64,000 nucleotides of DNA, taken from Eucommia ulmoides. Lineage: Eukaryota > Streptophyta > Magnoliopsida > Garryales > Eucommiaceae. The notes beneath the pieces were generated by a model that ran no database searches, was not told where the DNA came from, and saw nothing but the letters and a program-made list of their open reading frames with translations. The position numbers were made by a program, and so were the translations under genes. The DNA is taken from assembly GCA_016647705.1 (NCBI GenBank), contig CM028328.1, positions 8,407,614 to 8,471,613 on the forward strand, given 5' to 3'. Positions 1-64,000 of this stretch are shown here, in pieces (the stretch's first letter is position 1; each line of letters opens with the position of its first letter).

Positions 1-852
1 ATCATGTTAATATGTTTTATGTGTCATATTAATTAAATGCACGTATTAGAAGGGTTGAAGTTCTACTGAGCGTTGGCTCACAACCCCACAATTTTGATTG
101 TAGAGCCGGCGAGAGAGAAACGATGCAGAAAATTATAGTTGAATTTCTATTTGTAAAAAAAATTGTATTTATTATTTGTTGTTGTAAAAACTTTAATCGA
201 TGAATTTGATAATTATAATTATCGTCGTAGTTTATAAAATCTCTCCGATTCATGAATAATGAATTCTCAATTATTAAAAGCAAAGTTAATGATAGTTATT
301 TTTTTTAATGATAAAAGATTTTTAGTAATAAGGAGTTATTAAGGTTAACAAATGAATTATTCACACACAGTGATAAAGAGTTGTTATTGATTGGACTGGA
401 ACCGAATGTCACTGGATCTACCTTTGTTATTAATGTTGGCAAAGGAATTACTAATTAATTGATAACTCATATAATATTTTAATAATTCATAATATATTAG
501 TAATTCATTATTCGTACAGTTTATGTTGATAATTGTAGGGCAATTATAATATATATGAGTTATTCTAAATATATATTATGATTGTTAATTAGTTGATACG
601 AATTTTCATCGTAACTGGGTTAGGGAATCTATTTGAATTTTTATTTAAAATTGTAATAGTTGCATTTATTAATCACCATTGTAGAATCGATTTGATAATT
701 CGATAAACTATAAATTCGATAATTACAATTTTTGTCATCGCCTGATAAATTTTCGAGATTTTATAAAATAAAAAAATTTGTCGATCGAATTTTGGTATAA
801 ATTCTCCAATGGGAGAAACCGTGTGGCAGCCCTGGGAAACCGGGTCGTTACA
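1..852 (-). repeat. Partial LTR (Ty3/Gypsy-type), truncated by the window edge
   Basis: Read on the minus strand, it begins at 852 with TGTAACGACCCG, the usual start of many plant Gypsy LTRs. It matches the complete solo LTR at 23787-25108 in opposite orientation. Shared blocks include the segment with 'ctccaatgggagaaaccgtg' near 807-826 and the 'gccggcgagagagaaac' block near 105-121. The other end and its TSD lie outside the window, so solo LTR versus part of a full element cannot be decided. Confidence 0.75.
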
Positions 853-3280
853 GTACTTGTTTGACGATCCAATAAAGTGTCACCACATACCAACTCTATC
901 CCTGCAAAACCACTATACCAATCCTATTCTCATTCTAATTAACCCCCTAATGCGGCGACATGCTGACCAATTATGTGGCCTCTAACATTTACCAAGTACT
1001 TGATTGCAAAAAAAATCAATTGTCAAATTAGAAAAGAATTAAATAAAAAGGAATAATCTATATTCAAAAACATTCACCATAATCTTCTTCGTAAATTTAT
1101 TCATTATTTTTTGGAAGAAAATGAAATAAGGTGAATACTACTAAACAAATATTGATTTTAACAATACACGTTGTTAATTATGAGAACAGAGGTTGTTTCT
1201 TTTTATAGTAAAAACTAAAGTGAGACATCAACAACAAATTGGTAGAAAATGGGTAACAAAATGGTGGGAAAGACTTTGGCGGGAAAAAAATAAAAAGGAA
1301 AAAAATGAGGGAAATTTTTGGGCTGGAATTCCGTTAGCGGGAAAGTGGCTGGTGGGAAATGAGGAAGGCACCAAAAATTATCTATATATACATTTATACT
1401 TATAGAATTATCATTCACACTACATTCATTTCGCATCTATATTTTCTTTACTCAAAAAATCAGTTCAAATAACAAGCAGGTCAGGAAACGATAAGCGTAA
1501 GAGCAAAGGCAAAGAAAAATGAAAATCCATTGCACTGGTTAGGGTTCAGGGATAAGGGACCACACTAAGTACGAAGATGAAAAGGTACGTGGTATAGAAT
1601 CCAGATACGCCGATCAAACGTCATACATTGGCGTAAAGACGAACCGCGGCGCCCACTACTATGGTTTGAAACCCGAGAGAGGTTATGTTACCCTCAAGAT
1701 GTGTTCAGTCCGTGGGATGTTATTACATATTGCATTAGTGTTCAACGACAACTAGATCTCTCTAGTTCATGATTGAATCCCATCACAAGGAAACAAATTT
1801 TCTTAGTACACGGTAATTCTTTCAAACAAATTGTTCGATAGGTCATTCATTATTCCCACGAGAGTTACAACTACACCAAATAAGGCAAGGATAGTGAAGA
1901 GGCAAAGAATTTACAATGGTCAACGTTAATGGCAAAACTGAACATTTATGAGGTAAGGTCTCATATGTACCACCTCAATATTCTGAAATTACGGTCTTTA
2001 GAAATATTGAAAAACGAACCGGATAATATCGGCAAAATTTGTCATGCATTGAAACGAGAAATAAAATAAATAGAGAAACGAATTCATGTTAAACAGGGAC
2101 TCCACTAGATTTGGAAGACCAATGCACCAAATGCAAACGAGCAGTCGTTAAAGTACTTTCTTGATCTCAAATACACAAATAACCCAGAACTGTCCAATTG
2201 CGAAGATGGAGATATTCACTATAAATGATTCGATAAAACTAAGTAGTTATTGATGCTAGAAAAGTTCAATTATGGGTACTATTTTCTAATTTATCTAATG
2301 TTTTTTCTTCTTTTTATTATTAATTATACTTATTAATACGTTTAATTTAAGTATGATGTTTATGATTATTTGAAGTTGTTTTGCCTTTAAGATTACACTC
2401 TTTCGGTATGCTCCATAATATATTAGGTGAAAGAAATGAAATGATCCATTAGTTAAGTGATGTTTCAATTGATAGGTGGTGTTGAGTTAACTTTTTTTTT
2501 AGTTAAACCTCGTGTAAATAAGTTCAAAAACATTATTTTTCAAAAATTAAGTTTTAAAAAGCTAATTTTTCTTTTGTAAACAACTCGTAATGTGCAGTAT
2601 AAAATTTATAAAGAAACTATTCATCCTATAATTTTTGTGATGTTTTCAAATATTAGTTCAAGAGATGAAAGCTCATATGGTATTTCAAGTGAGGAAAACT
2701 CATATAATTTTTGGGGTTGGACTGCACCCTGGGATCACTAAAAATGTTGGATTCTACAACCACATTATGATGACTATTGAAGTGATCAAGACATCAATCC
2801 GATAGAGTATTGTATCAGTCTACGCCAAGAATGGGAATATAAGGTAAAAGATTCTAATAACTTTGTATCTTGTTTGAGAGTTCTTAATGCACCAGTTTTG
2901 CATCATCGAAGTTTTCAGATGCCCCAACGATGTCAAGTTGATGACACAATAGAGATCGAAGATGCTATTACACGAATTCTACTGGAGAATAATCGAATAT
3001 TATTTCGAATTCTACTCCAACTAACCGATGAAATGGTTGCCACAAGTAACAGAGCACTTTCTCCAAATGAATACCATAATGTGATAAGTAACAATGATTA
3101 TTTGGCTAAAGAATACATGTCCAATGAAGAATAAAAAAAATTGAGCAGTTGTATTGTCTTTTTAAGTGTTTTCTTGTGACTATTTTCTTGATGTCTTATG
3201 TATTGTCTTTGTTATGTGTTTTGTAATTTTCATTGTTAAACATGTTTGTTATGTATTGTCTTTATTATGCGTTTTTTAGT
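853..3280. other. Unassigned AT-rich region with a possible promoter and short coding-like remnants
   Basis: No gene can be called. A TATA-like 'ctatatatac' near 1381-1390 is followed by sequence that is fairly GC-rich for this region (about 1480-1780). Within it, one frame (about 1581-1772, plus strand) is open for some 60 codons and rich in Trp, Arg and Pro. A second open stretch lies at 2874-3134 (86 codons). I recognise neither product. Both could be eroded transposon coding sequence upstream of the repeats and MULE that follow. Confidence 0.35.
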
Positions 3281-3289
3281 GATTATGTA

Positions 3290-5180
3290 CTTGCTTAATA
3301 CATGTCAAATGGATACATGTTTAACGATGAATAAATATGTATATACACGTCTCGAAGATAGAGTAGCAAATACAACAAACATGTACAATAATGTACAAAG
3401 AAGTGTATTTACATAGAAAACTGTTGATCTACTGTATATATTGTTTCTCAAATGGATAAAGCATTTAAAAGGGAGATGAAGACAAATGTGTAATATTCCA
3501 GAGAAATTCTTGAATAACACGGCTGACACATGATGAAGAAGGCTGAAGAAGCATGCCCTGAGACGTCAATCAACAATTAGAAAAGGTTGTGAATGCAATT
3601 TTAAAAAAGTTGTTCAAAGGTTGAACAAGCATGCCCCGAAACATCAATTAAGTGTGAAAAAACATGTAATCTAAATACATAATTATAACCATTATAAATA
3701 TATATTAATAATAAATTTATTAAATAAAATAATATAATTTATGTATAATAAAATATTTAATTTTAAATTATTTTATAGGTATAGATATAGGTATAAGCAT
3801 AGGTATAGGTAAGAATTTAAAATTAAATATTTTATAATCCATTTAAATCTTACCTATGCCTATGCCTATACCTATACCTATACCTATACCTATACCTATA
3901 CATAAACCTATATCTTGTCTATATCATGTCTGCTTTGGGAAAAGAATCTTTCAAATTGACGATGAATAAATATGTATATACATGTCTCGAAAATGGAGCA
4001 AAAAATACAACAAACATATACAATAATGTACAAAGAAATATATTTACATAGAAATCTATTGATTTACCGTATATATTGCTTCTCAAATGGATAAAGCATT
4101 TAAAAGGGAGATGGAGACAAGTGTGTAATATTCTGGAGAAATTCTTGGATAACACTACTGACAAATTATGAAGAAGGCTGAAGAAGCATACCCCAAGATG
4201 TCAATCAACAGTTAGAAAAGGTTGTAAAGCCATCTCTAAAAAAGTTGTTCAAAGGCTAAATAAGCATGCCCCGAAACGTCAATCAAGTGTGAAAAAATAT
4301 GTAATTTAAATACATAATTATAACCATTATAAATATATATTAATAATTAATTTATTAAACAAAATAATATAATTTATATATAATAAAATATTGAATTTTA
4401 AATTATTTTATAGGTATATGTATAGGTATAGGCATAGGCATAGATAAGATTTAAATGCGTTATAAAATAATTTAAAATTAAATATTTTATAATACATTTA
4501 AATCTTACATATGTCTATGCCTATACCTATCCTATACCTTGTCTATATCATGTTTGCCTTGGGAAAAAAATCTTTCAAATTGACGATGAATAAATATGTA
4601 TATACACATCTCAAAGATGGAGTAGAAAATATAGTAAACGTGTACAATAATGTACAAAGAAATGTATTTACATAAAAAGTTGTTGATCTACTGTATATAT
4701 TGCTTCTCAAATGGATAAAGCATTTAAATGGGAGATGGAGACAAGTGTGTAAGATTTCGGAGAAATTATTGAATAGCATTCGGAGTTAAAAGTTGAACCC
4801 CCTTTCAAATGCTATCCAACCAGATATGCTATCTAAGAATTTATCCAGAATATTAGACACATGTCTCTATCTCCCATTCATTTAGAAGTAATATATACGG
4901 TATGTCAACAACTTTCTAAAACTACAAACGTTAGAAAAAAATATATTTATATTTGGGCAATTAATATACCATATATATTGTTGCTTCAGAAATGGATAAA
5001 GCATTTGAATAAAATAGGTGTTTAACATTCTGCATAAATTATTGGTTAGCATACGGAGTAGAACTTTCAACTTTGTATGGTATCCAAGAATTTCTCTGTA
5101 ATTCTAGACCCCTGTCTCATTGAAATGCTATATACCCATTTTAGAAGCAATATATACAGTAGATGAACAACTTTCAGTTT
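3290..5180. repeat. Tandem repeat block, about 630-bp units, with inverted tail
   Basis: The phrase 'gatgaataaatatgtatata' recurs at 3326, 3961 and 4585, giving periods of 635 and 624 bp. Each unit carries 'ggataaagcattta' and a 'gaagaaggctgaagaagcat'-like block in at least the first two copies. The third copy is cut short near 4790 and followed by inverted, diverged pieces at 4860-4920 and 5090-5180. Reverse-strand open frames of 74-81 codons in the three units are similar only because the repeat is; they show no known domain. Confidence 0.8.
3773..3914. repeat. Hexamer-rich imperfect hairpin, (TAGGTA)n / (TACCTA)n
   Basis: The left arm at 3773-3811 is made of TAGGTATA-like words. After a short AT-rich loop the right arm at 3849-3914 runs CCTATACCTATA. 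A weaker copy of the same hairpin is at 4412-4541 in the second tandem unit. The hexamer is not the plant telomere repeat TTTAGGG. Confidence 0.75.
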
Positions 5181-5249
5181 GTCACCAAACTCTGAAAAAC
5201 AAATAAAAAAAAATTACATTCCTATAGTTAAATTATGAAGTATATAACT

Positions 5250-6010
5250 CCCCGATCTCCAACGGTTCTGAATGATTCATTATAATCGGGGAGAGGGACA
5301 ACGGTCGGTCGAAGCCTCACGAAACGCTCCCAGACCCAACACTTCAACAAAAATAGGCAATCGACTATGTTCTGCATCATGCCCTTCAATGCCTTACATA
5401 GCTCTCAGTAGAGGACCGCTAGTGTCGTACTACCCCAACTATACTTAATGAGAGATGTCAAGTCACAAAGCAATGGGAAGTAGTCTAACTTCACCGTGCT
5501 CTGCAATTTATTTGGCAGCAACATCATGCCAAACAGAATCAAGCAATACACACATGCATATCAATACATAACCACGTCGTCGGCATCCTCAAGAACTTCG
5601 TCAAAGGATTTTCGTAGCCAATTAAGCTTCAAACCGCCATTACTTATCTTATTCTCTAGCGGTGCCACTCTGAGAAGATCATGGAAAAGTGCCTACCAAC
5701 TAGCTACCAATTGCATGTCCTCAAGGCCGATAATCGTTTTTCCATGCACGGGCAACCCTAACAAGAAGGTCACGTCCTGTAGTGTGATAGTCACCTCCCC
5801 AACGAGTAGATGGAAAGTATGCGTCTCCGGATGTTATCTCTCTTCCAATGTGGTTATAAGGCACCTATCGAACCGCTTTGGCCACAGCCTGAAAGGGCCA
5901 TACAAACCGGCCGATTCTATCAGCTTTATAACTCGACCAGGGGTGTCTTCTCTCCATCCCCCTACATCAACTCCAGGACAGGTGAGCGAACCAGTATCTT
6001 GAAACATTAA
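5250..6010 (-). pseudogene. Plant mobile domain (PMD, aminotransferase-like) pseudogene
   Basis: Minus-strand translation reads 'GLYGPFRLWPKRFDRCLITT' near 5850-5910, then after a stop 'HPETHTFHL', 'GEVTITLQDV' and 'LLGLPVHGKTIIG'. These are the signature strings of the plant mobile domain family (MAIN/MAIL-like, often annotated 'serine/threonine-protein phosphatase 7 long form homolog'). Further down, in other frames, come matches to the family's 'YSWGS' and 'WVWERF..LRP' motifs, ending near 5250. A stop replaces the expected Trp before 'HPETH', and there are at least one frame change and further stops, so it is dead. It lies about 360 bp downstream of, and on the same strand as, a MULE transposase relic, so it is probably transposon cargo rather than a host gene. 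Confidence 0.8.
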
Positions 6011-6369
6011 TGAAGACATGATAAATAACATAAAAAATTTTAAAAATAAAATAAAAAAATAATCTAATAGCTTAAATATTTATCTATCCTATCCAGACCA
6101 ATGCAGACTTGTGCTCAAATTGCGAGTGTAGAACTGAAGGATTTACGGGGTGAGGCTAAAATATAACTAAATTTTTTTCCCCTAGCACTTGTGTCGAATT
6201 TATTAGTACGAAATTAAAATTTAATTACATTTATAAACAAAAAATAACATTCATTATGAATAAATGTCTACAATAAGTGCATGGAATTTGTGATACATAA
6301 AGTTGGCATATGAAACAAATAAAGTAGCACAAACATTCATTACAATAAACCAACAAGATCATTTGGGTG
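6011..6369. other. Spacer between the PMD and transposase pseudogenes
   Basis: AT-rich linker with no coding remnant or terminal repeat that I can recognise. Confidence 0.4.
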
Positions 6370-8622
6370 TATGGGGAGGGTCAGGATGGACACTTCTGCC
6401 TATCATGTCCAATCTGGGAATACAAACTGCACTGATTTGTTATTGTTCTTCGTGACTTATCTATTTTGTTTCGAATGCAAGTGGATTTTGGTCGACCACG
6501 CTGCACAACTCGAAGTCTATTATGATCTGAAATAAGGTTAAAAAAATTAGTCTGTGGCCAGTAGTCTTCATAAATAATCGGCTGAAACGATCACTCTTAC
6601 ACCATCAATTGATTCGTCACTATGTACTCAGATGCAATATAGCGAAACGTATCAATGCTACTATACTCGGTGGCCGCAAGTATATGGGAGCATGGATATC
6701 ACAAAATTTTATAATTCCCACATATGCAATCAACGTTATCCCCTAGTGTGACAGTGTGAACGATAACCAGTAAGAGTCTTTCTAGTTTTGACATGATAGA
6801 TTGCATTTTCTCTAAAAAAAATCATATTTAATTAAATTATGTATGGTAACAATTATATAATATCTAACATAAAAAAAATAAAAAATAAAAGTAAAAAAAA
6901 AAATAGTAATTTATTGATTGAATATTTGAATTTCGTGTGTTTTGGACTTGGTTTCAGATTTCTGTATTTTTTCAACAACGTGTTTAGCGTATAAGTAACT
7001 ATCAGCTGAGTTCTTTAGAGCTTCTTGTCGACCAATATCAAAGTATTTAACCATGATGTATAAAGTAATATTCACAGATGCAGTAATTTAAACATTTCTT
7101 GCACCCTTCAAGCAGTTGTTAAATACCTCAGCGTAATTTGTCATTATCATTCCCCAATACTTACCATCGTCATGTGCCCTGATCCATTTCTCAACTTCAA
7201 TACTCTCCAACCACCTATGCACCCGAATATCTTTCTTTTTTTTTTTATCTCTTCCATGATTACATCATATTTTTTAATTTGTGTCGCAACACCCGCATTC
7301 CAAGCAAGATCTTTGAGTTGTTTTATTATGCTTGTTGAAATTGCTGCAAAGGTGCCATAAACAAAATAGGTGATATCGTACGGGCGCATTCTGTTCATTA
7401 AGCGCCAGGTTGTCAACCGCACTAGTAATGCCTGCGTGTCGGTCGGATATCAATGTCATCTCAGGACAATCTCCGACAATATGGTGCTTAAGCATGTAGA
7501 TGAACCATTGCCAATAGCAATAGTCTTTTTTTCGGTACGATGGTGAAAGCTAAAGGATAGTACTTGTTAGACGGCGTCATTCCAATGGTGATTAAGATAT
7601 TTTCCTCGTATTTACCATACAAGTAGGTCCCGTCAATCGTGAGAACAAGCCGACAATAACGTCATCCATCAACTGAAGGGTTGAATGCCCAAAACACTAT
7701 ATGGAACGTCCTATAGCCAGACATATTAGTCAGAATAGTGCTCTACTCAATAATCGTACCTGGATTGTAGTGCTACAACACGACCATAAACTTCGGCAAC
7801 TTCTGATATGATTCGTCTCAATCTCCGAATAAGGTCTTGATGACTTTAGATCTACCCAACCAAGCTTTTTCAGTAGGAGATAGTGAATCCCTGAGACTCT
7901 TTCACAAAAGCCACAATAACGTCTATCTTTAATTTTGGATTCTCTTCGACTTGTCTAAGTATTAAGTTCGAAATTACACCAGAAGCTAAATTTTTATGAT
8001 CTAAATCCGTATGATTATAGAAATATATGTGATACCCATCGTACTGCATAATCTGAAACATATCGTGGCTCTTTTTCATAATCTCCAGTAACCTCCAACC
8101 ACGTCCATACAGGCATTTAACTAACCAGACCTTCTTGTGCGTTCCTTTCTCCTCCCTCCCCCCCCCCCCCCCCCCCCCACAAAACTCTTTGTTTTTCATG
8201 ACCTGGTAATACTTCACGACATCTTAGACATGTTTTTTGTCCTTAAAGACCATACCGGTACAGAATACGTCCATCGCTGGTGTCCAGAAATTCTTCCGCA
8301 ACTTCGGCTCATATTTCTCCATGTCATCGTCATCGCCCTAGTCCAACTTATTAAAAAATGGAATAACCCTATCCAATTCCAATTGTTGACTCTGACTCCC
8401 TAGCCCACTAGGCCCAACATCTAGATCTTCATTTCCATTCCCATCATTCTCCTCTAGCTCCAACGCGATATCTGCATCTAACTCTTCTTCTGACACACTG
8501 TGACAACTATCGACTGTATTTAACTCACCACCATAATTACTTGTATTGTCTTGCAGTAGACTACTGAGCGAATAATTGTGATGTGGAATAGCAGAACTAG
8601 TGCCATGATCAAGGTCAATCAT
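6370..8622 (-). pseudogene. MULE (Mutator-like) transposase MURA, decayed
   Basis: Read from 8622 downward: an acidic Ser/Glu-rich N-terminus (8338-8622); the MuDR DNA-binding region with 'RGWRLLEIMKKSHDMFQI' and an 'HKNLAS' stretch (7870-8217); the MULE DDE domain with 'LTIDGTYLYGKY' (near 7630) and 'TLISDRHAGI' (near 7450); a SWIM zinc finger, 'CICG...YPCSH', near 6700-6745 with a stop inside; and a C-terminal 'GRPK' segment with an eroded zinc knuckle near 6380-6500. Domain order matches MURA. At least four frame changes and several stops break it. A C-homopolymer at 8159-8178 encodes an artificial Gly run. No clear TIRs bounding this element were found. Confidence 0.85.
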
Positions 8623-8941
8623 ACTATGAGAATGATCTTATTTTAGAATGTAGAGGGTAGGACGGTGTAATTAGACTCAACTATTTAGGGGTACAGCATG
8701 GGAATACTGTGGGTGTAGGGGGTATAATTAGACTAGACTGCATGGAGTTATGACCGACAAATTGTCTGTTAGAGAAGGTAGGAAGGTTCCATTTCACCTA
8801 TGCCGTGACGAAGAAGAAAAAGCTGACACTTAATTCACTGGTAAGAGAGCTAGGTATTGATTTTATCCCATATCAGATGTGAAAGAAATTGGTGGTCAGG
8901 TTATAAATGTGAAAAAAAAAAAAAAAGAATTATCTCATAAG

Positions 8942-9049
8942 CAATATTTTTAAAACCGAACCGGACATCGAACCGGAAAAGTCACGGGACACCGGTTCCA
9001 CCAGTAGGTGAACCGCGATTGAACCGGTGATGTCATAATTATGTCATTA

Positions 9050-9111
<62 letters not shown>

Positions 9112-9692
9112 CAATTAGTCTGACCATTGGATCACTTTTGATCCAATAGTAAATATAAAAAATATACAACCTAACGTAATGTCCCTTCCAATTAACCCAA
9201 TTGTGTCAGCCGCCATTCATTTCCAATTCCACTGCTACTCACTCTCTCGCTCTTACAGGTGCACGTCTTTCTTTCTCTCTCTTTCCGTTTCTCTCTCTTT
9301 GTCTCTGCAACCCTAATGACGATAGTACAAGGGAGGTCGGCGATGACGGTATAGCTCGACAAAGGTTTGAATAGCAATGGTCGACAACGGTTGATCAACG
9401 GTTAGTCCGGCTATCGATCGTGCCCAGCGAAGTTCGGCGAGGAGAAGGCTTTTTTGCAAGAGAATAGGTTTTTTTGGGGGGAAATAGTTACACAAATGCG
9501 GAATGAAGAAAACCCGGCTGGTTCGACGAAAACCGAAACTGTTCATCGGTCCGCGGTTGAACCAGTTCGAACTAGCCGGTTGAGCGATTTTTAGAGGTAA
9601 ACGGTTTTAGGGGTATAACCGGATCGGAATCTGAGCTGGTCGACGGTTCAACAAGTTGAATCAGCCGATCCGGTCCGATTTTTAAAACATTG
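8942..9692. mobile_element. hAT-like nonautonomous element, 8-bp TSD CTCATAAG
   Basis: A perfect 8-bp TSD, CTCATAAG, lies at 8934-8941 and 9693-9700. Termini are CAATATTTTTAAAACCG and, on the reverse complement, CAATGTTTTAAAAATCGG, followed by inverted CCGGxxCGG-rich subterminal sequence. The 751-bp interior holds a (TA)n(GA)n tract and CG-rich sequence without a transposase. An 8-bp TSD fits hAT. Confidence 0.85.
9050..9109. repeat. Compound microsatellite (TA)n(GA)n
   Basis: About 22 bases of TA repeat followed by about 38 bases of GA repeat with one interruption, inside the hAT-like element. Confidence 0.95.
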
Positions 9693-10045
9693 CTCATAAG
9701 TTAGTTTTTGGGGTTAGAGAGGTCAAAAACCACCCTAAAATAGTATTAGAGTCCACCCTACACTAGTATCAAAACTTAAGTTACAACAACTCTACTCCAA
9801 TATCGACAAAGGAAAAGATTGGTTGAGAGTTAGCCGACCAAATGATCGATGTGTGAGGGAGAGATTATTGAATTTATCTTACATCAAATGTGGAAGAGAC
9901 TGATAGTCAAGTCATAAGTGTGAGGAAAATCCTTATAAGGTAACTTTTGGAGTTAAAAAAAACCTAACCCTACACTAGGCTATATTTAGAGAGAGAGATT
10001 TCTTCCAAATGTTTCGTCATCAATGTCCAAAAAAAAAAAAAAAAA

Positions 10046-10445
10046 GCCTCGCTTCTCCGATTTGGTGACTGATCTAAAGAACTTGGATGTCTCAAATTTT
10101 AGACTGAAGCTTTTACTGTTTCCCGGCCTATAACCCAACTAAGGGGCGGTATCTGCGAGAGTTCGAGGTCAATATCGACAGACATCATCGGGAAAGTACC
10201 CTCGAAAAAGCTTTTCGATCTTGGGTATCACTACATGATGCCTGATTTGTTGATCGAGTAACATGTTTTCACAACCAAAGGCTTCTTCGGCTGTCGCCCT
10301 GTCTCCCTTGCAAATTCGCGACCATGTTCGCATTGTTTTCAGGAAACACCTGGACTATGACGGCACTGGTATAGTGTTGGTCGAGGGCATCCGAAAGAAA
10401 GAGGGCTTGTGTGTCTGTATTAGCAGTCACAGGTTTGTCACCTAA
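10046..10445 (+). pseudogene. Copy A: broken duplicate of exon 1 of the gene at 26089
   Basis: This stretch aligns along its length with 26089-26484. Shared nucleotide words include 'cctcgcttctccga', 'gagttcgaggtcaa' and 'caaattcgcgaccatgttcg'. The start codon of copy B is missing here: a poly-A run (10030-10045) directly precedes the second codon. A GAGTTA to GAGTAA change makes an in-frame stop near 10257-10262, and there are small indels. Homology includes about 100 bp of upstream sequence (8760-8860, matching 22405-22515), so this is a segmental duplicate rather than a retrocopy. No counterparts of exons 2-4 follow. Confidence 0.85.
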
Positions 10446-10480
10446 AATTTGCCTACCATAACCTGGGTTGATTGCGAGGT

Positions 10481-10795
10481 TTGTCTGCTTGCAGCTATGG
10501 GTACTTATTATTGTAACTTTTGCAATCCAAATTATAACAAAAGTATGTAATATTGCAAATGATATTATATCATATTGTAATGAACCTCATTATAAAATTT
10601 GTTCCTTAGACTTCACCTTGTCATTACATGTTGCAATTTTGTCACTTTAAACCGTATGACACTACTTTTCTTTCAAGTCATAAAAATTACAAGTAACAAC
10701 TTATCATAAGCAATTACAATTAACAATTTGAGTTTTACTCAACTATTCAATTTAATATTAAAATTACATTATCTATAATGAATAATAGATAAAAC
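10481..10795 (+). other. AT-rich spacer
   Basis: AT-rich sequence between pseudogene copy A and the outer MULE. I see no gene, repeat terminus or regulatory site. Confidence 0.5.
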
Positions 10796-11135
10796 ATGTT
10801 TTTAGGGTTAATGATTTTTTTAGTCCCTCACAGATGTAATCAGTATTCAATTGGTCCCTCGTATTTGAAAATAGACAATTTGGCCCTTGACATTTCATTT
10901 TTGGTTTCCAATTAGCTCGATTGACAAATCTGTTAGGTCAATTTAATTATCGACGTTAAACTAAGGCTATTTTGGTCATTTCATGTCAAAAATAAGGGTA
11001 ATTTTGTCCTTTCACTCAATAGAGTTTATTTTTAAAATATTTAAAATTTTAGGGTCTTAAATGTAATTTTAAGGCAAAGCTTGAGCCGCCTCCACCATCC
11101 TCCTCTTCAGACAATCTTCATCCTCTTCTTCACTG

Positions 11136-12022
11136 ATGATAAGCAAACTTAACTGCAACAATTCCGGCGATTTGGGTCTCGAGCTTCTCGGGTTCAAATT
11201 GACCGGAGTACAAATACTTAACGATATGGATCTCACCGGTGAACCAAATTTCGACGAGGAGTACGAGGAAGAGCTAGATCCACTACTCCTTCCCACCGCT
11301 ACCACAAATAGGGATGTCAACGGTCCGGATTCGACTCAGTTTCATGCAAAACTAAAACCAAAACCAAAACCGTTTAAGATATGTAAAACCAAAATCAAAA
11401 CCACCGATTTTTTTTTAAACAGTTTTAAAATCGGACCATTTAATTTTAGCCAAAACCAAAACCAAACCACGAAACCGCAAAACCATTTAAGATTTTTAAA
11501 TTTTATAAAAAACCAAAACTAAAACCACAACCGCAAATCACAATTCACTATTAATTCTAAACATTTTCCAAATCAAACTCTTTAAAATAACTAAAAACCA
11601 ATAGCAAAATCAACTACATAAAAACATTCTTCAAAATCATATAGTTTGCGAAACCAACTACATAAAAATAGTCATCAACATAAACTAAAAACTAACTAAA
11701 GTGTAAACTAAAATGGTTAGAAGTGTAAATAAATATATATCGGTTATACGATTTGGCTTACGGTTCGGTTACGTAGTTTAGTTATGTGGTTACTATCCTA
11801 AAACCAAAACCAAACTCAAAATCGCTTCAGTTTCTAAATTTTAAACCAAAACCAAAACCATTTAATCGGTTTCAATTCAGACCATTCGGTTCAGTTTCTC
11901 TCGGTTATCCGTCGGTTCTATTTTCTTTGTCATCGCTAGCCGCAAAGGCTCTCCTCGACGCCGATCCAGTGCCAATCGAGCTCTCACGACCATTTAACAA
12001 CCTTTTTGGAGTAGAACTCTAA
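11136..12022 (+). pseudogene. Captured gene fragment inside the MULE, split by a hAT-like insertion
   Basis: Two open pieces, 11136-11308 and 11947-12022, are relatively GC-rich and coding-like, in contrast to the surrounding TE DNA. They lie in different frames, but removing the hAT-like element plus one TSD copy (638 bp) brings them into one frame of about 82 codons ending at a stop at 12020-12022. The first part has an acidic Asp/Glu cluster near 'DEEYEEELD'. I do not recognise the parent protein. Further GC-rich sequence continues to about 12290 and may be captured UTR, intron or other exon. Confidence 0.55.
11309..11938. mobile_element. hAT-like element with imperfect 8-bp TSD
   Basis: Left end TAGGGATGTCAA and right end (reverse complement) TAGCGATGACAA form short TIRs. 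Flanks are ACCACAAA (11301-11308) and GCCGCAAA (11939-11946), an 8-bp TSD with two transitions. The interior is dominated by AACCAAAACC repeats. Excising element plus one TSD restores an open frame across the junction, which supports the boundaries. Confidence 0.75.
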
Positions 12023-12305
12023 ATCTTCGTCTCCAGTATACCCCACTTCACCATTTCAGTAATTCTGTCGGAAAATTAGGCCACCAAGTGGCGGGAGCGG
12101 GCGGAGCTCCGTCGAATCCATTTTCCTCGGATTCGTTTTGCTTCCACCGCCAGAAGTTCCACGAACATTTTTCGAAACACACCCACCGTCGATGCCGCCA
12201 TTGGAACCAGAGTGCCAAAATAAAGGAACTCAGAGGGCGGCGACGTTGGTAGCGGTGCTGGAGAAGGGCATGACGAAAAAAAAAAAGGGCTAGTTATAGG
12301 GGTAG

Positions 12306-12500
12306 TATTAAACCATATTCAGTTAGTTACAATTAGTTATTTCTGTTAATTAGTTAGATTTTCAGTTATTCATTCTTGTAACTAATTTAGTTAGTTGAGA
12401 TGCTATTCTGATTATCTATAAATAGCACTCTAACCTCTCTTGTAAAGATAATTTTGAGTTCTCAATGAGAAGAGATTTTTTTACCTTCTTTACTTCAATA
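12306..12500 (+). repeat. Copia 5' LTR (195 bp)
   Basis: The boundaries come from the TSD on the left and the primer-binding site on the right. A TATA-like 'ctataaatagc' at about 12416-12426 is the probable promoter, with the transcript expected to start shortly after. Confidence 0.95.
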
Positions 12501-13103
12501 TGGTATCAGATGAAATCCTTCCAATTTTTTTTCCATTTCTTGATTGACGATTGTTGTTCAATGTTGATCTGATCTGTTCATCTTTTCCTCCGCTGTCTTC
12601 TCGATTGAGGATAGATATTCGTGAGGACTGTTCTTGGGGAATACACGGTTGATTTCCAGATCTGCTTCCTTCTATTCCGTTTTCGCTTGCTTCTCTTCAT
12701 CAATCGTACAATCAAATCTGTGATTGAGCTCAGATCTGTACTGTTCCTCCAGGTACATCATCGATCTGATTCTTGTTTGTTATTTTTCGTTGCCTTTTCT
12801 CGGTTTGTCTTCTCGATTTGTTTGCCGACCGATTGCAATTTCTGTGTCGCTGCTCCTCAATCGTTCTTGACGATTGACGATTTGTTTTCTTTCGTCTTCG
12901 ATTATCGCCTATCGACGATTTTTCGCGATTGATTATCCACACAGCCGGATTGTTCTTCGACGTTTCAGCTCTTGATTTCCTTCGGACTTCGATGTTGACG
13001 ATTGATCAGCTCGCCAACCTGAGTCAATCAGAAACGACAGATCGTTTATTGGCATTTGCGATCATCTCTGTTCACAATCGATCTCAAAATCGGTTGATCT
13101 ATC

Positions 13104-15911
13104 ATGACTTCCACGGATTCTTCTGGAGCAGAGAACTTTTCATCAACCACCACAGATGAATACTCGAGTCCTTATTTCCTTCATCATTCTGATAGCACTG
13201 GACTTATATTGGTGTCGCAAGCTCTGACTGGAGATAATTATGCCTCCTGGAGTAGAGCCATGCTAATTGCTTTGTCTGTGAAGAACAAGCTGGGCTTCAT
13301 TAATGGATCCATCCCCAAACCTGAAGGTACTGCTCTTAATCTCCTTACTTCTTGGACGCGGAATAACAATGTTGTCATCTCTTGGATACTTAATTCTGTT
13401 TCCAAAGAGATATCTGCCAGTGTGCTTTATGCTGAATCTGCTCATGAGATTTGGATTGATCTGCAAGAACGATTTCAACAAAAGAATGGCCCTCGGATTT
13501 TTCAATTAAGGCGTGAATTAATGAACTTAGCTCAAGATCAACTTTCTATCAACGTCTATTTTACTAAACTGAAGGCCATCTGGGATCAGTTAAGTAATTT
13601 CAGACCTCAATGCACTTGTGGTCATTGTACTTGTGGTGGGGTAAAAGCTTTAAATTCTCACTACCAGATGGAGTACATCATGTCCTTTCTCATGGGGTTA
13701 CATGATTCATTTTCTCCAGTCCGTAGCCAAATACTACTCATGGATCCCATTCCATCAATCAATAAGGTATTTGGTTTTGTATCTCAAGAGGAACAGCAGC
13801 GACAACTTGAAGTTCACAGTACTACTCGATCTGCTGCAACCAGCAGTATGGCTTTTGCTATTCAGACTGATCGTAACAATAAACGATATACTCGTGGGCC
13901 TCAGCAATTTGGTGGTTCTACTGGTGGTTTTTCTGGTGGTTACAGAGGTCAAAGAAAGGATAAACCATTTTGCACACATTGCCATTTTCATGGTCACACT
14001 ATTGAGCGCTGTTATAAGCTTCATGGCTATCCTCCTGGTTTTAAGGCACGACAAACAGAAAAATTTTCACCAACTCCTACAGTGGCTATTAATCATGTTT
14101 CTAGTCAACCTTCATATAATTCAGAGGCTACGATCGATCCGCAAGCAAATGTTGGGAATTTCTTACAAAATCTCAACAGTGATCAATGTCAACATTTACT
14201 TTCTTTACTTTCAGGTAAGTTGACAGCCAATGCGATGCCCACTAATGAGGAAGTTCCTTCTACTGCTTACACTACAGGTATCTGTTTCTCAGTCTCTTTA
14301 AATCCTATCTTTTCTTCCAATCAATATTGGATAGTCGATTCTGGAGCCACTCGACACATATGTTCCAATGCTGCCAACTTTATCTCTATGAAGTCTATTC
14401 CAAATTCATTTGTCACCTTACCAAACCACACTCGTATACCAGTTAGCTATAGTGGAGATGTTCGGCTTAATTCTTTCCTCGTTCTCAAAGACGTGTTATT
14501 TGTACCACAGTTCAAGCTACATTTGATTTCTGTGGGTGCTCTTACCAACGACTATCATCTTACTGTTAGTTTTTTTTCTAATGGCTTCATGATTCAGGAT
14601 CTTACCAACAAGAAAATGATTGGCAAGGGTGATTTCATTGATGGTCTCTATGTTATGGATACTGGAACTTCACCTACTCCTTCAACAGTGTATGTTAACC
14701 ACTTATCTGCTCATACATGGCACAATCGACTTGGCCATTTGTCATCTCGGCAGTTAGATGGCTTGCAAGCCCGTTTACATTGTGATACTTCGACGTTTAA
14801 AAAGGCTCCTTGTTATGTGTGTCCTTTAGCTAAACAAAGAAGATTATCCTTTGTCTCTAATAATCATTTGTCTCCATCCCCATTTGATTTGATACACTGT
14901 GATATTTGGGGACCTTACCATATCTCATCCTATGCTGGCTATCGGTACTTTGTTACTTTGGTTGATGATTGTACACGGTTCACATGGATATTTTTACTCA
15001 AGCACAAATCTGATGTAAGCAGTGTGATTCCCAGGTTTTTTAATATGGTGGCAACTCAATTCCGTGCTCATATCAAGGTTTTTCGATCTGATAATGCCCG
15101 GGAGTTAGCATTTCCTGATTTTTTTAATGACAAAGGAGTTATTCATCAATTTTCTTGTGTGGACACCCCACAACAAAATTCAGTCGTCGAAAGAAAACAT
15201 CAGCATCTACTCAATGTTGCTCGGGCTTTATTCTTCCAGTCTCGTGTGCCCATCCAATTTTGGACTGAGTGCATTCTTACGGCCACATACATCATCAATC
15301 GTACACCTTCACCCCTGTTACATCAAAAGACTCCTTATGAAGTTCTTCATAACCATGTCGTTGATTACTCTTCTTTTAGAGTTTTTGGATGCCTTGCATT
15401 TGCCTCTACTCTTAAGGCTCATCGTACCAAGTTCCAACCACGATCTCGGCTCTGCATTTTTTTGGGATATCCTCCGGGTATAAAAGGCTACAAACTCTAT
15501 GATATTCAATCTAAACAGGTTTTCATCTCAAGAGATGTAGTTTTTCATGAGAACATCTTTCCATTCCATTCCGTTGTAGCTCCTGATACCCTCGTTGATC
15601 CTTTTCCTGACCTTGTCTTACCTGTTCCTTCTCCTGACATTCCTATTACATATCACGATCCACCTTCATCTATTTTTCCTAATTCTTCACCTGTCCCAGA
15701 ACAGGAAATCTCTGCTATTCCAGACTTAGCTTCTTCTGATGTTCTTCCTGCTCAAAAGTCTTCACGTGTTTCTAAACCTCCTTCCTATCTTCATGATTAT
15801 CATTGCCGTTTATTGAGCATCATAAGTTTCCATCCTCCAATACACCCTATCCTCTATCCAAGTTTTTGTCTTATGATTCCTTATCTCCATCGCACAGGAC
15901 ATTTGTCCTGA
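13104..15911 (+). CDS. Copia polyprotein part 1: gag, protease, integrase
   Basis: The open frame starts about 600 bp after the primer-binding site. A retrotransposon gag (UBN2-type) region is near residues 40-200. A CX2CX4HX4C zinc knuckle, '[14 protein letters not shown]', is at 290-303. The aspartic protease motif DSGAT begins at residue 412. A gag-pre-integrase 'HNRLGHLSS' follows. The integrase has catalytic Asp near residue 600 (HCDIWGP), Asp663 (RSDNA) and Glu696 (VVERK); the last spacing is 32 residues, shorter than the classical 35 but seen in some plant Copia lineages. The true reading moves to another frame near 15795-15810, so the residues after about 'HDYHC' are off-frame tail. 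It would make the particle protein, protease and integrase of one polyprotein. Confidence 0.93.
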
Positions 15912-17483
15912 CAGTTTCTTCTCATTCTGAGCCCCAATATTATCATCAAGCTGTCAAGTTACCACAATGGAGAGCAGCTATGCAAGCTGAATTAGATGCC
16001 ATGGAATCCAACAAAACTTGGTCCATTGTTCCTTTGCCTCAAGGCACACACTCTATTGGTTGTAAATGGATTTACAAGATTAAGTATCATTCTGATGGTA
16101 CTCTGGAGAGACATAAAGCACGTTTAGTTGCTAAGGGGTATACTCAACAAGAAGGTGTTGATTTCACGGAAACTTTCTCACCTGTAGCAAAGTTAGTCAC
16201 TGTCAAAGTCTTACTGGCCCTTGCTACAAGTCAACATTGGCATCTACATCAATTAGATGTTAATAATGCATTTCTTAATGGCGATTTGTTTGAAGATGTA
16301 TACATGGATCTTCCTCTTGGTTATAGTCGAAAGGGGGAGGATTTTCCAACAGGCAATCGACTTGTTTGCAAGCTTCATAAGTCTATATATGGACTTAAAC
16401 AAGCTTCACGACAGTGGAATTCCAAGTTTGCTCATGTTCTTATCCAATTTGGTTTTGTTCAATCCAAAGCCGATTACTCATTGTTCACCAAAGGATCAGG
16501 TTCATCCTTTGTTGCATTACTAGTATATGTTGATGATATCATCATTGCTAGTCCTAATGGTCAAGTTATAGATTCTTTGAAGAAATTTCTTCACAGCCAA
16601 TTCAAACTTAAAGACCTAGGACAACTAAAATACTTCCTTGGTCTTGAAATTGCAAGATCTGTTCATGGCATGGTACTTTCTCAACGCCACTATACGCTTC
16701 AGTTACTGGAAGATACTGGCTACTTAGCCTGTAAACCTACTCAGGTTCCTTTAGATCCCAAAGCCCAATTGAATGGCAGTGATGGTGAATTACTCACTGA
16801 TATTTCTCAGTATCGCAGACTCATTGGTAAATTGCTTTACCTTACCATTACCCGACCTGATATTACCTTTGCTGTGCATAAACTTAGTCAATTTTTGGCT
16901 CATCCTCGAATTCCTCATATGCAAGCTGTTCATCATTTGCTCAGATATCTCAAATCCAATCCTGGTCAAGGATTATTCTTCTCTGCCCATTCTTCTCTTC
17001 AACTCAAGGCTTTTTCAGATGCTGACTGGGGATCATGTTTAGATACAAGAAAATCTGTTACTGGCTTTTGTGTGTTTCTTGGTAATTCTTTAATATCTTG
17101 GAAGGCTAAAAAGCAAACAACTATATCCCGATCTTCAGCTGAAGCGGAATATCGTGCCCTAGCATCTACTACCAGTGAATTAGTGTGGCTTCGGCAATTA
17201 TTACATGATTTTCAGATTGATATCTCAGCTCCAGCTCTTTTGTTTTGTGATAATCAAGCTGCCATACATATCGCTTCAAATCCCATTTTTTCATGAAAGG
17301 ACCAAACACATTGAGCTTGATTGCCATTTTGTTCGGGATAAAGTTACTGACAGAATTATTCGACTTATGCCTATTCGAACTCAACATCAACTTGCAGATA
17401 TTTTTACAAAGGCTTTGCCCTCGGCATTGATGGTACCACTTCTATCCAAGATGGCTATTAAGGATATTCACAGTCCATCTTGA
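15803..17483 (+). CDS. Copia polyprotein part 2: reverse transcriptase and RNase H, frameshifted
   Basis: The second frame (15803-17296) contains Copia reverse transcriptase: '[20 protein letters not shown]', '[12 protein letters not shown]', and the catalytic YVDD at residues 242-245 (nt 16526-16537). RNase H follows with 'SDADWGSC' and '[12 protein letters not shown]'. A one-base excess in a T6 run near 17285 ends this frame, and the C-terminal 60 or so residues ('[16 protein letters not shown]' onward) continue in the original frame to the stop at 17481-17483, which overlaps the polypurine tract. Together with the shift near 15800 these two changes compensate each other in frame. The polyprotein as printed is interrupted twice. 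Confidence 0.92.
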
Positions 17484-17490
17484 GGGGGAG

Positions 17491-17685
17491 TATTAAACCA
17501 TATTCAGTTAGTTACAATTAGTTATTTCTGTTAATTAGTTAGATTTTCAGTTATTCATTCTTGTAACTAATTTAGTTAGTTGAGATGCTATTCTGATTAT
17601 CTATAAATAGCACTCTAACCTCTCTTGTAAAGATAATTTTGAGTTCTCAATGAGAAGAGATTTTTTTACCTTCTTTACTTCAATA
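17491..17685 (+). repeat. Copia 3' LTR (195 bp)
   Basis: No differences from the 5' LTR were seen by eye. It is directly preceded by the polypurine tract and followed by the TSD GGTAG. Confidence 0.95.
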
Positions 17686-17818
17686 GGTAGAAGTGGAAAA
17701 TGAGATTTTGGGAGTAAGGGAGATGGGGATGGGGGTTGCGATTGATGAATTGTGTCTAACGAGAAAAGGGTTGGTGGAGGATACTGCGATTGTAGGCGGC
17801 GGTGGCAGAGGAGGAAAA

Positions 17819-20062
17819 GAGTTCTTTACCCATTTGGCTCCCAAAAGTTACAAATATAAAAAAATTGGTCTCCTTTTAACTTATTTACCAAATTGGGTCT
17901 TCCCGATTTTGTCAAGGCCGATTTCATGCCTTTAATTTATTTATTTTAAGAAACCGGCCTTGTGAAGGCCAATTTTAAAAAGGGGCTACCACCGTGGCAG
18001 CCCCTTCCCCCCTCCATCCCACCCCCCATGATATATATTTATCGTTTTATAATTTGTATATATAGTTATAATTTGTATATATAATTTTTAATTTTAAAAT
18101 ATTAAACAAATTTTAAAATTATAAATATATATAAAAAAAAATGATTAAAATCATACCCCAAACCCCCCTCCACCCCCCACCCCCACAAAAATCCGACCCT
18201 GCCAGGGCCGGATTTGGTTTTGTTCGGGTTACTTAACCCCAAACCAAATGTCATTGTAACAAAATTAGGGGACCAAAAATGTAATTTTTCTATTTATTAG
18301 TTTTTTCCGCTTGTTTGGACATTATTCAACTCATTTTCATCCATTCTTATTATATTATAATTATTATTTTTTTAACAAACTTAAATTTTTTTCATGTAAT
18401 CCATACACTACGATAATTTTTTCAGAAATCCAATTTTATTGTACTATATGATAGCCACTATAATTTTTTCATATACAAAATTACAATAATTTTTATGGCT
18501 TTTAGGAATTTTGAACTTTTTTGACATAATTATCATATTTCACTTAATCCCCCCCCCCCCCCCCCAAAACCAAATCCTGCCATGCGGGATGGTTTCAATC
18601 AATTTTTTTTATACGCCAAAAAAATTACTATAATTTTTGCATATAAAAAATTATGGTGATTATTATATAGTACAATAATTTTAGATTTCTGAAAAAATTA
18701 TTGTAATATATAGACTACATGAAAAAAATTAAGTTTGTTAAAAATAACAATAATTATTATAATATAATAAAAATTGGTTGAATAATGTCCAAACAAGTGT
18801 AAAAAACAAATAAATAGAAAAATTACATTTTTAGTCCCCTAGTTTTGATACAATGACATTTGGTTTGGGGGTTAAGTGAAATTATAATTTCATTTAAGCC
18901 CCACCCCACCCCCATTTATAATTTCACTTAAACCCCACTCCACTTCCTCAAAACAGAATCCAGCCCTGCTAGAGCCGGATTCGTCTTGGTTTGGGGGTTA
19001 AGTGGAATTATATAATTTTACTTAACCCTCCAAACCAAAAGTCATTGTATCAAAACTAGGGGACCAAAAATGTAATTTTTTATTTATTTTTTTTGTTTTT
19101 TCTACTTGTTTGGGCATTACTCAACCCATTTTTATCCCTTTTTATTATATTATAATTATTATTATTTTTAGCAAACTTAATTTTTTTTCATGTAATCCAT
19201 ACATTACAATAATTTTTTCAGAAATCCAAATTTATTATATTATATAATAATCACTATAATTTTTTCATATAAAAAATTACAGTAACTTTTATGGTGTATA
19301 AAAAACATTGATTGAAATCATACCGCTGGGCAGGATTTGGTTTTGGGGGAGTCAAGTGAAATCTTATAATTATGTCAAAAAAGTTCAAAATTCCTAAACA
19401 TCATAAAAGTTATTGTAATTTTTTAAATGAAAAAATTATAGTGACTATCATATAGTACAATAAATTTGGATTTCTGAAAAAATTATTGTAGTGCATGAAC
19501 TACATGAAAAAAAAATTAAGTTTGTTAAAATAATAATAATTATTATTATAATAATATAATAAAAAGAGATAAAAATGGGTTGAGTAATGTCTAAACAAGT
19601 GGGAAAAACAAATAAATAGAAAAATTACATTTTTTGTCCCCTAGTTTTGATAAAATGACATCTGGTTTGGGGGTTAAGTGAAATTATATAATTTCACTTA
19701 ACCCCCAAACAAAACCAAATCCGGCCCTGGCAGGGCAGGATTTGGGTTTTGGGGGGAGGGAGGGGTTGCGGTATGAATTGAATCAATTTTTTTTTTTTAT
19801 ATATATATATATATTTATAATTTTAAAATTTGTTTAATATTTTAAAATTAATAATTATATATACAAATTAATTAATTATATATACAAATTATAATTCCTC
19901 TTTTTAGAAACCGGCCTTCACAAGGCCGATTTTCTAAAAAAAAAATTAAAAGCATGAAACCGGCCCTGCCAAAGTCGGGAAGACCCAATTTGGTAAATAA
20001 GTTAAAAGATGACTCATTTTTTTATTTTTGTAACTTTTAGGACCCAAAATGGTAAAGAACTC
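17819..20062. mobile_element. Foldback MULE-like element with 10-bp TSD
   Basis: A perfect 10-bp TSD, AGGAGGAAAA, lies at 17809-17818 and 20063-20072. Ends are GAGTTCTTTACC and, reverse complemented, GAGTTCTTTACC, continuing as inverted repeats through 'acttatttaccaaattgggt'. The two arms carry 'aaaccggccttgtgaaggcc' and its inverse. No coding sequence is present. The same end sequence and the same 'ggggctaccacc.tggcagcccc' block occur in the element at 22522-25996, so this is a local family. Confidence 0.88.
18190..19745. repeat. Four alternating inverted arms inside the foldback element
   Basis: A unit containing 'ttaggggaccaaaaatgtaa' occurs in plus orientation near 18265 and 19055 and in minus orientation near 18820 and 19630. 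The arrangement is plus, minus, plus, minus, with each plus/minus pair a palindrome of about 750-800 bp. GC-rich motifs of the CCGGCCCTGCCAGGGC type mark the pair edges near 18195, 18960 and 19725. No gene is seen in it. Confidence 0.8.
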
Positions 20063-20096
20063 AGGAGGAAAAGATGGAGGGAGGTGGACATTGCAG

Positions 20097-20948
20097 TAGG
20101 GGTCGGCAATGGGCCGGCCCAAAAAACTTGAAGCCCAACTGGGCTCGGGCCCAGCGGGCTTTGACTGGTCAACGGGCAATGCTAGGCCGGGCCGGGCATG
20201 AATTGAAGAAATCCGAGCCCATCCAATAGGCCCACACATTTCGGATCTACGAGCTTCGGGCTCGGGCTTGAATGGGCTCAGCCTTGAAGCCAGAATTTTG
20301 AGGGATTTTTTTTTTCCTTTTAATTTTAGATTTCAATTTTCAAAATTGTTAAAATAATTTTTTTTTATACAATGGTTGAAGAGGAGAGAGATTGAAACAC
20401 TAGACCTATCACTAGAAAGACAATTTTTTGTAACCATTTTGCTACAAACCTTGGTTATGAATAAATATCTAATGGAAAGACCTAATAATAATGTTCAATT
20501 GTTAAAATAAGTAAGTTTTAAAACATTTGTCAACTTTATTTAATTTTTTAACTTTATTAAAACTTATTTATAATTTAAAAAAATAAAATAGATGTTTTAT
20601 TCAAAATTTCAAATTTAACAATAAAGAAATTAATAATTGAATAGTGATATTTTTATTAATAGTAAAACAATTATATCACTAAATTGAATAGTAAATGTTG
20701 GTAAGTAAATTTTTATTAATAGTAAAACAGTTACATTACTATATTAAATAGTAAATATTTGTAAACAAATACATCATTATAAAATATATACATCCCAATT
20801 AGGTTGACACATATACACTTGACAATTATTTGCACTGCTATCAACCCAAAATAATATACATTAATGTGTGTTCAATTCCCTTTCCCTTCAATCATTTGTA
20901 AAAAAAAAAAATATTTTAACTATTTTGAAATCAAACAATTCAAATATA

Positions 20949-21008
<60 letters not shown>

Positions 21009-21250
21009 TTATTTATTTATTTATTTAGTTACGGGCCTTGAAAGTCGGGCTTCGGGCTCGGGCCTCGGGTAGCCCGATTTTTTAGCTTCAGGTTTGGGCT
21101 TCGAGCCAGTTTCTATAAAATATTCAAAACCCAAGCCCAACCAAAAGTCCTATGGGCTCGGGCTCTGGCGGCCCTATTCCGGACTCAGTTCGAGCCAAGC
21201 CCAGCGGGTTTCGAGTAGCCCACCAACTTCGGGCTTTTTGGAGAGGCCTA
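20097..21250. mobile_element. hAT-like element rich in GGGCC/GGGCTC words, 8-bp TSD
   Basis: The TSD is CATTGCAG (20089-20096) and CATTGCGG (21251-21258), 7 of 8 identical. Left end TAGGGGTCGGCAATGGGCC and right end (reverse complement) TAGGCCTCTCCAAAAAGCCC are followed by inverted GGGCTCGGGC/GCCCGAGCCC-type subterminal repeats, typical of a common plant hAT MITE class. The interior is AT-rich with a long TA microsatellite at 20948-21003. No transposase. Confidence 0.85.
20948..21024. repeat. (TA)n microsatellite with an ATTT tail
   Basis: Long TA repeat with one TTTA interruption, then ATTT repeats to about 21025. Confidence 0.9.
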
Positions 21251-21552
21251 CATTGCGGTCCTGTGGAGGTGAGAGAGAGAGAGAGAGAGAGAGAGGAGTA
21301 ATGGTGGATTAGATGGGTGGGAAAAAGAAAAAAAAATATATTTTGACCCCTAAACTTTAGATGATTTTTCAAATTAACCCCATGAACTAGAAATGACCAA
21401 AATAGCTTTAGTTTAATGTTGACCGTTAAATTGACTTAACAGATTTTTCAATCGGGCCAGTTGGAAACCGAAAATGAAATGTCAAGGGTCAATTGAACAC
21501 CAGCCACATTTGTGAGAGACCAAAAAAAAAAAATCATTGACCCATGTTTTTA

Positions 21553-22404
21553 TATAAATTTCTTTTAAACAATGAGAAAGTTCTAATCAGATAAATAATT
21601 AATTTTTATTTGTCACTAGTATGAATGCAACTTATTACGTCCTCTAATATCAATTCAATTACATATGATTTTTGCTATAATTAATATAGAATCACGAATA
21701 ATTAAATTCCTAGTAATATAAAACAAATAAAATTATAGTTTTATATTCAATATTGGTCTTATTTTTCAGATCAGTAACTTTCACAAATATGTTTTTTTTT
21801 TTAAATAAATATATATAAAATAAAATTTATTTCTCTTTATATAGAAAAAATTATTTTGTTACATTGTGTGCTAAAGAAAATCCCATCAACACTCTTTCCC
21901 ACTTCCAATATCTTATGTTTGGTTTGGAATACAAGGAATAAAAAGATAAGACTTGTTATATTTAATATTGAATATAAAAATATTGAAGAGTTTATTTTGA
22001 TAAGTGCTAGGAATCTCCCCGGAGGAAATGACGACCATGGTGATGCCAGAGATAGACCTAGAAGCTTTTAACCATTTGCCTCAGTTTGTTTTGATTTCTA
22101 TTTTGCATAAAAAGAGAATATAAAAACTATTGAAAAGATAAATTATTTTTTGATCTAGACTCAACACTCTAAGAATTAAATTTTAAATTTAATCATAAAT
22201 TTACTAGATCGATGTAGAGGACTGCACTTTTAAAATTGTCGGATGACATAATTAGTCGAAATGAGTGTGAATTGACTTAAACACACCTTATCGTATTAAG
22301 ATCACCAAAACATATCAACCAACTAGTTTCTAGATTATATAAATAAAACAAAAATTAAGAGAGTTAATCAACTCATCAATAAAGAAGCATTATCCACCAA
22401 AAAA
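21553..22404. other. AT-rich region without recognised features
   Basis: Sequence between the outer MULE and gene copy B. One short open frame near 21856-22071 has no similarity I recognise. I see nothing else. Confidence 0.45.
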
Positions 22405-22515
22405 GTTCTTTTCACAAGATAGGTTGAGAGAAGGCAAGATGCCAAGATGGCTCCATTTCACCTACGCCGTGGGGAAGAAGAAAAAGGCGATACTCAACTG
22501 ACAGCTGGTAAGAGA
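22405..22515 (+). other. Upstream segment of duplicated unit B
   Basis: It matches 8760-8860 ('tccatttcacctacgccgtg' here against 'tccatttcacctatgccgtg' there, both followed by a purine-rich stretch and 'ctggtaagagagcta'). It was once about 100 bp upstream of the start of the 26089 gene and is now separated from it by a 3.5-kb insertion. Confidence 0.8.
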
Positions 22516-22853
22516 GCTAAGGAGCTCTTTACATTTGGTTCCCACAAAATTTAAAATTATCAACCTGAATCTCCTTTAAACTTATTTACATTTTTTGTCT
22601 TTCCAGTCTTTCAACGGTCGGTATCTAATGATTTTTTTTTAAAAAAAAAAAAAAACTCGGCCCTCACAAGGCCGGTTTGTCATGGGGGCTACCACCATGG
22701 CAGCCCCGTCCCCCAATCACCCCCACTCTCCTCCAATTATATATATTTATAATTTTAAATATAATTTGTATATATAATTAATTTGTATATATAACTAATT
22801 AATCTGTATATATATTTTTTAATTTTAAAATATTAAATTAATTTTAAAATTAA

Positions 22854-22884
<31 letters not shown>

Positions 22885-23044
22885 AATCAAACCTCCCACA
22901 CCCATGCCCCCAACCCCCCCCCCCCCCCCCCAAAAAAATAAAAATAAAAAATAAATAAATAAAACTGAATCCTATAGCATGGCGGGATTCGGTTTTTGGT
23001 TTATTCCACTTAACCCGTGAAGTTAACCCCAACCTCCCAAAAAA

Positions 23045-23565
23045 TTAATTTTTTAATGTTTTCAGCAACTTTAGGTGGTCTATCGGTATTTTAAATAAAT
23101 CTAATTTTTTTGCACAAATTACGTTCAAAACACAACATAATACTTTTTACAATACTAAAAACGGACAAATGAATGATTTTTAAAAAATCGTCAAGTTGGC
23201 CAAATGAGCTGTTTTGATGACGGCATAATTTATTCGGTAATTTGGAGTTAACAAAAGATAATTTATCCGTAATAGAAATGAAACCAATTTTTTTTGTATA
23301 TAAATTACATTCATAACACTATATAATAAAATTGAAAACACTAAAAACGGACTAATGAATAATTTTTAAATAATCGTCAAAATTGGTCGAATGAGTTATT
23401 TTTTCGGAAACTTTAAATTTGCAAAATATGATCTATCCGTAACAGAAATGAACACAATTTTTTTTGTATACAACCTATGTTCATAATACTTTATAATAAA
23501 ACTGAGAATACTGAAAACAAATTAATGAATAATTTTTAAATAATCGATGAAGATTACAAATTTAG
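23045..23565. repeat. About 180-bp tandem repeat array (three copies)
   Basis: Units share 'aatgaataatttttaaataatcg', 'caattttttttgtata' and an 'atccgtaa.agaaatgaa' block, with starts near 23090, 23270 and 23450. The same unit occurs in both arms of the element at 37046-40966, linking the two as relatives. Confidence 0.75.
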
Positions 23566-23786
23566 GCACCTAACACTTCAAATCCAAACTTAAAGGTGAA
23601 AACGGACGTTATTTGAAAAAATACTCGACCAAACTGTCTACGGGTCACGCCTAAATCTCAAAAAAAATACCCGAAATAAAAGGGAAAAAAAAACATCTCA
23701 AACAGACCACCGAACGCAAAGTTATGCACATCCAAACTTTTTTTACTTTCTCACATGTAATTTTCTTCTCTCTTGTTATTTTACTC

Positions 23787-25108
23787 TGTAACGGCCCGAT
23801 TTTCCAAGGCCGCCACACGGTTTCTCCCCTTGGAGAATCAATACCAATTACCCAACAACCAATACTCCACTTTAATAAAATCTGATGAGTTTTTATAATG
23901 CGACGGCAAAATTTATAATTATCAAATTTATAATTTAAAACTGAATATTCAATATTACTAAATTGAGAAATTTTACCAATTACGGTGATAATTTTAGTTA
24001 TCAATTTATCCGATTACAATGGTAAATGCAATTGTTACAGATTCAATAAAAATATTAGAAGCAGAATTTAGAATGATCCGGGAACAGAGGAGATACAAAA
24101 GAATTTCTAACCATGAGTAATATTAGAATTTAGGATAATATAATTAGAATTTAGAATCAATTTTATTTTTCAACAGAGAGTAGTGAACACGAACAGACTC
24201 AAGGAACGGAAACATTAACCCAATGGGGCCTCAAATTACAATTACTCTAGTTTTTGTTCTCATAAATTCATTCATATCTTCAAACAATTATAATTTATCG
24301 AACAGTCAATAATTTGTTGATTTCATCGATTCGATTTTTACAATGATAAATAATAAATATAATTATTATAATTTTAAATAAAAATTCAACTAAGTTTCTG
24401 GTGGCCGTTTCTCTCTCGCCGGCCCTGCAATCAAACTGTGGGGTTGTAAGCTAAAGTTCAGTACAATTTCAATCCCTCTAATATGTGCATTTAATTAACG
24501 CGACAAATAAAACACATTGACATGATTTTCACATAATTTTCACATAATCATAATTATTTCATACGAACTAACAACGATAAATTCACCAACAGTAATAATA
24601 TACATCTCACAATGAAGAAATTAAAAGAGTTAGAAATTTTACCTAAAATCTGAAGTCGGAATCTGAACCGAAATCCTAATCAGAATATTAATCGCATTCA
24701 AAAAAAACTCTTTGCGATAAACATATATAACATATAATATAATTTAATATATGTATATATAAGAGGTAAAGTCACCGTCCCATTAACATTATTATTATTT
24801 AATTATTATTATTATATTTATATGTAAACACGTAAGTGGTGACTGATGAGTTAAAATCATAAATCATCACTTATTTATATTAATAACCTTCTTGAAAAAA
24901 AAATTATATAAATTATACTTTAAAATTTTTAAAAGTAAATTTTAAATAACATAATAGTCCAAAACTTCTAAAATCAATTCAAAAATATCATTTAATCTCC
25001 GAAAATTATTAAATATTATTTATACTATAAATTTACAAAACAGTCCCAAAAATATTAAACTTTTATATAAAATAATATTTTCAAGAATCTAAATTTTCGG
25101 GTACTACA
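23787..25108 (+). mobile_element. Solo LTR (Ty3/Gypsy-type), 1322 bp, TSD TACTC
   Basis: A perfect 5-bp TSD, TACTC, lies at 23782-23786 and 25109-25113. The ends are TGTAACGGCCCG and GGGTACTACA. No internal coding region or second LTR is present, so it is the product of LTR-LTR recombination. It is inserted in the 22522-25996 element. An inverted relative is at 1-852. Confidence 0.92.
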
Positions 25109-26088
25109 TACTCTATTTTAAAATCATATTTATTTTGGTAAATAACTCAAAAAAATTAATTATTATTCATAAAATAAATATTAAAAAAAATTAAAAAAAA
25201 AATTAAAAAGGGGGTTCCGGCCCTATCAGGGCCAGAATCAAGTTTGATTCCGGAACCCCTTTCCCCCCACCCCACCCCCCTCTCCCGATCTCATCATCTC
25301 CCCCATCCCCGTGTTTTTTTATTTGTTTTATTTATATTTAGAAATTAAAAATTATATATACAAATTAGACAAATAGTGAGATTTTTCCAAACGAATTTCT
25401 TCAAAAGCAATGCAAAAAAAAATTACGCCGTCATCTAATTATACAAAAAAAAAAAAAAAAGGTTGTAAACTGTATTATGTAGTATTTTGAACTTATTTTC
25501 TCGATTTATTTATAAACTGCATCGGTTAGGTATTTGTGATAAATTAAACTCGTTATATATGTGCGCGCGCAGAGTTGGATTTATTTTACTTTTTCTTATC
25601 TATTTTATTTATTTTGAAAATATTTTTTTTTTTTTACAAAATTATAATTTTTTTCTTTCATTCATTTAAATTTGTTATTTTTTTCTTTTTTTTTTAACGA
25701 GTTAATTTGTATATATAATTTTTAATTTAAAAATATTAAATAACTTTTAAAATTATAAATATATATATATATATTGATGGGGGTGGGTTGGATGGGGGGT
25801 AATTGGGGGCCGGGGGGCAGGGAGGGGGCTGCCATGGTGGCAGCCCCGATGACAAATCGGCCCTGTGAGGGCCGTTTTTTTTTTTTTTTTTTTTAAAACA
25901 AATCCATTAGAAACCGGTCATTGAAAGGCCGAAGAAACCCAAAAATGTAAATAAGTTTAAAGGGGAGAGCGGTTGGTAATTTCAAATTTTTTGACCAGCG
26001 CTAAGCCATAAATAAAGAGATTTCTTCCAAATGTTTCCTCATCAATATTATCCTCCATTTAGCTCAAAAATAAAAAAGGAGAAGAAAA

Positions 26089-27997
26089 ATGCCTCGCTTC
26101 TCCGAGGTGGTGACAGATCTGAAGAACTCGGATCTCCCAAATTTGAGACTGAAGCTTTACTGTTTCCCGGCGGATAACCCGAACAATGGGCGGTATCTGA
26201 GAGAGTTCGAGGTCAACATCGACGGACATCACCGGGAAGTATCCTCAAAAAAGTTTTTCGATCTTGGGTATTACTACATGATGTCTGATTTGTTGATCGA
26301 GTTACGTGTTTTCACCACCAGAGGATTCTCCGGCGTCGCCCTGTCCCCCTTGCAAATTCGCGACCATGTTCGCATCGTTTTTTGGAAACACCCGGACTAT
26401 GACAGCACCGGTAAAGTGTTGATCGAGGGCATCCGAAGAGAGGGCTTGCGTGTTTGTCTTAGTGGTCGCAGGTTTGTCACCTAAAATTTGCCTACCATAA
26501 CTAGGGTCGAGTACGAGGTTTCCCCTTTTTTTCCCTTTTTTTTTTTTTCCTTTTTAATTCGCTTGTTGTCTGGTTTCATTTTGAAGGGGATTTGGTCGGA
26601 TTTTGGGTAGGAAAGCCCTCTATGATACCCTCAAGACATGGTCTATAGTAGGATATTTGCCTAAGGTAATAAAAATATCAAAAAATGTTGTTCTTTTTTA
26701 AATATTTCATATATCCGTAAACATGATTTCCGACCATCTATCTTTTTACAAGTACTACTGTACTTGTTGTTAAACGAGGGGTAAGACTGACGTTTGTCAA
26801 AGGATGTCCAATAAAGCTTGCAAGCAGAAAGCTGTAATGATCATCGATAATTTCCCTTGATATGTACTTGTCCTTTTTTTTTTTCCCCTCATTTTTCTTA
26901 GCTTGTGTGTTTCTGAACTGTGATGGTATATTGTTTCATTTTCAGGGTCCTTCTTCTTCCCACACTTTGATTGGGTCGGAACAGCAGAGTGAAGAACAAA
27001 ATCCTCCGTCCGAGGTATACCATTTGCTCATTTTCATATATAATTAAACCGTATGGATCAACCAAAAGATGTTAGTCCGGTTCGCAAGAAAATATATTCT
27101 TTTCCTTGTCAACTAGGATTTGACTATCTAGAGAACACTCTAAAAATTAAATCTTGAATTTAACCTTGAACGCTCCAGACCAATGTGGAGTGTGAGCCCT
27201 TAAGATTTTCTAGAGAGGTCATTAGTGTGCGCGTAAGCTAAAAAAAAACTATGAATCTGGTCCAAAAACTAATAGTTTAGTGGGATGCATGGCGGTGTGA
27301 CAATGGATGATTTCCTTTTTTGAAATAGCCCCTTTTCTCCATGGAGGAAAAATCAGATTATTTATTTGGGGGAGCTGGGTCTCAGAGGCATATTCTTAAG
27401 AATAGGGAATTGCTATTCACATTAATAGCATTTAACCACCAGTAAATTTGTTTCTTTGGCAGTATTATTAATTTCTAGGATTTTTGGTAAACAATCTACA
27501 AAAATACAATCCACGCACTATAGTCATTTTTTCAGAAGTTCAAAATCACTATAGTACATAAAAATTACTGTAATTTTGCCATGCAAAAATTTACAACAAT
27601 TTTATTGCGTAAAGTGATTTTGGATTTTTGACAGCAACTTTGAATTTCTGTAAAAAATTACCGTAGTGTGTGAATTTCATGTGCTAAATTTTTAATTTCA
27701 TGGACTGAATATAAATATTCGTGGATTTTTTCTTAACTTGCATAGGATCCTTCTTCCTCCAATTTGGCGGGGTCTGGTCAACCGATTCAGGTACAAACTC
27801 ATCTGCCCGACGTTTCATCGCCATAATCTATCCTTTTTTTTTTTTTGGTGTGTGTTTTTAACGGTTTTAAATCCTTCTGTTTTATTAAAATTCTGCAGAT
27901 TGCTAAGCCTAAATGGCTGCAGCTTCCAATTAGGCTCTTGAAGACGAAGTCCTGCAGAGTTTATAATCGTGGGAACGATGTTGACCTTGCTTTCTAA
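26089..27997 (+). CDS. Hypothetical protein, candidate four-exon gene (copy B)
   Basis: Exon 1 opens with ATG at 26089 and encodes about 128 residues, basic and hydrophobic mixed, beginning 'MPRFSEVVTDLKNSDLPNL'. No known domain is recognised. Downstream exons are inferred from splice signals and matching phase 0: exon 2 at 26946-27014 (23 codons, Ser/Gln/Glu-rich), exon 3 at 27746-27790 (15 codons), exon 4 at 27899-27997 (33 codons with stop TAA, ending 'NDVDLAF'). Acceptors are TTTTCAG, TTGCATAG and TTCTGCAG; donors after exons 2 and 3 are GTATAC and GTACAA. The weak point is the exon 1 donor: the good site at 26471/26472 (CAG|GTTTGT) is phase 2 and would run into a stop in exon 2, while the phase-0 site at 26475/26476 is poor. 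Without splicing, exon 1 ends at 26484 (131 codons). It may be a gene, a missed extra exon, or an early pseudogene. A broken duplicate is at 10046-10445. Confidence 0.6.
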
Positions 27998-28029
27998 TTG
28001 GAGGAACTTTTTGAAAATATCAATCATAA

Positions 28030-29790
28030 TGTATTCAGTTCAACCCATTTGAGAATTCATTTAGGTGGTGTCTGGTTTCATGCAACTGGAGGTTTTGTGT
28101 GTGTTTGTTAGAGAGAGGAGTTGAAAAAATTAAGGTGAAGAGATGGGTGATAACAGTGATTATTGTATTAAATGATTTTTTTTGGTATTTTGTGAGCCAA
28201 TTATTTATGGAATCTAATAATAATTTGGGATATATAAATATACTAATGTGTTCTCCTTATAGAGGAGATGAATGTAGTATATTTTATTTGTGTAAAATCA
28301 TTTAAGAGGTGAATTAAAATTGTTCATTAAAATACTCATTTGAAAACATTGATTAACGTGTAGTGTAAGTTATCCCATATCGGTAACCTAAGAAGATAAA
28401 AAATTATTTATTAAGACTCGAGATACCTCTTGTAGGTAAGCCCTTTAGGGCATTGAAAGATATGGACAGAAAAAAGGCGAAAGGTTATAAAATAAATAAA
28501 GCCGCGTGCTAACCGATCGCCCGTTGGGCCCAGCCGGTCCAAGCTCGGGCTCAGGTCTTGGCTCTTGTAGCTCTTGAGACTATTAGGGAATGTTTGGCTT
28601 GGAGTTGGTATGTTTTGTAACAAATCCGAAAAATTCTAAGTCAAACAAAACCTAAAGTATATATTGCAGGTTTTATAACTTGAGAGAAATTATAAGCCTG
28701 AAGGTTGTCTATTCAGGTGTGTAACTGTTAAGAGTTATAAAAATTTAAAGACTCTTCAGGTGTGTAACTGCATGAATATTACTGTTATCCATTGAATATC
28801 TTGAATCTCGGATTTCTTCAGGTTGATTTTTTGCTTCCTATAGAAGGGTATGTATTCATAGCATTAGGTATCCATAAGCTACATTGCATTCTTCTTTTCT
28901 ATCTTTGTTGTTCTTAATTTTGAGAGAGTTTTTCACTATTCTTGTTCGTCCGGCTTTTGGTTTCTAGTGCTGATACCAGTAGCAGTCTGATTGTTGTATC
29001 CTAGGGGCCAAACGCTCATTTAACCGTAAGCACCTAGCGGGGTCGAGATCTACTTTAAGGATAAATCGATAAACGATTGTCTCGATCTTCTATTCTGGTA
29101 TTCTTGTTTCTGTTTTTTGTTATTACAAATAAAGTATTTTGTTTCTGTTTGTTTACTATTATATAGTAATAAATTTTTTTTTGTTTTCCTATTCTGGATT
29201 CTAATGTAATTTGGAATGTTTAAGTAATAAAGAGATAAAAACTATGGACGATCTCCGTATGCTGAGCTCTGTTGTCCGAACTACCCAGATCCAAAATGAG
29301 AGGCTTCTTTGAACCGGTGATCGGCACAAGTAATCGGCCGCTCGTCGTCGTATTCCTTCTTTACCGTGAGAACTTAAATGTCATCTCACAACAACGAGCA
29401 ACAATAGAGACCATGCTCGATTGATGCGCTCGGATTTTCACAGCTATAGCATCGTTAGTTGAAGAAACGCATGAGTTCGAAATCGAATTCGAAGTGGATG
29501 TAGAATTCGAATTGCTTAGCTCCAAGCTCTCCGAACTGCTGCTCTTGATGTCATCGTACTTCAAAGAAGCCAGAGATGGAACGTATAGCCGCAGCAAGAC
29601 ATCCTCCCAGTAACACCAGCTGATAGTTGATTCTTTTTAGGGCACCAGAATCGGGTACCTGGACTTCACGGAACAGTAGGTGTCGGTCATTAATGGTGAT
29701 TTTGCTCATTGAAAGGGCTGGTTCATATTCTCCAAGCCTCTGCTTTCCAGCTGGATTCCAACTTCATGAATTGATTAATTTCAGAGGCAT
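28030..29790. other. Unassigned sequence, probable transposon debris
   Basis: There is no convincing gene. 28375-28620 includes 'tatcccatatcggtaac', a phrase of the kind seen in TRIM LTRs, and GC-rich words near 28520. 29361-29597 is open on the minus strand (78 codons, very Ser/Asn-rich, low complexity) with no recognised domain. The rest is AT-rich. Confidence 0.4.
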
Positions 29791-29793
29791 TTA

Positions 29794-30948
29794 GGCCACC
29801 ATTGGTTAGTGTTTCCATTCCAGCCCAAATCTAACCCAATCCAAAAATTCTGAGATTGATTTTTGAAAATGCGTTTGACAACACAAAACTCAACTCAACC
29901 CAACCCAACCCAACGCAAAAAATGAGAATTGATTCTTAAAATCCTAAAGAAATGATAAACAATTTTTTATTTTTTATTTTTTTTTATTTTGTGCCCAAAA
30001 ACTCAACCCAACTTTAGGGACGCGGTTGGAATTTTCTAAAATGTTAATGAGGCCCCTTGTTCGAATTATAGCACACTCATTTTCGAAGCTTCATTATTTT
30101 GACATTTTTTATCGTTCTTCCTGCTCTCCTACCCGTCATTGCAAGCGTACATCGCATTCCTCTCCTTCCCGTCGTCGTCTTCGCCATCCACCTCCTTATC
30201 GCCATCATCTTCACCGAACTCATCCCCGTCGTCTTCCTCGTACATTGCATCACCATCGCCTCTCGCCGAACTCATCTCCATCGTTTTCGCCGAACAGGGT
30301 TTCGAAGCTCACGATTTCAATTTCAATGACTGCAGTGTGCGTATTTCAATTTCAATTTCGATTTAGATTTGGTTCAATTTCGATTTAGGGTTTGGTTCAA
30401 TTTTGATTTTGATTTCAATTTCAATTTCGATTTAGAGTTTGGTTCTTGGTTTCAAATCGATTTAGGGTTCAAGTTCTTGGTTTCAAATCTGGTATATGCA
30501 TGCTATAGTTTTCCAATAATCTCTCGAATGTGTGTATTTCTTCTTCAAGAAGTGTTTGCATTGTTGGTTGTTGTATTTCTTCTTCAGGCAGTGTTCTCGA
30601 ATGTAAGTGGTTGTTGTATTTGCGTTTCTTCTTCAATTTCAATTTTTTTTTGTTTGGATGATTTGATAATTTTTGTTTGGATGATTTGTTTTATTTGAAT
30701 GATTTTTATTTGGATGAGAAAACAATTCTAGAATAATGTGGTTACCAAACGCGATTGTGTTCCCTGCACAAAAAAAATAAAAATAAAATAAAATAAAAAT
30801 AAAAATAAAAATAAAATAAAAATAAATAAATAAATTGTCGTTACCAAACGCAATTCTGTTCTTAAAAGGAAACATAATTCTCAACTCAACTTAACCCAAC
30901 CCATCCCAGTTGGGTTGAGAAAAGTGAGAACACTAACCAAACGCCACC
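29794..30948. mobile_element. PIF/Harbinger-like nonautonomous element, TSD TTA
   Basis: The 3-bp TSD TTA lies at 29791-29793 and 30949-30951. Left end GGCCACCATTGGTTAGTGTT and right end (reverse complement) GGTGGCGTTTGGTTAGTGTT are TIRs of the 'GGxxxxxTTTGGTTAG' plant type. Subterminal CAACCCAACCC and inverse GGGTTGAG follow. The interior is pyrimidine-rich with 'ttcaatttcgattt' repeats. No transposase. The same family as 42851-45019. Confidence 0.9.
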
Positions 30949-30951
30949 TTA

Positions 30952-33455
30952 GTGTTGCTATCCACGCGCCAGAGAGGTGTCGGGTATCTATTGCTGATTC
31001 ACTTCTGTATTCAACTCATGGCTGCAAATAGTCTTCTACTTGAGTTATTTATTTTGGCATCATATTTGAGTGCTTTAATTAATGTCAAATTAGATATGAC
31101 AAATTACATGGTTTGGCACACCCAAGTGAAAAATGCATTAGATACAAGTAATCTATTTGACAATGCCACTGGAAAAACACCGTGCCCACCATCTCATACC
31201 ATAGACAATGATGGAAAACAAGAAGCAAATGTAGCCTATCTCAAGTGGATCACAATTGACAAGCATCTCCGCACCTACATCATGTCAACTATTTCTGGAT
31301 CTATCCTACCCCTTGTTCTTAACCTCTCCCATACCTCTGAAGCATAGAGTACACTCGAGAGAAGGTTAAATTCTCTATCCAGAACCCATGTTCATAAACT
31401 CACATATAAGCTTCATTCCGTAAAAAAAGAAAAAAGTAATGCTTCCATGCTAAATATATTGCACAAATTTAAAAATTTGTCAACAGTATTTCTAGTTTAA
31501 AAACTATTACACTTGATGATGAGGACTTGATATGTTACACCTTAAATGGCCTATCTCGGGAATATGATTCCATCAAAACATACATTCAATCCACGAAAAA
31601 ACCCTTAACCATTGAACAAGTTAATACAATGCTCTTCTCTAAAGAAGATCATGTGCAACCTGAAACTGCATTCAATATCATTGAACAACAATTTACAGCA
31701 TATCAAGCATATAACACTTATCAACCTGAAAGTTCTGGTTCTAGAGGGCGAGGCGAAAGAAATGGTTAAAGAGAGAGAGGTGGTAGAAATAGTAATAATC
31801 GAGGATATGGTTACACTAGGTATCATAATAGATACCAACAACAAGAAGGATTCGGGGAAAATGAAAGGGAAAAAACCTACTGCCAAATTTGTGGCAAACC
31901 TAATCACAATGCCCTTGATTGCTGGTTTAAGCATGATGACAATTATCAAAGTTCCAAACCTCAGGCTCAATCTCACATTGCTACTGGTCATAATCCAAGA
32001 AATGATTGGTTTCTTGACTCAGGAGCCAACAATCACTTGACCAAAGATATGACTCAGCTAAATTTGGCTCATCCTTATGAAGGTACTCATCAAGTTATGG
32101 TTGGCAATGGCAAACATTTGACAATCCAAAATTTTGGAAATGGTAACATTCTTACTCCTAAACAAAAATTCATTCTCCATAATGTTCTCCGTGTTCCTTC
32201 TATCAATTTTAACCTTCTTTCTATTCGTACATTTATACATGATAATGACAACTCTATTTTGTTTTCCTCTAAGGGATTCAAAATTCTGGACAACTCAACC
32301 AAGAGGGTCATGTTCTAGGGCCCCTCTAATCAAGGTCTCTACCTTATCAAATCAAGTAGTCATGTCTCCTTGCACAAGGTTGCTTTATTATGTACCTACT
32401 CCAATACCACTCATCCTCTATGGCACCTAAGGTTAGGCCATCCATCTACTAAAATCTACAACTACTTAGGAAAATTCCTTAAGTTTAATTGTTTTCCTAA
32501 AAATTCTATGTGTGCGCCTTGTGCCACAGCCAAGAGCCACAAACTTCTTTTTCCTATTTCTTCCTCAAGAAGTATAAGCCCCTTTGAGCTAGTACATTCA
32601 GATGTATGGGGACTTTCTCCACTAATTTCTTTTAAGGGATTCAAGTTTAATATTTTGTTTATGGATGATTGTACTTGATTCTCTTGGCTCTATCCTCTCA
32701 AATTGAAATCAGAAGCCTATCAAAGTTATTGTCACTTTACTGCCCCATTAAGAATCAATTCAATAGTGTTGTGCACAAATTCAGGACTGATAATGGTGGT
32801 GAGTACCTAAATAACCACTTTGCCGAATTTCTATTGTCTCAAGGTACAATTCACCAGACCACATGCCCCACACCCCTAAAAAATGGTCTTGTAGAAAGAA
32901 AACATAGATGCTTGATTGAAACCACTGATGCTCTTTTTTAACAAGCTCATCTCTAGCCTAAATATTAGTTAGATGCCTTATTCACTTCCAACTACCTAAT
33001 CAATAGGCTTCCTAAAATTTTGCCCCAGTACAAATCCATATACCAAAGTCTTTATGATCAAGAACCTTCATATACTTATCTTAAAGCTTTCGGTTGTTTG
33101 TGTTTTCCCTAGATTAGACCTTACCAACAACACAAACTACAACCCAAGTCCACCCCCTGTATTTTCATTGAATATTGCTCTACAACTAAAGGATATAGGT
33201 GCCTTGATCTTCAGAGCCACAGGGTATATGTGTCTAGAAATGTCAAGTTTCATGAACACATCCTTCCACTAAAAGACTTCCCTACTCATCACCTTTCATC
33301 TCAATCCTCCAAGCAAGTGTTTTCCCCCCTATATTCTTGTCTCATAACTCTGCTTCACTCGACCACTCCCCATACATCATACTCTATATTGTTAGATCCT
33401 CTTATGAATCTCTCACTCCCATGTCATCCTCCTCCCCATCATCTCCAGACTTTTT

Positions 33456-33486
<31 letters not shown>

Positions 33487-35122
33487 CACTCTTTGCTCCC
33501 AAACCACCCCATATCATTTTTCTCACAAACTTTCTCTTATCACCCCATGGTTACCTGGTCCAAAGTTGGTATTGCCAAACCAAATCCTAAATATGCCAAT
33601 CTTGTTACCAATTTGTGACCTTGAGGTGGAACCAACAACATATACTGAGGCTCATCAACTCTCTCAATGGAAAGTAACCATGCTCAGTGAGTTTACTGCT
33701 CTTACTAAACAAGATACTTGGACATTAGTATCACCTCCTCCTGGTATAAGACCTATTGGGTTTAAATGGGTCTACAAATTGAAGAAGAATACAGATGGCA
33801 CTATAGCGAGATGCAAAGCCAGACTAGTTGCTAAAGGTTTCTTACAACAAAAAAACATTGAGTACACTATGACATTCAGCCTAGTGGCCAAGCATCTTAC
33901 CATTAAAGTTATTATCTCTCTTATACTACACAAGCATTGGGAAATCAAGCATCTAGATGTCTCTGATACCTTCCTCCATAGTGGTTTAGAAGATAAGGTC
34001 TATATGACATAGCCATATGGCTTTGTGGATCCTCAACATCCACACTGTGTTTGCAAGTTGCAAAAATATCTATATGGACTTAAACAAACTCCCCGTGCTT
34101 GGTTAACAAAATTGAACAGTTTTCTTCACAATGCTGATTCATCTCTCTTTGTGAAGAATGCTGATTCATCTCTCTTTGTGAAGAATACTGGGTGAGGAAT
34201 TCTAATCCTTGATGTCTATGTTGATGACATCCTAGTGACTAGGGATAATAACCAAGCTATTGCTCAACTGATTAAGGAAATTAATGAAGCCTTTGCAATG
34301 AAAGACTTGGGAAAATTGCCCAATTTTTGGGAATTAGAGGTTCAATACAATGTCACAGGGATTCTGTTTCATCAAACAAAGTATTGCACTAATTTACTTA
34401 AGAAGTCTAGAATGGTTCATTGCAAACTTATTCCCACTCCCACTCTAAGCAAATATGCAGCTTCCTCAATGAATAATGAAGTTTCCTATGAGGATCCTAC
34501 CAAGTTTAGAAGTATAGTTGGGGCTTTGCAATACCTAACAACAGTCAAACCAGACATCTATTTTGCAGTTAACTCCGTATGTCAGTTCATCACTCTCCTA
34601 CATACAAGCACTTTGAAGTTGTCAAAAGAATCATTCGATACCTCAAGAGAACACGCTCCTATGGCCTACAATTCAAACAAAGCTTTCTTAAACTCCAAGA
34701 TTTTTCAGACTCAGATTAGGCTGGTGATCAAATGGATAGAAGGAGCACTAGAGGGTATTGTGTACTGTTAGGAGACAATCTGGTGTCCTGGTCACCCAAT
34801 AAACAACCTATTGTGTCTAGATCTTCAATAGAAGCTGAGTACATGGCAATGGCACAAGGAACTTCTGAAATTATGTGGTTGACATAACCAGTCTACCCTA
34901 GCTTTGGTTGTTAACCTTGTATTCCATGTTTGAACAAAACACATTAAGGTAGACTATCATTTTGTGAGAAATAAGGTCCTAAGCAAGACAAAAATAGGTA
35001 GCTCATATATCCTCTCATGATCAATTGACAGATATCCTAATTAAAAGACTTTTTACCAACCAGTTTCAATACCTAAGAAACAAGGTTACCATTCAATCTC
35101 CCATGCTAAGCTTAAGGGAGGG
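30952..35122 (+). pseudogene. Decayed Copia retrotransposon internal region
   Basis: Degenerate gag (31021-31347, ended by TAG), zinc knuckle 'CQICGKPNHNALDC' near 31880-31922, protease 'FLDSGANNHLT' near 32010-32040, gag-pre-integrase 'LWHLRLGHPS', integrase 'HSDVWGLSP' and 'TDNGGEYLN', reverse transcriptase 'GFKWVYKLKKNTDGTIARCK' near 33760-33820 and 'YVDDILV' near 34218-34238, RNase H 'RSSIEAEYMAMA' near 34820-34855. The order is Copia but the family differs from the 12306 element. Stops and frame changes occur throughout, and a 27-bp stretch around 34140 is duplicated in tandem. A CAT/ATC repeat near 33465-33485 expands a low-complexity linker. The polypurine tract AAGGGAGGG is at 35114-35122. 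No 5' LTR was found; its place is taken by the PIF/Harbinger element. Confidence 0.9.
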
Positions 35123-35359
35123 TGATAACAGTGATAACATAAATGCCAGCTTAGAAAATAGGGAATAAGTTTGTTACTCATCATGCATATTGTATTTCAT
35201 GATTCATGCTGTCTGCATGCTTATAATGTATAAATATTAGGATGAAATCAACTTTTGATAAGCTAAGAAATTGTAAAGTATGAATACAAAAAGTTGACCT
35301 CTTGTGCTTCAAATTCCTCTTTAGATTCTTTTTTAACTTGTTTCTTTTCATATCTTACA
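35123..35359 (+). repeat. 3' LTR of the decayed Copia
   Basis: It starts TGATAACAG immediately after the polypurine tract and most likely ends at CTTACA (35359), about 237 bp. A TATA-like 'tgtataaatatt' at about 35228-35239 fits a Copia LTR promoter. The right end is a judgement because no matching 5' LTR exists. Confidence 0.7.
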
Positions 35360-35474
35360 TCTCAAGAATGGGAAGGAGAGGACTCATAATATGTAATACT
35401 CGTATCAATATTTCCTTTATAATTTTTTAATTTATTTGATAACACATAATTGAGAAGACTGGGAATAAAGAGGG

Positions 35475-36972
35475 CTAGAATCTTGAATAATGCTTATATG
35501 CTAAAATTGGGGTAGAATGTCCTAACAAAAAAAATAGTAGCCTTTGGACTGAGGTGATAAAAGCAAAATATAAATAGATGAGGCGCCTAGTAATTGGAAG
35601 CATAAGTCTAACTGTTCCCATATCTGAAAAGGCATTCATGAAGTTAGGTCTAAACTTATGTTGGGAATTAAATGGAATGTGGGTAACGGTGTTAAAATTA
35701 ACTTGTGGGTCCAACTGGTAGTATAGAAAATGGCATTTAGGGGAAACTGATAACCATGTTTATGGGGACCTAAAATTGGCTGACAGAGGATGATGAAAAT
35801 TGGTTTCTCCTCCTTATATTCCATATTATCTCGAATGAACAAAAAAAGGTTTTTCTCAAAACTAACCTACCCATCTTCTTCCAAGAGGACTCCCCTATCT
35901 AGAGTCCCAAAGCATCAGGAATTATTTCTCTTAAATCAATTTACTCTTTGGGTCTGGGATATCAAAATCATGTTCCTGACTTCAAATGGAGTTGGCTATA
36001 GAAGCTTAAATCTCCTCAAAATATAAAAAATTTCTTGTGGCTAGTTTTCCATAAAAATCGGGTCACGAATGCTTATAGACCCTGATGGTCCGATGATGTT
36101 TCGGCCTTGTGCTGGAGGTATAATTCAGAAAGAGAACCTATTAAACATGTACTGAGGACCTGTTATTAAGCCAAAATAGTCTGGAATCCGTTTTTAGAGG
36201 CTGAGCAGCATCAAAGATTTCAAGATGGTAATTTGTAAGGGTAGACTGCAGGTTAATTACAAGGCAATAGCGTCTTACCGAACTTTTTTCATCATTTTAC
36301 CTTTATTCTCTGGGAATTTTGGAAGGACATAAATAAAAAAGCAATTAAAGAAAAAGTACACGATTCTCTTTCTATTTTTCATAAAATTGCTTGTTTCCAT
36401 CAGAATTTGATGGAGGCTTTCTATCCTTCGGGGGATTCTCAGGGAATAGCGAAGTCTTTCTCTTCTAATCCTGTCCCTTCGGATACAGGTTTTACAAGTT
36501 GAACACCGATGGATATGCTAAAGGCACTATTGGAGATGGGGAGCTTTGATGGCCTGATTAGAGACCATCTTGGAGTATGGTTGGTAGGGTTCTACGATTT
36601 CATCCTTAAGTGCACATCCCTAAGTCCACACCTTTAGAAAGAAAGTACTCGAGAATCATTATGGAGATAAACTCAGCGGAGGTGGCTAAATTAATGAACA
36701 AAGAATACCCAAATAATTATCTTCTCAGATTTTAGGTCCAAGATTGCAAACAATTGATAATAGACAAAGATTTCATCGGCCAGATGATTCCAAGAAAGAA
36801 AAATTGACGTGTCGATTTTCAAGCTAACTGAGGTTATGAGAGAATGGATGAATGTAACTTCTGTTTAATACTTCGGAGGTCATGAAAAACGTTGTTTTGG
36901 TAGAGAATAGACCATAAGCCTTTGATAGGTGTACGAAATTGCTCTTTGTTTTGTTAGGTACAAAAAAAAAAG
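35475..36972 (+). pseudogene. Decayed L1-type LINE, 3' part (zf-RVT and RNase H)
   Basis: In shifting plus frames: a 'SSLWTEVIKAKYK'-like segment (about 35530-35575), 'GIKWNVGNGVKI' (about 35660-35695), the zf-RVT block with 'WSWL..LKSPQNIKNFLWLVF' (about 35985-36050), and a plant LINE RNase H with 'LNTDGYAKGTIGDG' followed in another frame by 'LIRDHLGVWLVGF' (about 36495-36595). A short A-run (36962-36972) may be the poly-A tail. The upstream endonuclease and reverse transcriptase are missing, as in a typical 5'-truncated LINE. Many stops, so it is not functional. Confidence 0.75.
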
Positions 36973-37045
36973 GTTGGATAGTTGATCTTCATGTCGATCA
37001 AATGATCACAAATGAAAAGGGACAACGGAGTTGGATTCGGGCATA

Positions 37046-40000
37046 AAGTTGTTTACCATTTAATTTTTTTTTAAAATATGGCCTTTTATCTTATTTGCCT
37101 AAGCAACATAAGCCGGGATTGCTAATTTCGATTTTCTCATTTTTTAAATAAAAAAAAAATTAAAATCGGGATTATTAATCTTGGTTGTATGGTCCCTTTT
37201 GAACTTTTTTTTTTGTTTTTTTTTTTAATAATAGTCAGAGGTATAACCTCCGACTAATGTTATAATTGGCCGGATGTGCTACATCCAACCCAATTAAGTT
37301 AAAACCCTAGTTGTTTTCTACAACTTTAAATGCATAAATGGTATTCTATCCGTAGTTGAAATAGACCAATTTTTTTTTTTTTTTTTTTTTTTTTACATTA
37401 ATTCTTTTTATAGAACTCCATAGCACAACTTACAACACTGAAAAATTAATTAGTGAATAATTTTTGTAAAATCATCAAAGTTGCTTAGATAGGCTATTTC
37501 GATGACAACCTAGTTTTTTTGGGCAATTTTGAACGAACAAATGGTAATCTATCAGTAGTCGAAATAGACCAAATGTTTTTATATCAACTATATTTATAAC
37601 ACTCCATAACACAACTTAAACATTGAAAACAAATTAGTGAATCATTTTTAAAAAATCGTCAAAGTTGGTTAGATGAGTTATTTCGATGACGACCCATTTT
37701 TTGGCAACTTTGAATGCACAAATGATACTTTATCCCTAGTCGAATAGGCCAATATTTTTTTTTCACATAAACTCTGTTCATAACACCCTATAATGAAACT
37801 TACAACACTGAAAATAAATTAGTGAATGATTTTTAAAACTTAAGGAAAGAATCATTATTGTTCCTAAGATAACAGTTCAACACACCATATATCCCACCAA
37901 ATTAATTACATTAATGATAACGGGGCTGTTGATCCTAAGATTTTGATAAACAATTAAATGTTGATATTTTTTGTGGAACTAACAGTTTGATTAAGTGTTT
38001 CAGTTTATTAGTTCTAATGAAGATATTATCATGAAGTAATTGTAAAGAATGCAGAGAAGATAACATCATGAAGAAATTGTAAAGGATGCAAAGATGGATA
38101 CTAAGAGATTGAAGATTCCGAAGAATCTAGGTGAAAACAAGTTTAATATATTTTTACTCTTAATATATCCCGATTAGGATCATACACGACACGAAAATGA
38201 TTTTATATTTATGTGTGTTTTGATAGGATCCTAATTAGTGAAATTATTTGCTCCTATGTGTAATTGAAAAAGAAATAAAGATAATTGATTAAAATTGATT
38301 TTAAGATTTTAGTAGAGCTAACCGAGAAAAAAAATCGGTTAAAAGGTTGAAAATGTCAAGGAAAATAATTAAGGAGAAGAGTTCTAGCATGAGCAATCGA
38401 CAGGTAAGTCAACTTATGCTTAAAAGAAGAAGTCTCTGAATCCTCCGGTCCACAGGTAGGTTGGCCTATACTTAAAAGATAAACTCTCTGTATCTCTAGG
38501 TCGACAGATAAGTTGACTTATAAAAATCTTTGAATCAATAGGTCGATAGATAAGTCGACTTATGACGATGGAATTTTGGCTTAGGCTACATCTTGAATTG
38601 GGCGGTTGACCGATGGATGTGTGTTTGTCGACTGATGGCTAGTTTCGGATTTTGAGGATTTTGATTTAAATACTAGCCATTATTTGTTTACTTGGTTGAT
38701 AGATTTTAGGGATATGGATATTTTAAATATATGATACTCCTATTTGAATATCCCTATTGATATGGTATATATATATTTGAAGTATTTCTCAAATTAGTAC
38801 ATTTAATTCTTTCTATCCTATTTATTTGAGTGTGAGAAATATTTGAGGGACTAATTTGAATGTTTTGAAAGACATAATTAAGTCAAATATACCTTAAATA
38901 AAAGGAATCAATATATGGGGTCTATAGGTGATTTTAGATACTTATCTTGTGTAAAGTAGCCTTTATAAGGCTTGTTTCAAGTGGTTATAAATAGACCTGC
39001 GGATTTCACATGTTAAGTGAGATTATATCAAGAACTATTTAGTTCATAAGCTTTTATAAGAGTAATCATTCTAATATTATTTTGAGAGATCAAATTGTGA
39101 GATTAATTATTGAGGGGTTCTTGAGTTAAATCGTTGATTATGTAAGTGTTACCGAGTTGAGTTGTCTAGCGTTCCAATCTGTACTTTTTCGGTGGGTGAG
39201 ATCTTTCTCAGCTATTAATATTTACTGCATATTTATTTTTCTATATTTGTTTGGTTGTTAAGATCTTGATGAAATTGTTTTTTGAATTTTAAAAGCATAA
39301 AAATATTTTAAAACGAGTTGTGTGATAATCTAATTACATGCTCAATTTTGTGCTACCCGTATTATTTTTATAATCAGATTTTTGTTTCCTCACTTAATTC
39401 TATCACTAGTAATTATCGGGGGACATTAATTGAATTTAAATTGATTTGAGGTGATAGAAGCTCCGAGTGGAAAGAGCTTATCAATTTCTTATAATTGGTG
39501 AATTGTGTGCAGATTAAATACTATTGGGAGTATCTAATTAGGGGTAGTTGGGTTTCAATATCTTCCGATAAAGAGATTGAGGTGTTAATTCTTCCTTGAT
39601 TGAATTTGTGAGTAATTTTGTAAAGGTTCCATCCTTACTTGGAAAAATGATAGTTAGAGTGTTTCTGTGAAGTTTTGATTCTTTAGCCTATAAAAAGAAT
39701 TAGGTTATTCTTGAGCCTGTAAAAAGTATAGGTTATTTTTGAGCCTGGGAAAAAGAAGAGGTTATTCATAAGTTTGGGAAAAAGAATTTGTAAAGGTTGA
39801 TTCTGAGCCTGTGAAAATAATCATTGTGTAAATGTTTGGTTCCTACCTGTTTAAAGAAATCTTAGTGATTAGTGGGTGCGAATCTCCATGGAGCTCGGAA
39901 GACTGGATTAGCCAAGAATAGCTTGGTGAACCAGGATATATCGTGGTGTGTTGTCTTATTTATTTTACTTATATTGTTGTTTAGTGTGCATCTAGTTGAT

Positions 40001-40966
40001 AACACATATCCGCTGCTCTAAAGATAATAATTAATTTTATAAAATTAATTGTTTGAATTTTTGAAGTGTTATTATTATTCTGATAATTTTTAATACTACC
40101 CAATTCATCCCCCCTCTTGGGTAGCTCACTGGGTCAACAGGGGCCTGGGTGATCAACCCTAATCCATTTTCAATATTGTAAGTTGTGTTATGGAGTGTTA
40201 TGAACAAAGTTTATGTAAAAAAAAAAAAGGTCTATTTTGGCTAGGGATAGAGTATCGTTTGTTTGTTCAAAGTTTCCCAAAAAAGGGGGTTGTCATCGAA
40301 ACAACGATTTAGGTAATTTGATGATTTTTTAAAAATAATTCACTAATTAGTTTTCAGTGTTGTAAGTTGCGTTATGGAGTGTTATAAACAAAGTTTATGT
40401 ACAAAAAATATTGGTCTATTTCATCTAAGGATAGAGTACCCTTTGTGCGTTCAAAATTGACAAAAAAACTTCATGTCATCAAAATAGTCCATTTGGGCAA
40501 CTTTGATGAATTTTTAGAAATTATTTACTAATCCGTTTTTAGTGTTGTAATTTATATTATGGAGTGTTATGAATAGAGTTTATGTAAAAATATTATCTAT
40601 TTTTACTATGGATAGAATACCGTTGGTGCATTTAAAGTTATCGAAAACACTGGGGTTTTACCTTAATTGGTCGGATGTAGCATATCCGGCCCATTATGAC
40701 ATTAGCCGGAGGTTATACCTCTGGCTATAATTAATTAAAAAAAAAGAAAAAAGAATTCAAAAGGGATCCTATAACGGGGATTAAAAATCTTGGTTTTATT
40801 TTTTATTATTTTATTTTCTTTGAAAAAAAAATCTGAAAGTTGGGATTAGCAATCCCGACTTTAATAAGTCGGCATTACTCCAACTAAAGCAGGTTAGGTA
40901 AATAAGAAAAAAGGACATGTTTTCAAAAAAAAATAATTAAAAAAATAATTAAATGGTAAGAAACTC
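37046..40966. mobile_element. MULE-like element with long TIRs, interrupted by a solo LTR
   Basis: The left end AAGTTGTTTACCATTTAA and reverse complement of the right end GAGTTTCTTACCATTTAA resemble the GAGTTCTTTACC family. Arms about 37046-37320 and 40640-40966 are inverted, sharing 'ggccggatg..gc.acatcc', 'ggaggttatacctc' and 'aaagtcgggatt'-type blocks. Inside the arms, about 180-bp tandem repeats (37320-37850; inverted 40150-40660) match those at 23045-23565. I could not find a TSD. No transposase. Confidence 0.7.
37927..40139 (+). mobile_element. Solo LTR, 2213 bp, TSD GGGGC
   Basis: A perfect TSD, GGGGC, lies at 37922-37926 and 40140-40144. Ends are TGTTGATCCTAAGATT and CACTGGGTCAACA. 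The block 'cccctcttgggtagctcac' just before the right end is typical of long plant Copia LTRs, although superfamily is inferred because no internal region remains. Short repeats such as 'gtcgactta' recur near 38405-38620. It belongs to the same family as 49419-54352. Confidence 0.92.
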
Positions 40967-42847
40967 TCTAAGCAGATGCCTAACCAATTTGGACCTTGCC
41001 ACTTGCATACAAAACTCAACCAAGGTGGTTCACTTGTTGAAAATAGCACGTTCATCTCGCTTTTAGTTCATTTTTGCCACACCAACATAGTCGCCAAATG
41101 AAGTCACTCAGCATGAGAGTAAGTATATTAGGAAGGCAAGTAGATAAGTAGGAAGAATGGTTAAGGAATGGAGTATATGGAGTCATAAATTTTGTTATAA
41201 ATGAGTTGCAACTGAATGAAATGACAATAGGATTATAATTACTATGTTAATGGAATGATCATTCTCATTTCTATGTTTTGTGATAAAAGGGATTAATTGT
41301 GGTATTAGAATGATCATTCTCATTCCAATATTTGGTTAGTGCTGTGAATATTAAATCTGGAAGAGAATGCATATGCACAATAAAGTCTCTATTTAAAAAA
41401 CATAAATTTTTTTTAATAGAGAATATTCAAACAAATACTAAATGAAATTATCCATGCATATGGTCACGAATTAAAAGTACAACCCAAAAATGAAACAAAA
41501 AGACAACTAATTTATAAAAATATAATAAAATTAAAATTACATCTTTTTTTTTTTCTTTTTTTTGGTAGCTCAAAAATTTATAATTAAAATTTTAAATGAA
41601 TAATTTTAGACAATTACTAAATTATTTGTTGACATACACTGGAAAATTGTATATATCAAAAAAGGTATTTTTTGGATAATGAGTGACAATTGTCTCCTAT
41701 AATAAACATGAGAACAGTTGCTTAAAGGCATTACCATAAATTTAACAATAACCATTAGTAAGAAAATAAAGATAAATATAATGCTCTCAGACATTACTTT
41801 AATAAAATCGATTTGTCTTAATTCTAATCCCCAAAATGTTTAATATAACCATAACCGTAAGTAAGAAAATGAAGATAAATATAATGCTCTCAGGCATTAC
41901 TCTAATAAAATCGATTGGTATTACTTTAATGCTCTCAAGAATTATCATAAATCTAACTATAACCATTAGTAAAAAAATGAAGATAAGTATAATGCTCTTA
42001 GAAATAATTTACCTAATACGGAATTCATAAATTTACCAAAAATGTTTCAGCTAAACAAACCACCAAATTTACTATCATAAATTCAAAACAGCCCAAAATA
42101 AATTTCAATAGACTCATAACTCATTGACTTGTGAAAACCTATCCTTCAAAACATCATGATTATCCTCCTTGATTTTTGAATAATAGACTATATTTTAGAC
42201 TATATTCACTAACTACTAAAAATATTTTAATAGCAATAACCACAACAATTCTATTTTTGCATTGAACATTAATACCCAAAGCCAAACTATCCCAATTAAA
42301 TACAAATTCTATTGAGCAATATTATCTTATGATTTATCCAATATACTTATGTTACCAAGCTCAAATTTCTATTTAGATAGATTGAACATTAATGTGAGTG
42401 GTTTTTGATTTTTTTATTTTATTTTTATTTTATGTTTCTAAGTTTATATAACAAAATTATTCCAACCTTTGTTGTTATTATTTTTTTTAGGAAAAATATA
42501 ATTATTTTAAAATTTTTGGGAACGGAAAGGAAAAAAAATAAATCAAGAATAGAAACACTAAAAATACCTTACCTTAGTATTTTCGTTAGCACCATGAAAA
42601 TTTGGGAACAAAAATCTAAGACAAAAGAAGACAAAGATTTAAGTACAAATCTAATTAAGTACATAATAGAATAAAAATCTAAGACTGAACAGAATTCTCC
42701 TTGGCCTTCATCACTTCCAAACATATTTTTCTACAGTGGACAGAAAATAAAATTTGGGAAAGGACAACAATAGATTTTTTGGGTTAATTTTTTTTGTTGT
42801 GCCTAATTTATAGAGGAGAACGAAAAGAAATTTAGGAACATAATTAA
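40967..42847. other. AT-rich region with short repeats, no gene
   Basis: Between the MULE-like element and the second PIF/Harbinger element. 'gaatgatcattctcatt' occurs twice near 41255 and 41308 and is nearly palindromic, perhaps a small MITE remnant. A tandem repeat sits at 41755-42005. Open frames of 62-90 codons look like chance in AT-rich DNA. Confidence 0.5.
41755..42005. repeat. Tandem repeat, about 105-bp period
   Basis: 'gataaatataatgctctcag' starts near 41770 and 41872, with a third diverged copy ('gataagtataatgctcttag') near 41982. Confidence 0.75.
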
Positions 42848-43883
42848 TAAGGCCCCATTTGGTTAGTGTTTCCATTCCAACCAAACTCAACCCAACCCAA
42901 AAATTTTGAAATGAATTTTTGGGAACGCGTTTGGCAACACAAAACTCAACCCAACCCAACCCAAAAAATGAGAATTGATTCACAAAATCCTAAGGAAATG
43001 AGAAACAAAAAAAACTTTTTTTTTTTGTGCCCAAAAAACTCAACCCAAAAAAATGACGTGCTTGGAATTAATTAAATTGTTATTGAAACCGTCTTCAACT
43101 TTTGTTAGCTCAAAACAATAACTTTTTTATTTTTCATTTTCCCTCCCAGCTGTGGCTTGTGTGTCTTTGTCTTCATCTTCGTCATTGTCCTCGCGTGTGT
43201 TCTTCGTGTTCGTCCTCGCCGCCTCCTCTCCTCTCATCTCCTCTCCTCGCAATCGTTCTTCCTCCTCCTCTCGTCATTGTCGTCTTCCTTCTTCGTTGAC
43301 TCACTTCTTCATCATCTTCGTCTACTCATTTCAATTTTCAATTTCGAAATCGAAATTGAAAAGCAAAACTCAATTTCGCTTTTTGATTTCGATTTTTATT
43401 TCTATTTTCGATTTCAAAATCGATGAACCTTAGTTCATCACGAAATCGATTTCATCGCTGCTGGTTTCGGATTTCAATTCTAGGGTTGGTTTCGATTCGA
43501 TTTCAGATTCCTCTTCCCTCCGCCGCTGGTTTTGCCATTTCTGGTTTGGTTTGTTCCGATTTTTACTTTGTTTTTGATGTTTTCTTCTTCTTCTTCGATC
43601 CATCCAGATCTCGATCATTGAAGGCAAGTAACAAGATTTCGATTATGATTTCGTTTTTGGTTTGGTTTCAATTCTAGGGTTGATTTCGATTTCGATTTCA
43701 TTGCTCGTTGACGAAATCAATTTCGATTTCGTTGATCGTTCATGAAATCGATTTCATGTGGAATTCGATCAATGGAGGATGTTGTTCGGTGAAGATGATG
43801 AAGACAAAGGAAGAGAAAAGTAAAAAAAAAAAAAGAAATAAAAAAAAAAACAATTGTGAGGAAACAATTATAGGATAATATCG

Positions 43884-44856
43884 GGGTTAATTACACTTTA
43901 CTCCCTTGTGGTTTGGCCGATTTGCACTTTACCCCATTGTGGTTTAAATGTCACCACTTACCCCCCCGTGGTCTTGGACTTAAGTGTCACGGTTAAAATT
44001 AAGGATAATTGTGTCTATTCACTTTAAAATTAAGGGTAATTTTGTTATTTTCCTTAAATAATTCAAGGGATCTATTTGCAAAAATTTTAAAAATTAAAAG
44101 GGTCAAAATGTATTTTTCTCCAAAACTTTTCTCTGCTCCGACGGCTCTGACTGCTCTGGCGAACTACCGACGTCTTCTCTCTCTCTCTTTCTCTTCTGGG
44201 TAACAACCACCCCCATACCGGCCACCACCCAACGCGCCGGCCACCCCCAACCCAACCATCCACATCGACCACTCCAAACATCACTCATATACATATACAT
44301 ATACATATACATACACATACATATACATATACATACACATACATATACATACATACATACACATACGAACTAGGGTGTCGATTTCGAAATCGAAATCGAA
44401 ACGGATAAACGGCGAAGACGTGAGGGTTTTTCGATTTCAAAATCGATTTCGAATGTGACGGGGAAGATGGAGAAGAAGATGAAGACGACGGCGAAGACGG
44501 AGAAGAAGACGAACGTGAGGGTTGAGGGTTTCGATTTCGAAATCGATTTCGATTTCAAAATCGAAATGGAGAGCAGACGGCGAAGACGGAGAGCAGACGA
44601 AGAAGAAGAGAGATGTTTGAAAAAATACATTTATGGCCCCTTAAGTTTTCAAATAGTATTAAAATAGTCCTTACCCAATTTTTCAAATAGTATTAAGGGT
44701 ATAAATGTCATTTTATACTATTTAACGGATTTTCGTTGACTTCTATCCATTGACCGCTAGAGTTAACGGAAAATGTAACCGTGGCACTTAAGTTCAAGAC
44801 CAAGGGGGGGTAAGTGGCAACGTTTAAACCACAAGGGGGTAAAGTGTAATTAACTC
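43884..44856. mobile_element. MULE-like MITE with 10-bp TSD
   Basis: A perfect 10-bp TSD, GATAATATCG, lies at 43874-43883 and 44857-44866. Ends GGGTTAATTACACTTTAC and (reverse complement) GAGTTAATTACACTTTACC continue as inverted repeats with 'ccc.ttgtggttt' blocks for more than 100 bp. The interior carries GC-rich sequence (44130-44280), an (ATACAT)n tract and 'cgatttcgaaatcgaaatcg' repeats. It shares ends with the short element at 49192-49394. Confidence 0.9.
44281..44366. repeat. (ATACAT)n / (ACAT)n microsatellite
   Basis: About 85 bp of tandem ATACAT with ACAC variants, inside the MULE MITE. Confidence 0.9.
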
Positions 44857-45022
44857 GATAATATCGTTACCAAATGCGATTCTGTTTCCAGCACAAAAAA
44901 AAAAAAACAAAAAAATTATCGTTACCAAACGCAATTCTGTTTCCAGTAGGAAACATAATTCTCAACCCAACCCATCCCAGTTGGGTTGAGAAAAGTGGGA
45001 ATACTAACCAAACGCCACCTAA

Positions 45023-46192
45023 ACAAATGGCATCTTAGCTTGCAGCATAGATAACCTTTCTATCCTTAATTGTACTTTGGCCTTCGAACTTCTAAACAAT
45101 TAGGATTACTACTCATTCTTATTTAAAAGACTTTGTAAACTTTCATTTTCCATTACATGTGACCCATTAAGTTCATATCAAAAGTTGTACGATGAAAACA
45201 ATTAATTAATTAACTAATTAAAATTGAAACAGTTCCAATTTTGCCCTTTTAGGGTAAATAATTTTTCCAAGGCATCTCCTCCAACTATGAGTCACGTCTA
45301 CCCACATTGGCATCATATCTAGTTTATAGAAATTTCACTAAGAGAATCCCCTCAGTTATGATTCACATATAAGATCTTTCTGTATGGTGCTCCCGAAAGG
45401 ACCAACATGGTATAGATAAAGTTAAAAATCCCTAATTTAATCGTATGTATATTGATTGATAATATAATCCCTTATAATCTCTTCCCAACTGTCACGCTAC
45501 TCTAACTAGAGGTTTGGGTGAATTATATTAAATCGAATCAAATATGACACATATCTCTTTACTGAAAGTGATAGATCCTATCTTGCATATTCATATATTC
45601 ACATGTATGTTCCATTATACCTAGTGAATACCTTTGATGTTTCGTCTTTATAATACAATACTCGATATTACCAAAGTATAGAAAACCATAGATGTATATA
45701 CAATACCTCAAGTCATGTCAAAAGATCATAGGTACTATCACAACTTAGTTATCATATTTTAACATTGAGCAAAGTTACCATGTAGAATATCAAGGATGAT
45801 CACTTCTAGTCCCTTATTATACTAGTAAGCCCCTTATGGTTGTCATAGTATCTCATAATAATGGTTTGGGATTCAACATTCTCATAAGAGAAAACACCCC
45901 ATCAAGCTAGCCTAAATTGTTATAAACATAGTTTAACAATTCAAGGCCAACTAGGAATAATTTAAAATACAAGTTACTAAATGTCTTTGGTCTGCGCTTT
46001 TTAATCACATTAAAGAGTTAAAACATTTCAACTTTACATCCAAGATCTACATAAAAAATGATACCATTCAATAATAGTATCAAACTACTTTTAATGAAAC
46101 TTGAGATTGTAATATTTTATAGATAGAAAGCCATTGAATGTATGAATACAAAATTGACTATAGGGCTTACATCCAATATATCCTCCTTGTAA
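45023..46192. other. Unassigned sequence, possible old LTR-element remnant
   Basis: AT-rich, no coding sequence. Phrases such as 'agtaagccccttatggttgtc' (near 45825) give the impression of an old retroelement untranslated region, but I found no termini or TSD to support a call. Confidence 0.35.
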
Positions 46193-46197
46193 AGCCT

Positions 46198-47785
46198 AGT
46201 TCTTACGCATGTATATTTTTAGTTCTATTTTAGAACATTTAGAAAAATAACGAGGTGTATTGTGTCATTTAATATTTATTTTAAAAAGTTTAGGGATTTA
46301 ATAAATATATATAATATTAGCTATTATGATAAGATCAAAAAAAAATTGTGGATCAAATTGTTGCCTTTCTTATTAAGGAAGGCAACAATCAATATATATA
46401 TATATATATATATATATCAAAAGGTACACGTGGAAGGCACTATCCAAACCAAAAACAAAAATAAAAAATATATTTCATTTGCAAAGAATACAATTTAAAA
46501 TAAAAATTTACAAATTGCACTAAAACGATAATTTTTAGTATTCCGTTAACTAATAAAAAATTTGACAGTCGATTAACATTTTTTTGCTAATTACATTATT
46601 AACGGGAAGAATTTTATAGTCGTTGTTCTAATAATTTTTGTACAGTTAACATTAACTTATGAACACTAGGCGTTTAAAAATTTCGGATAATCAAAATTTG
46701 GGGAATGAAAAATGGGGCATTTTAGGGCCACGCATTGCATATTATGTTTATTTTAACTAAATTATTAGTTTAGGGCCTATTGTTGTTAGGTTCCCAGGAG
46801 ATGCTGCCCGCGTAGTATTTCGGCAACAGTGTTTTGGTAGCACGAAAAATCAAGGTGAATGTACTGTCTTCTATGTAAATTGTTAAATTCTATTTTCGTA
46901 CTAAAATATGAAGGAAAAAAAAAAGGGAGTTTATTGAAATAGATCATTTTATAAAGTTAAGCGAATCAAGTAGATTTTTAAATGTGGAAAGTGATTTTAT
47001 TATCCGACTATGCCATAGTGTGATCCCGTCAGGAGGACATGTCTTGTGGGATGTTGTTGATCCTAACAGGAGGGCATATCCTGTCGGACGATATATTGTG
47101 ACCTGTCAAGAGGACAAATCCTGCAGGTGGTTGATTATGTTGTTGATATGTTGAGAGTTGTTAGGAGGGCTAGTCCTGCAGGTAATTAATTATGTAGTTG
47201 ATATATTGAGACCTGTTAGGAGTGAAAATCCTGCAGGTGGCTGCCCCTACCATTGGGGATATTAAATGTCCCTAACATTGATAGCCACTTTAGATGACAC
47301 ATTTGTACAGATTACGGTACCGTCGTAACTCCCAATTGTGAGATGAAAAGATCTTATGGTTAGTAAGAAAATATGAATGCGGTATTTTATTATATGTCAA
47401 AATGTTTGGATTGGTCAATTTAAATACATTATCTTATTGCAATGATGACTGTCGAATTTTATTCCGACTTGGTATGCGGTTATATTATATTATATTTTGG
47501 AAAGTGGTATTTGATAATTATACTTGATTCATGAATTATTTTTATTATGAAGACAGTATACCAATAAAATATTTGGTTTCAGGTGTCGCAACTAGGGACA
47601 AGTCCATTATTGGCACTAGGTAGAGTCAGGAGGTGGAATCATTTTGGAGGGTTGGCCGGACAGATGTGAACCGTGGAAGATTAAGTTTTTTTGTGGTTTT
47701 GTTATGAATATTTGGGATAGGTGTATTTCCAAATTTTGAAGTGAGTAAATATATATATTTTTAGCATTTTTTTTTATAGTAGTTC

Positions 47786-47816
<31 letters not shown>

Positions 47817-47879
47817 GGTAACGTCAAGTCGACGTCACACCTGACCTCAGGCAATGGGGGCCCGGGAAGGGGTGTGACA
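46198..47879 (+). mobile_element. Solo LTR (Ty3/Gypsy-type), 1682 bp, TSD CTCCT
   Basis: A perfect TSD, CTCCT, lies at 46193-46197 and 47880-47884. Ends TGTAAAGCCTAG and GGGGTGTGACA. Tandem-like 'cctgcaggtggttgattatg' and 'cctgtcgg' phrases occur at 47020-47250. It is related to the LTR at 51112-53874: both share the start, a 'ttagggcctattgttgttaggtt'-like block and 'ggtaccgtcg' near the centre. Confidence 0.92.
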
Positions 47880-47884
47880 CTCCT

Positions 47885-49182
47885 CTTTATCCTTATCCTA
47901 TTATTTCTTCTCACTCTCAACTCTCTCTCACCTCACACTCTATATATACAGAGAAGGAGATGAGAGTGAGAGTAACCGAAAGTTGTCGAAAATAATAATA
48001 AAAATACTAAATTTAATTAATATAATTAAATATTAATCAATATTATTTTCAATAAAGATTTCTAAATATGTCACAAATATATTTAAAATGAAATAATACT
48101 CATAAATAATAAAAAATAAACTCTTAATTAAATTTGTTGTTGAATGTAAAATATTACAAAATGTAAAACACTTCACAACAAATATTCAAAAACTCAATAC
48201 ATGAGACAACAAACATTTCAAAACTTAAAATATACGACATCGAATATTCTAGAACATTAACAAATGTTATAAAATTATATTATTCAATAATGAATTAAAA
48301 TACATAAAATTAGTAAATAAATAAAATTGTACTTACAATTTTTTATCGATGATAAACTTAGAAATTTATATCAATCGAGACTATCGTTTAATGATATTTC
48401 TTTAAAGTAAATTTCGCCTCCACTTACGTGTTTACTGTTACTCAGATGTTTGCTTCCCAAGATACGATGATCAGAAAATCCTCCAATACTAGTACTATAA
48501 ATCAAAGGATTTGGCTAACAAAACAAGCATTAATCTCACTCTCAAGAATAAACTTATAACATAAACTCAAAGTGCATGTGTAGTACAAGATGTCCTAAGT
48601 GTCATGCCTAAATAATAATGCAAACTTTTCTATGTATAGAGTAACAAATTAGTGACTCTAACACATCAAAAGTTTCACTTTAAAGTCATTAAGAACACTT
48701 CAAAGCCACTAAGAATTACCACATTTAACTCCTTATTAAAAATGAATTACAAATATGAAAAGATAAGTTTTGTTTGGTTAAGAAAATTGCTAAAATCAAT
48801 TTAAAAAAAAAGTTTCTAGAAAGAATTATCTCTAATTGGATCAAACCAAGTTCAAACCCAAACCCAAGATCCACGACCCGACTCGGGTCTGCAATCCAAA
48901 ATGGCTTATAAAAGTGGATTAAATATTTTTCCTCAACCAATGTGGAATTACGCAATTTACATACTTCAATCAACTTCATGAGAGTACTACTTTGAAAGAC
49001 AAATTTTCATTCACATCAGAATGATTTTTGAAAGATCAATATTTCACGTTAGTCTTCTCTCTAAGAATAACGTATTGATATATAAATGTATATCAATCAA
49101 AAATTAAATCACATAAATAATTAGACTTAAAAAAATCTAAAATGTTAGGAAATTAATAATTTCCTATTGTAGGGTCATATGA
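47885..49182. other. AT-rich region, no gene recognised
   Basis: A CT-rich strip at 47885-47970 is followed by AT-rich DNA. The minus-strand frame 48725-48979 (84 codons) shows no known domain. At 49143 'tgttaggaaattaataattt' looks like the left end of an older LTR, but I could not locate its partner end. Confidence 0.4.
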
Positions 49183-49191
49183 TTAATTAAA

Positions 49192-49394
49192 GGGTTAATT
49201 ACACTTTACCCCCTGTGGTTTGACCGATTTGCACTTTACCCCCTATAATTTGAAAATCACCACTAACCCCCCTTGTGGTTAGATTTTCAAACCACTTACC
49301 CCCTGATATAAGGGGGGTAAGTGCACCTAAATCAAGACCACAGGGGGTAAGTGCAAATGGGCCAAACCACATGGGGATAAAGTGTAATTAACCC
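49192..49394. mobile_element. MULE-like MITE, 203 bp, 9-bp TSD TTAATTAAA
   Basis: A perfect 9-bp TSD lies at 49183-49191 and 49395-49403. Almost the whole element is two inverted arms beginning GGGTTAATTACACTTTA, with 'ccccctgtggtttg' and 'gatttgcacttacc'-like blocks. The ends match those of the 43884-44856 element. Confidence 0.92.
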
Positions 49395-49418
49395 TTAATT
49401 AAATAGTTATATTATGGG

Positions 49419-52400
49419 TGTTGATCCTAAGATTTTGATGAACAATTAAATATTGATGTTTTGGTGGAACTAATGTTTTAAGTGAGTGTTTCAGTGATTT
49501 AAAGTTCCAGTAATGAAGATGACAAATTAAATGGATGCTAAATGATGAAGTTGAATATATTGAAGATATTGAAGATTTAAGAATTTGAAGAAATTAGGAA
49601 AAACAACTCGAGTAAATTTCAACTCTTAATATCCCAATTAGGAACACACACATTGCACGAAAAGTTTTTTTTATTATTTATGTGTGTTTTAATTAAGTGA
49701 AATTATCTGCTCCAATATGTGATTTGAAAAGAAATATTTATAAATGGTTAAAATGAAATTTGAGAAAGTTAGTGGAGCTTATTGAGAAAAGAAATTAGCT
49801 AAAGGGGTAAAATCGTAAAAGAAAATGTGTTAAAAACGAGATCAGAGAATAGATGTAGAAGGTAGCAGTCGACTAAGGAGTCGACCGAAGAAAGAAGCTG
49901 AAACATCCGGAATTGATAAGTTGACTGACAGGTCGACCGGCTAATGGTGACTGAACTCTCTGAATCGAAGAGTTGATTAACAATTCGACCGGTGAAAGAT
50001 ACACAAACTCTCTAAATCGAAGAATCGACCGAGCGGTCGACCGATGAACTGCATAGGCTACTCCCTAAATCGTCCAGTCGACTGGGCAGTCGACTGAGTG
50101 CTTTGTTTCAGGATATTGTTTGATTAGAAATCATATCTAAAAGTAGCCCTTTTTTTTTTTAGGATTTGAGAGAGATTTAAGGGATTTGGTGATATTTAAG
50201 ATATGGTTCATCTATTGTTTAATTCCTATAGATTTGGTACTTTGAATTAAAGTGTTTTTTAAATTGGTCTTTTTAATACTTCCTATCTTTTGGAATTAAG
50301 TTTGAAAATTCTTTTGTAGAACTAAATTGAATATTTTGAAAGCTATTATTAAGTGAAATATACCTTAAATGAAAGGTATCAATATATGGGGGCTTTAAGT
50401 GATTTTAGAAGACATATATTGTGAACACTAGCCGTTATAGGGCTTGTTTCATATACTTATAAAAAGACCTGCGGATTTCATTATAATGTAACACCATATC
50501 AAGAACTATTCCGTTCATAAGTTTTTATAAGAGTCATCATTCTGATATTTATTTTGGGGGATCAAATTGTGATATCAATTATTGAGGTGTTCTTGAGTTA
50601 AAGCGCTGGTTGAGTAAGCGTCACCGATTTGAGCTGTCCAACGTTTCAATCTATTATTCTTCAGTGTTATCCGTGTGAGATATTTCCATTTATATTCTTT
50701 CATTGCATTATTTGATTATTGTTTGGGAATTGATTTTAGAAATTGTTTCTGATTTTTGAAGAAAATATTTTTACAAACAATTTCTTGGATCTGATTACGT
50801 GCTCCAATTTGCTACTCATATCTTGTTAAAATTAGATTTTGTATCTCATGTTTTTCTATCACTAGTTGAAATATTAATTGAGTTATTGTTTATCTGGGGT
50901 AGTAGAAGCTCCGAGTGAGATTTTCTTCTTATCAATTTTTGTATTGGTGAGTTGTGACGGATTAAATACTATTGGGGGTTTTTAATCAAGGGTAGCCGGG
51001 TTTTAGTCTCTTCCTGTAAAGAGATTGAGGTAGTGATTATTCCTAGATAGAATTGCATTGTGAGTGATTTGTAAAGGTTCCATCCTTACCTGGGAAAATG
51101 ATAGTTGGAGTTGTAAGACCCTGGTTTTTATTTAAATCGTATTTTATAATATTTCAAAAATAACGTGGTAAATGGCGCTATTTATTATTTGATTTAAAAA
51201 TTTTAAGGGTTAATTTGTAATGTTCAAACTAGTAAAATTAGAAATTGGGTTTAATTCATAACTTAACAAAAATTGAGGGGGGACTTAGGTAATTTAAATA
51301 AAATAATAACCATAAAGAGATGACATCATCTCACCTCAGGATCCACTATTTATGTGAATGTGTGTAGATGGATCGGTAAGTCGGTGGCGCAATTCTCATA
51401 TAGACGACGTGTAATCAAATGGAGAGATGGAGAGACACGCGACTGATCTTTTGTGCATATATATATATACACTCATGCACACACGCGGGGAGGAGAGGTG
51501 GAGCAAAATAAAAAACAGAAAACCGTAGAGAGAGAGAGAGATTGCTAGTGCAGGAAAAACGAAGAAAGAGAGAGATCGCTGGTGGGTGTTCCTTTGTTTG
51601 GCCGTCCAATCATCACTGGTGTATGTAAACTCTGTGTGTGTGTTCTTCAATGTTGTTAGTGTGTGTGTGTGTGTGTGCAGACGGTGGGGATGATCGGCGA
51701 TCGTCACGGTGTCGTCACTGGTTGTGGGAGTATGAGTTCCGGTTGTGTATGTAAGTGTTTAGTTGTGGGTACGGGATTAGGGGTGTGTGTGTGTGTTTTC
51801 TGTGTGTATATAGTTGTTATAGGTGGTCGTCGTAGGAGTGGAGAGTAGAGAGAGAGAATGACACCGACTTCGCGGGGTGAGCGTGATTGTGTGTGTTTTG
51901 TTCTGAAGTTCGGTGGTACGTGTTTGTGTGGTTGTTCTTCAATCTTGACGGTGTGTGTGTGCTCCTCCGACGAGTGTGTGTGTGTATCGTCGTTGGTTGT
52001 GTGCGTCGATCGTCGGACAGTGTATGTGTGTGTGTTGTGGGTGCCGTGTGTGTGTTGCGAATCAGATGACAGTGATGGTGAATGCGTGTGTTTGGCATTT
52101 GGGGGGGGGGTGTACGTGTGTGTGATTGATTGTGGATGGCCGGCCAACAGAGGCAGTAAATGAAGATGGCGTTATTGGAGGCTCGTCGGCGGCGGCTGCA
52201 ACAGAACATCAAACAGAAGCGGGAGAAGAAGAAGCGGGAAAAGAAGAAAAAGAAAAAGAAAGAAAATGAAAATTTGCACAAACCACCCCAATATAAATTA
52301 AAAAAAAAAAAAAAATTCAATCTCACGGCCATCGGAAAATCCAGGAAAGGTAGAATTTCGAACTTCTTTAATATATGTAATTAATTGTCTAAATTGAAAT

Positions 52401-52682
52401 GGCGATAGGAAATAGTGAGACCGTTCACATGAATAAATTTGATATAGTAAACTGTAACGGAGTAATATTAGTTGAATAGTAATATTTCATTATAAAAGAT
52501 GAGGAATAGGAGATCATGGAAATTAGGGCCTGCATTTCATGGTTAGGTTATTTTACATAAAATATTAATTTAGGTCCTATTATTATTAGGTTCGCAAGCA
52601 TCAAAGTACCGGTAGAGAATAGGCAATTAAAGTCTTCGAAAACGGATAATCAAGTGAGTCTACTGTCTTCTTGCAAACCTAT

Positions 52683-52721
<39 letters not shown>

Positions 52722-54352
52722 GTGAGTTGGTAAAGTGGATTTTCGTTGAATTATGTTGGTTTTAAAAGAAAGTTGAAAAATGATACGTTGAATTTGGTGG
52801 TTTTAAAGGAGAGTGGAAAAATGCCTGGTTTTATAAAACAAATGTGGAAAAAATGGTTTTTGCTGAAATCAGTTGGTATTTTAAAAAGAAAATGAAAAAT
52901 ATGATTTTTGTTGAAATCAGTGGGTTTTTAGATGAAAGTGAAAAATATGATTTTTGAATTAAATCGATTTTGGAAATGAAGGTTGAGATTTGTGATTTGA
53001 CGATATTGATTAGACGATTGTTATAGATTTGTGGTTTGATGATGATGTTATGGTTTTCTCCCCGTAAGGGGTGTGGATTATATTTCTCCCTGTAAGGGGT
53101 ATGGATTTTTTCCCGTAAGAGATGTAGATATTTCTCCCCATAATGGGGTGTGGATTATACTGCGCAGTTTGTTCTGCTAGGAAGGCATATCCTAAAGGAT
53201 GGTACGGTACCGTTGCAAATCCCGATCGTGAGGTTAAAACGATTACTATGACTAGCCAGTGAGTAGTGTGGTGATGTGGTGTTTGAGATGTGGTATTTTA
53301 TCATATTGGTGTCTTATCATATATGGTGATGGTTATTATTTTATACTGATGGTTTGGATAGATTTCATATATTTGATATATATAGATGATGATTCTGAAT
53401 AGTAAGAAAAAAAAGTTTTCTCGTGGTATATAATTTTTATATTATTGTTCAAAATGTGTTAGTTTATACGCGTTATGCTTGATCCATTTAAATAATGTAT
53501 TATTTAGAATGTATTATTATTTTAAAATATTTTTATTAAGAAGACAGTACACTCGCAGGTGAAATAGTTAGGAGTCGGTCTCCTACTGACACTAGGTAGA
53601 GTCCGGTGATGTTGTAGTGAGGGAGTAGTTTGGAGCAGCTGTTGGAAGCAAACCTATGAGAGGTTCTTAGTTGTTTTATATTGTTATTATAAGTTTATAG
53701 GGACGAGTGTGTCCCCAAATGAAAGTGTGTATGTATATACATGTCGGCTTTAGTGGTTGTGTATTTAAAAATGTATTTATTCTCGTATTCTAGATTGATT
53801 TGGCATTCAGGTGATATCGTGTCAATGTCATGCCGGCCCCTAGATGATGGGTGTCCGGGGTGGGGTATGACAGGAGTGTTTTGTGAGGTTTTGATTCTTG
53901 AGCCGTAGTGATAAAAATAATTAGGTTAATCTTTAGCCTGTAAAAAGATAGATTATTCTTGAGCTTGTAAAAAGTAGAGGTTCTTCCTTAGCCTGTGAAA
54001 AGGATATTGTAAAGGTTGATTCTGAACCTGTAAAATAATCGGTGTGTGGGTTTGGTTCCTACCTTTAAAGGGATCTTGAGAATTAATGGATGCAAATCTT
54101 CTTGGGACTCGGAGGATTAGACTAGCCAAGAGTAGCTTGGTGAACCAGGATATATCTTGGTGTACTGCATTATTAATTTGTTTATTTTTGTTGTTTGTGT
54201 GTACACTTAGATTGATAATATTATTCCGCTGTGTTATAAAGATAATAATTAATTTAGGTTTAAAATTAATTATTTGATTTATCAAGTTTTATTCTGATAT
54301 ATTTTTAAATTACCAAATCCACCCCCCTCTTGGGTATTCTACTAGGCCAACA
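49419..54352 (+). mobile_element. Solo LTR, about 2.17 kb plus a nested LTR, TSD ATGGG
   Basis: A perfect TSD, ATGGG, lies at 49414-49418 and 54353-54357. Ends TGTTGATCCTAAGATT and TAGGCCAACA match the 37927-40139 LTR, as do 'taaaggttccatccttacct' and 'cccctcttgggta'. It is interrupted at 51112 by a Gypsy-type solo LTR. 'gtcgact'/'gtcgacc' motifs recur at 49870-50100. Confidence 0.92.
51112..53874 (+). mobile_element. Nested solo LTR (Ty3/Gypsy-type), 2763 bp, TSD GGAGT
   Basis: A perfect TSD, GGAGT, lies at 51107-51111 and 53875-53879. Ends TGTAAGACCCTGG and GGGGTATGACA. Its host flanks rejoin into the sequence found uninterrupted in the sister LTR near 39655. It is about 1.1 kb longer than the related LTR at 46198-47879; the extra part (about 51340-52480) is GT/GA-rich with long open frames on both strands that look like repeat artefacts. 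'tctccc.gtaaggggt' units are tandem at 53058-53150. Confidence 0.9.
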
Positions 54353-54357
54353 ATGGG

Positions 54358-57300
54358 CTATCAATTTTATAGGGTCCCAAATAAGTGATCTAATTAATGG
54401 GCTAAAAAAAATATTTAATGGGTATGGGTTTTGCAATGTGTAATTATCCTTATTATGTACTTAGGGTTAATGGGGTCTGAGTTGACCTAATATATATATA
54501 TATAATAAATGAGCTCACTTATAAAGAGTACCATCGGATAAGAGACAAACTTCTAGACATTTGTGGATTGCCGGATTATCTTAAACTTATGTATAAAAGA
54601 AAAAAAAAAAATAGGGTTTTTGACTTCAGCCGACCACCACTCTCTTTTTCACTTTTCCCCACTCTCAGTCGACTCTCTCTCTTCTTTTTCAACTTCGCTC
54701 TTTCTCCCGATCTAGCGATGTCGACCACTCGCGACGATGACAATGCCCCGTCCCTCACTTACAACGATGGCTTATCCTTCACTTGCGATAACGACAACAT
54801 CAACTTATCTGTTGCGACGACCGTGGAGCCCCCTCCCTCGCGACGATGGAGGCACCCCCTCCCTCGCGATGACGACTCCTCTTTCTTTAATGGTGTATTT
54901 AGATAAATGATGGTACTCTTTTCCCACGCCACTGGCGATGCCATTGCCGAACACATTGGTGAATAAATGGTTGATTTTGATCGTTTTTAATATTGTTGAT
55001 TTTGATATTTATTTTTTTGCTAAAGCTTTCATTGCCGAATTGTTTTTCCCAAAATTTATGGGTGTGATTTGGCAAAGCTTCGAAGATAATTGGCAGTCTC
55101 TATTTATTTCGTCGGTCTTTCTCTCTCCATCACAACCCTAGTAGATCTCGCCATTCGATCATTCTCACCATCCACTGATCGTAGCTCACAAGTATTCTCT
55201 TATTTAAGTTCTACCATTTGTTCACATATTTTATTTTTGTTCTCAATTTTAAGTTCTCCCATTCTCACCATTCGCCGATCGCAGTCTCTATTTGTTTCTG
55301 TTCACATATTTTGTTTCTGTCTTGCCCTCTGAAAACTGTTTTTGTCCCAATTTTTTGTTTTTGTCCCGTCGGAAAGAATGTAACCATGTGATTTGTTCAC
55401 GTATTTTGCTTTTGTTCCCAGTTTTCAAAGAACATAAACAAAAAAAAAAAAAAAAAAAAAATAGTAGAAAGCACAAATTGAGGCTGAAAATTCTAATTTT
55501 TAGATTTTGTTCCCATATCTCAGTTCTGTAACAAGTCCCAGACTTTTGTTTTTGTCCCGTATTAAAGAATGTATATTTTTTTGGCCCAATTACAATCATC
55601 CCTCTCGATGTTCATCTCTATTTCGTGGATGTGACAAAATTGAAGTTGCTCGCAGGTAAGCACATAGAGTTTTAGAAATCTATTTTTTTTTTCTTTTATG
55701 TGGTGCTTGATAAAAATGTTATATGTTAAGAGATTTTTATATAGTTAAATTTTAAGTTTTAATCATTGATTTGGATCATTTTTTTTTTATTGTTGATAAA
55801 TTTTTCTATTGTTTGCAATTGATTAGTTCTTTTTTTTTTTTTTTTTCTCATATTTTTTATGAGAAAATTGTTCTTTGTAATCCTATAAACCCAATATTGT
55901 GCCTTTTTAACTTGAAGTGCTAAACTTTGCAGATTCACTTTTGAATGGAGTTGATATACCCAAATTGAAGTTCTCTTGCCGACAGGTAAGTCCCAAGATT
56001 TTCATGGATTCGTTTTAATTTATGTTTTTGTTTATGTGGTGGTCATTTCCAATTTATATTTGTTGCTTAAATTTTAGAATATGCGTATTTTAGAATTTAT
56101 GTTTATGTTTGTCATTCTTTAATTATTTAGGAAATTTGTTTACCGTTCTAAAATTAGTTTTTGTTTTATTTTAGGATAAAGTATTAGGGTTAATTAGTTC
56201 TTTACATCGAGCCAAACCAATGCAGAGCTCCATCATCATCGTTCCTATGTTCATCCCTAATCACAGGTACTCTCCATTCTCTCGCTCTCACTCATTTGAT
56301 TTATGGTTTTGATTTTTAATGGGAATAATTCTACATTCTGAAAATTATATAAACCAATTTAAGTTTTGATCTATGAATGGCGGTTTAATTTTGCTGATTT
56401 ATTTTCCTCCAACTTGGTAGAATTTGATTTGCATTTTTTTTTCTTTTCCGATTTCATTCAAATTTTTGCGAAATCAACCCGCGAAATCAACCCACTAAAT
56501 CTGAGTTTTTCCATTTGTTTTCCATAAATCTAGGTTTTTTCTCTCTTTTGTAGATGGTTTGATAGTTGAATTTGTGTTTGCAGTTATTGGTAATTTTGTT
56601 GCTATATTTTTGTTTCCATTACTTCCATTTCTGTTCTGAAAAATTTTAATGTCTATGTTTTATACATTGTTCTCAATTTCTCTGTATGTGTGTTTCCAAT
56701 CAATGTTCTATTTTTTTTTTTTTCAAAATTGTGTTCCCGTTTTTTTTTTTGTTTCCTAGCAAAATTATGTGTTTTTGTTGGCTAATGTTTTTTGGTCGGT
56801 GATATTCTTCGCAGGCTTATTTCTACATTCCATTTCGCTAGAAGATAATCTCCCGATCATTTTGGTATAATTATTTAGGTAATGAAATCGAGCATTACGA
56901 ATTAGTGTTTTTGAATTTTTCGAAATATTTGAATTTCAACATAGATGTAGCTTTTCTACGAAGTGAAACTATGAACTCGATTTCATAAACTTGAAATTGG
57001 TAATGAATATAATATAACCACATTACTATAACTGCATTGTTTGTTTATTTTTTCACATAATTTTGACTTGTATTTTATTGATGGATGGCTATTATGAGAA
57101 TTTTATGTCCAATAACGTAAATACTCGAGAGACGTTTGGCTAATATGACTTCTAGAAATTCTTTTCGTTAAAATTAATGTATTGATTTGTTTCAAGGTTA
57201 TTTCCTCACTTTACTTAGCTATATAATTTCAGTGGTAAAATTATGTTCTGAACCACGTGGTTCTTAAGTTTTTACCACTATGACTATTATTTCTCTCAGC

Positions 57301-57400
57301 TGAAGTGTATGGTGTTTATTTCTTACTGTTATTTTAGATGTTGTTAGATCTATTTTAGAGAACATGGAGGTATGAAAATGACCCACCTCTAGCTCATTTT
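54358..57400 (+). other. Unassigned region with splice-like signals, no protein-coding gene
   Basis: TATA-like 'ttatgtataaaag' near 54586-54598 is followed by a CT-rich leader (54630-54720) and an open frame to 54906 without a known domain. Candidate exon ends with good donors lie at 55655 (CGCAG|GTAAG), 55985 (GACAG|GTAAG) and 56266 (CACAG|GTACT). A poly-A run sits at 55440-55460. This could be a noncoding or decayed transcript, or transposon sequence. Confidence 0.35.
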
Positions 57401-58721
57401 AATTTTTTTTTTTTTTAAGATTGTAAAAGATGACTCTTCATGGTAGGATAAAAATGCTCATTTTATTTTATTTTATAATTATTATCTTAAATTTACCACT
57501 ATATATAGTTCTCCTATATTGTACATTTAACTTTAGAATCAAACAGAAGATGATTTTGTTCCCCCAACTTTAGTGGTTAGATTTATTTTCCTTTCATAAA
57601 AAAATTGATCTTCCAGTAGATAAACACATGAATTATTTCATACATTTTGACTTATTTCAATAGAGTTGAGGAGATCATAGGCAATGTTTGGTTTCATGGA
57701 ATTGCAGTCTTGGAAATGTAATTTCAAATGAGCATTGAATTTTGTGCTAACCAAACACCAAGTTACTAAATTTTGATACCTTTAATTATGTTTAAAGTAT
57801 ATAATTTATCTTTTCATGGATTCAAACATACATTGGAACATATGGATGTCAAAGGCGGTTCAACATCATCAAGTCCAACCACCACGACTTTTCCAAGCCC
57901 AATCTCTTTCCATTATGCCCCTAACACCATCAGTAAGTTTGATGCAAACTCCCCTATCACATGGCTTTAAAATTTACCCTGTGGTTTGAACGTTAGTTCA
58001 AGAAGTTAGCCCTATATCTCTACTACTTCATATGGATAAATTTAGGAGGTAAATGCCTTTATTTATTTATTTATTTTTTAGACTATGTTTTGGATATTCC
58101 CTCTAAGGTGGTGGTCATGTGGCGGACATCTTCAAGTATCATCATTGAATATGAGACGTAAAAAAATTGTAAATTTCTGTTTTTTTTTTCGTTATGCATG
58201 TCTATTTGGGTGCAACTCGTAGATTATTGTGTTACTCTAGATCTTTATATTGTGATATTTTACTAACAATTCTAATTTGATTCAATTTATAGTCATTTTC
58301 TTGCATTTTTTATTTAGGTTTAGTTTTGATTTTGGTGTGTTATATTTTTTATAATTTAATGTACTACGATGCTAAAATTTATGTTCTATAAGGTCGTTAC
58401 GTTGTTTTGAGGTTGTTGGCTATTGTCATTTACTTTCCGTGTATTTTTTTTTCGTGTCTAAATTTAATTGTTTCATACTTTTTAACTTTTTTAGGGAGTA
58501 GAAAAAGCAAAAAAATAAAATTTATTGGAAGTTTTTTGTAGGTATATAAATAGTGTGTATTTGTAAAGAATATAATTTTTTTTTCCTTATTGGGAATAAA
58601 TAATGTATGAAATGGTGTTTGTTTTTTATTGTTAGGTATTATTGTTGTTAGTTATTATTGTTGTTCAAATAAAATAAGTATAAAATATTGTATAAATGGA
58701 GGAGATTATGTCAAAAAAATT

Positions 58722-58767
<46 letters not shown>

Positions 58768-59400
58768 TTTTTTTTTTTTTTTTTTGTTTTACACCCGTGC
58801 CTTTAAACACGGGTTATACATTAATATAAAAAACATTACAAGGATTATGGTCTCTCAGACTAATCAGATGATCACTCATCTTTTCTTTCCCATTTGAGAG
58901 AGAAAGCTCATTAAGAAATATCAAGTGATTATTTTACGGAAGACCTCTACTCCAATAATTCATTGCCATGGATTTAAGTACGTTTATTTATATGTTAATT
59001 TTTTTTTGATATGTTGATTTAGGATTAAGAAATCTATTGAAATTTAAGGATTCATTTCCAACATAAAAATCATTTTTGTCTAACAAAAGTGAGAGAGAGA
59101 AGAAGAAGAAAAAGAAGACGAGGTGACCGTGAGAGGAAGGGGAGGAAGAGGTGGCCCCGTGGGTGGACAACAAGGGACCATAGGAGGGGTTTTTGGGGGT
59201 TTACGGGGGTGTTAGTAAGTGAGAGAGAGAGAATATCCTGGAAAAGAGAGGAGGAAGAGGGAGAAAAATTTTAAAAAAACAAAAAAGTCAGTACTTAATT
59301 TAACAATTCAAAGAATAAAATAGAAATTAAATAAAATTATTTTTTAAGAGGTGCATATTTAATAAAAAAGGGTGTGCATATAATAAAATGACAAAATTAC
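57401..59400. other. AT-rich intergenic region upstream of the SHA-like gene
   Basis: No gene recognised. 57680-57770 ('aatgtttggtttcatgg' to 'aaccaaacacca') may be a small MITE remnant. A TA repeat at 58727-58762 adjoins a T-run, and an ACCCGTG/CACGGGT hairpin is at 58794-58815. 59090-59275 is purine-rich. Confidence 0.45.
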
Positions 59401-59546
59401 CCACATAATTGCAAGATCAAGATGGCCTTCTGTTATAACTTTCGTTTCGAAGGGGCGGCACAGAGGAACACAACCCAATTTACTAGTGCGCGCTGAACTG
59501 CCGAAGACAGCACCAACCGTTAATTAACAGCCGTCACTCGCAAACC

Positions 59547-59708
59547 ATGAGCGCCTCTTTAGAGAGAAAAATTCGGCACCCGAGAAAATCTAGAGCGAGA
59601 AGAAAGGTTTCCGTTTCTTTGCTTTGGGATTCCAAGATACTGCCGTGAGGGTTTTTCGTTGTTTTGGGTTGAATGATCAGTAGAGAAGCTGAAAATCATG
59701 GGCTTTAA
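59547..59708 (+). promoter_or_regulatory. Two upstream reading frames in the 5' leader of the SHA-like gene
   Basis: uORF1 runs from ATG 59547 to TGA 59648 (33 codons). uORF2 runs from ATG 59673 to TAA 59708 (11 codons) and overlaps the main ATG at 59698 in another frame. If transcription starts upstream of 59547, both would lower initiation at the main start. The transcription start is not known from the sequence; I saw no clear TATA box close by. Confidence 0.5.
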
Positions 59709-62700
59709 TGGGGAAGAGTACTCGTTGCTGAAAGATCTGAATTTGGAATTCAAGGGTGAAGAGCATCGCGCTTTCTCTCTTTGTTTCTGGCTTTATCTAA
59801 CAAACTCCAGTTCTTCTCCCTCTACAATCCTTCGCCAGGTCTCTCTTGCGCGTTTTTGAATTCTTATCGACCTTGTTTCAGTTGTTTTTGGTGCTTTGTT
59901 GTTGGTAATTGATGTTAAACTAATCACGATTAGTTATAATGAGTGATATATAGCAGAGCTTTGAGTTGCAATAGTGCTATTGGAAGCCCCATTATGGTCT
60001 TCAGTTATATTGTGTTCATATGTTTAGAGAAATAGCCATTTCAAATTTCTGCGTATTGGTCATTTTTCAACTCATAGACTCCATCATTGAACTGGTAAAT
60101 TGTTTGGGCACTTGATTAGAGAATAGCCTTTTCTTTTCACTGTTTTTCATTTGAAAGAATTTCTTCAAATTGGGGTGCATTCCAATTTTCTATGATCTTT
60201 TTCTGATGCAATAGCTTTACCAGTTATTGAATTTAAAAGGGTTTGGTGGATCAGGTCAGATTGTTGATGATTTTTTAGTTGCGACATGTGATGTTGTGAA
60301 CTAATTTGTTATGTGCCATTTTCACAATTTCATAAATGCTCTTGTGATGTTCTGTTAATCCATGCCATTTACCTGTGGAATTCAAAATACTTACCCTATA
60401 ATGTCATATTTTTGGAATGACACTATGGTATTAGTCGGTATACGTATTTTCCCCCTACCGTGAGACTGTTAATCAACATTTTTTTTCAAATCTGCACATA
60501 TGTGTGTATTAAGGGAGAGGGCCTTTAGTGTCGCAAACTCTCTTTTCCCCATGTAACTGCTTTGCACGTGCATCATATGTGCCTCAATCACTACTGTATA
60601 TTAGTGCTTGAGGAGCGCTTGTGCACACACACAGAGAAATCTGATTGGAATATTGAATGCTAGGAATCACTTTTAGTAGGCCGATGAATCCTTGTCCGGC
60701 ACGCTGTGGGTATGCCCATATGTATATTTTTCATACCTAAATCCTTGTCCTAATATTCTATATTTAATATATTGTTTCGATACTTCATCGACACGCGAGA
60801 ACACGCATATCCACCTATGAATCTTCTTTCTCTCGATTTTTTCTTCAGTTAATAGCCTCCAGTGGAGCTAGTAGACTGAATCAATTGAAAAATGAATGGA
60901 GGAAGTAGATCTTTTTGATGTTTAGTTGATGATGTATTAATGACACAAAAGTTTTTGTTTGGAGCAATTTGAAGTTATGTTTCCATTATTGTTATGACTC
61001 TATTTCAATAGTTTGATGTGTATGACCATATGTGCGTGTTTGTATAAAAATTAAAAAAATCCATATCCGTATCCTATATTTTTAGAATTTGGCATGTCAC
61101 TTTGTTCGTTTCCCGCAGCTATTGCTTCCTGTATCTGTGTCTGTGCTTCTTAGATTGAATTTGTTTTGGGTAATGCAGGTGAACTCCGATGTCAAATTCA
61201 ATGCACCCTTCCTTGTGTTGAATGAACGGAAAAAAATGATGCTTTTTCCGCTTATTTTTCTACACCAAGAAGCTCCTAATCCAGTATTATCTGCTCCATG
61301 GTCAGAAGCTCCATATGCATTGTCCAATGTTGAATTCCCTTTAGATAAGTGGGTTCATGTTGGATGCGAGGTATGGTGTACTCTTACGATTAGCCGTAAC
61401 AAATGGTTTAGTTAATTTTTGGATCTATGTTTTTTATTTTATCCTAAAATGCAGGACCACTTGGGATTTTATCAAGATGCAAATTGGACTATTGTGTTAG
61501 TATGTTTGTAGTACGAATTGGAGACTTAGAAATTGTCATTATAAAGTAATCAATTTAATTTTTATTTTTTATTTTTTGTCAATTTCATGTCCAAGATCCG
61601 ATTAGATATCTTGAACACTATATTAGGAATTGGGTGGTATATCTTAAACGTTAAGCAAATAAGATCATCTCCAATAGAGGTAGCAAAAGTTAAAAACTAA
61701 AACTTTTCAGTCATATAAGCATTTTTTAGCTTCATTAAGCTCTTTCAAATTAGTAAAGTTAGTGTTGAATCCCACTTTGCTTGTGTTACTTGATCCTGAT
61801 CAATATATGAAACCTAGAGCAATCATCCTCTCCCAAGGCGTCTTTTGAGAGTGAGTTAGTCGCATTAGGTTTCTACAAGGTATCAGAGTCAGGCTTTTTA
61901 TCTGATGTTGGGTGTGTTGAATACTTGAATCCCACATCAATGTTGGGCAGCCCGATATCCGTGCGCAGTGGTTTGCAAAATCCACCCTGCGCGTAAGGGA
62001 ACGTGTTGAATCCCATATCAATGTTGGGGCCTCTCAATATCCGTTCGTAGTAGTTTAACAAAGTCTACCCTACACGTGAGGGGGGCATGTTGAATCCCAC
62101 ATCACTTGTATTACCTGATCCTGAGCTATATATATAGCTTATGGGAATCCTTATCTCTTAAGGCGTCTTCTGAAAATGAGTTAGGCCCATAGGTTCCTAC
62201 ATGGTATCAAAGTCATGCCTTTTGTTTGATGTTGGGCATATTCAATCCTACATCAATATTAGGTCCTCCGATATCCATTCACAGTAGTTTGGCAAAGTTC
62301 ACCTTGCGCATGAGGAGGGCGTGTTGAATCCCAGATTGATGTTAGGCCCCCCGATATCCATTTGCAGTAGTGTGCCAAAGTCCACCCTGCGCATGAGGAG
62401 GCATGTTGAATCACAGATCGCTTGTGTTACCTGAGGCTGAGCTACATATAAAGCCTAGAGCAATCCTTCTCTCTCAAGGCATCTTTGAGAGTGATTTAGG
62501 CCCATTGGGTTTCTTCAAGTAGTTTGAACTTTGAAGGGTTTGTTTTGCTCTTCAAATTTGAAAAGCGGAGCTACTCTTCAAATATGAGATCAATATTATT
62601 TTATTACTTGACTTTTGTGATTATAAAAACTACACAATAAAATTACTTTATAAACACAAAATGGTAAATCTCTATATTTTGAAGAGTCTGGCTCTGCTAA

Positions 62701-64000
62701 AGCACAAAAGCATCAAAATGCCATATATGGTAGCAAATTAAAATTTTGATGCTAAATTTTGCAACTTCTCTTAGTAATACTGATACCATGATAAAACCTA
62801 TTGAATTTTGTAAATATATAAAACATAAATAAATTTAAGTAAGATACCAACCAAGTGGACGTTTTATTGATTTTTTATTTTATCTCCTGTTCTTTCTTCG
62901 TTCTTTCAAAAGTCCCCTATGTTTGTGTTATTTATTGATTAGTTCGCAAATGTTCTCACTTAATGCTTGTGGTTGGCCGGGTTTCATTATAGGTTTCTGC
63001 TGACTTTGTGCGGCTTCACATAGATGAGGAGATTGTAGCAGAGAAGCCTCTAACTTCCTTGTTGAACGTCAACGCCAATTCGGATGGTCTGAGGACAGTA
63101 TCTTTGGTTGGCACTGATGGGGATTCTGGTGAAATTAAGGGTTATGTTCACGGAGTGGATGTCTTGCCCTTAACATCGTCTATCAAAAACCACCATGTTA
63201 AGGTAGATTCTAACCCAGTAACACCAAAATTTAAGGCACTGTTTGGTAGCTTTTTTGAGTTTTTTTTTTTTTTTTTTTTTTTCCGAGGAAAAAACATATA
63301 GAATTAAATACAATAAATAAAAATAATGTTTGTTTTTCTTAAAGAAACACTTTTAAATAAAGAATTAAAAATAGTTGCATTTTTCCTTTGATTTCTATAT
63401 TTTAAGTTTTTGATCGTCTATGGCCTCTTTATCCAAATTCCCTCTACAATCTATCAAAATCTTTTGAATGAAGAGATCTCTTATGTGGATTCCACAACAC
63501 CAAGATATCCTCTCTGTAAAACATGCTTCTTATTTAGGATTACTTTTTTGATCAATTAACTTATTTGATTATTAAAAGTACTTAAAAAAATGTTTCCAAT
63601 GGTGGCCAAGTAATTTTTGCTTTTTATTATTCTTGTATGTTGCTAAAAATGTTTGCCTCTTAATGATGCTAGGACCCTCCGGTTAAATTATCTATCGATA
63701 GTTCAAGTACCTCTGAGATTGAAGAAGATAGTGATGGTGTATTATGCATTGTTGGTGGCAAGGTTTGACAAACAACTTTTTTCATTTTCGTGCTTCTTTC
63801 GTAATTCAATCTTCAGTCGTGTTTTCTTAATATTTGATATGGAATTATAGTTTTGGATTTTATTATTTGATATTCAGGAAATATGAACAATATAATGAGT
63901 ATAGTAGCGATGCATCTTATTCTTATGTTTTCGGAAATGTAGGCATCTTGTCGGAGGAATTTTTCCTTGGATGTTATTTTGTCGGATGCGTTTGACCAAC
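59698..64000 (+). CDS. SHA: SH2 domain protein A-like (plant STAT-type SH2 protein), 5' part
   Basis: Five exons, all joined in phase 0: 59698-59838 (47 codons), 61179-61370 (64), 62993-63202 (70), 63673-63762 (30), and 63943 to the window edge (19 codons plus a base). Acceptors are GCAG, ATAG, CTAG and GTAG; donors are GTCTCT, GTATGG, GTAGAT and GTTTGA. The protein begins 'MGFNGEEYSLLKDLNLEFKG' and contains 'FSLCFWLYL', 'APFLVLNERKKMMLFPL', 'LDKWVHVGCEVSADFVRLHI', 'GYVHGVDVLPL', 'EIEEDSDGV' and 'SCRRNFSLDV'. This is the N-terminal lectin-like (concanavalin A/LamG-like) part of the Arabidopsis SHA/SHB family (about 640 residues). The STAT-like linker and SH2 domain, which binds phosphotyrosine, would lie beyond the window and cannot be checked. 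No break is seen in the visible 230 codons. The start is the only ATG in frame with family-like sequence. Confidence 0.9.
59839..61178 (+). other. Intron 1 of the SHA-like gene
   Basis: 1340 bp, T-rich, starts GTCTCT and ends GCAG. I see no repeat or gene inside. Confidence 0.85.
61764..62517 (+). mobile_element. TRIM retroelement in tandem form: LTR-internal-LTR-internal-LTR
   Basis: Three LTRs of exactly 114 bp lie at 61764-61877, 62088-62201 and 62404-62517, each starting TGTTGAATC. The first two are followed directly by primer-binding-like AGGTATCAGAGTC and TGGTATCAAAGTC, and the last two are preceded by purine tracts (GAGGGGGGCA, GAGGAGGCA). Internal regions are about 210 and 202 bp, noncoding, each with duplicated 'ccgatatcc' units. 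Flanks AGTTAG and AGTAG may be a TSD with one indel. It lies in intron 2 of the SHA-like gene, in the same orientation. Confidence 0.85.

Follow-up and report, generated by a model that had tools for sequence, protein, structure and literature searches.

A nest of transposable elements on contig C4 of the Eucommia ulmoides genome raises the question of how much of its history can be read back from the sequence: which element was there first, what it carried, and in what order the others entered it. The window, by which we mean the whole stretch of 64,000 nucleotides analysed here (G000:C4:8407614-8471613), belongs to a genome assembly that totals 946.7 Mb over 391 contigs.

Five elements nested to a depth of two

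A preliminary description of the locus had named five elements, and all five are present with the classes given to them: an outer MULE-like element that holds two hAT-like elements (hAT1 and hAT2), a Copia element and a foldback MULE. The outer MULE holds the four inner elements one beside the next, none of them within another, giving a nest with a depth of two. The elements and their target-site duplications (TSDs) are as follows.

10796-10804, no strand: left TSD of the outer MULE (ATGTTTTTA), 9/9 identical with 21544-21552
10805-21543, plus strand: outer non-autonomous Pack-MULE, placed by its ends, TSD and sister copies
10805-11060, plus strand: left terminal inverted repeat of the outer MULE, with an approximate inner boundary
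11301-11308, no strand: left 8-bp duplication of hAT1 (ACCACAAA), decayed copy
11309-11938, plus strand: hAT-like non-autonomous element 1, 630 bp, ends TAGGGATGTCAA / TAGCGATGACAA
11939-11946, no strand: right 8-bp duplication of hAT1 (GCCGCAAA), older form
12301-12305, no strand: left 5-bp duplication of Copia (GGTAG)
12306-17685, plus strand: Ty1/copia-type LTR retrotransposon, 5,380 bp, LTR ends TATT...AATA
12306-12500, plus strand: Copia 5' LTR, 195 bp
13098-15911, plus strand: Copia gag-integrase frame (Pfam gag, gag_pre-integrs, rve)
15797-17296, plus strand: Copia reverse transcriptase frame (RVT_2), in a frame other than gag-integrase
17491-17685, plus strand: Copia 3' LTR, 195 bp, identical to the 5' LTR
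17686-17690, no strand: right 5-bp duplication of Copia (GGTAG)
17809-17818, no strand: left 10-bp duplication of the foldback MULE (AGGAGGAAAA)
17819-20062, no strand: foldback MULE, 2,244 bp, arms 17819-18903 and 18992-20062
20063-20072, no strand: right 10-bp duplication of the foldback MULE (AGGAGGAAAA)
20089-20096, no strand: left 8-bp duplication of hAT2 (CATTGCAG)
20097-21250, plus strand: hAT-like non-autonomous element 2, 1,154 bp, ends TAGGGGTCGGCAA / TAGGCCTCTCCAA
21251-21258, no strand: right 8-bp duplication of hAT2 (CATTGCGG)
21340-21543, minus strand: right terminal inverted repeat of the outer MULE, with an approximate inner boundary
21544-21552, no strand: right TSD of the outer MULE (ATGTTTTTA)

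The order of events had been expected to follow from stepwise removal of these elements. With the inner elements placed next to one another, all that removal shows is that each of them is younger than the outer element; side-by-side insertions in a nest hold no order among themselves.

The outer element is a Pack-MULE with exact limits

The outer limits first proposed, 10805-21543, are exact, and the element is flanked on both sides by ATGTTTTTA. When chance is taken, as for all five elements, as the share of random window-site pairs that match equally well, the 9/9 duplication has a chance of 3.5e-5 with the ends fixed and of 0.0004 with the ends free by 2 bp. The inverted ends read GGGTTAATGA / GGGTCAATGA and belong to terminal inverted repeats of about 200-250 bp, with a core of 103 bp that is 87% identical. 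With the four inserts left out and one duplication copy per insert kept, the element's own sequence (10805-11308, 11947-12305, 17691-17818, 20073-20096 and 21259-21543) comes to 1,300 bp, short of the few kb foreseen at the outset.

A scan of the window for ends of the form GGGT(T/C)AAT(G/T)A, at most 15 kb apart and with flanks of 8-11 bp carrying at most one mismatch, hit only the outer-element pair and a miniature of 203 bp at 49192-49394, which starts with GGGTTAAT, is uninterrupted and has a 9/9 duplication (TTAATTAAA). The window holds another uninterrupted element with the GGGTTAAT start, 43884-44856, with a 10/10 duplication (GATAATATCG); the repeat in which it sits has a sister at 29793-30949 that is empty at that point. 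These two uninterrupted elements speak for placing the outer element among the MULEs, a placement that we make on the structure of its ends and TSD. No empty site of the outer element was found within the window, where a paralogous stretch (9994-10482 and 26016-26521) stops short of the insertion point, and a pattern scan of viral contigs for the outer terminal inverted repeat gave 0 matches.

A piece of the terminal inverted repeat, 10806-10990, has at least 41 genome matches among those listed, itself included, in a search that scored 40 of 975 first-look candidates. We tested for duplications in seven elements with the same ends, four others that have one end missing having been left out beforehand. 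Perfect duplications of at least 9 bp flank L010, L012, L013 and L019, and L011 has one that can be read as 8/8 or 9/10; L014 has only a displaced 7/8 duplication, and L009, the best sized sister, has no target duplication. In the list of open reading frames of L013 we identified no transposase of the family, the frames there being Copia-like.

The outer inverted repeats might also be two separate MULE copies that face each other by chance, with a fortuitous 9-bp match beside them. The family is abundant, and the repeats are just 87% alike over the core and differ in their gaps, as such an arrangement would allow; but the duplication has the low chance given above, and both L009 and L010 hold the same internal sequence between both ends, over about 1.3-1.4 kb. 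We give this coincidence almost no credence and treat the outer repeats as the two ends of one Pack-MULE.

Uninterrupted sister copies join the excision points

We searched the plant's own genome with two internal pieces of the outer element, 11100-11308 (at least 12 matches) and 11947-12300 (at least 15 matches, at 13 places). Outside the window and two loci on contig C5, the internal sequence was found at ten places, three each on C7 and C11 and one each on C10, C17, C15 and C3. Uninterrupted sisters joined across the excision points had been the main prediction for this locus, and they exist in the same genome: the sequence runs unbroken over all four points at eight of the ten places (L009, L010, L014, L024, L025, L041, L044 and L045), over three at L053 (C15), which begins 7 bp ahead of the fourth, and over one at L042 (C3). 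The outer Pack-MULE is thus present at eleven places including the window, besides the two C5 loci, several of the copies being without one end. Neither hAT1, hAT2 nor the Copia LTR had a match at E 1e-8 among 50 other loci compared.

Simple removal of the inserts does not give the exact sister sequence, since three of the four junctions differ by small indels. The Copia site is clean within 1-2 bases. At the hAT1 site the window copy is 15 bp short of all ten aligned rows (nine MULE copies and the gene), and by eye most sisters are about 40-50 bp longer at the foldback site, where the sisters vary and L014 is also short, and about 8 bp shorter than the window copy at the hAT2 site. The simplest reading is that these differences are small independent indels, of which those at the foldback and hAT2 sites would predate the insertions. 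L014 is itself split at another place, by a stretch with 1.3-kb direct repeats that are 89% identical and with CAACC on both sides, which is an LTR element.

The captured sequence derives from a formin gene

The gene fragment that had been claimed for the collapsed element is borne out: it comprises, in antisense, the 5'UTR and N-terminal exon from a gene for a formin, a protein that organises actin. In the window it occupies three stretches.

11135-12233, minus strand: captured formin, residues ~343 down to 184, antisense, with hAT1 inside
12234-12300, minus strand: captured formin, start of the part with residues ~88 to 3, which continues at 17691-17818
17691-17818, minus strand: captured formin, N-terminal residues, antisense

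A tblastn search of the window with the formin exon from C5 matched 11144-11293, 11938-12012, 12002-12205 and 12205-12249; in the collapsed element, positions 331-792 match the formin locus by blastn and positions 790-1000 match L051. The MULE copies carry residues ~3-88 and 184-343 plus the 5'UTR, antisense to the plus strand of the window. This gene was recognised solely via the sister copies and the C5 locus. A Pfam search with four peptides gave one match below the cut-off (PSK, E 0.15), and PDB sequence searches with two peptides gave no match. Open frame length was rejected as evidence for a gene fragment: the longest stop-free run, 143 codons, was reached by 107 of 500 shuffles of the core and, when the frames at the junctions were drawn at random, in 496 of 1000 trials.

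The parent gene, L051, lies on the minus strand of C5 and encodes an FH2 domain (PF02181) in four exon pieces covering profile positions 4-370, three of them above the Pfam cut-off and the first below it (32.5 vs 34.8 bits, E 6.6e-8). Hydrophobic windows in its N-terminal exon begin at residues 1-9 and 111-125. By the FH2 domain and these two hydrophobic segments, rather than by a tree, we class L051 as a probable class I formin, the marks of this class being FH2, a signal peptide and a transmembrane segment. A second locus, L052, lies 3.25 Mb from L051 and has a 1.1-kb stretch in common with it at 89% identity. MULE ends were not seen in the 9.9 kb around each C5 locus.

About 285 bp that encode the transmembrane segment in the parent gene are absent from every one of the ten MULE copies spanning this point (measured in L009, L010, L014, L024, L041, L044, L045 and L053, and absent also in L025 and the window copy); L042 ends ahead of it. 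In the coordinates of L051, the left limit of the capture is 4963 in six of nine copies and 4969, 4984 and 5114 in the others. The missing stretch runs from about 5446 to 5732, with limits within 22 bp, in all eight of these nine copies that span it, and in the same eight the right limit of the capture falls at 6021-6054. Such common limits of capture and loss suggest one capture followed by spread. As support at depth in a tree of the MULE copies is very low, the argument for a single capture is drawn from the shared breakpoints.

The same 285-bp difference could instead have arisen by a gain in the C5 gene after the capture. Its length is divisible by three, and the stretch is found in both C5 loci: full-length matches among the loci searched were confined to two overlapping loci of the C5 gene, and L052, compared separately, matches L051 across it. 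Against such a gain, the stretch encodes the exon's only strongly hydrophobic segment besides the N-terminus, and class I formins are mostly transmembrane proteins, as far as the account in PMC11194305 goes. We consider a gain highly improbable and take the stretch to have probably been lost from the MULE.

The window copy has decayed

The window copy differs from L051 by a K2P distance of 0.147, with 88 changes that include 29 G>A and 14 C>T, a pattern that would fit a methylated element. The changes are spread evenly over codon positions 1, 2 and 3 (28, 30 and 30), and seven indels are not divisible by three. By codon positions and indels, nothing in this copy indicates that the fragment was retained as a protein; it has decayed. 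Among the other ten MULE copies, each has 3-7 indels not divisible by three. L052 has zero such indels, with changes of 7, 5 and 16 over the three codon positions.

We weighed whether the captured piece was expressed and selected before it decayed, as a regulator or a soluble ectodomain. The loss of the anchor in every spanning copy with the N-terminus retained would suit such a product, as would the at least eleven copies of the formin Pack-MULE. Some copies also have an excess of changes at third positions (23, 23 and 38 in L044; 11, 16 and 25 in L042), but some of this excess must have arisen on the branch of the parent gene itself. The three codon positions share the changes evenly in the window copy and almost evenly in L009, L024, L025 and L041, and indels that break the frame occur in all 11 MULE copies compared. 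That the piece was expressed and selected before its decay is very improbable. We think it similarly improbable that antisense transcripts or small RNAs from the formin Pack-MULE act on the parent gene, with amplification and nested breaking having tuned the dosage of that gene.

The inner elements and their duplications

The duplications had been described as intact, and this holds for three of the five elements, where they are perfect (outer, Copia and foldback); those of hAT2 (7/8) and hAT1 (6/8) are not. For the foldback MULE the 10/10 match of AGGAGGAAAA has a chance of 4e-5 with ends fixed and of 0.0004 with ends free by 2 bp. Its arms, about 1,085 bp each and 88 bp apart, pair over nearly their entire length (904 of 1005 aligned columns identical), and each contains an inverted pair. 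A partial relative with 69% identity lies at 22522-22925 in the window, and inner parts of the element match L003 and L046, which are not formin copies, at 72-83%. The class name follows from the structure of ends and duplication, and the element is to that extent a putative foldback MULE.

The names of hAT1 and hAT2 are likewise inferred from end and duplication structure. By eye, 10 of the first 12 letters of the terminal inverted repeats pair in hAT1, and 9 of the first 13 in hAT2. Non-autonomous hAT elements of the nDart kind in rice have ends that start with TAG and 8-bp duplications, and hAT1 and hAT2 resemble them in both respects. The hAT2 duplication (CATTGCAG/CATTGCGG) has a chance of 0.001 with ends fixed and of 0.017 with ends free by 2 bp. 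For hAT1 (ACCACAAA/GCCGCAAA) the chances are 0.009 and 0.11, and since the latter is high, this duplication is weak when taken by itself. The inverted ends of hAT1 abut it exactly, and GCCGCAAA is present without change at this site in the parent gene and one sister, two of the ten aligned rows, with G at position 4 in eight of the ten and at position 1 in six. Because the right copy matches the parent and one sister, it looks ancestral and the left copy decayed, the left one seemingly having changed from G to A at both differing positions. Together with this sister evidence we accept the duplication as probably hAT-type.

The Copia duplication, GGTAG, matches 5/5 (chance 0.002 with ends fixed, 0.034 with ends free by 2 bp). 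Between the LTRs, Pfam models for gag, rve and RVT_2 occur in the Ty1/copia order, and the same search gave no model match for protease or RNase H. The element had been called young. Its LTRs are indeed identical, and 0 differences in 195 sites suggest a young insertion (by simple arithmetic, divergence below about 1.5% at 95% confidence), although so short an LTR dates poorly; and because the gag-integrase and reverse transcriptase lie in different frames, it is not a simple intact copy. Its ends, TATT..AATA, fit the non-canonical TATA motif in the LTR_retriever library list, as given in PMC8220671. They differ from the TG..CA ends of most LTR elements; in the annelid of that source 89% are TGCA (PMC8220671).

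The mutual order of the four inner elements is thus a matter of weak age hints. hAT1 looks older, because its duplication has decayed and 15 bp have been lost beside it.

A history of capture, spread and interruption

From the end points, duplications, contiguous sisters, parent gene, shared breakpoints and decay described above, we consider the following history highly probable as a whole. A MULE with GGGTTAATGA ends would have taken up the 5'UTR and N-terminal exon of a class I formin in antisense, probably once, and about 285 bp with the transmembrane segment would have been dropped at or soon after the capture. The Pack-MULE would then have spread to at least 11 places by means of a transposase supplied, we infer, from elsewhere. 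The copy in the window would have inserted into contig C4, making a 9-bp duplication, and then decayed, and later four independent insertions, two hAT-like, one Copia and one foldback MULE, would have entered it side by side. The observation and main prediction of the preliminary description hold; its ordered five-step history was too strong. The locus is a clean worked case of a nest that was recognised by eye in the raw sequence and confirmed by sister copies, in which the captured gene and the capture breakpoints are also identified.

Both amplified Pack-MULEs and MULEs with nested insertions are known, in so far as PMC3310237 and PMC3903597 describe them, so this is a new case of a known process: an amplified family of Pack-MULEs with nested insertions of an ordinary sort, and a well-documented example. 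According to the account of PM-ZIBP in tomato, that amplified Pack-MULE family has 14 copies with a host gene fragment, and it has in common with ours the captured host fragment, the amplification and a putative parent gene in the genome (PMC3310237). It carries another gene and has tandem terminal inverted repeats in 13 of 14 copies, where ours are single; unlike PM-ZIBP as described there, the family analysed here carries a piece of a formin gene from which an internal stretch is missing, and one copy is interrupted four times (PMC3310237).

Of the candidate coding-MULEs, 36% in maize and 41% in rice are reported to contain insertions, and about two thirds of the dated LTR insertions in coding MULEs are younger than 1 My, by the figures given in PMC3903597. 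Those MULEs, chosen for transposase sequence, and the outer element, a Pack-MULE without transposase, are alike as targets for LTR and DNA elements (PMC3903597). In that report interrupted coding MULEs average two insertions in maize and one in rice, against the four seen here (PMC3903597).

Elements related to the outer Pack-MULE

Two uninterrupted elements with ends of the outer Pack-MULE type are present in the window. The larger, a MULE-like element of 973 bp (43884-44856), is bounded by the target-site duplication GATAATATCG (10/10 bp) and lies in a repeat that has a second copy within the window, at 29793-30949; this sister represents the empty site. The smaller, a miniature element of 203 bp (49192-49394), shares this end type (GGGTTAATTACACTTTA) and is flanked by the duplication TTAATTAAA (9/9).

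Elsewhere in the genome, locus L013 holds another MULE of this family (233-9875 of that locus, 9.6 kb), with the duplication TTATCAAAA (9/9) and with Copia-like frames on the opposite strand in its interior, the ORFs being judged by eye. At locus L014 (241-8970), a sister copy bearing the formin fragment is interrupted by an LTR element, whose 1.3-kb LTRs are 89% identical and which has CAACC at both flanks.

Sequences flanking the nest and other repeats

A coding-like segment occurs in two copies, at 9994-10482 and 26016-26521 (84%), and a further duplicated pair lies at 8782-8852 and 22446-22519 (81%). These are parts of a duplicated gene around the nest; a Pfam search with the open frame 26074-26481 gave no match. 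The interval 22519-26015 is probably a further MULE-like element, kin to the arms of the foldback MULE (17819-20062): it shows inverted pairing of 22543-22802 with 25993-25702 (74%), near-duplicates at its limits (AGAGCTAAG and AGCGCTAAG, judged by eye) and a right end of eroded appearance. Each arm of the foldback MULE itself contains its own inverted pair of ~270 bp, forming a palindrome within a palindrome; in the left arm, 18231-18499 pairs with 18877-18615.

The window also contains a second, degenerate Copia-like stretch (30937-34771; ORFs judged by eye) and an inverted pair, 37110-37822 and 40159-40861 (77%), both sides of which include 184-bp tandem repeats; similar repeats occur at 23079-23557. 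A tandem array with periods of 316 bp and about 82 bp occupies 61763-62505.
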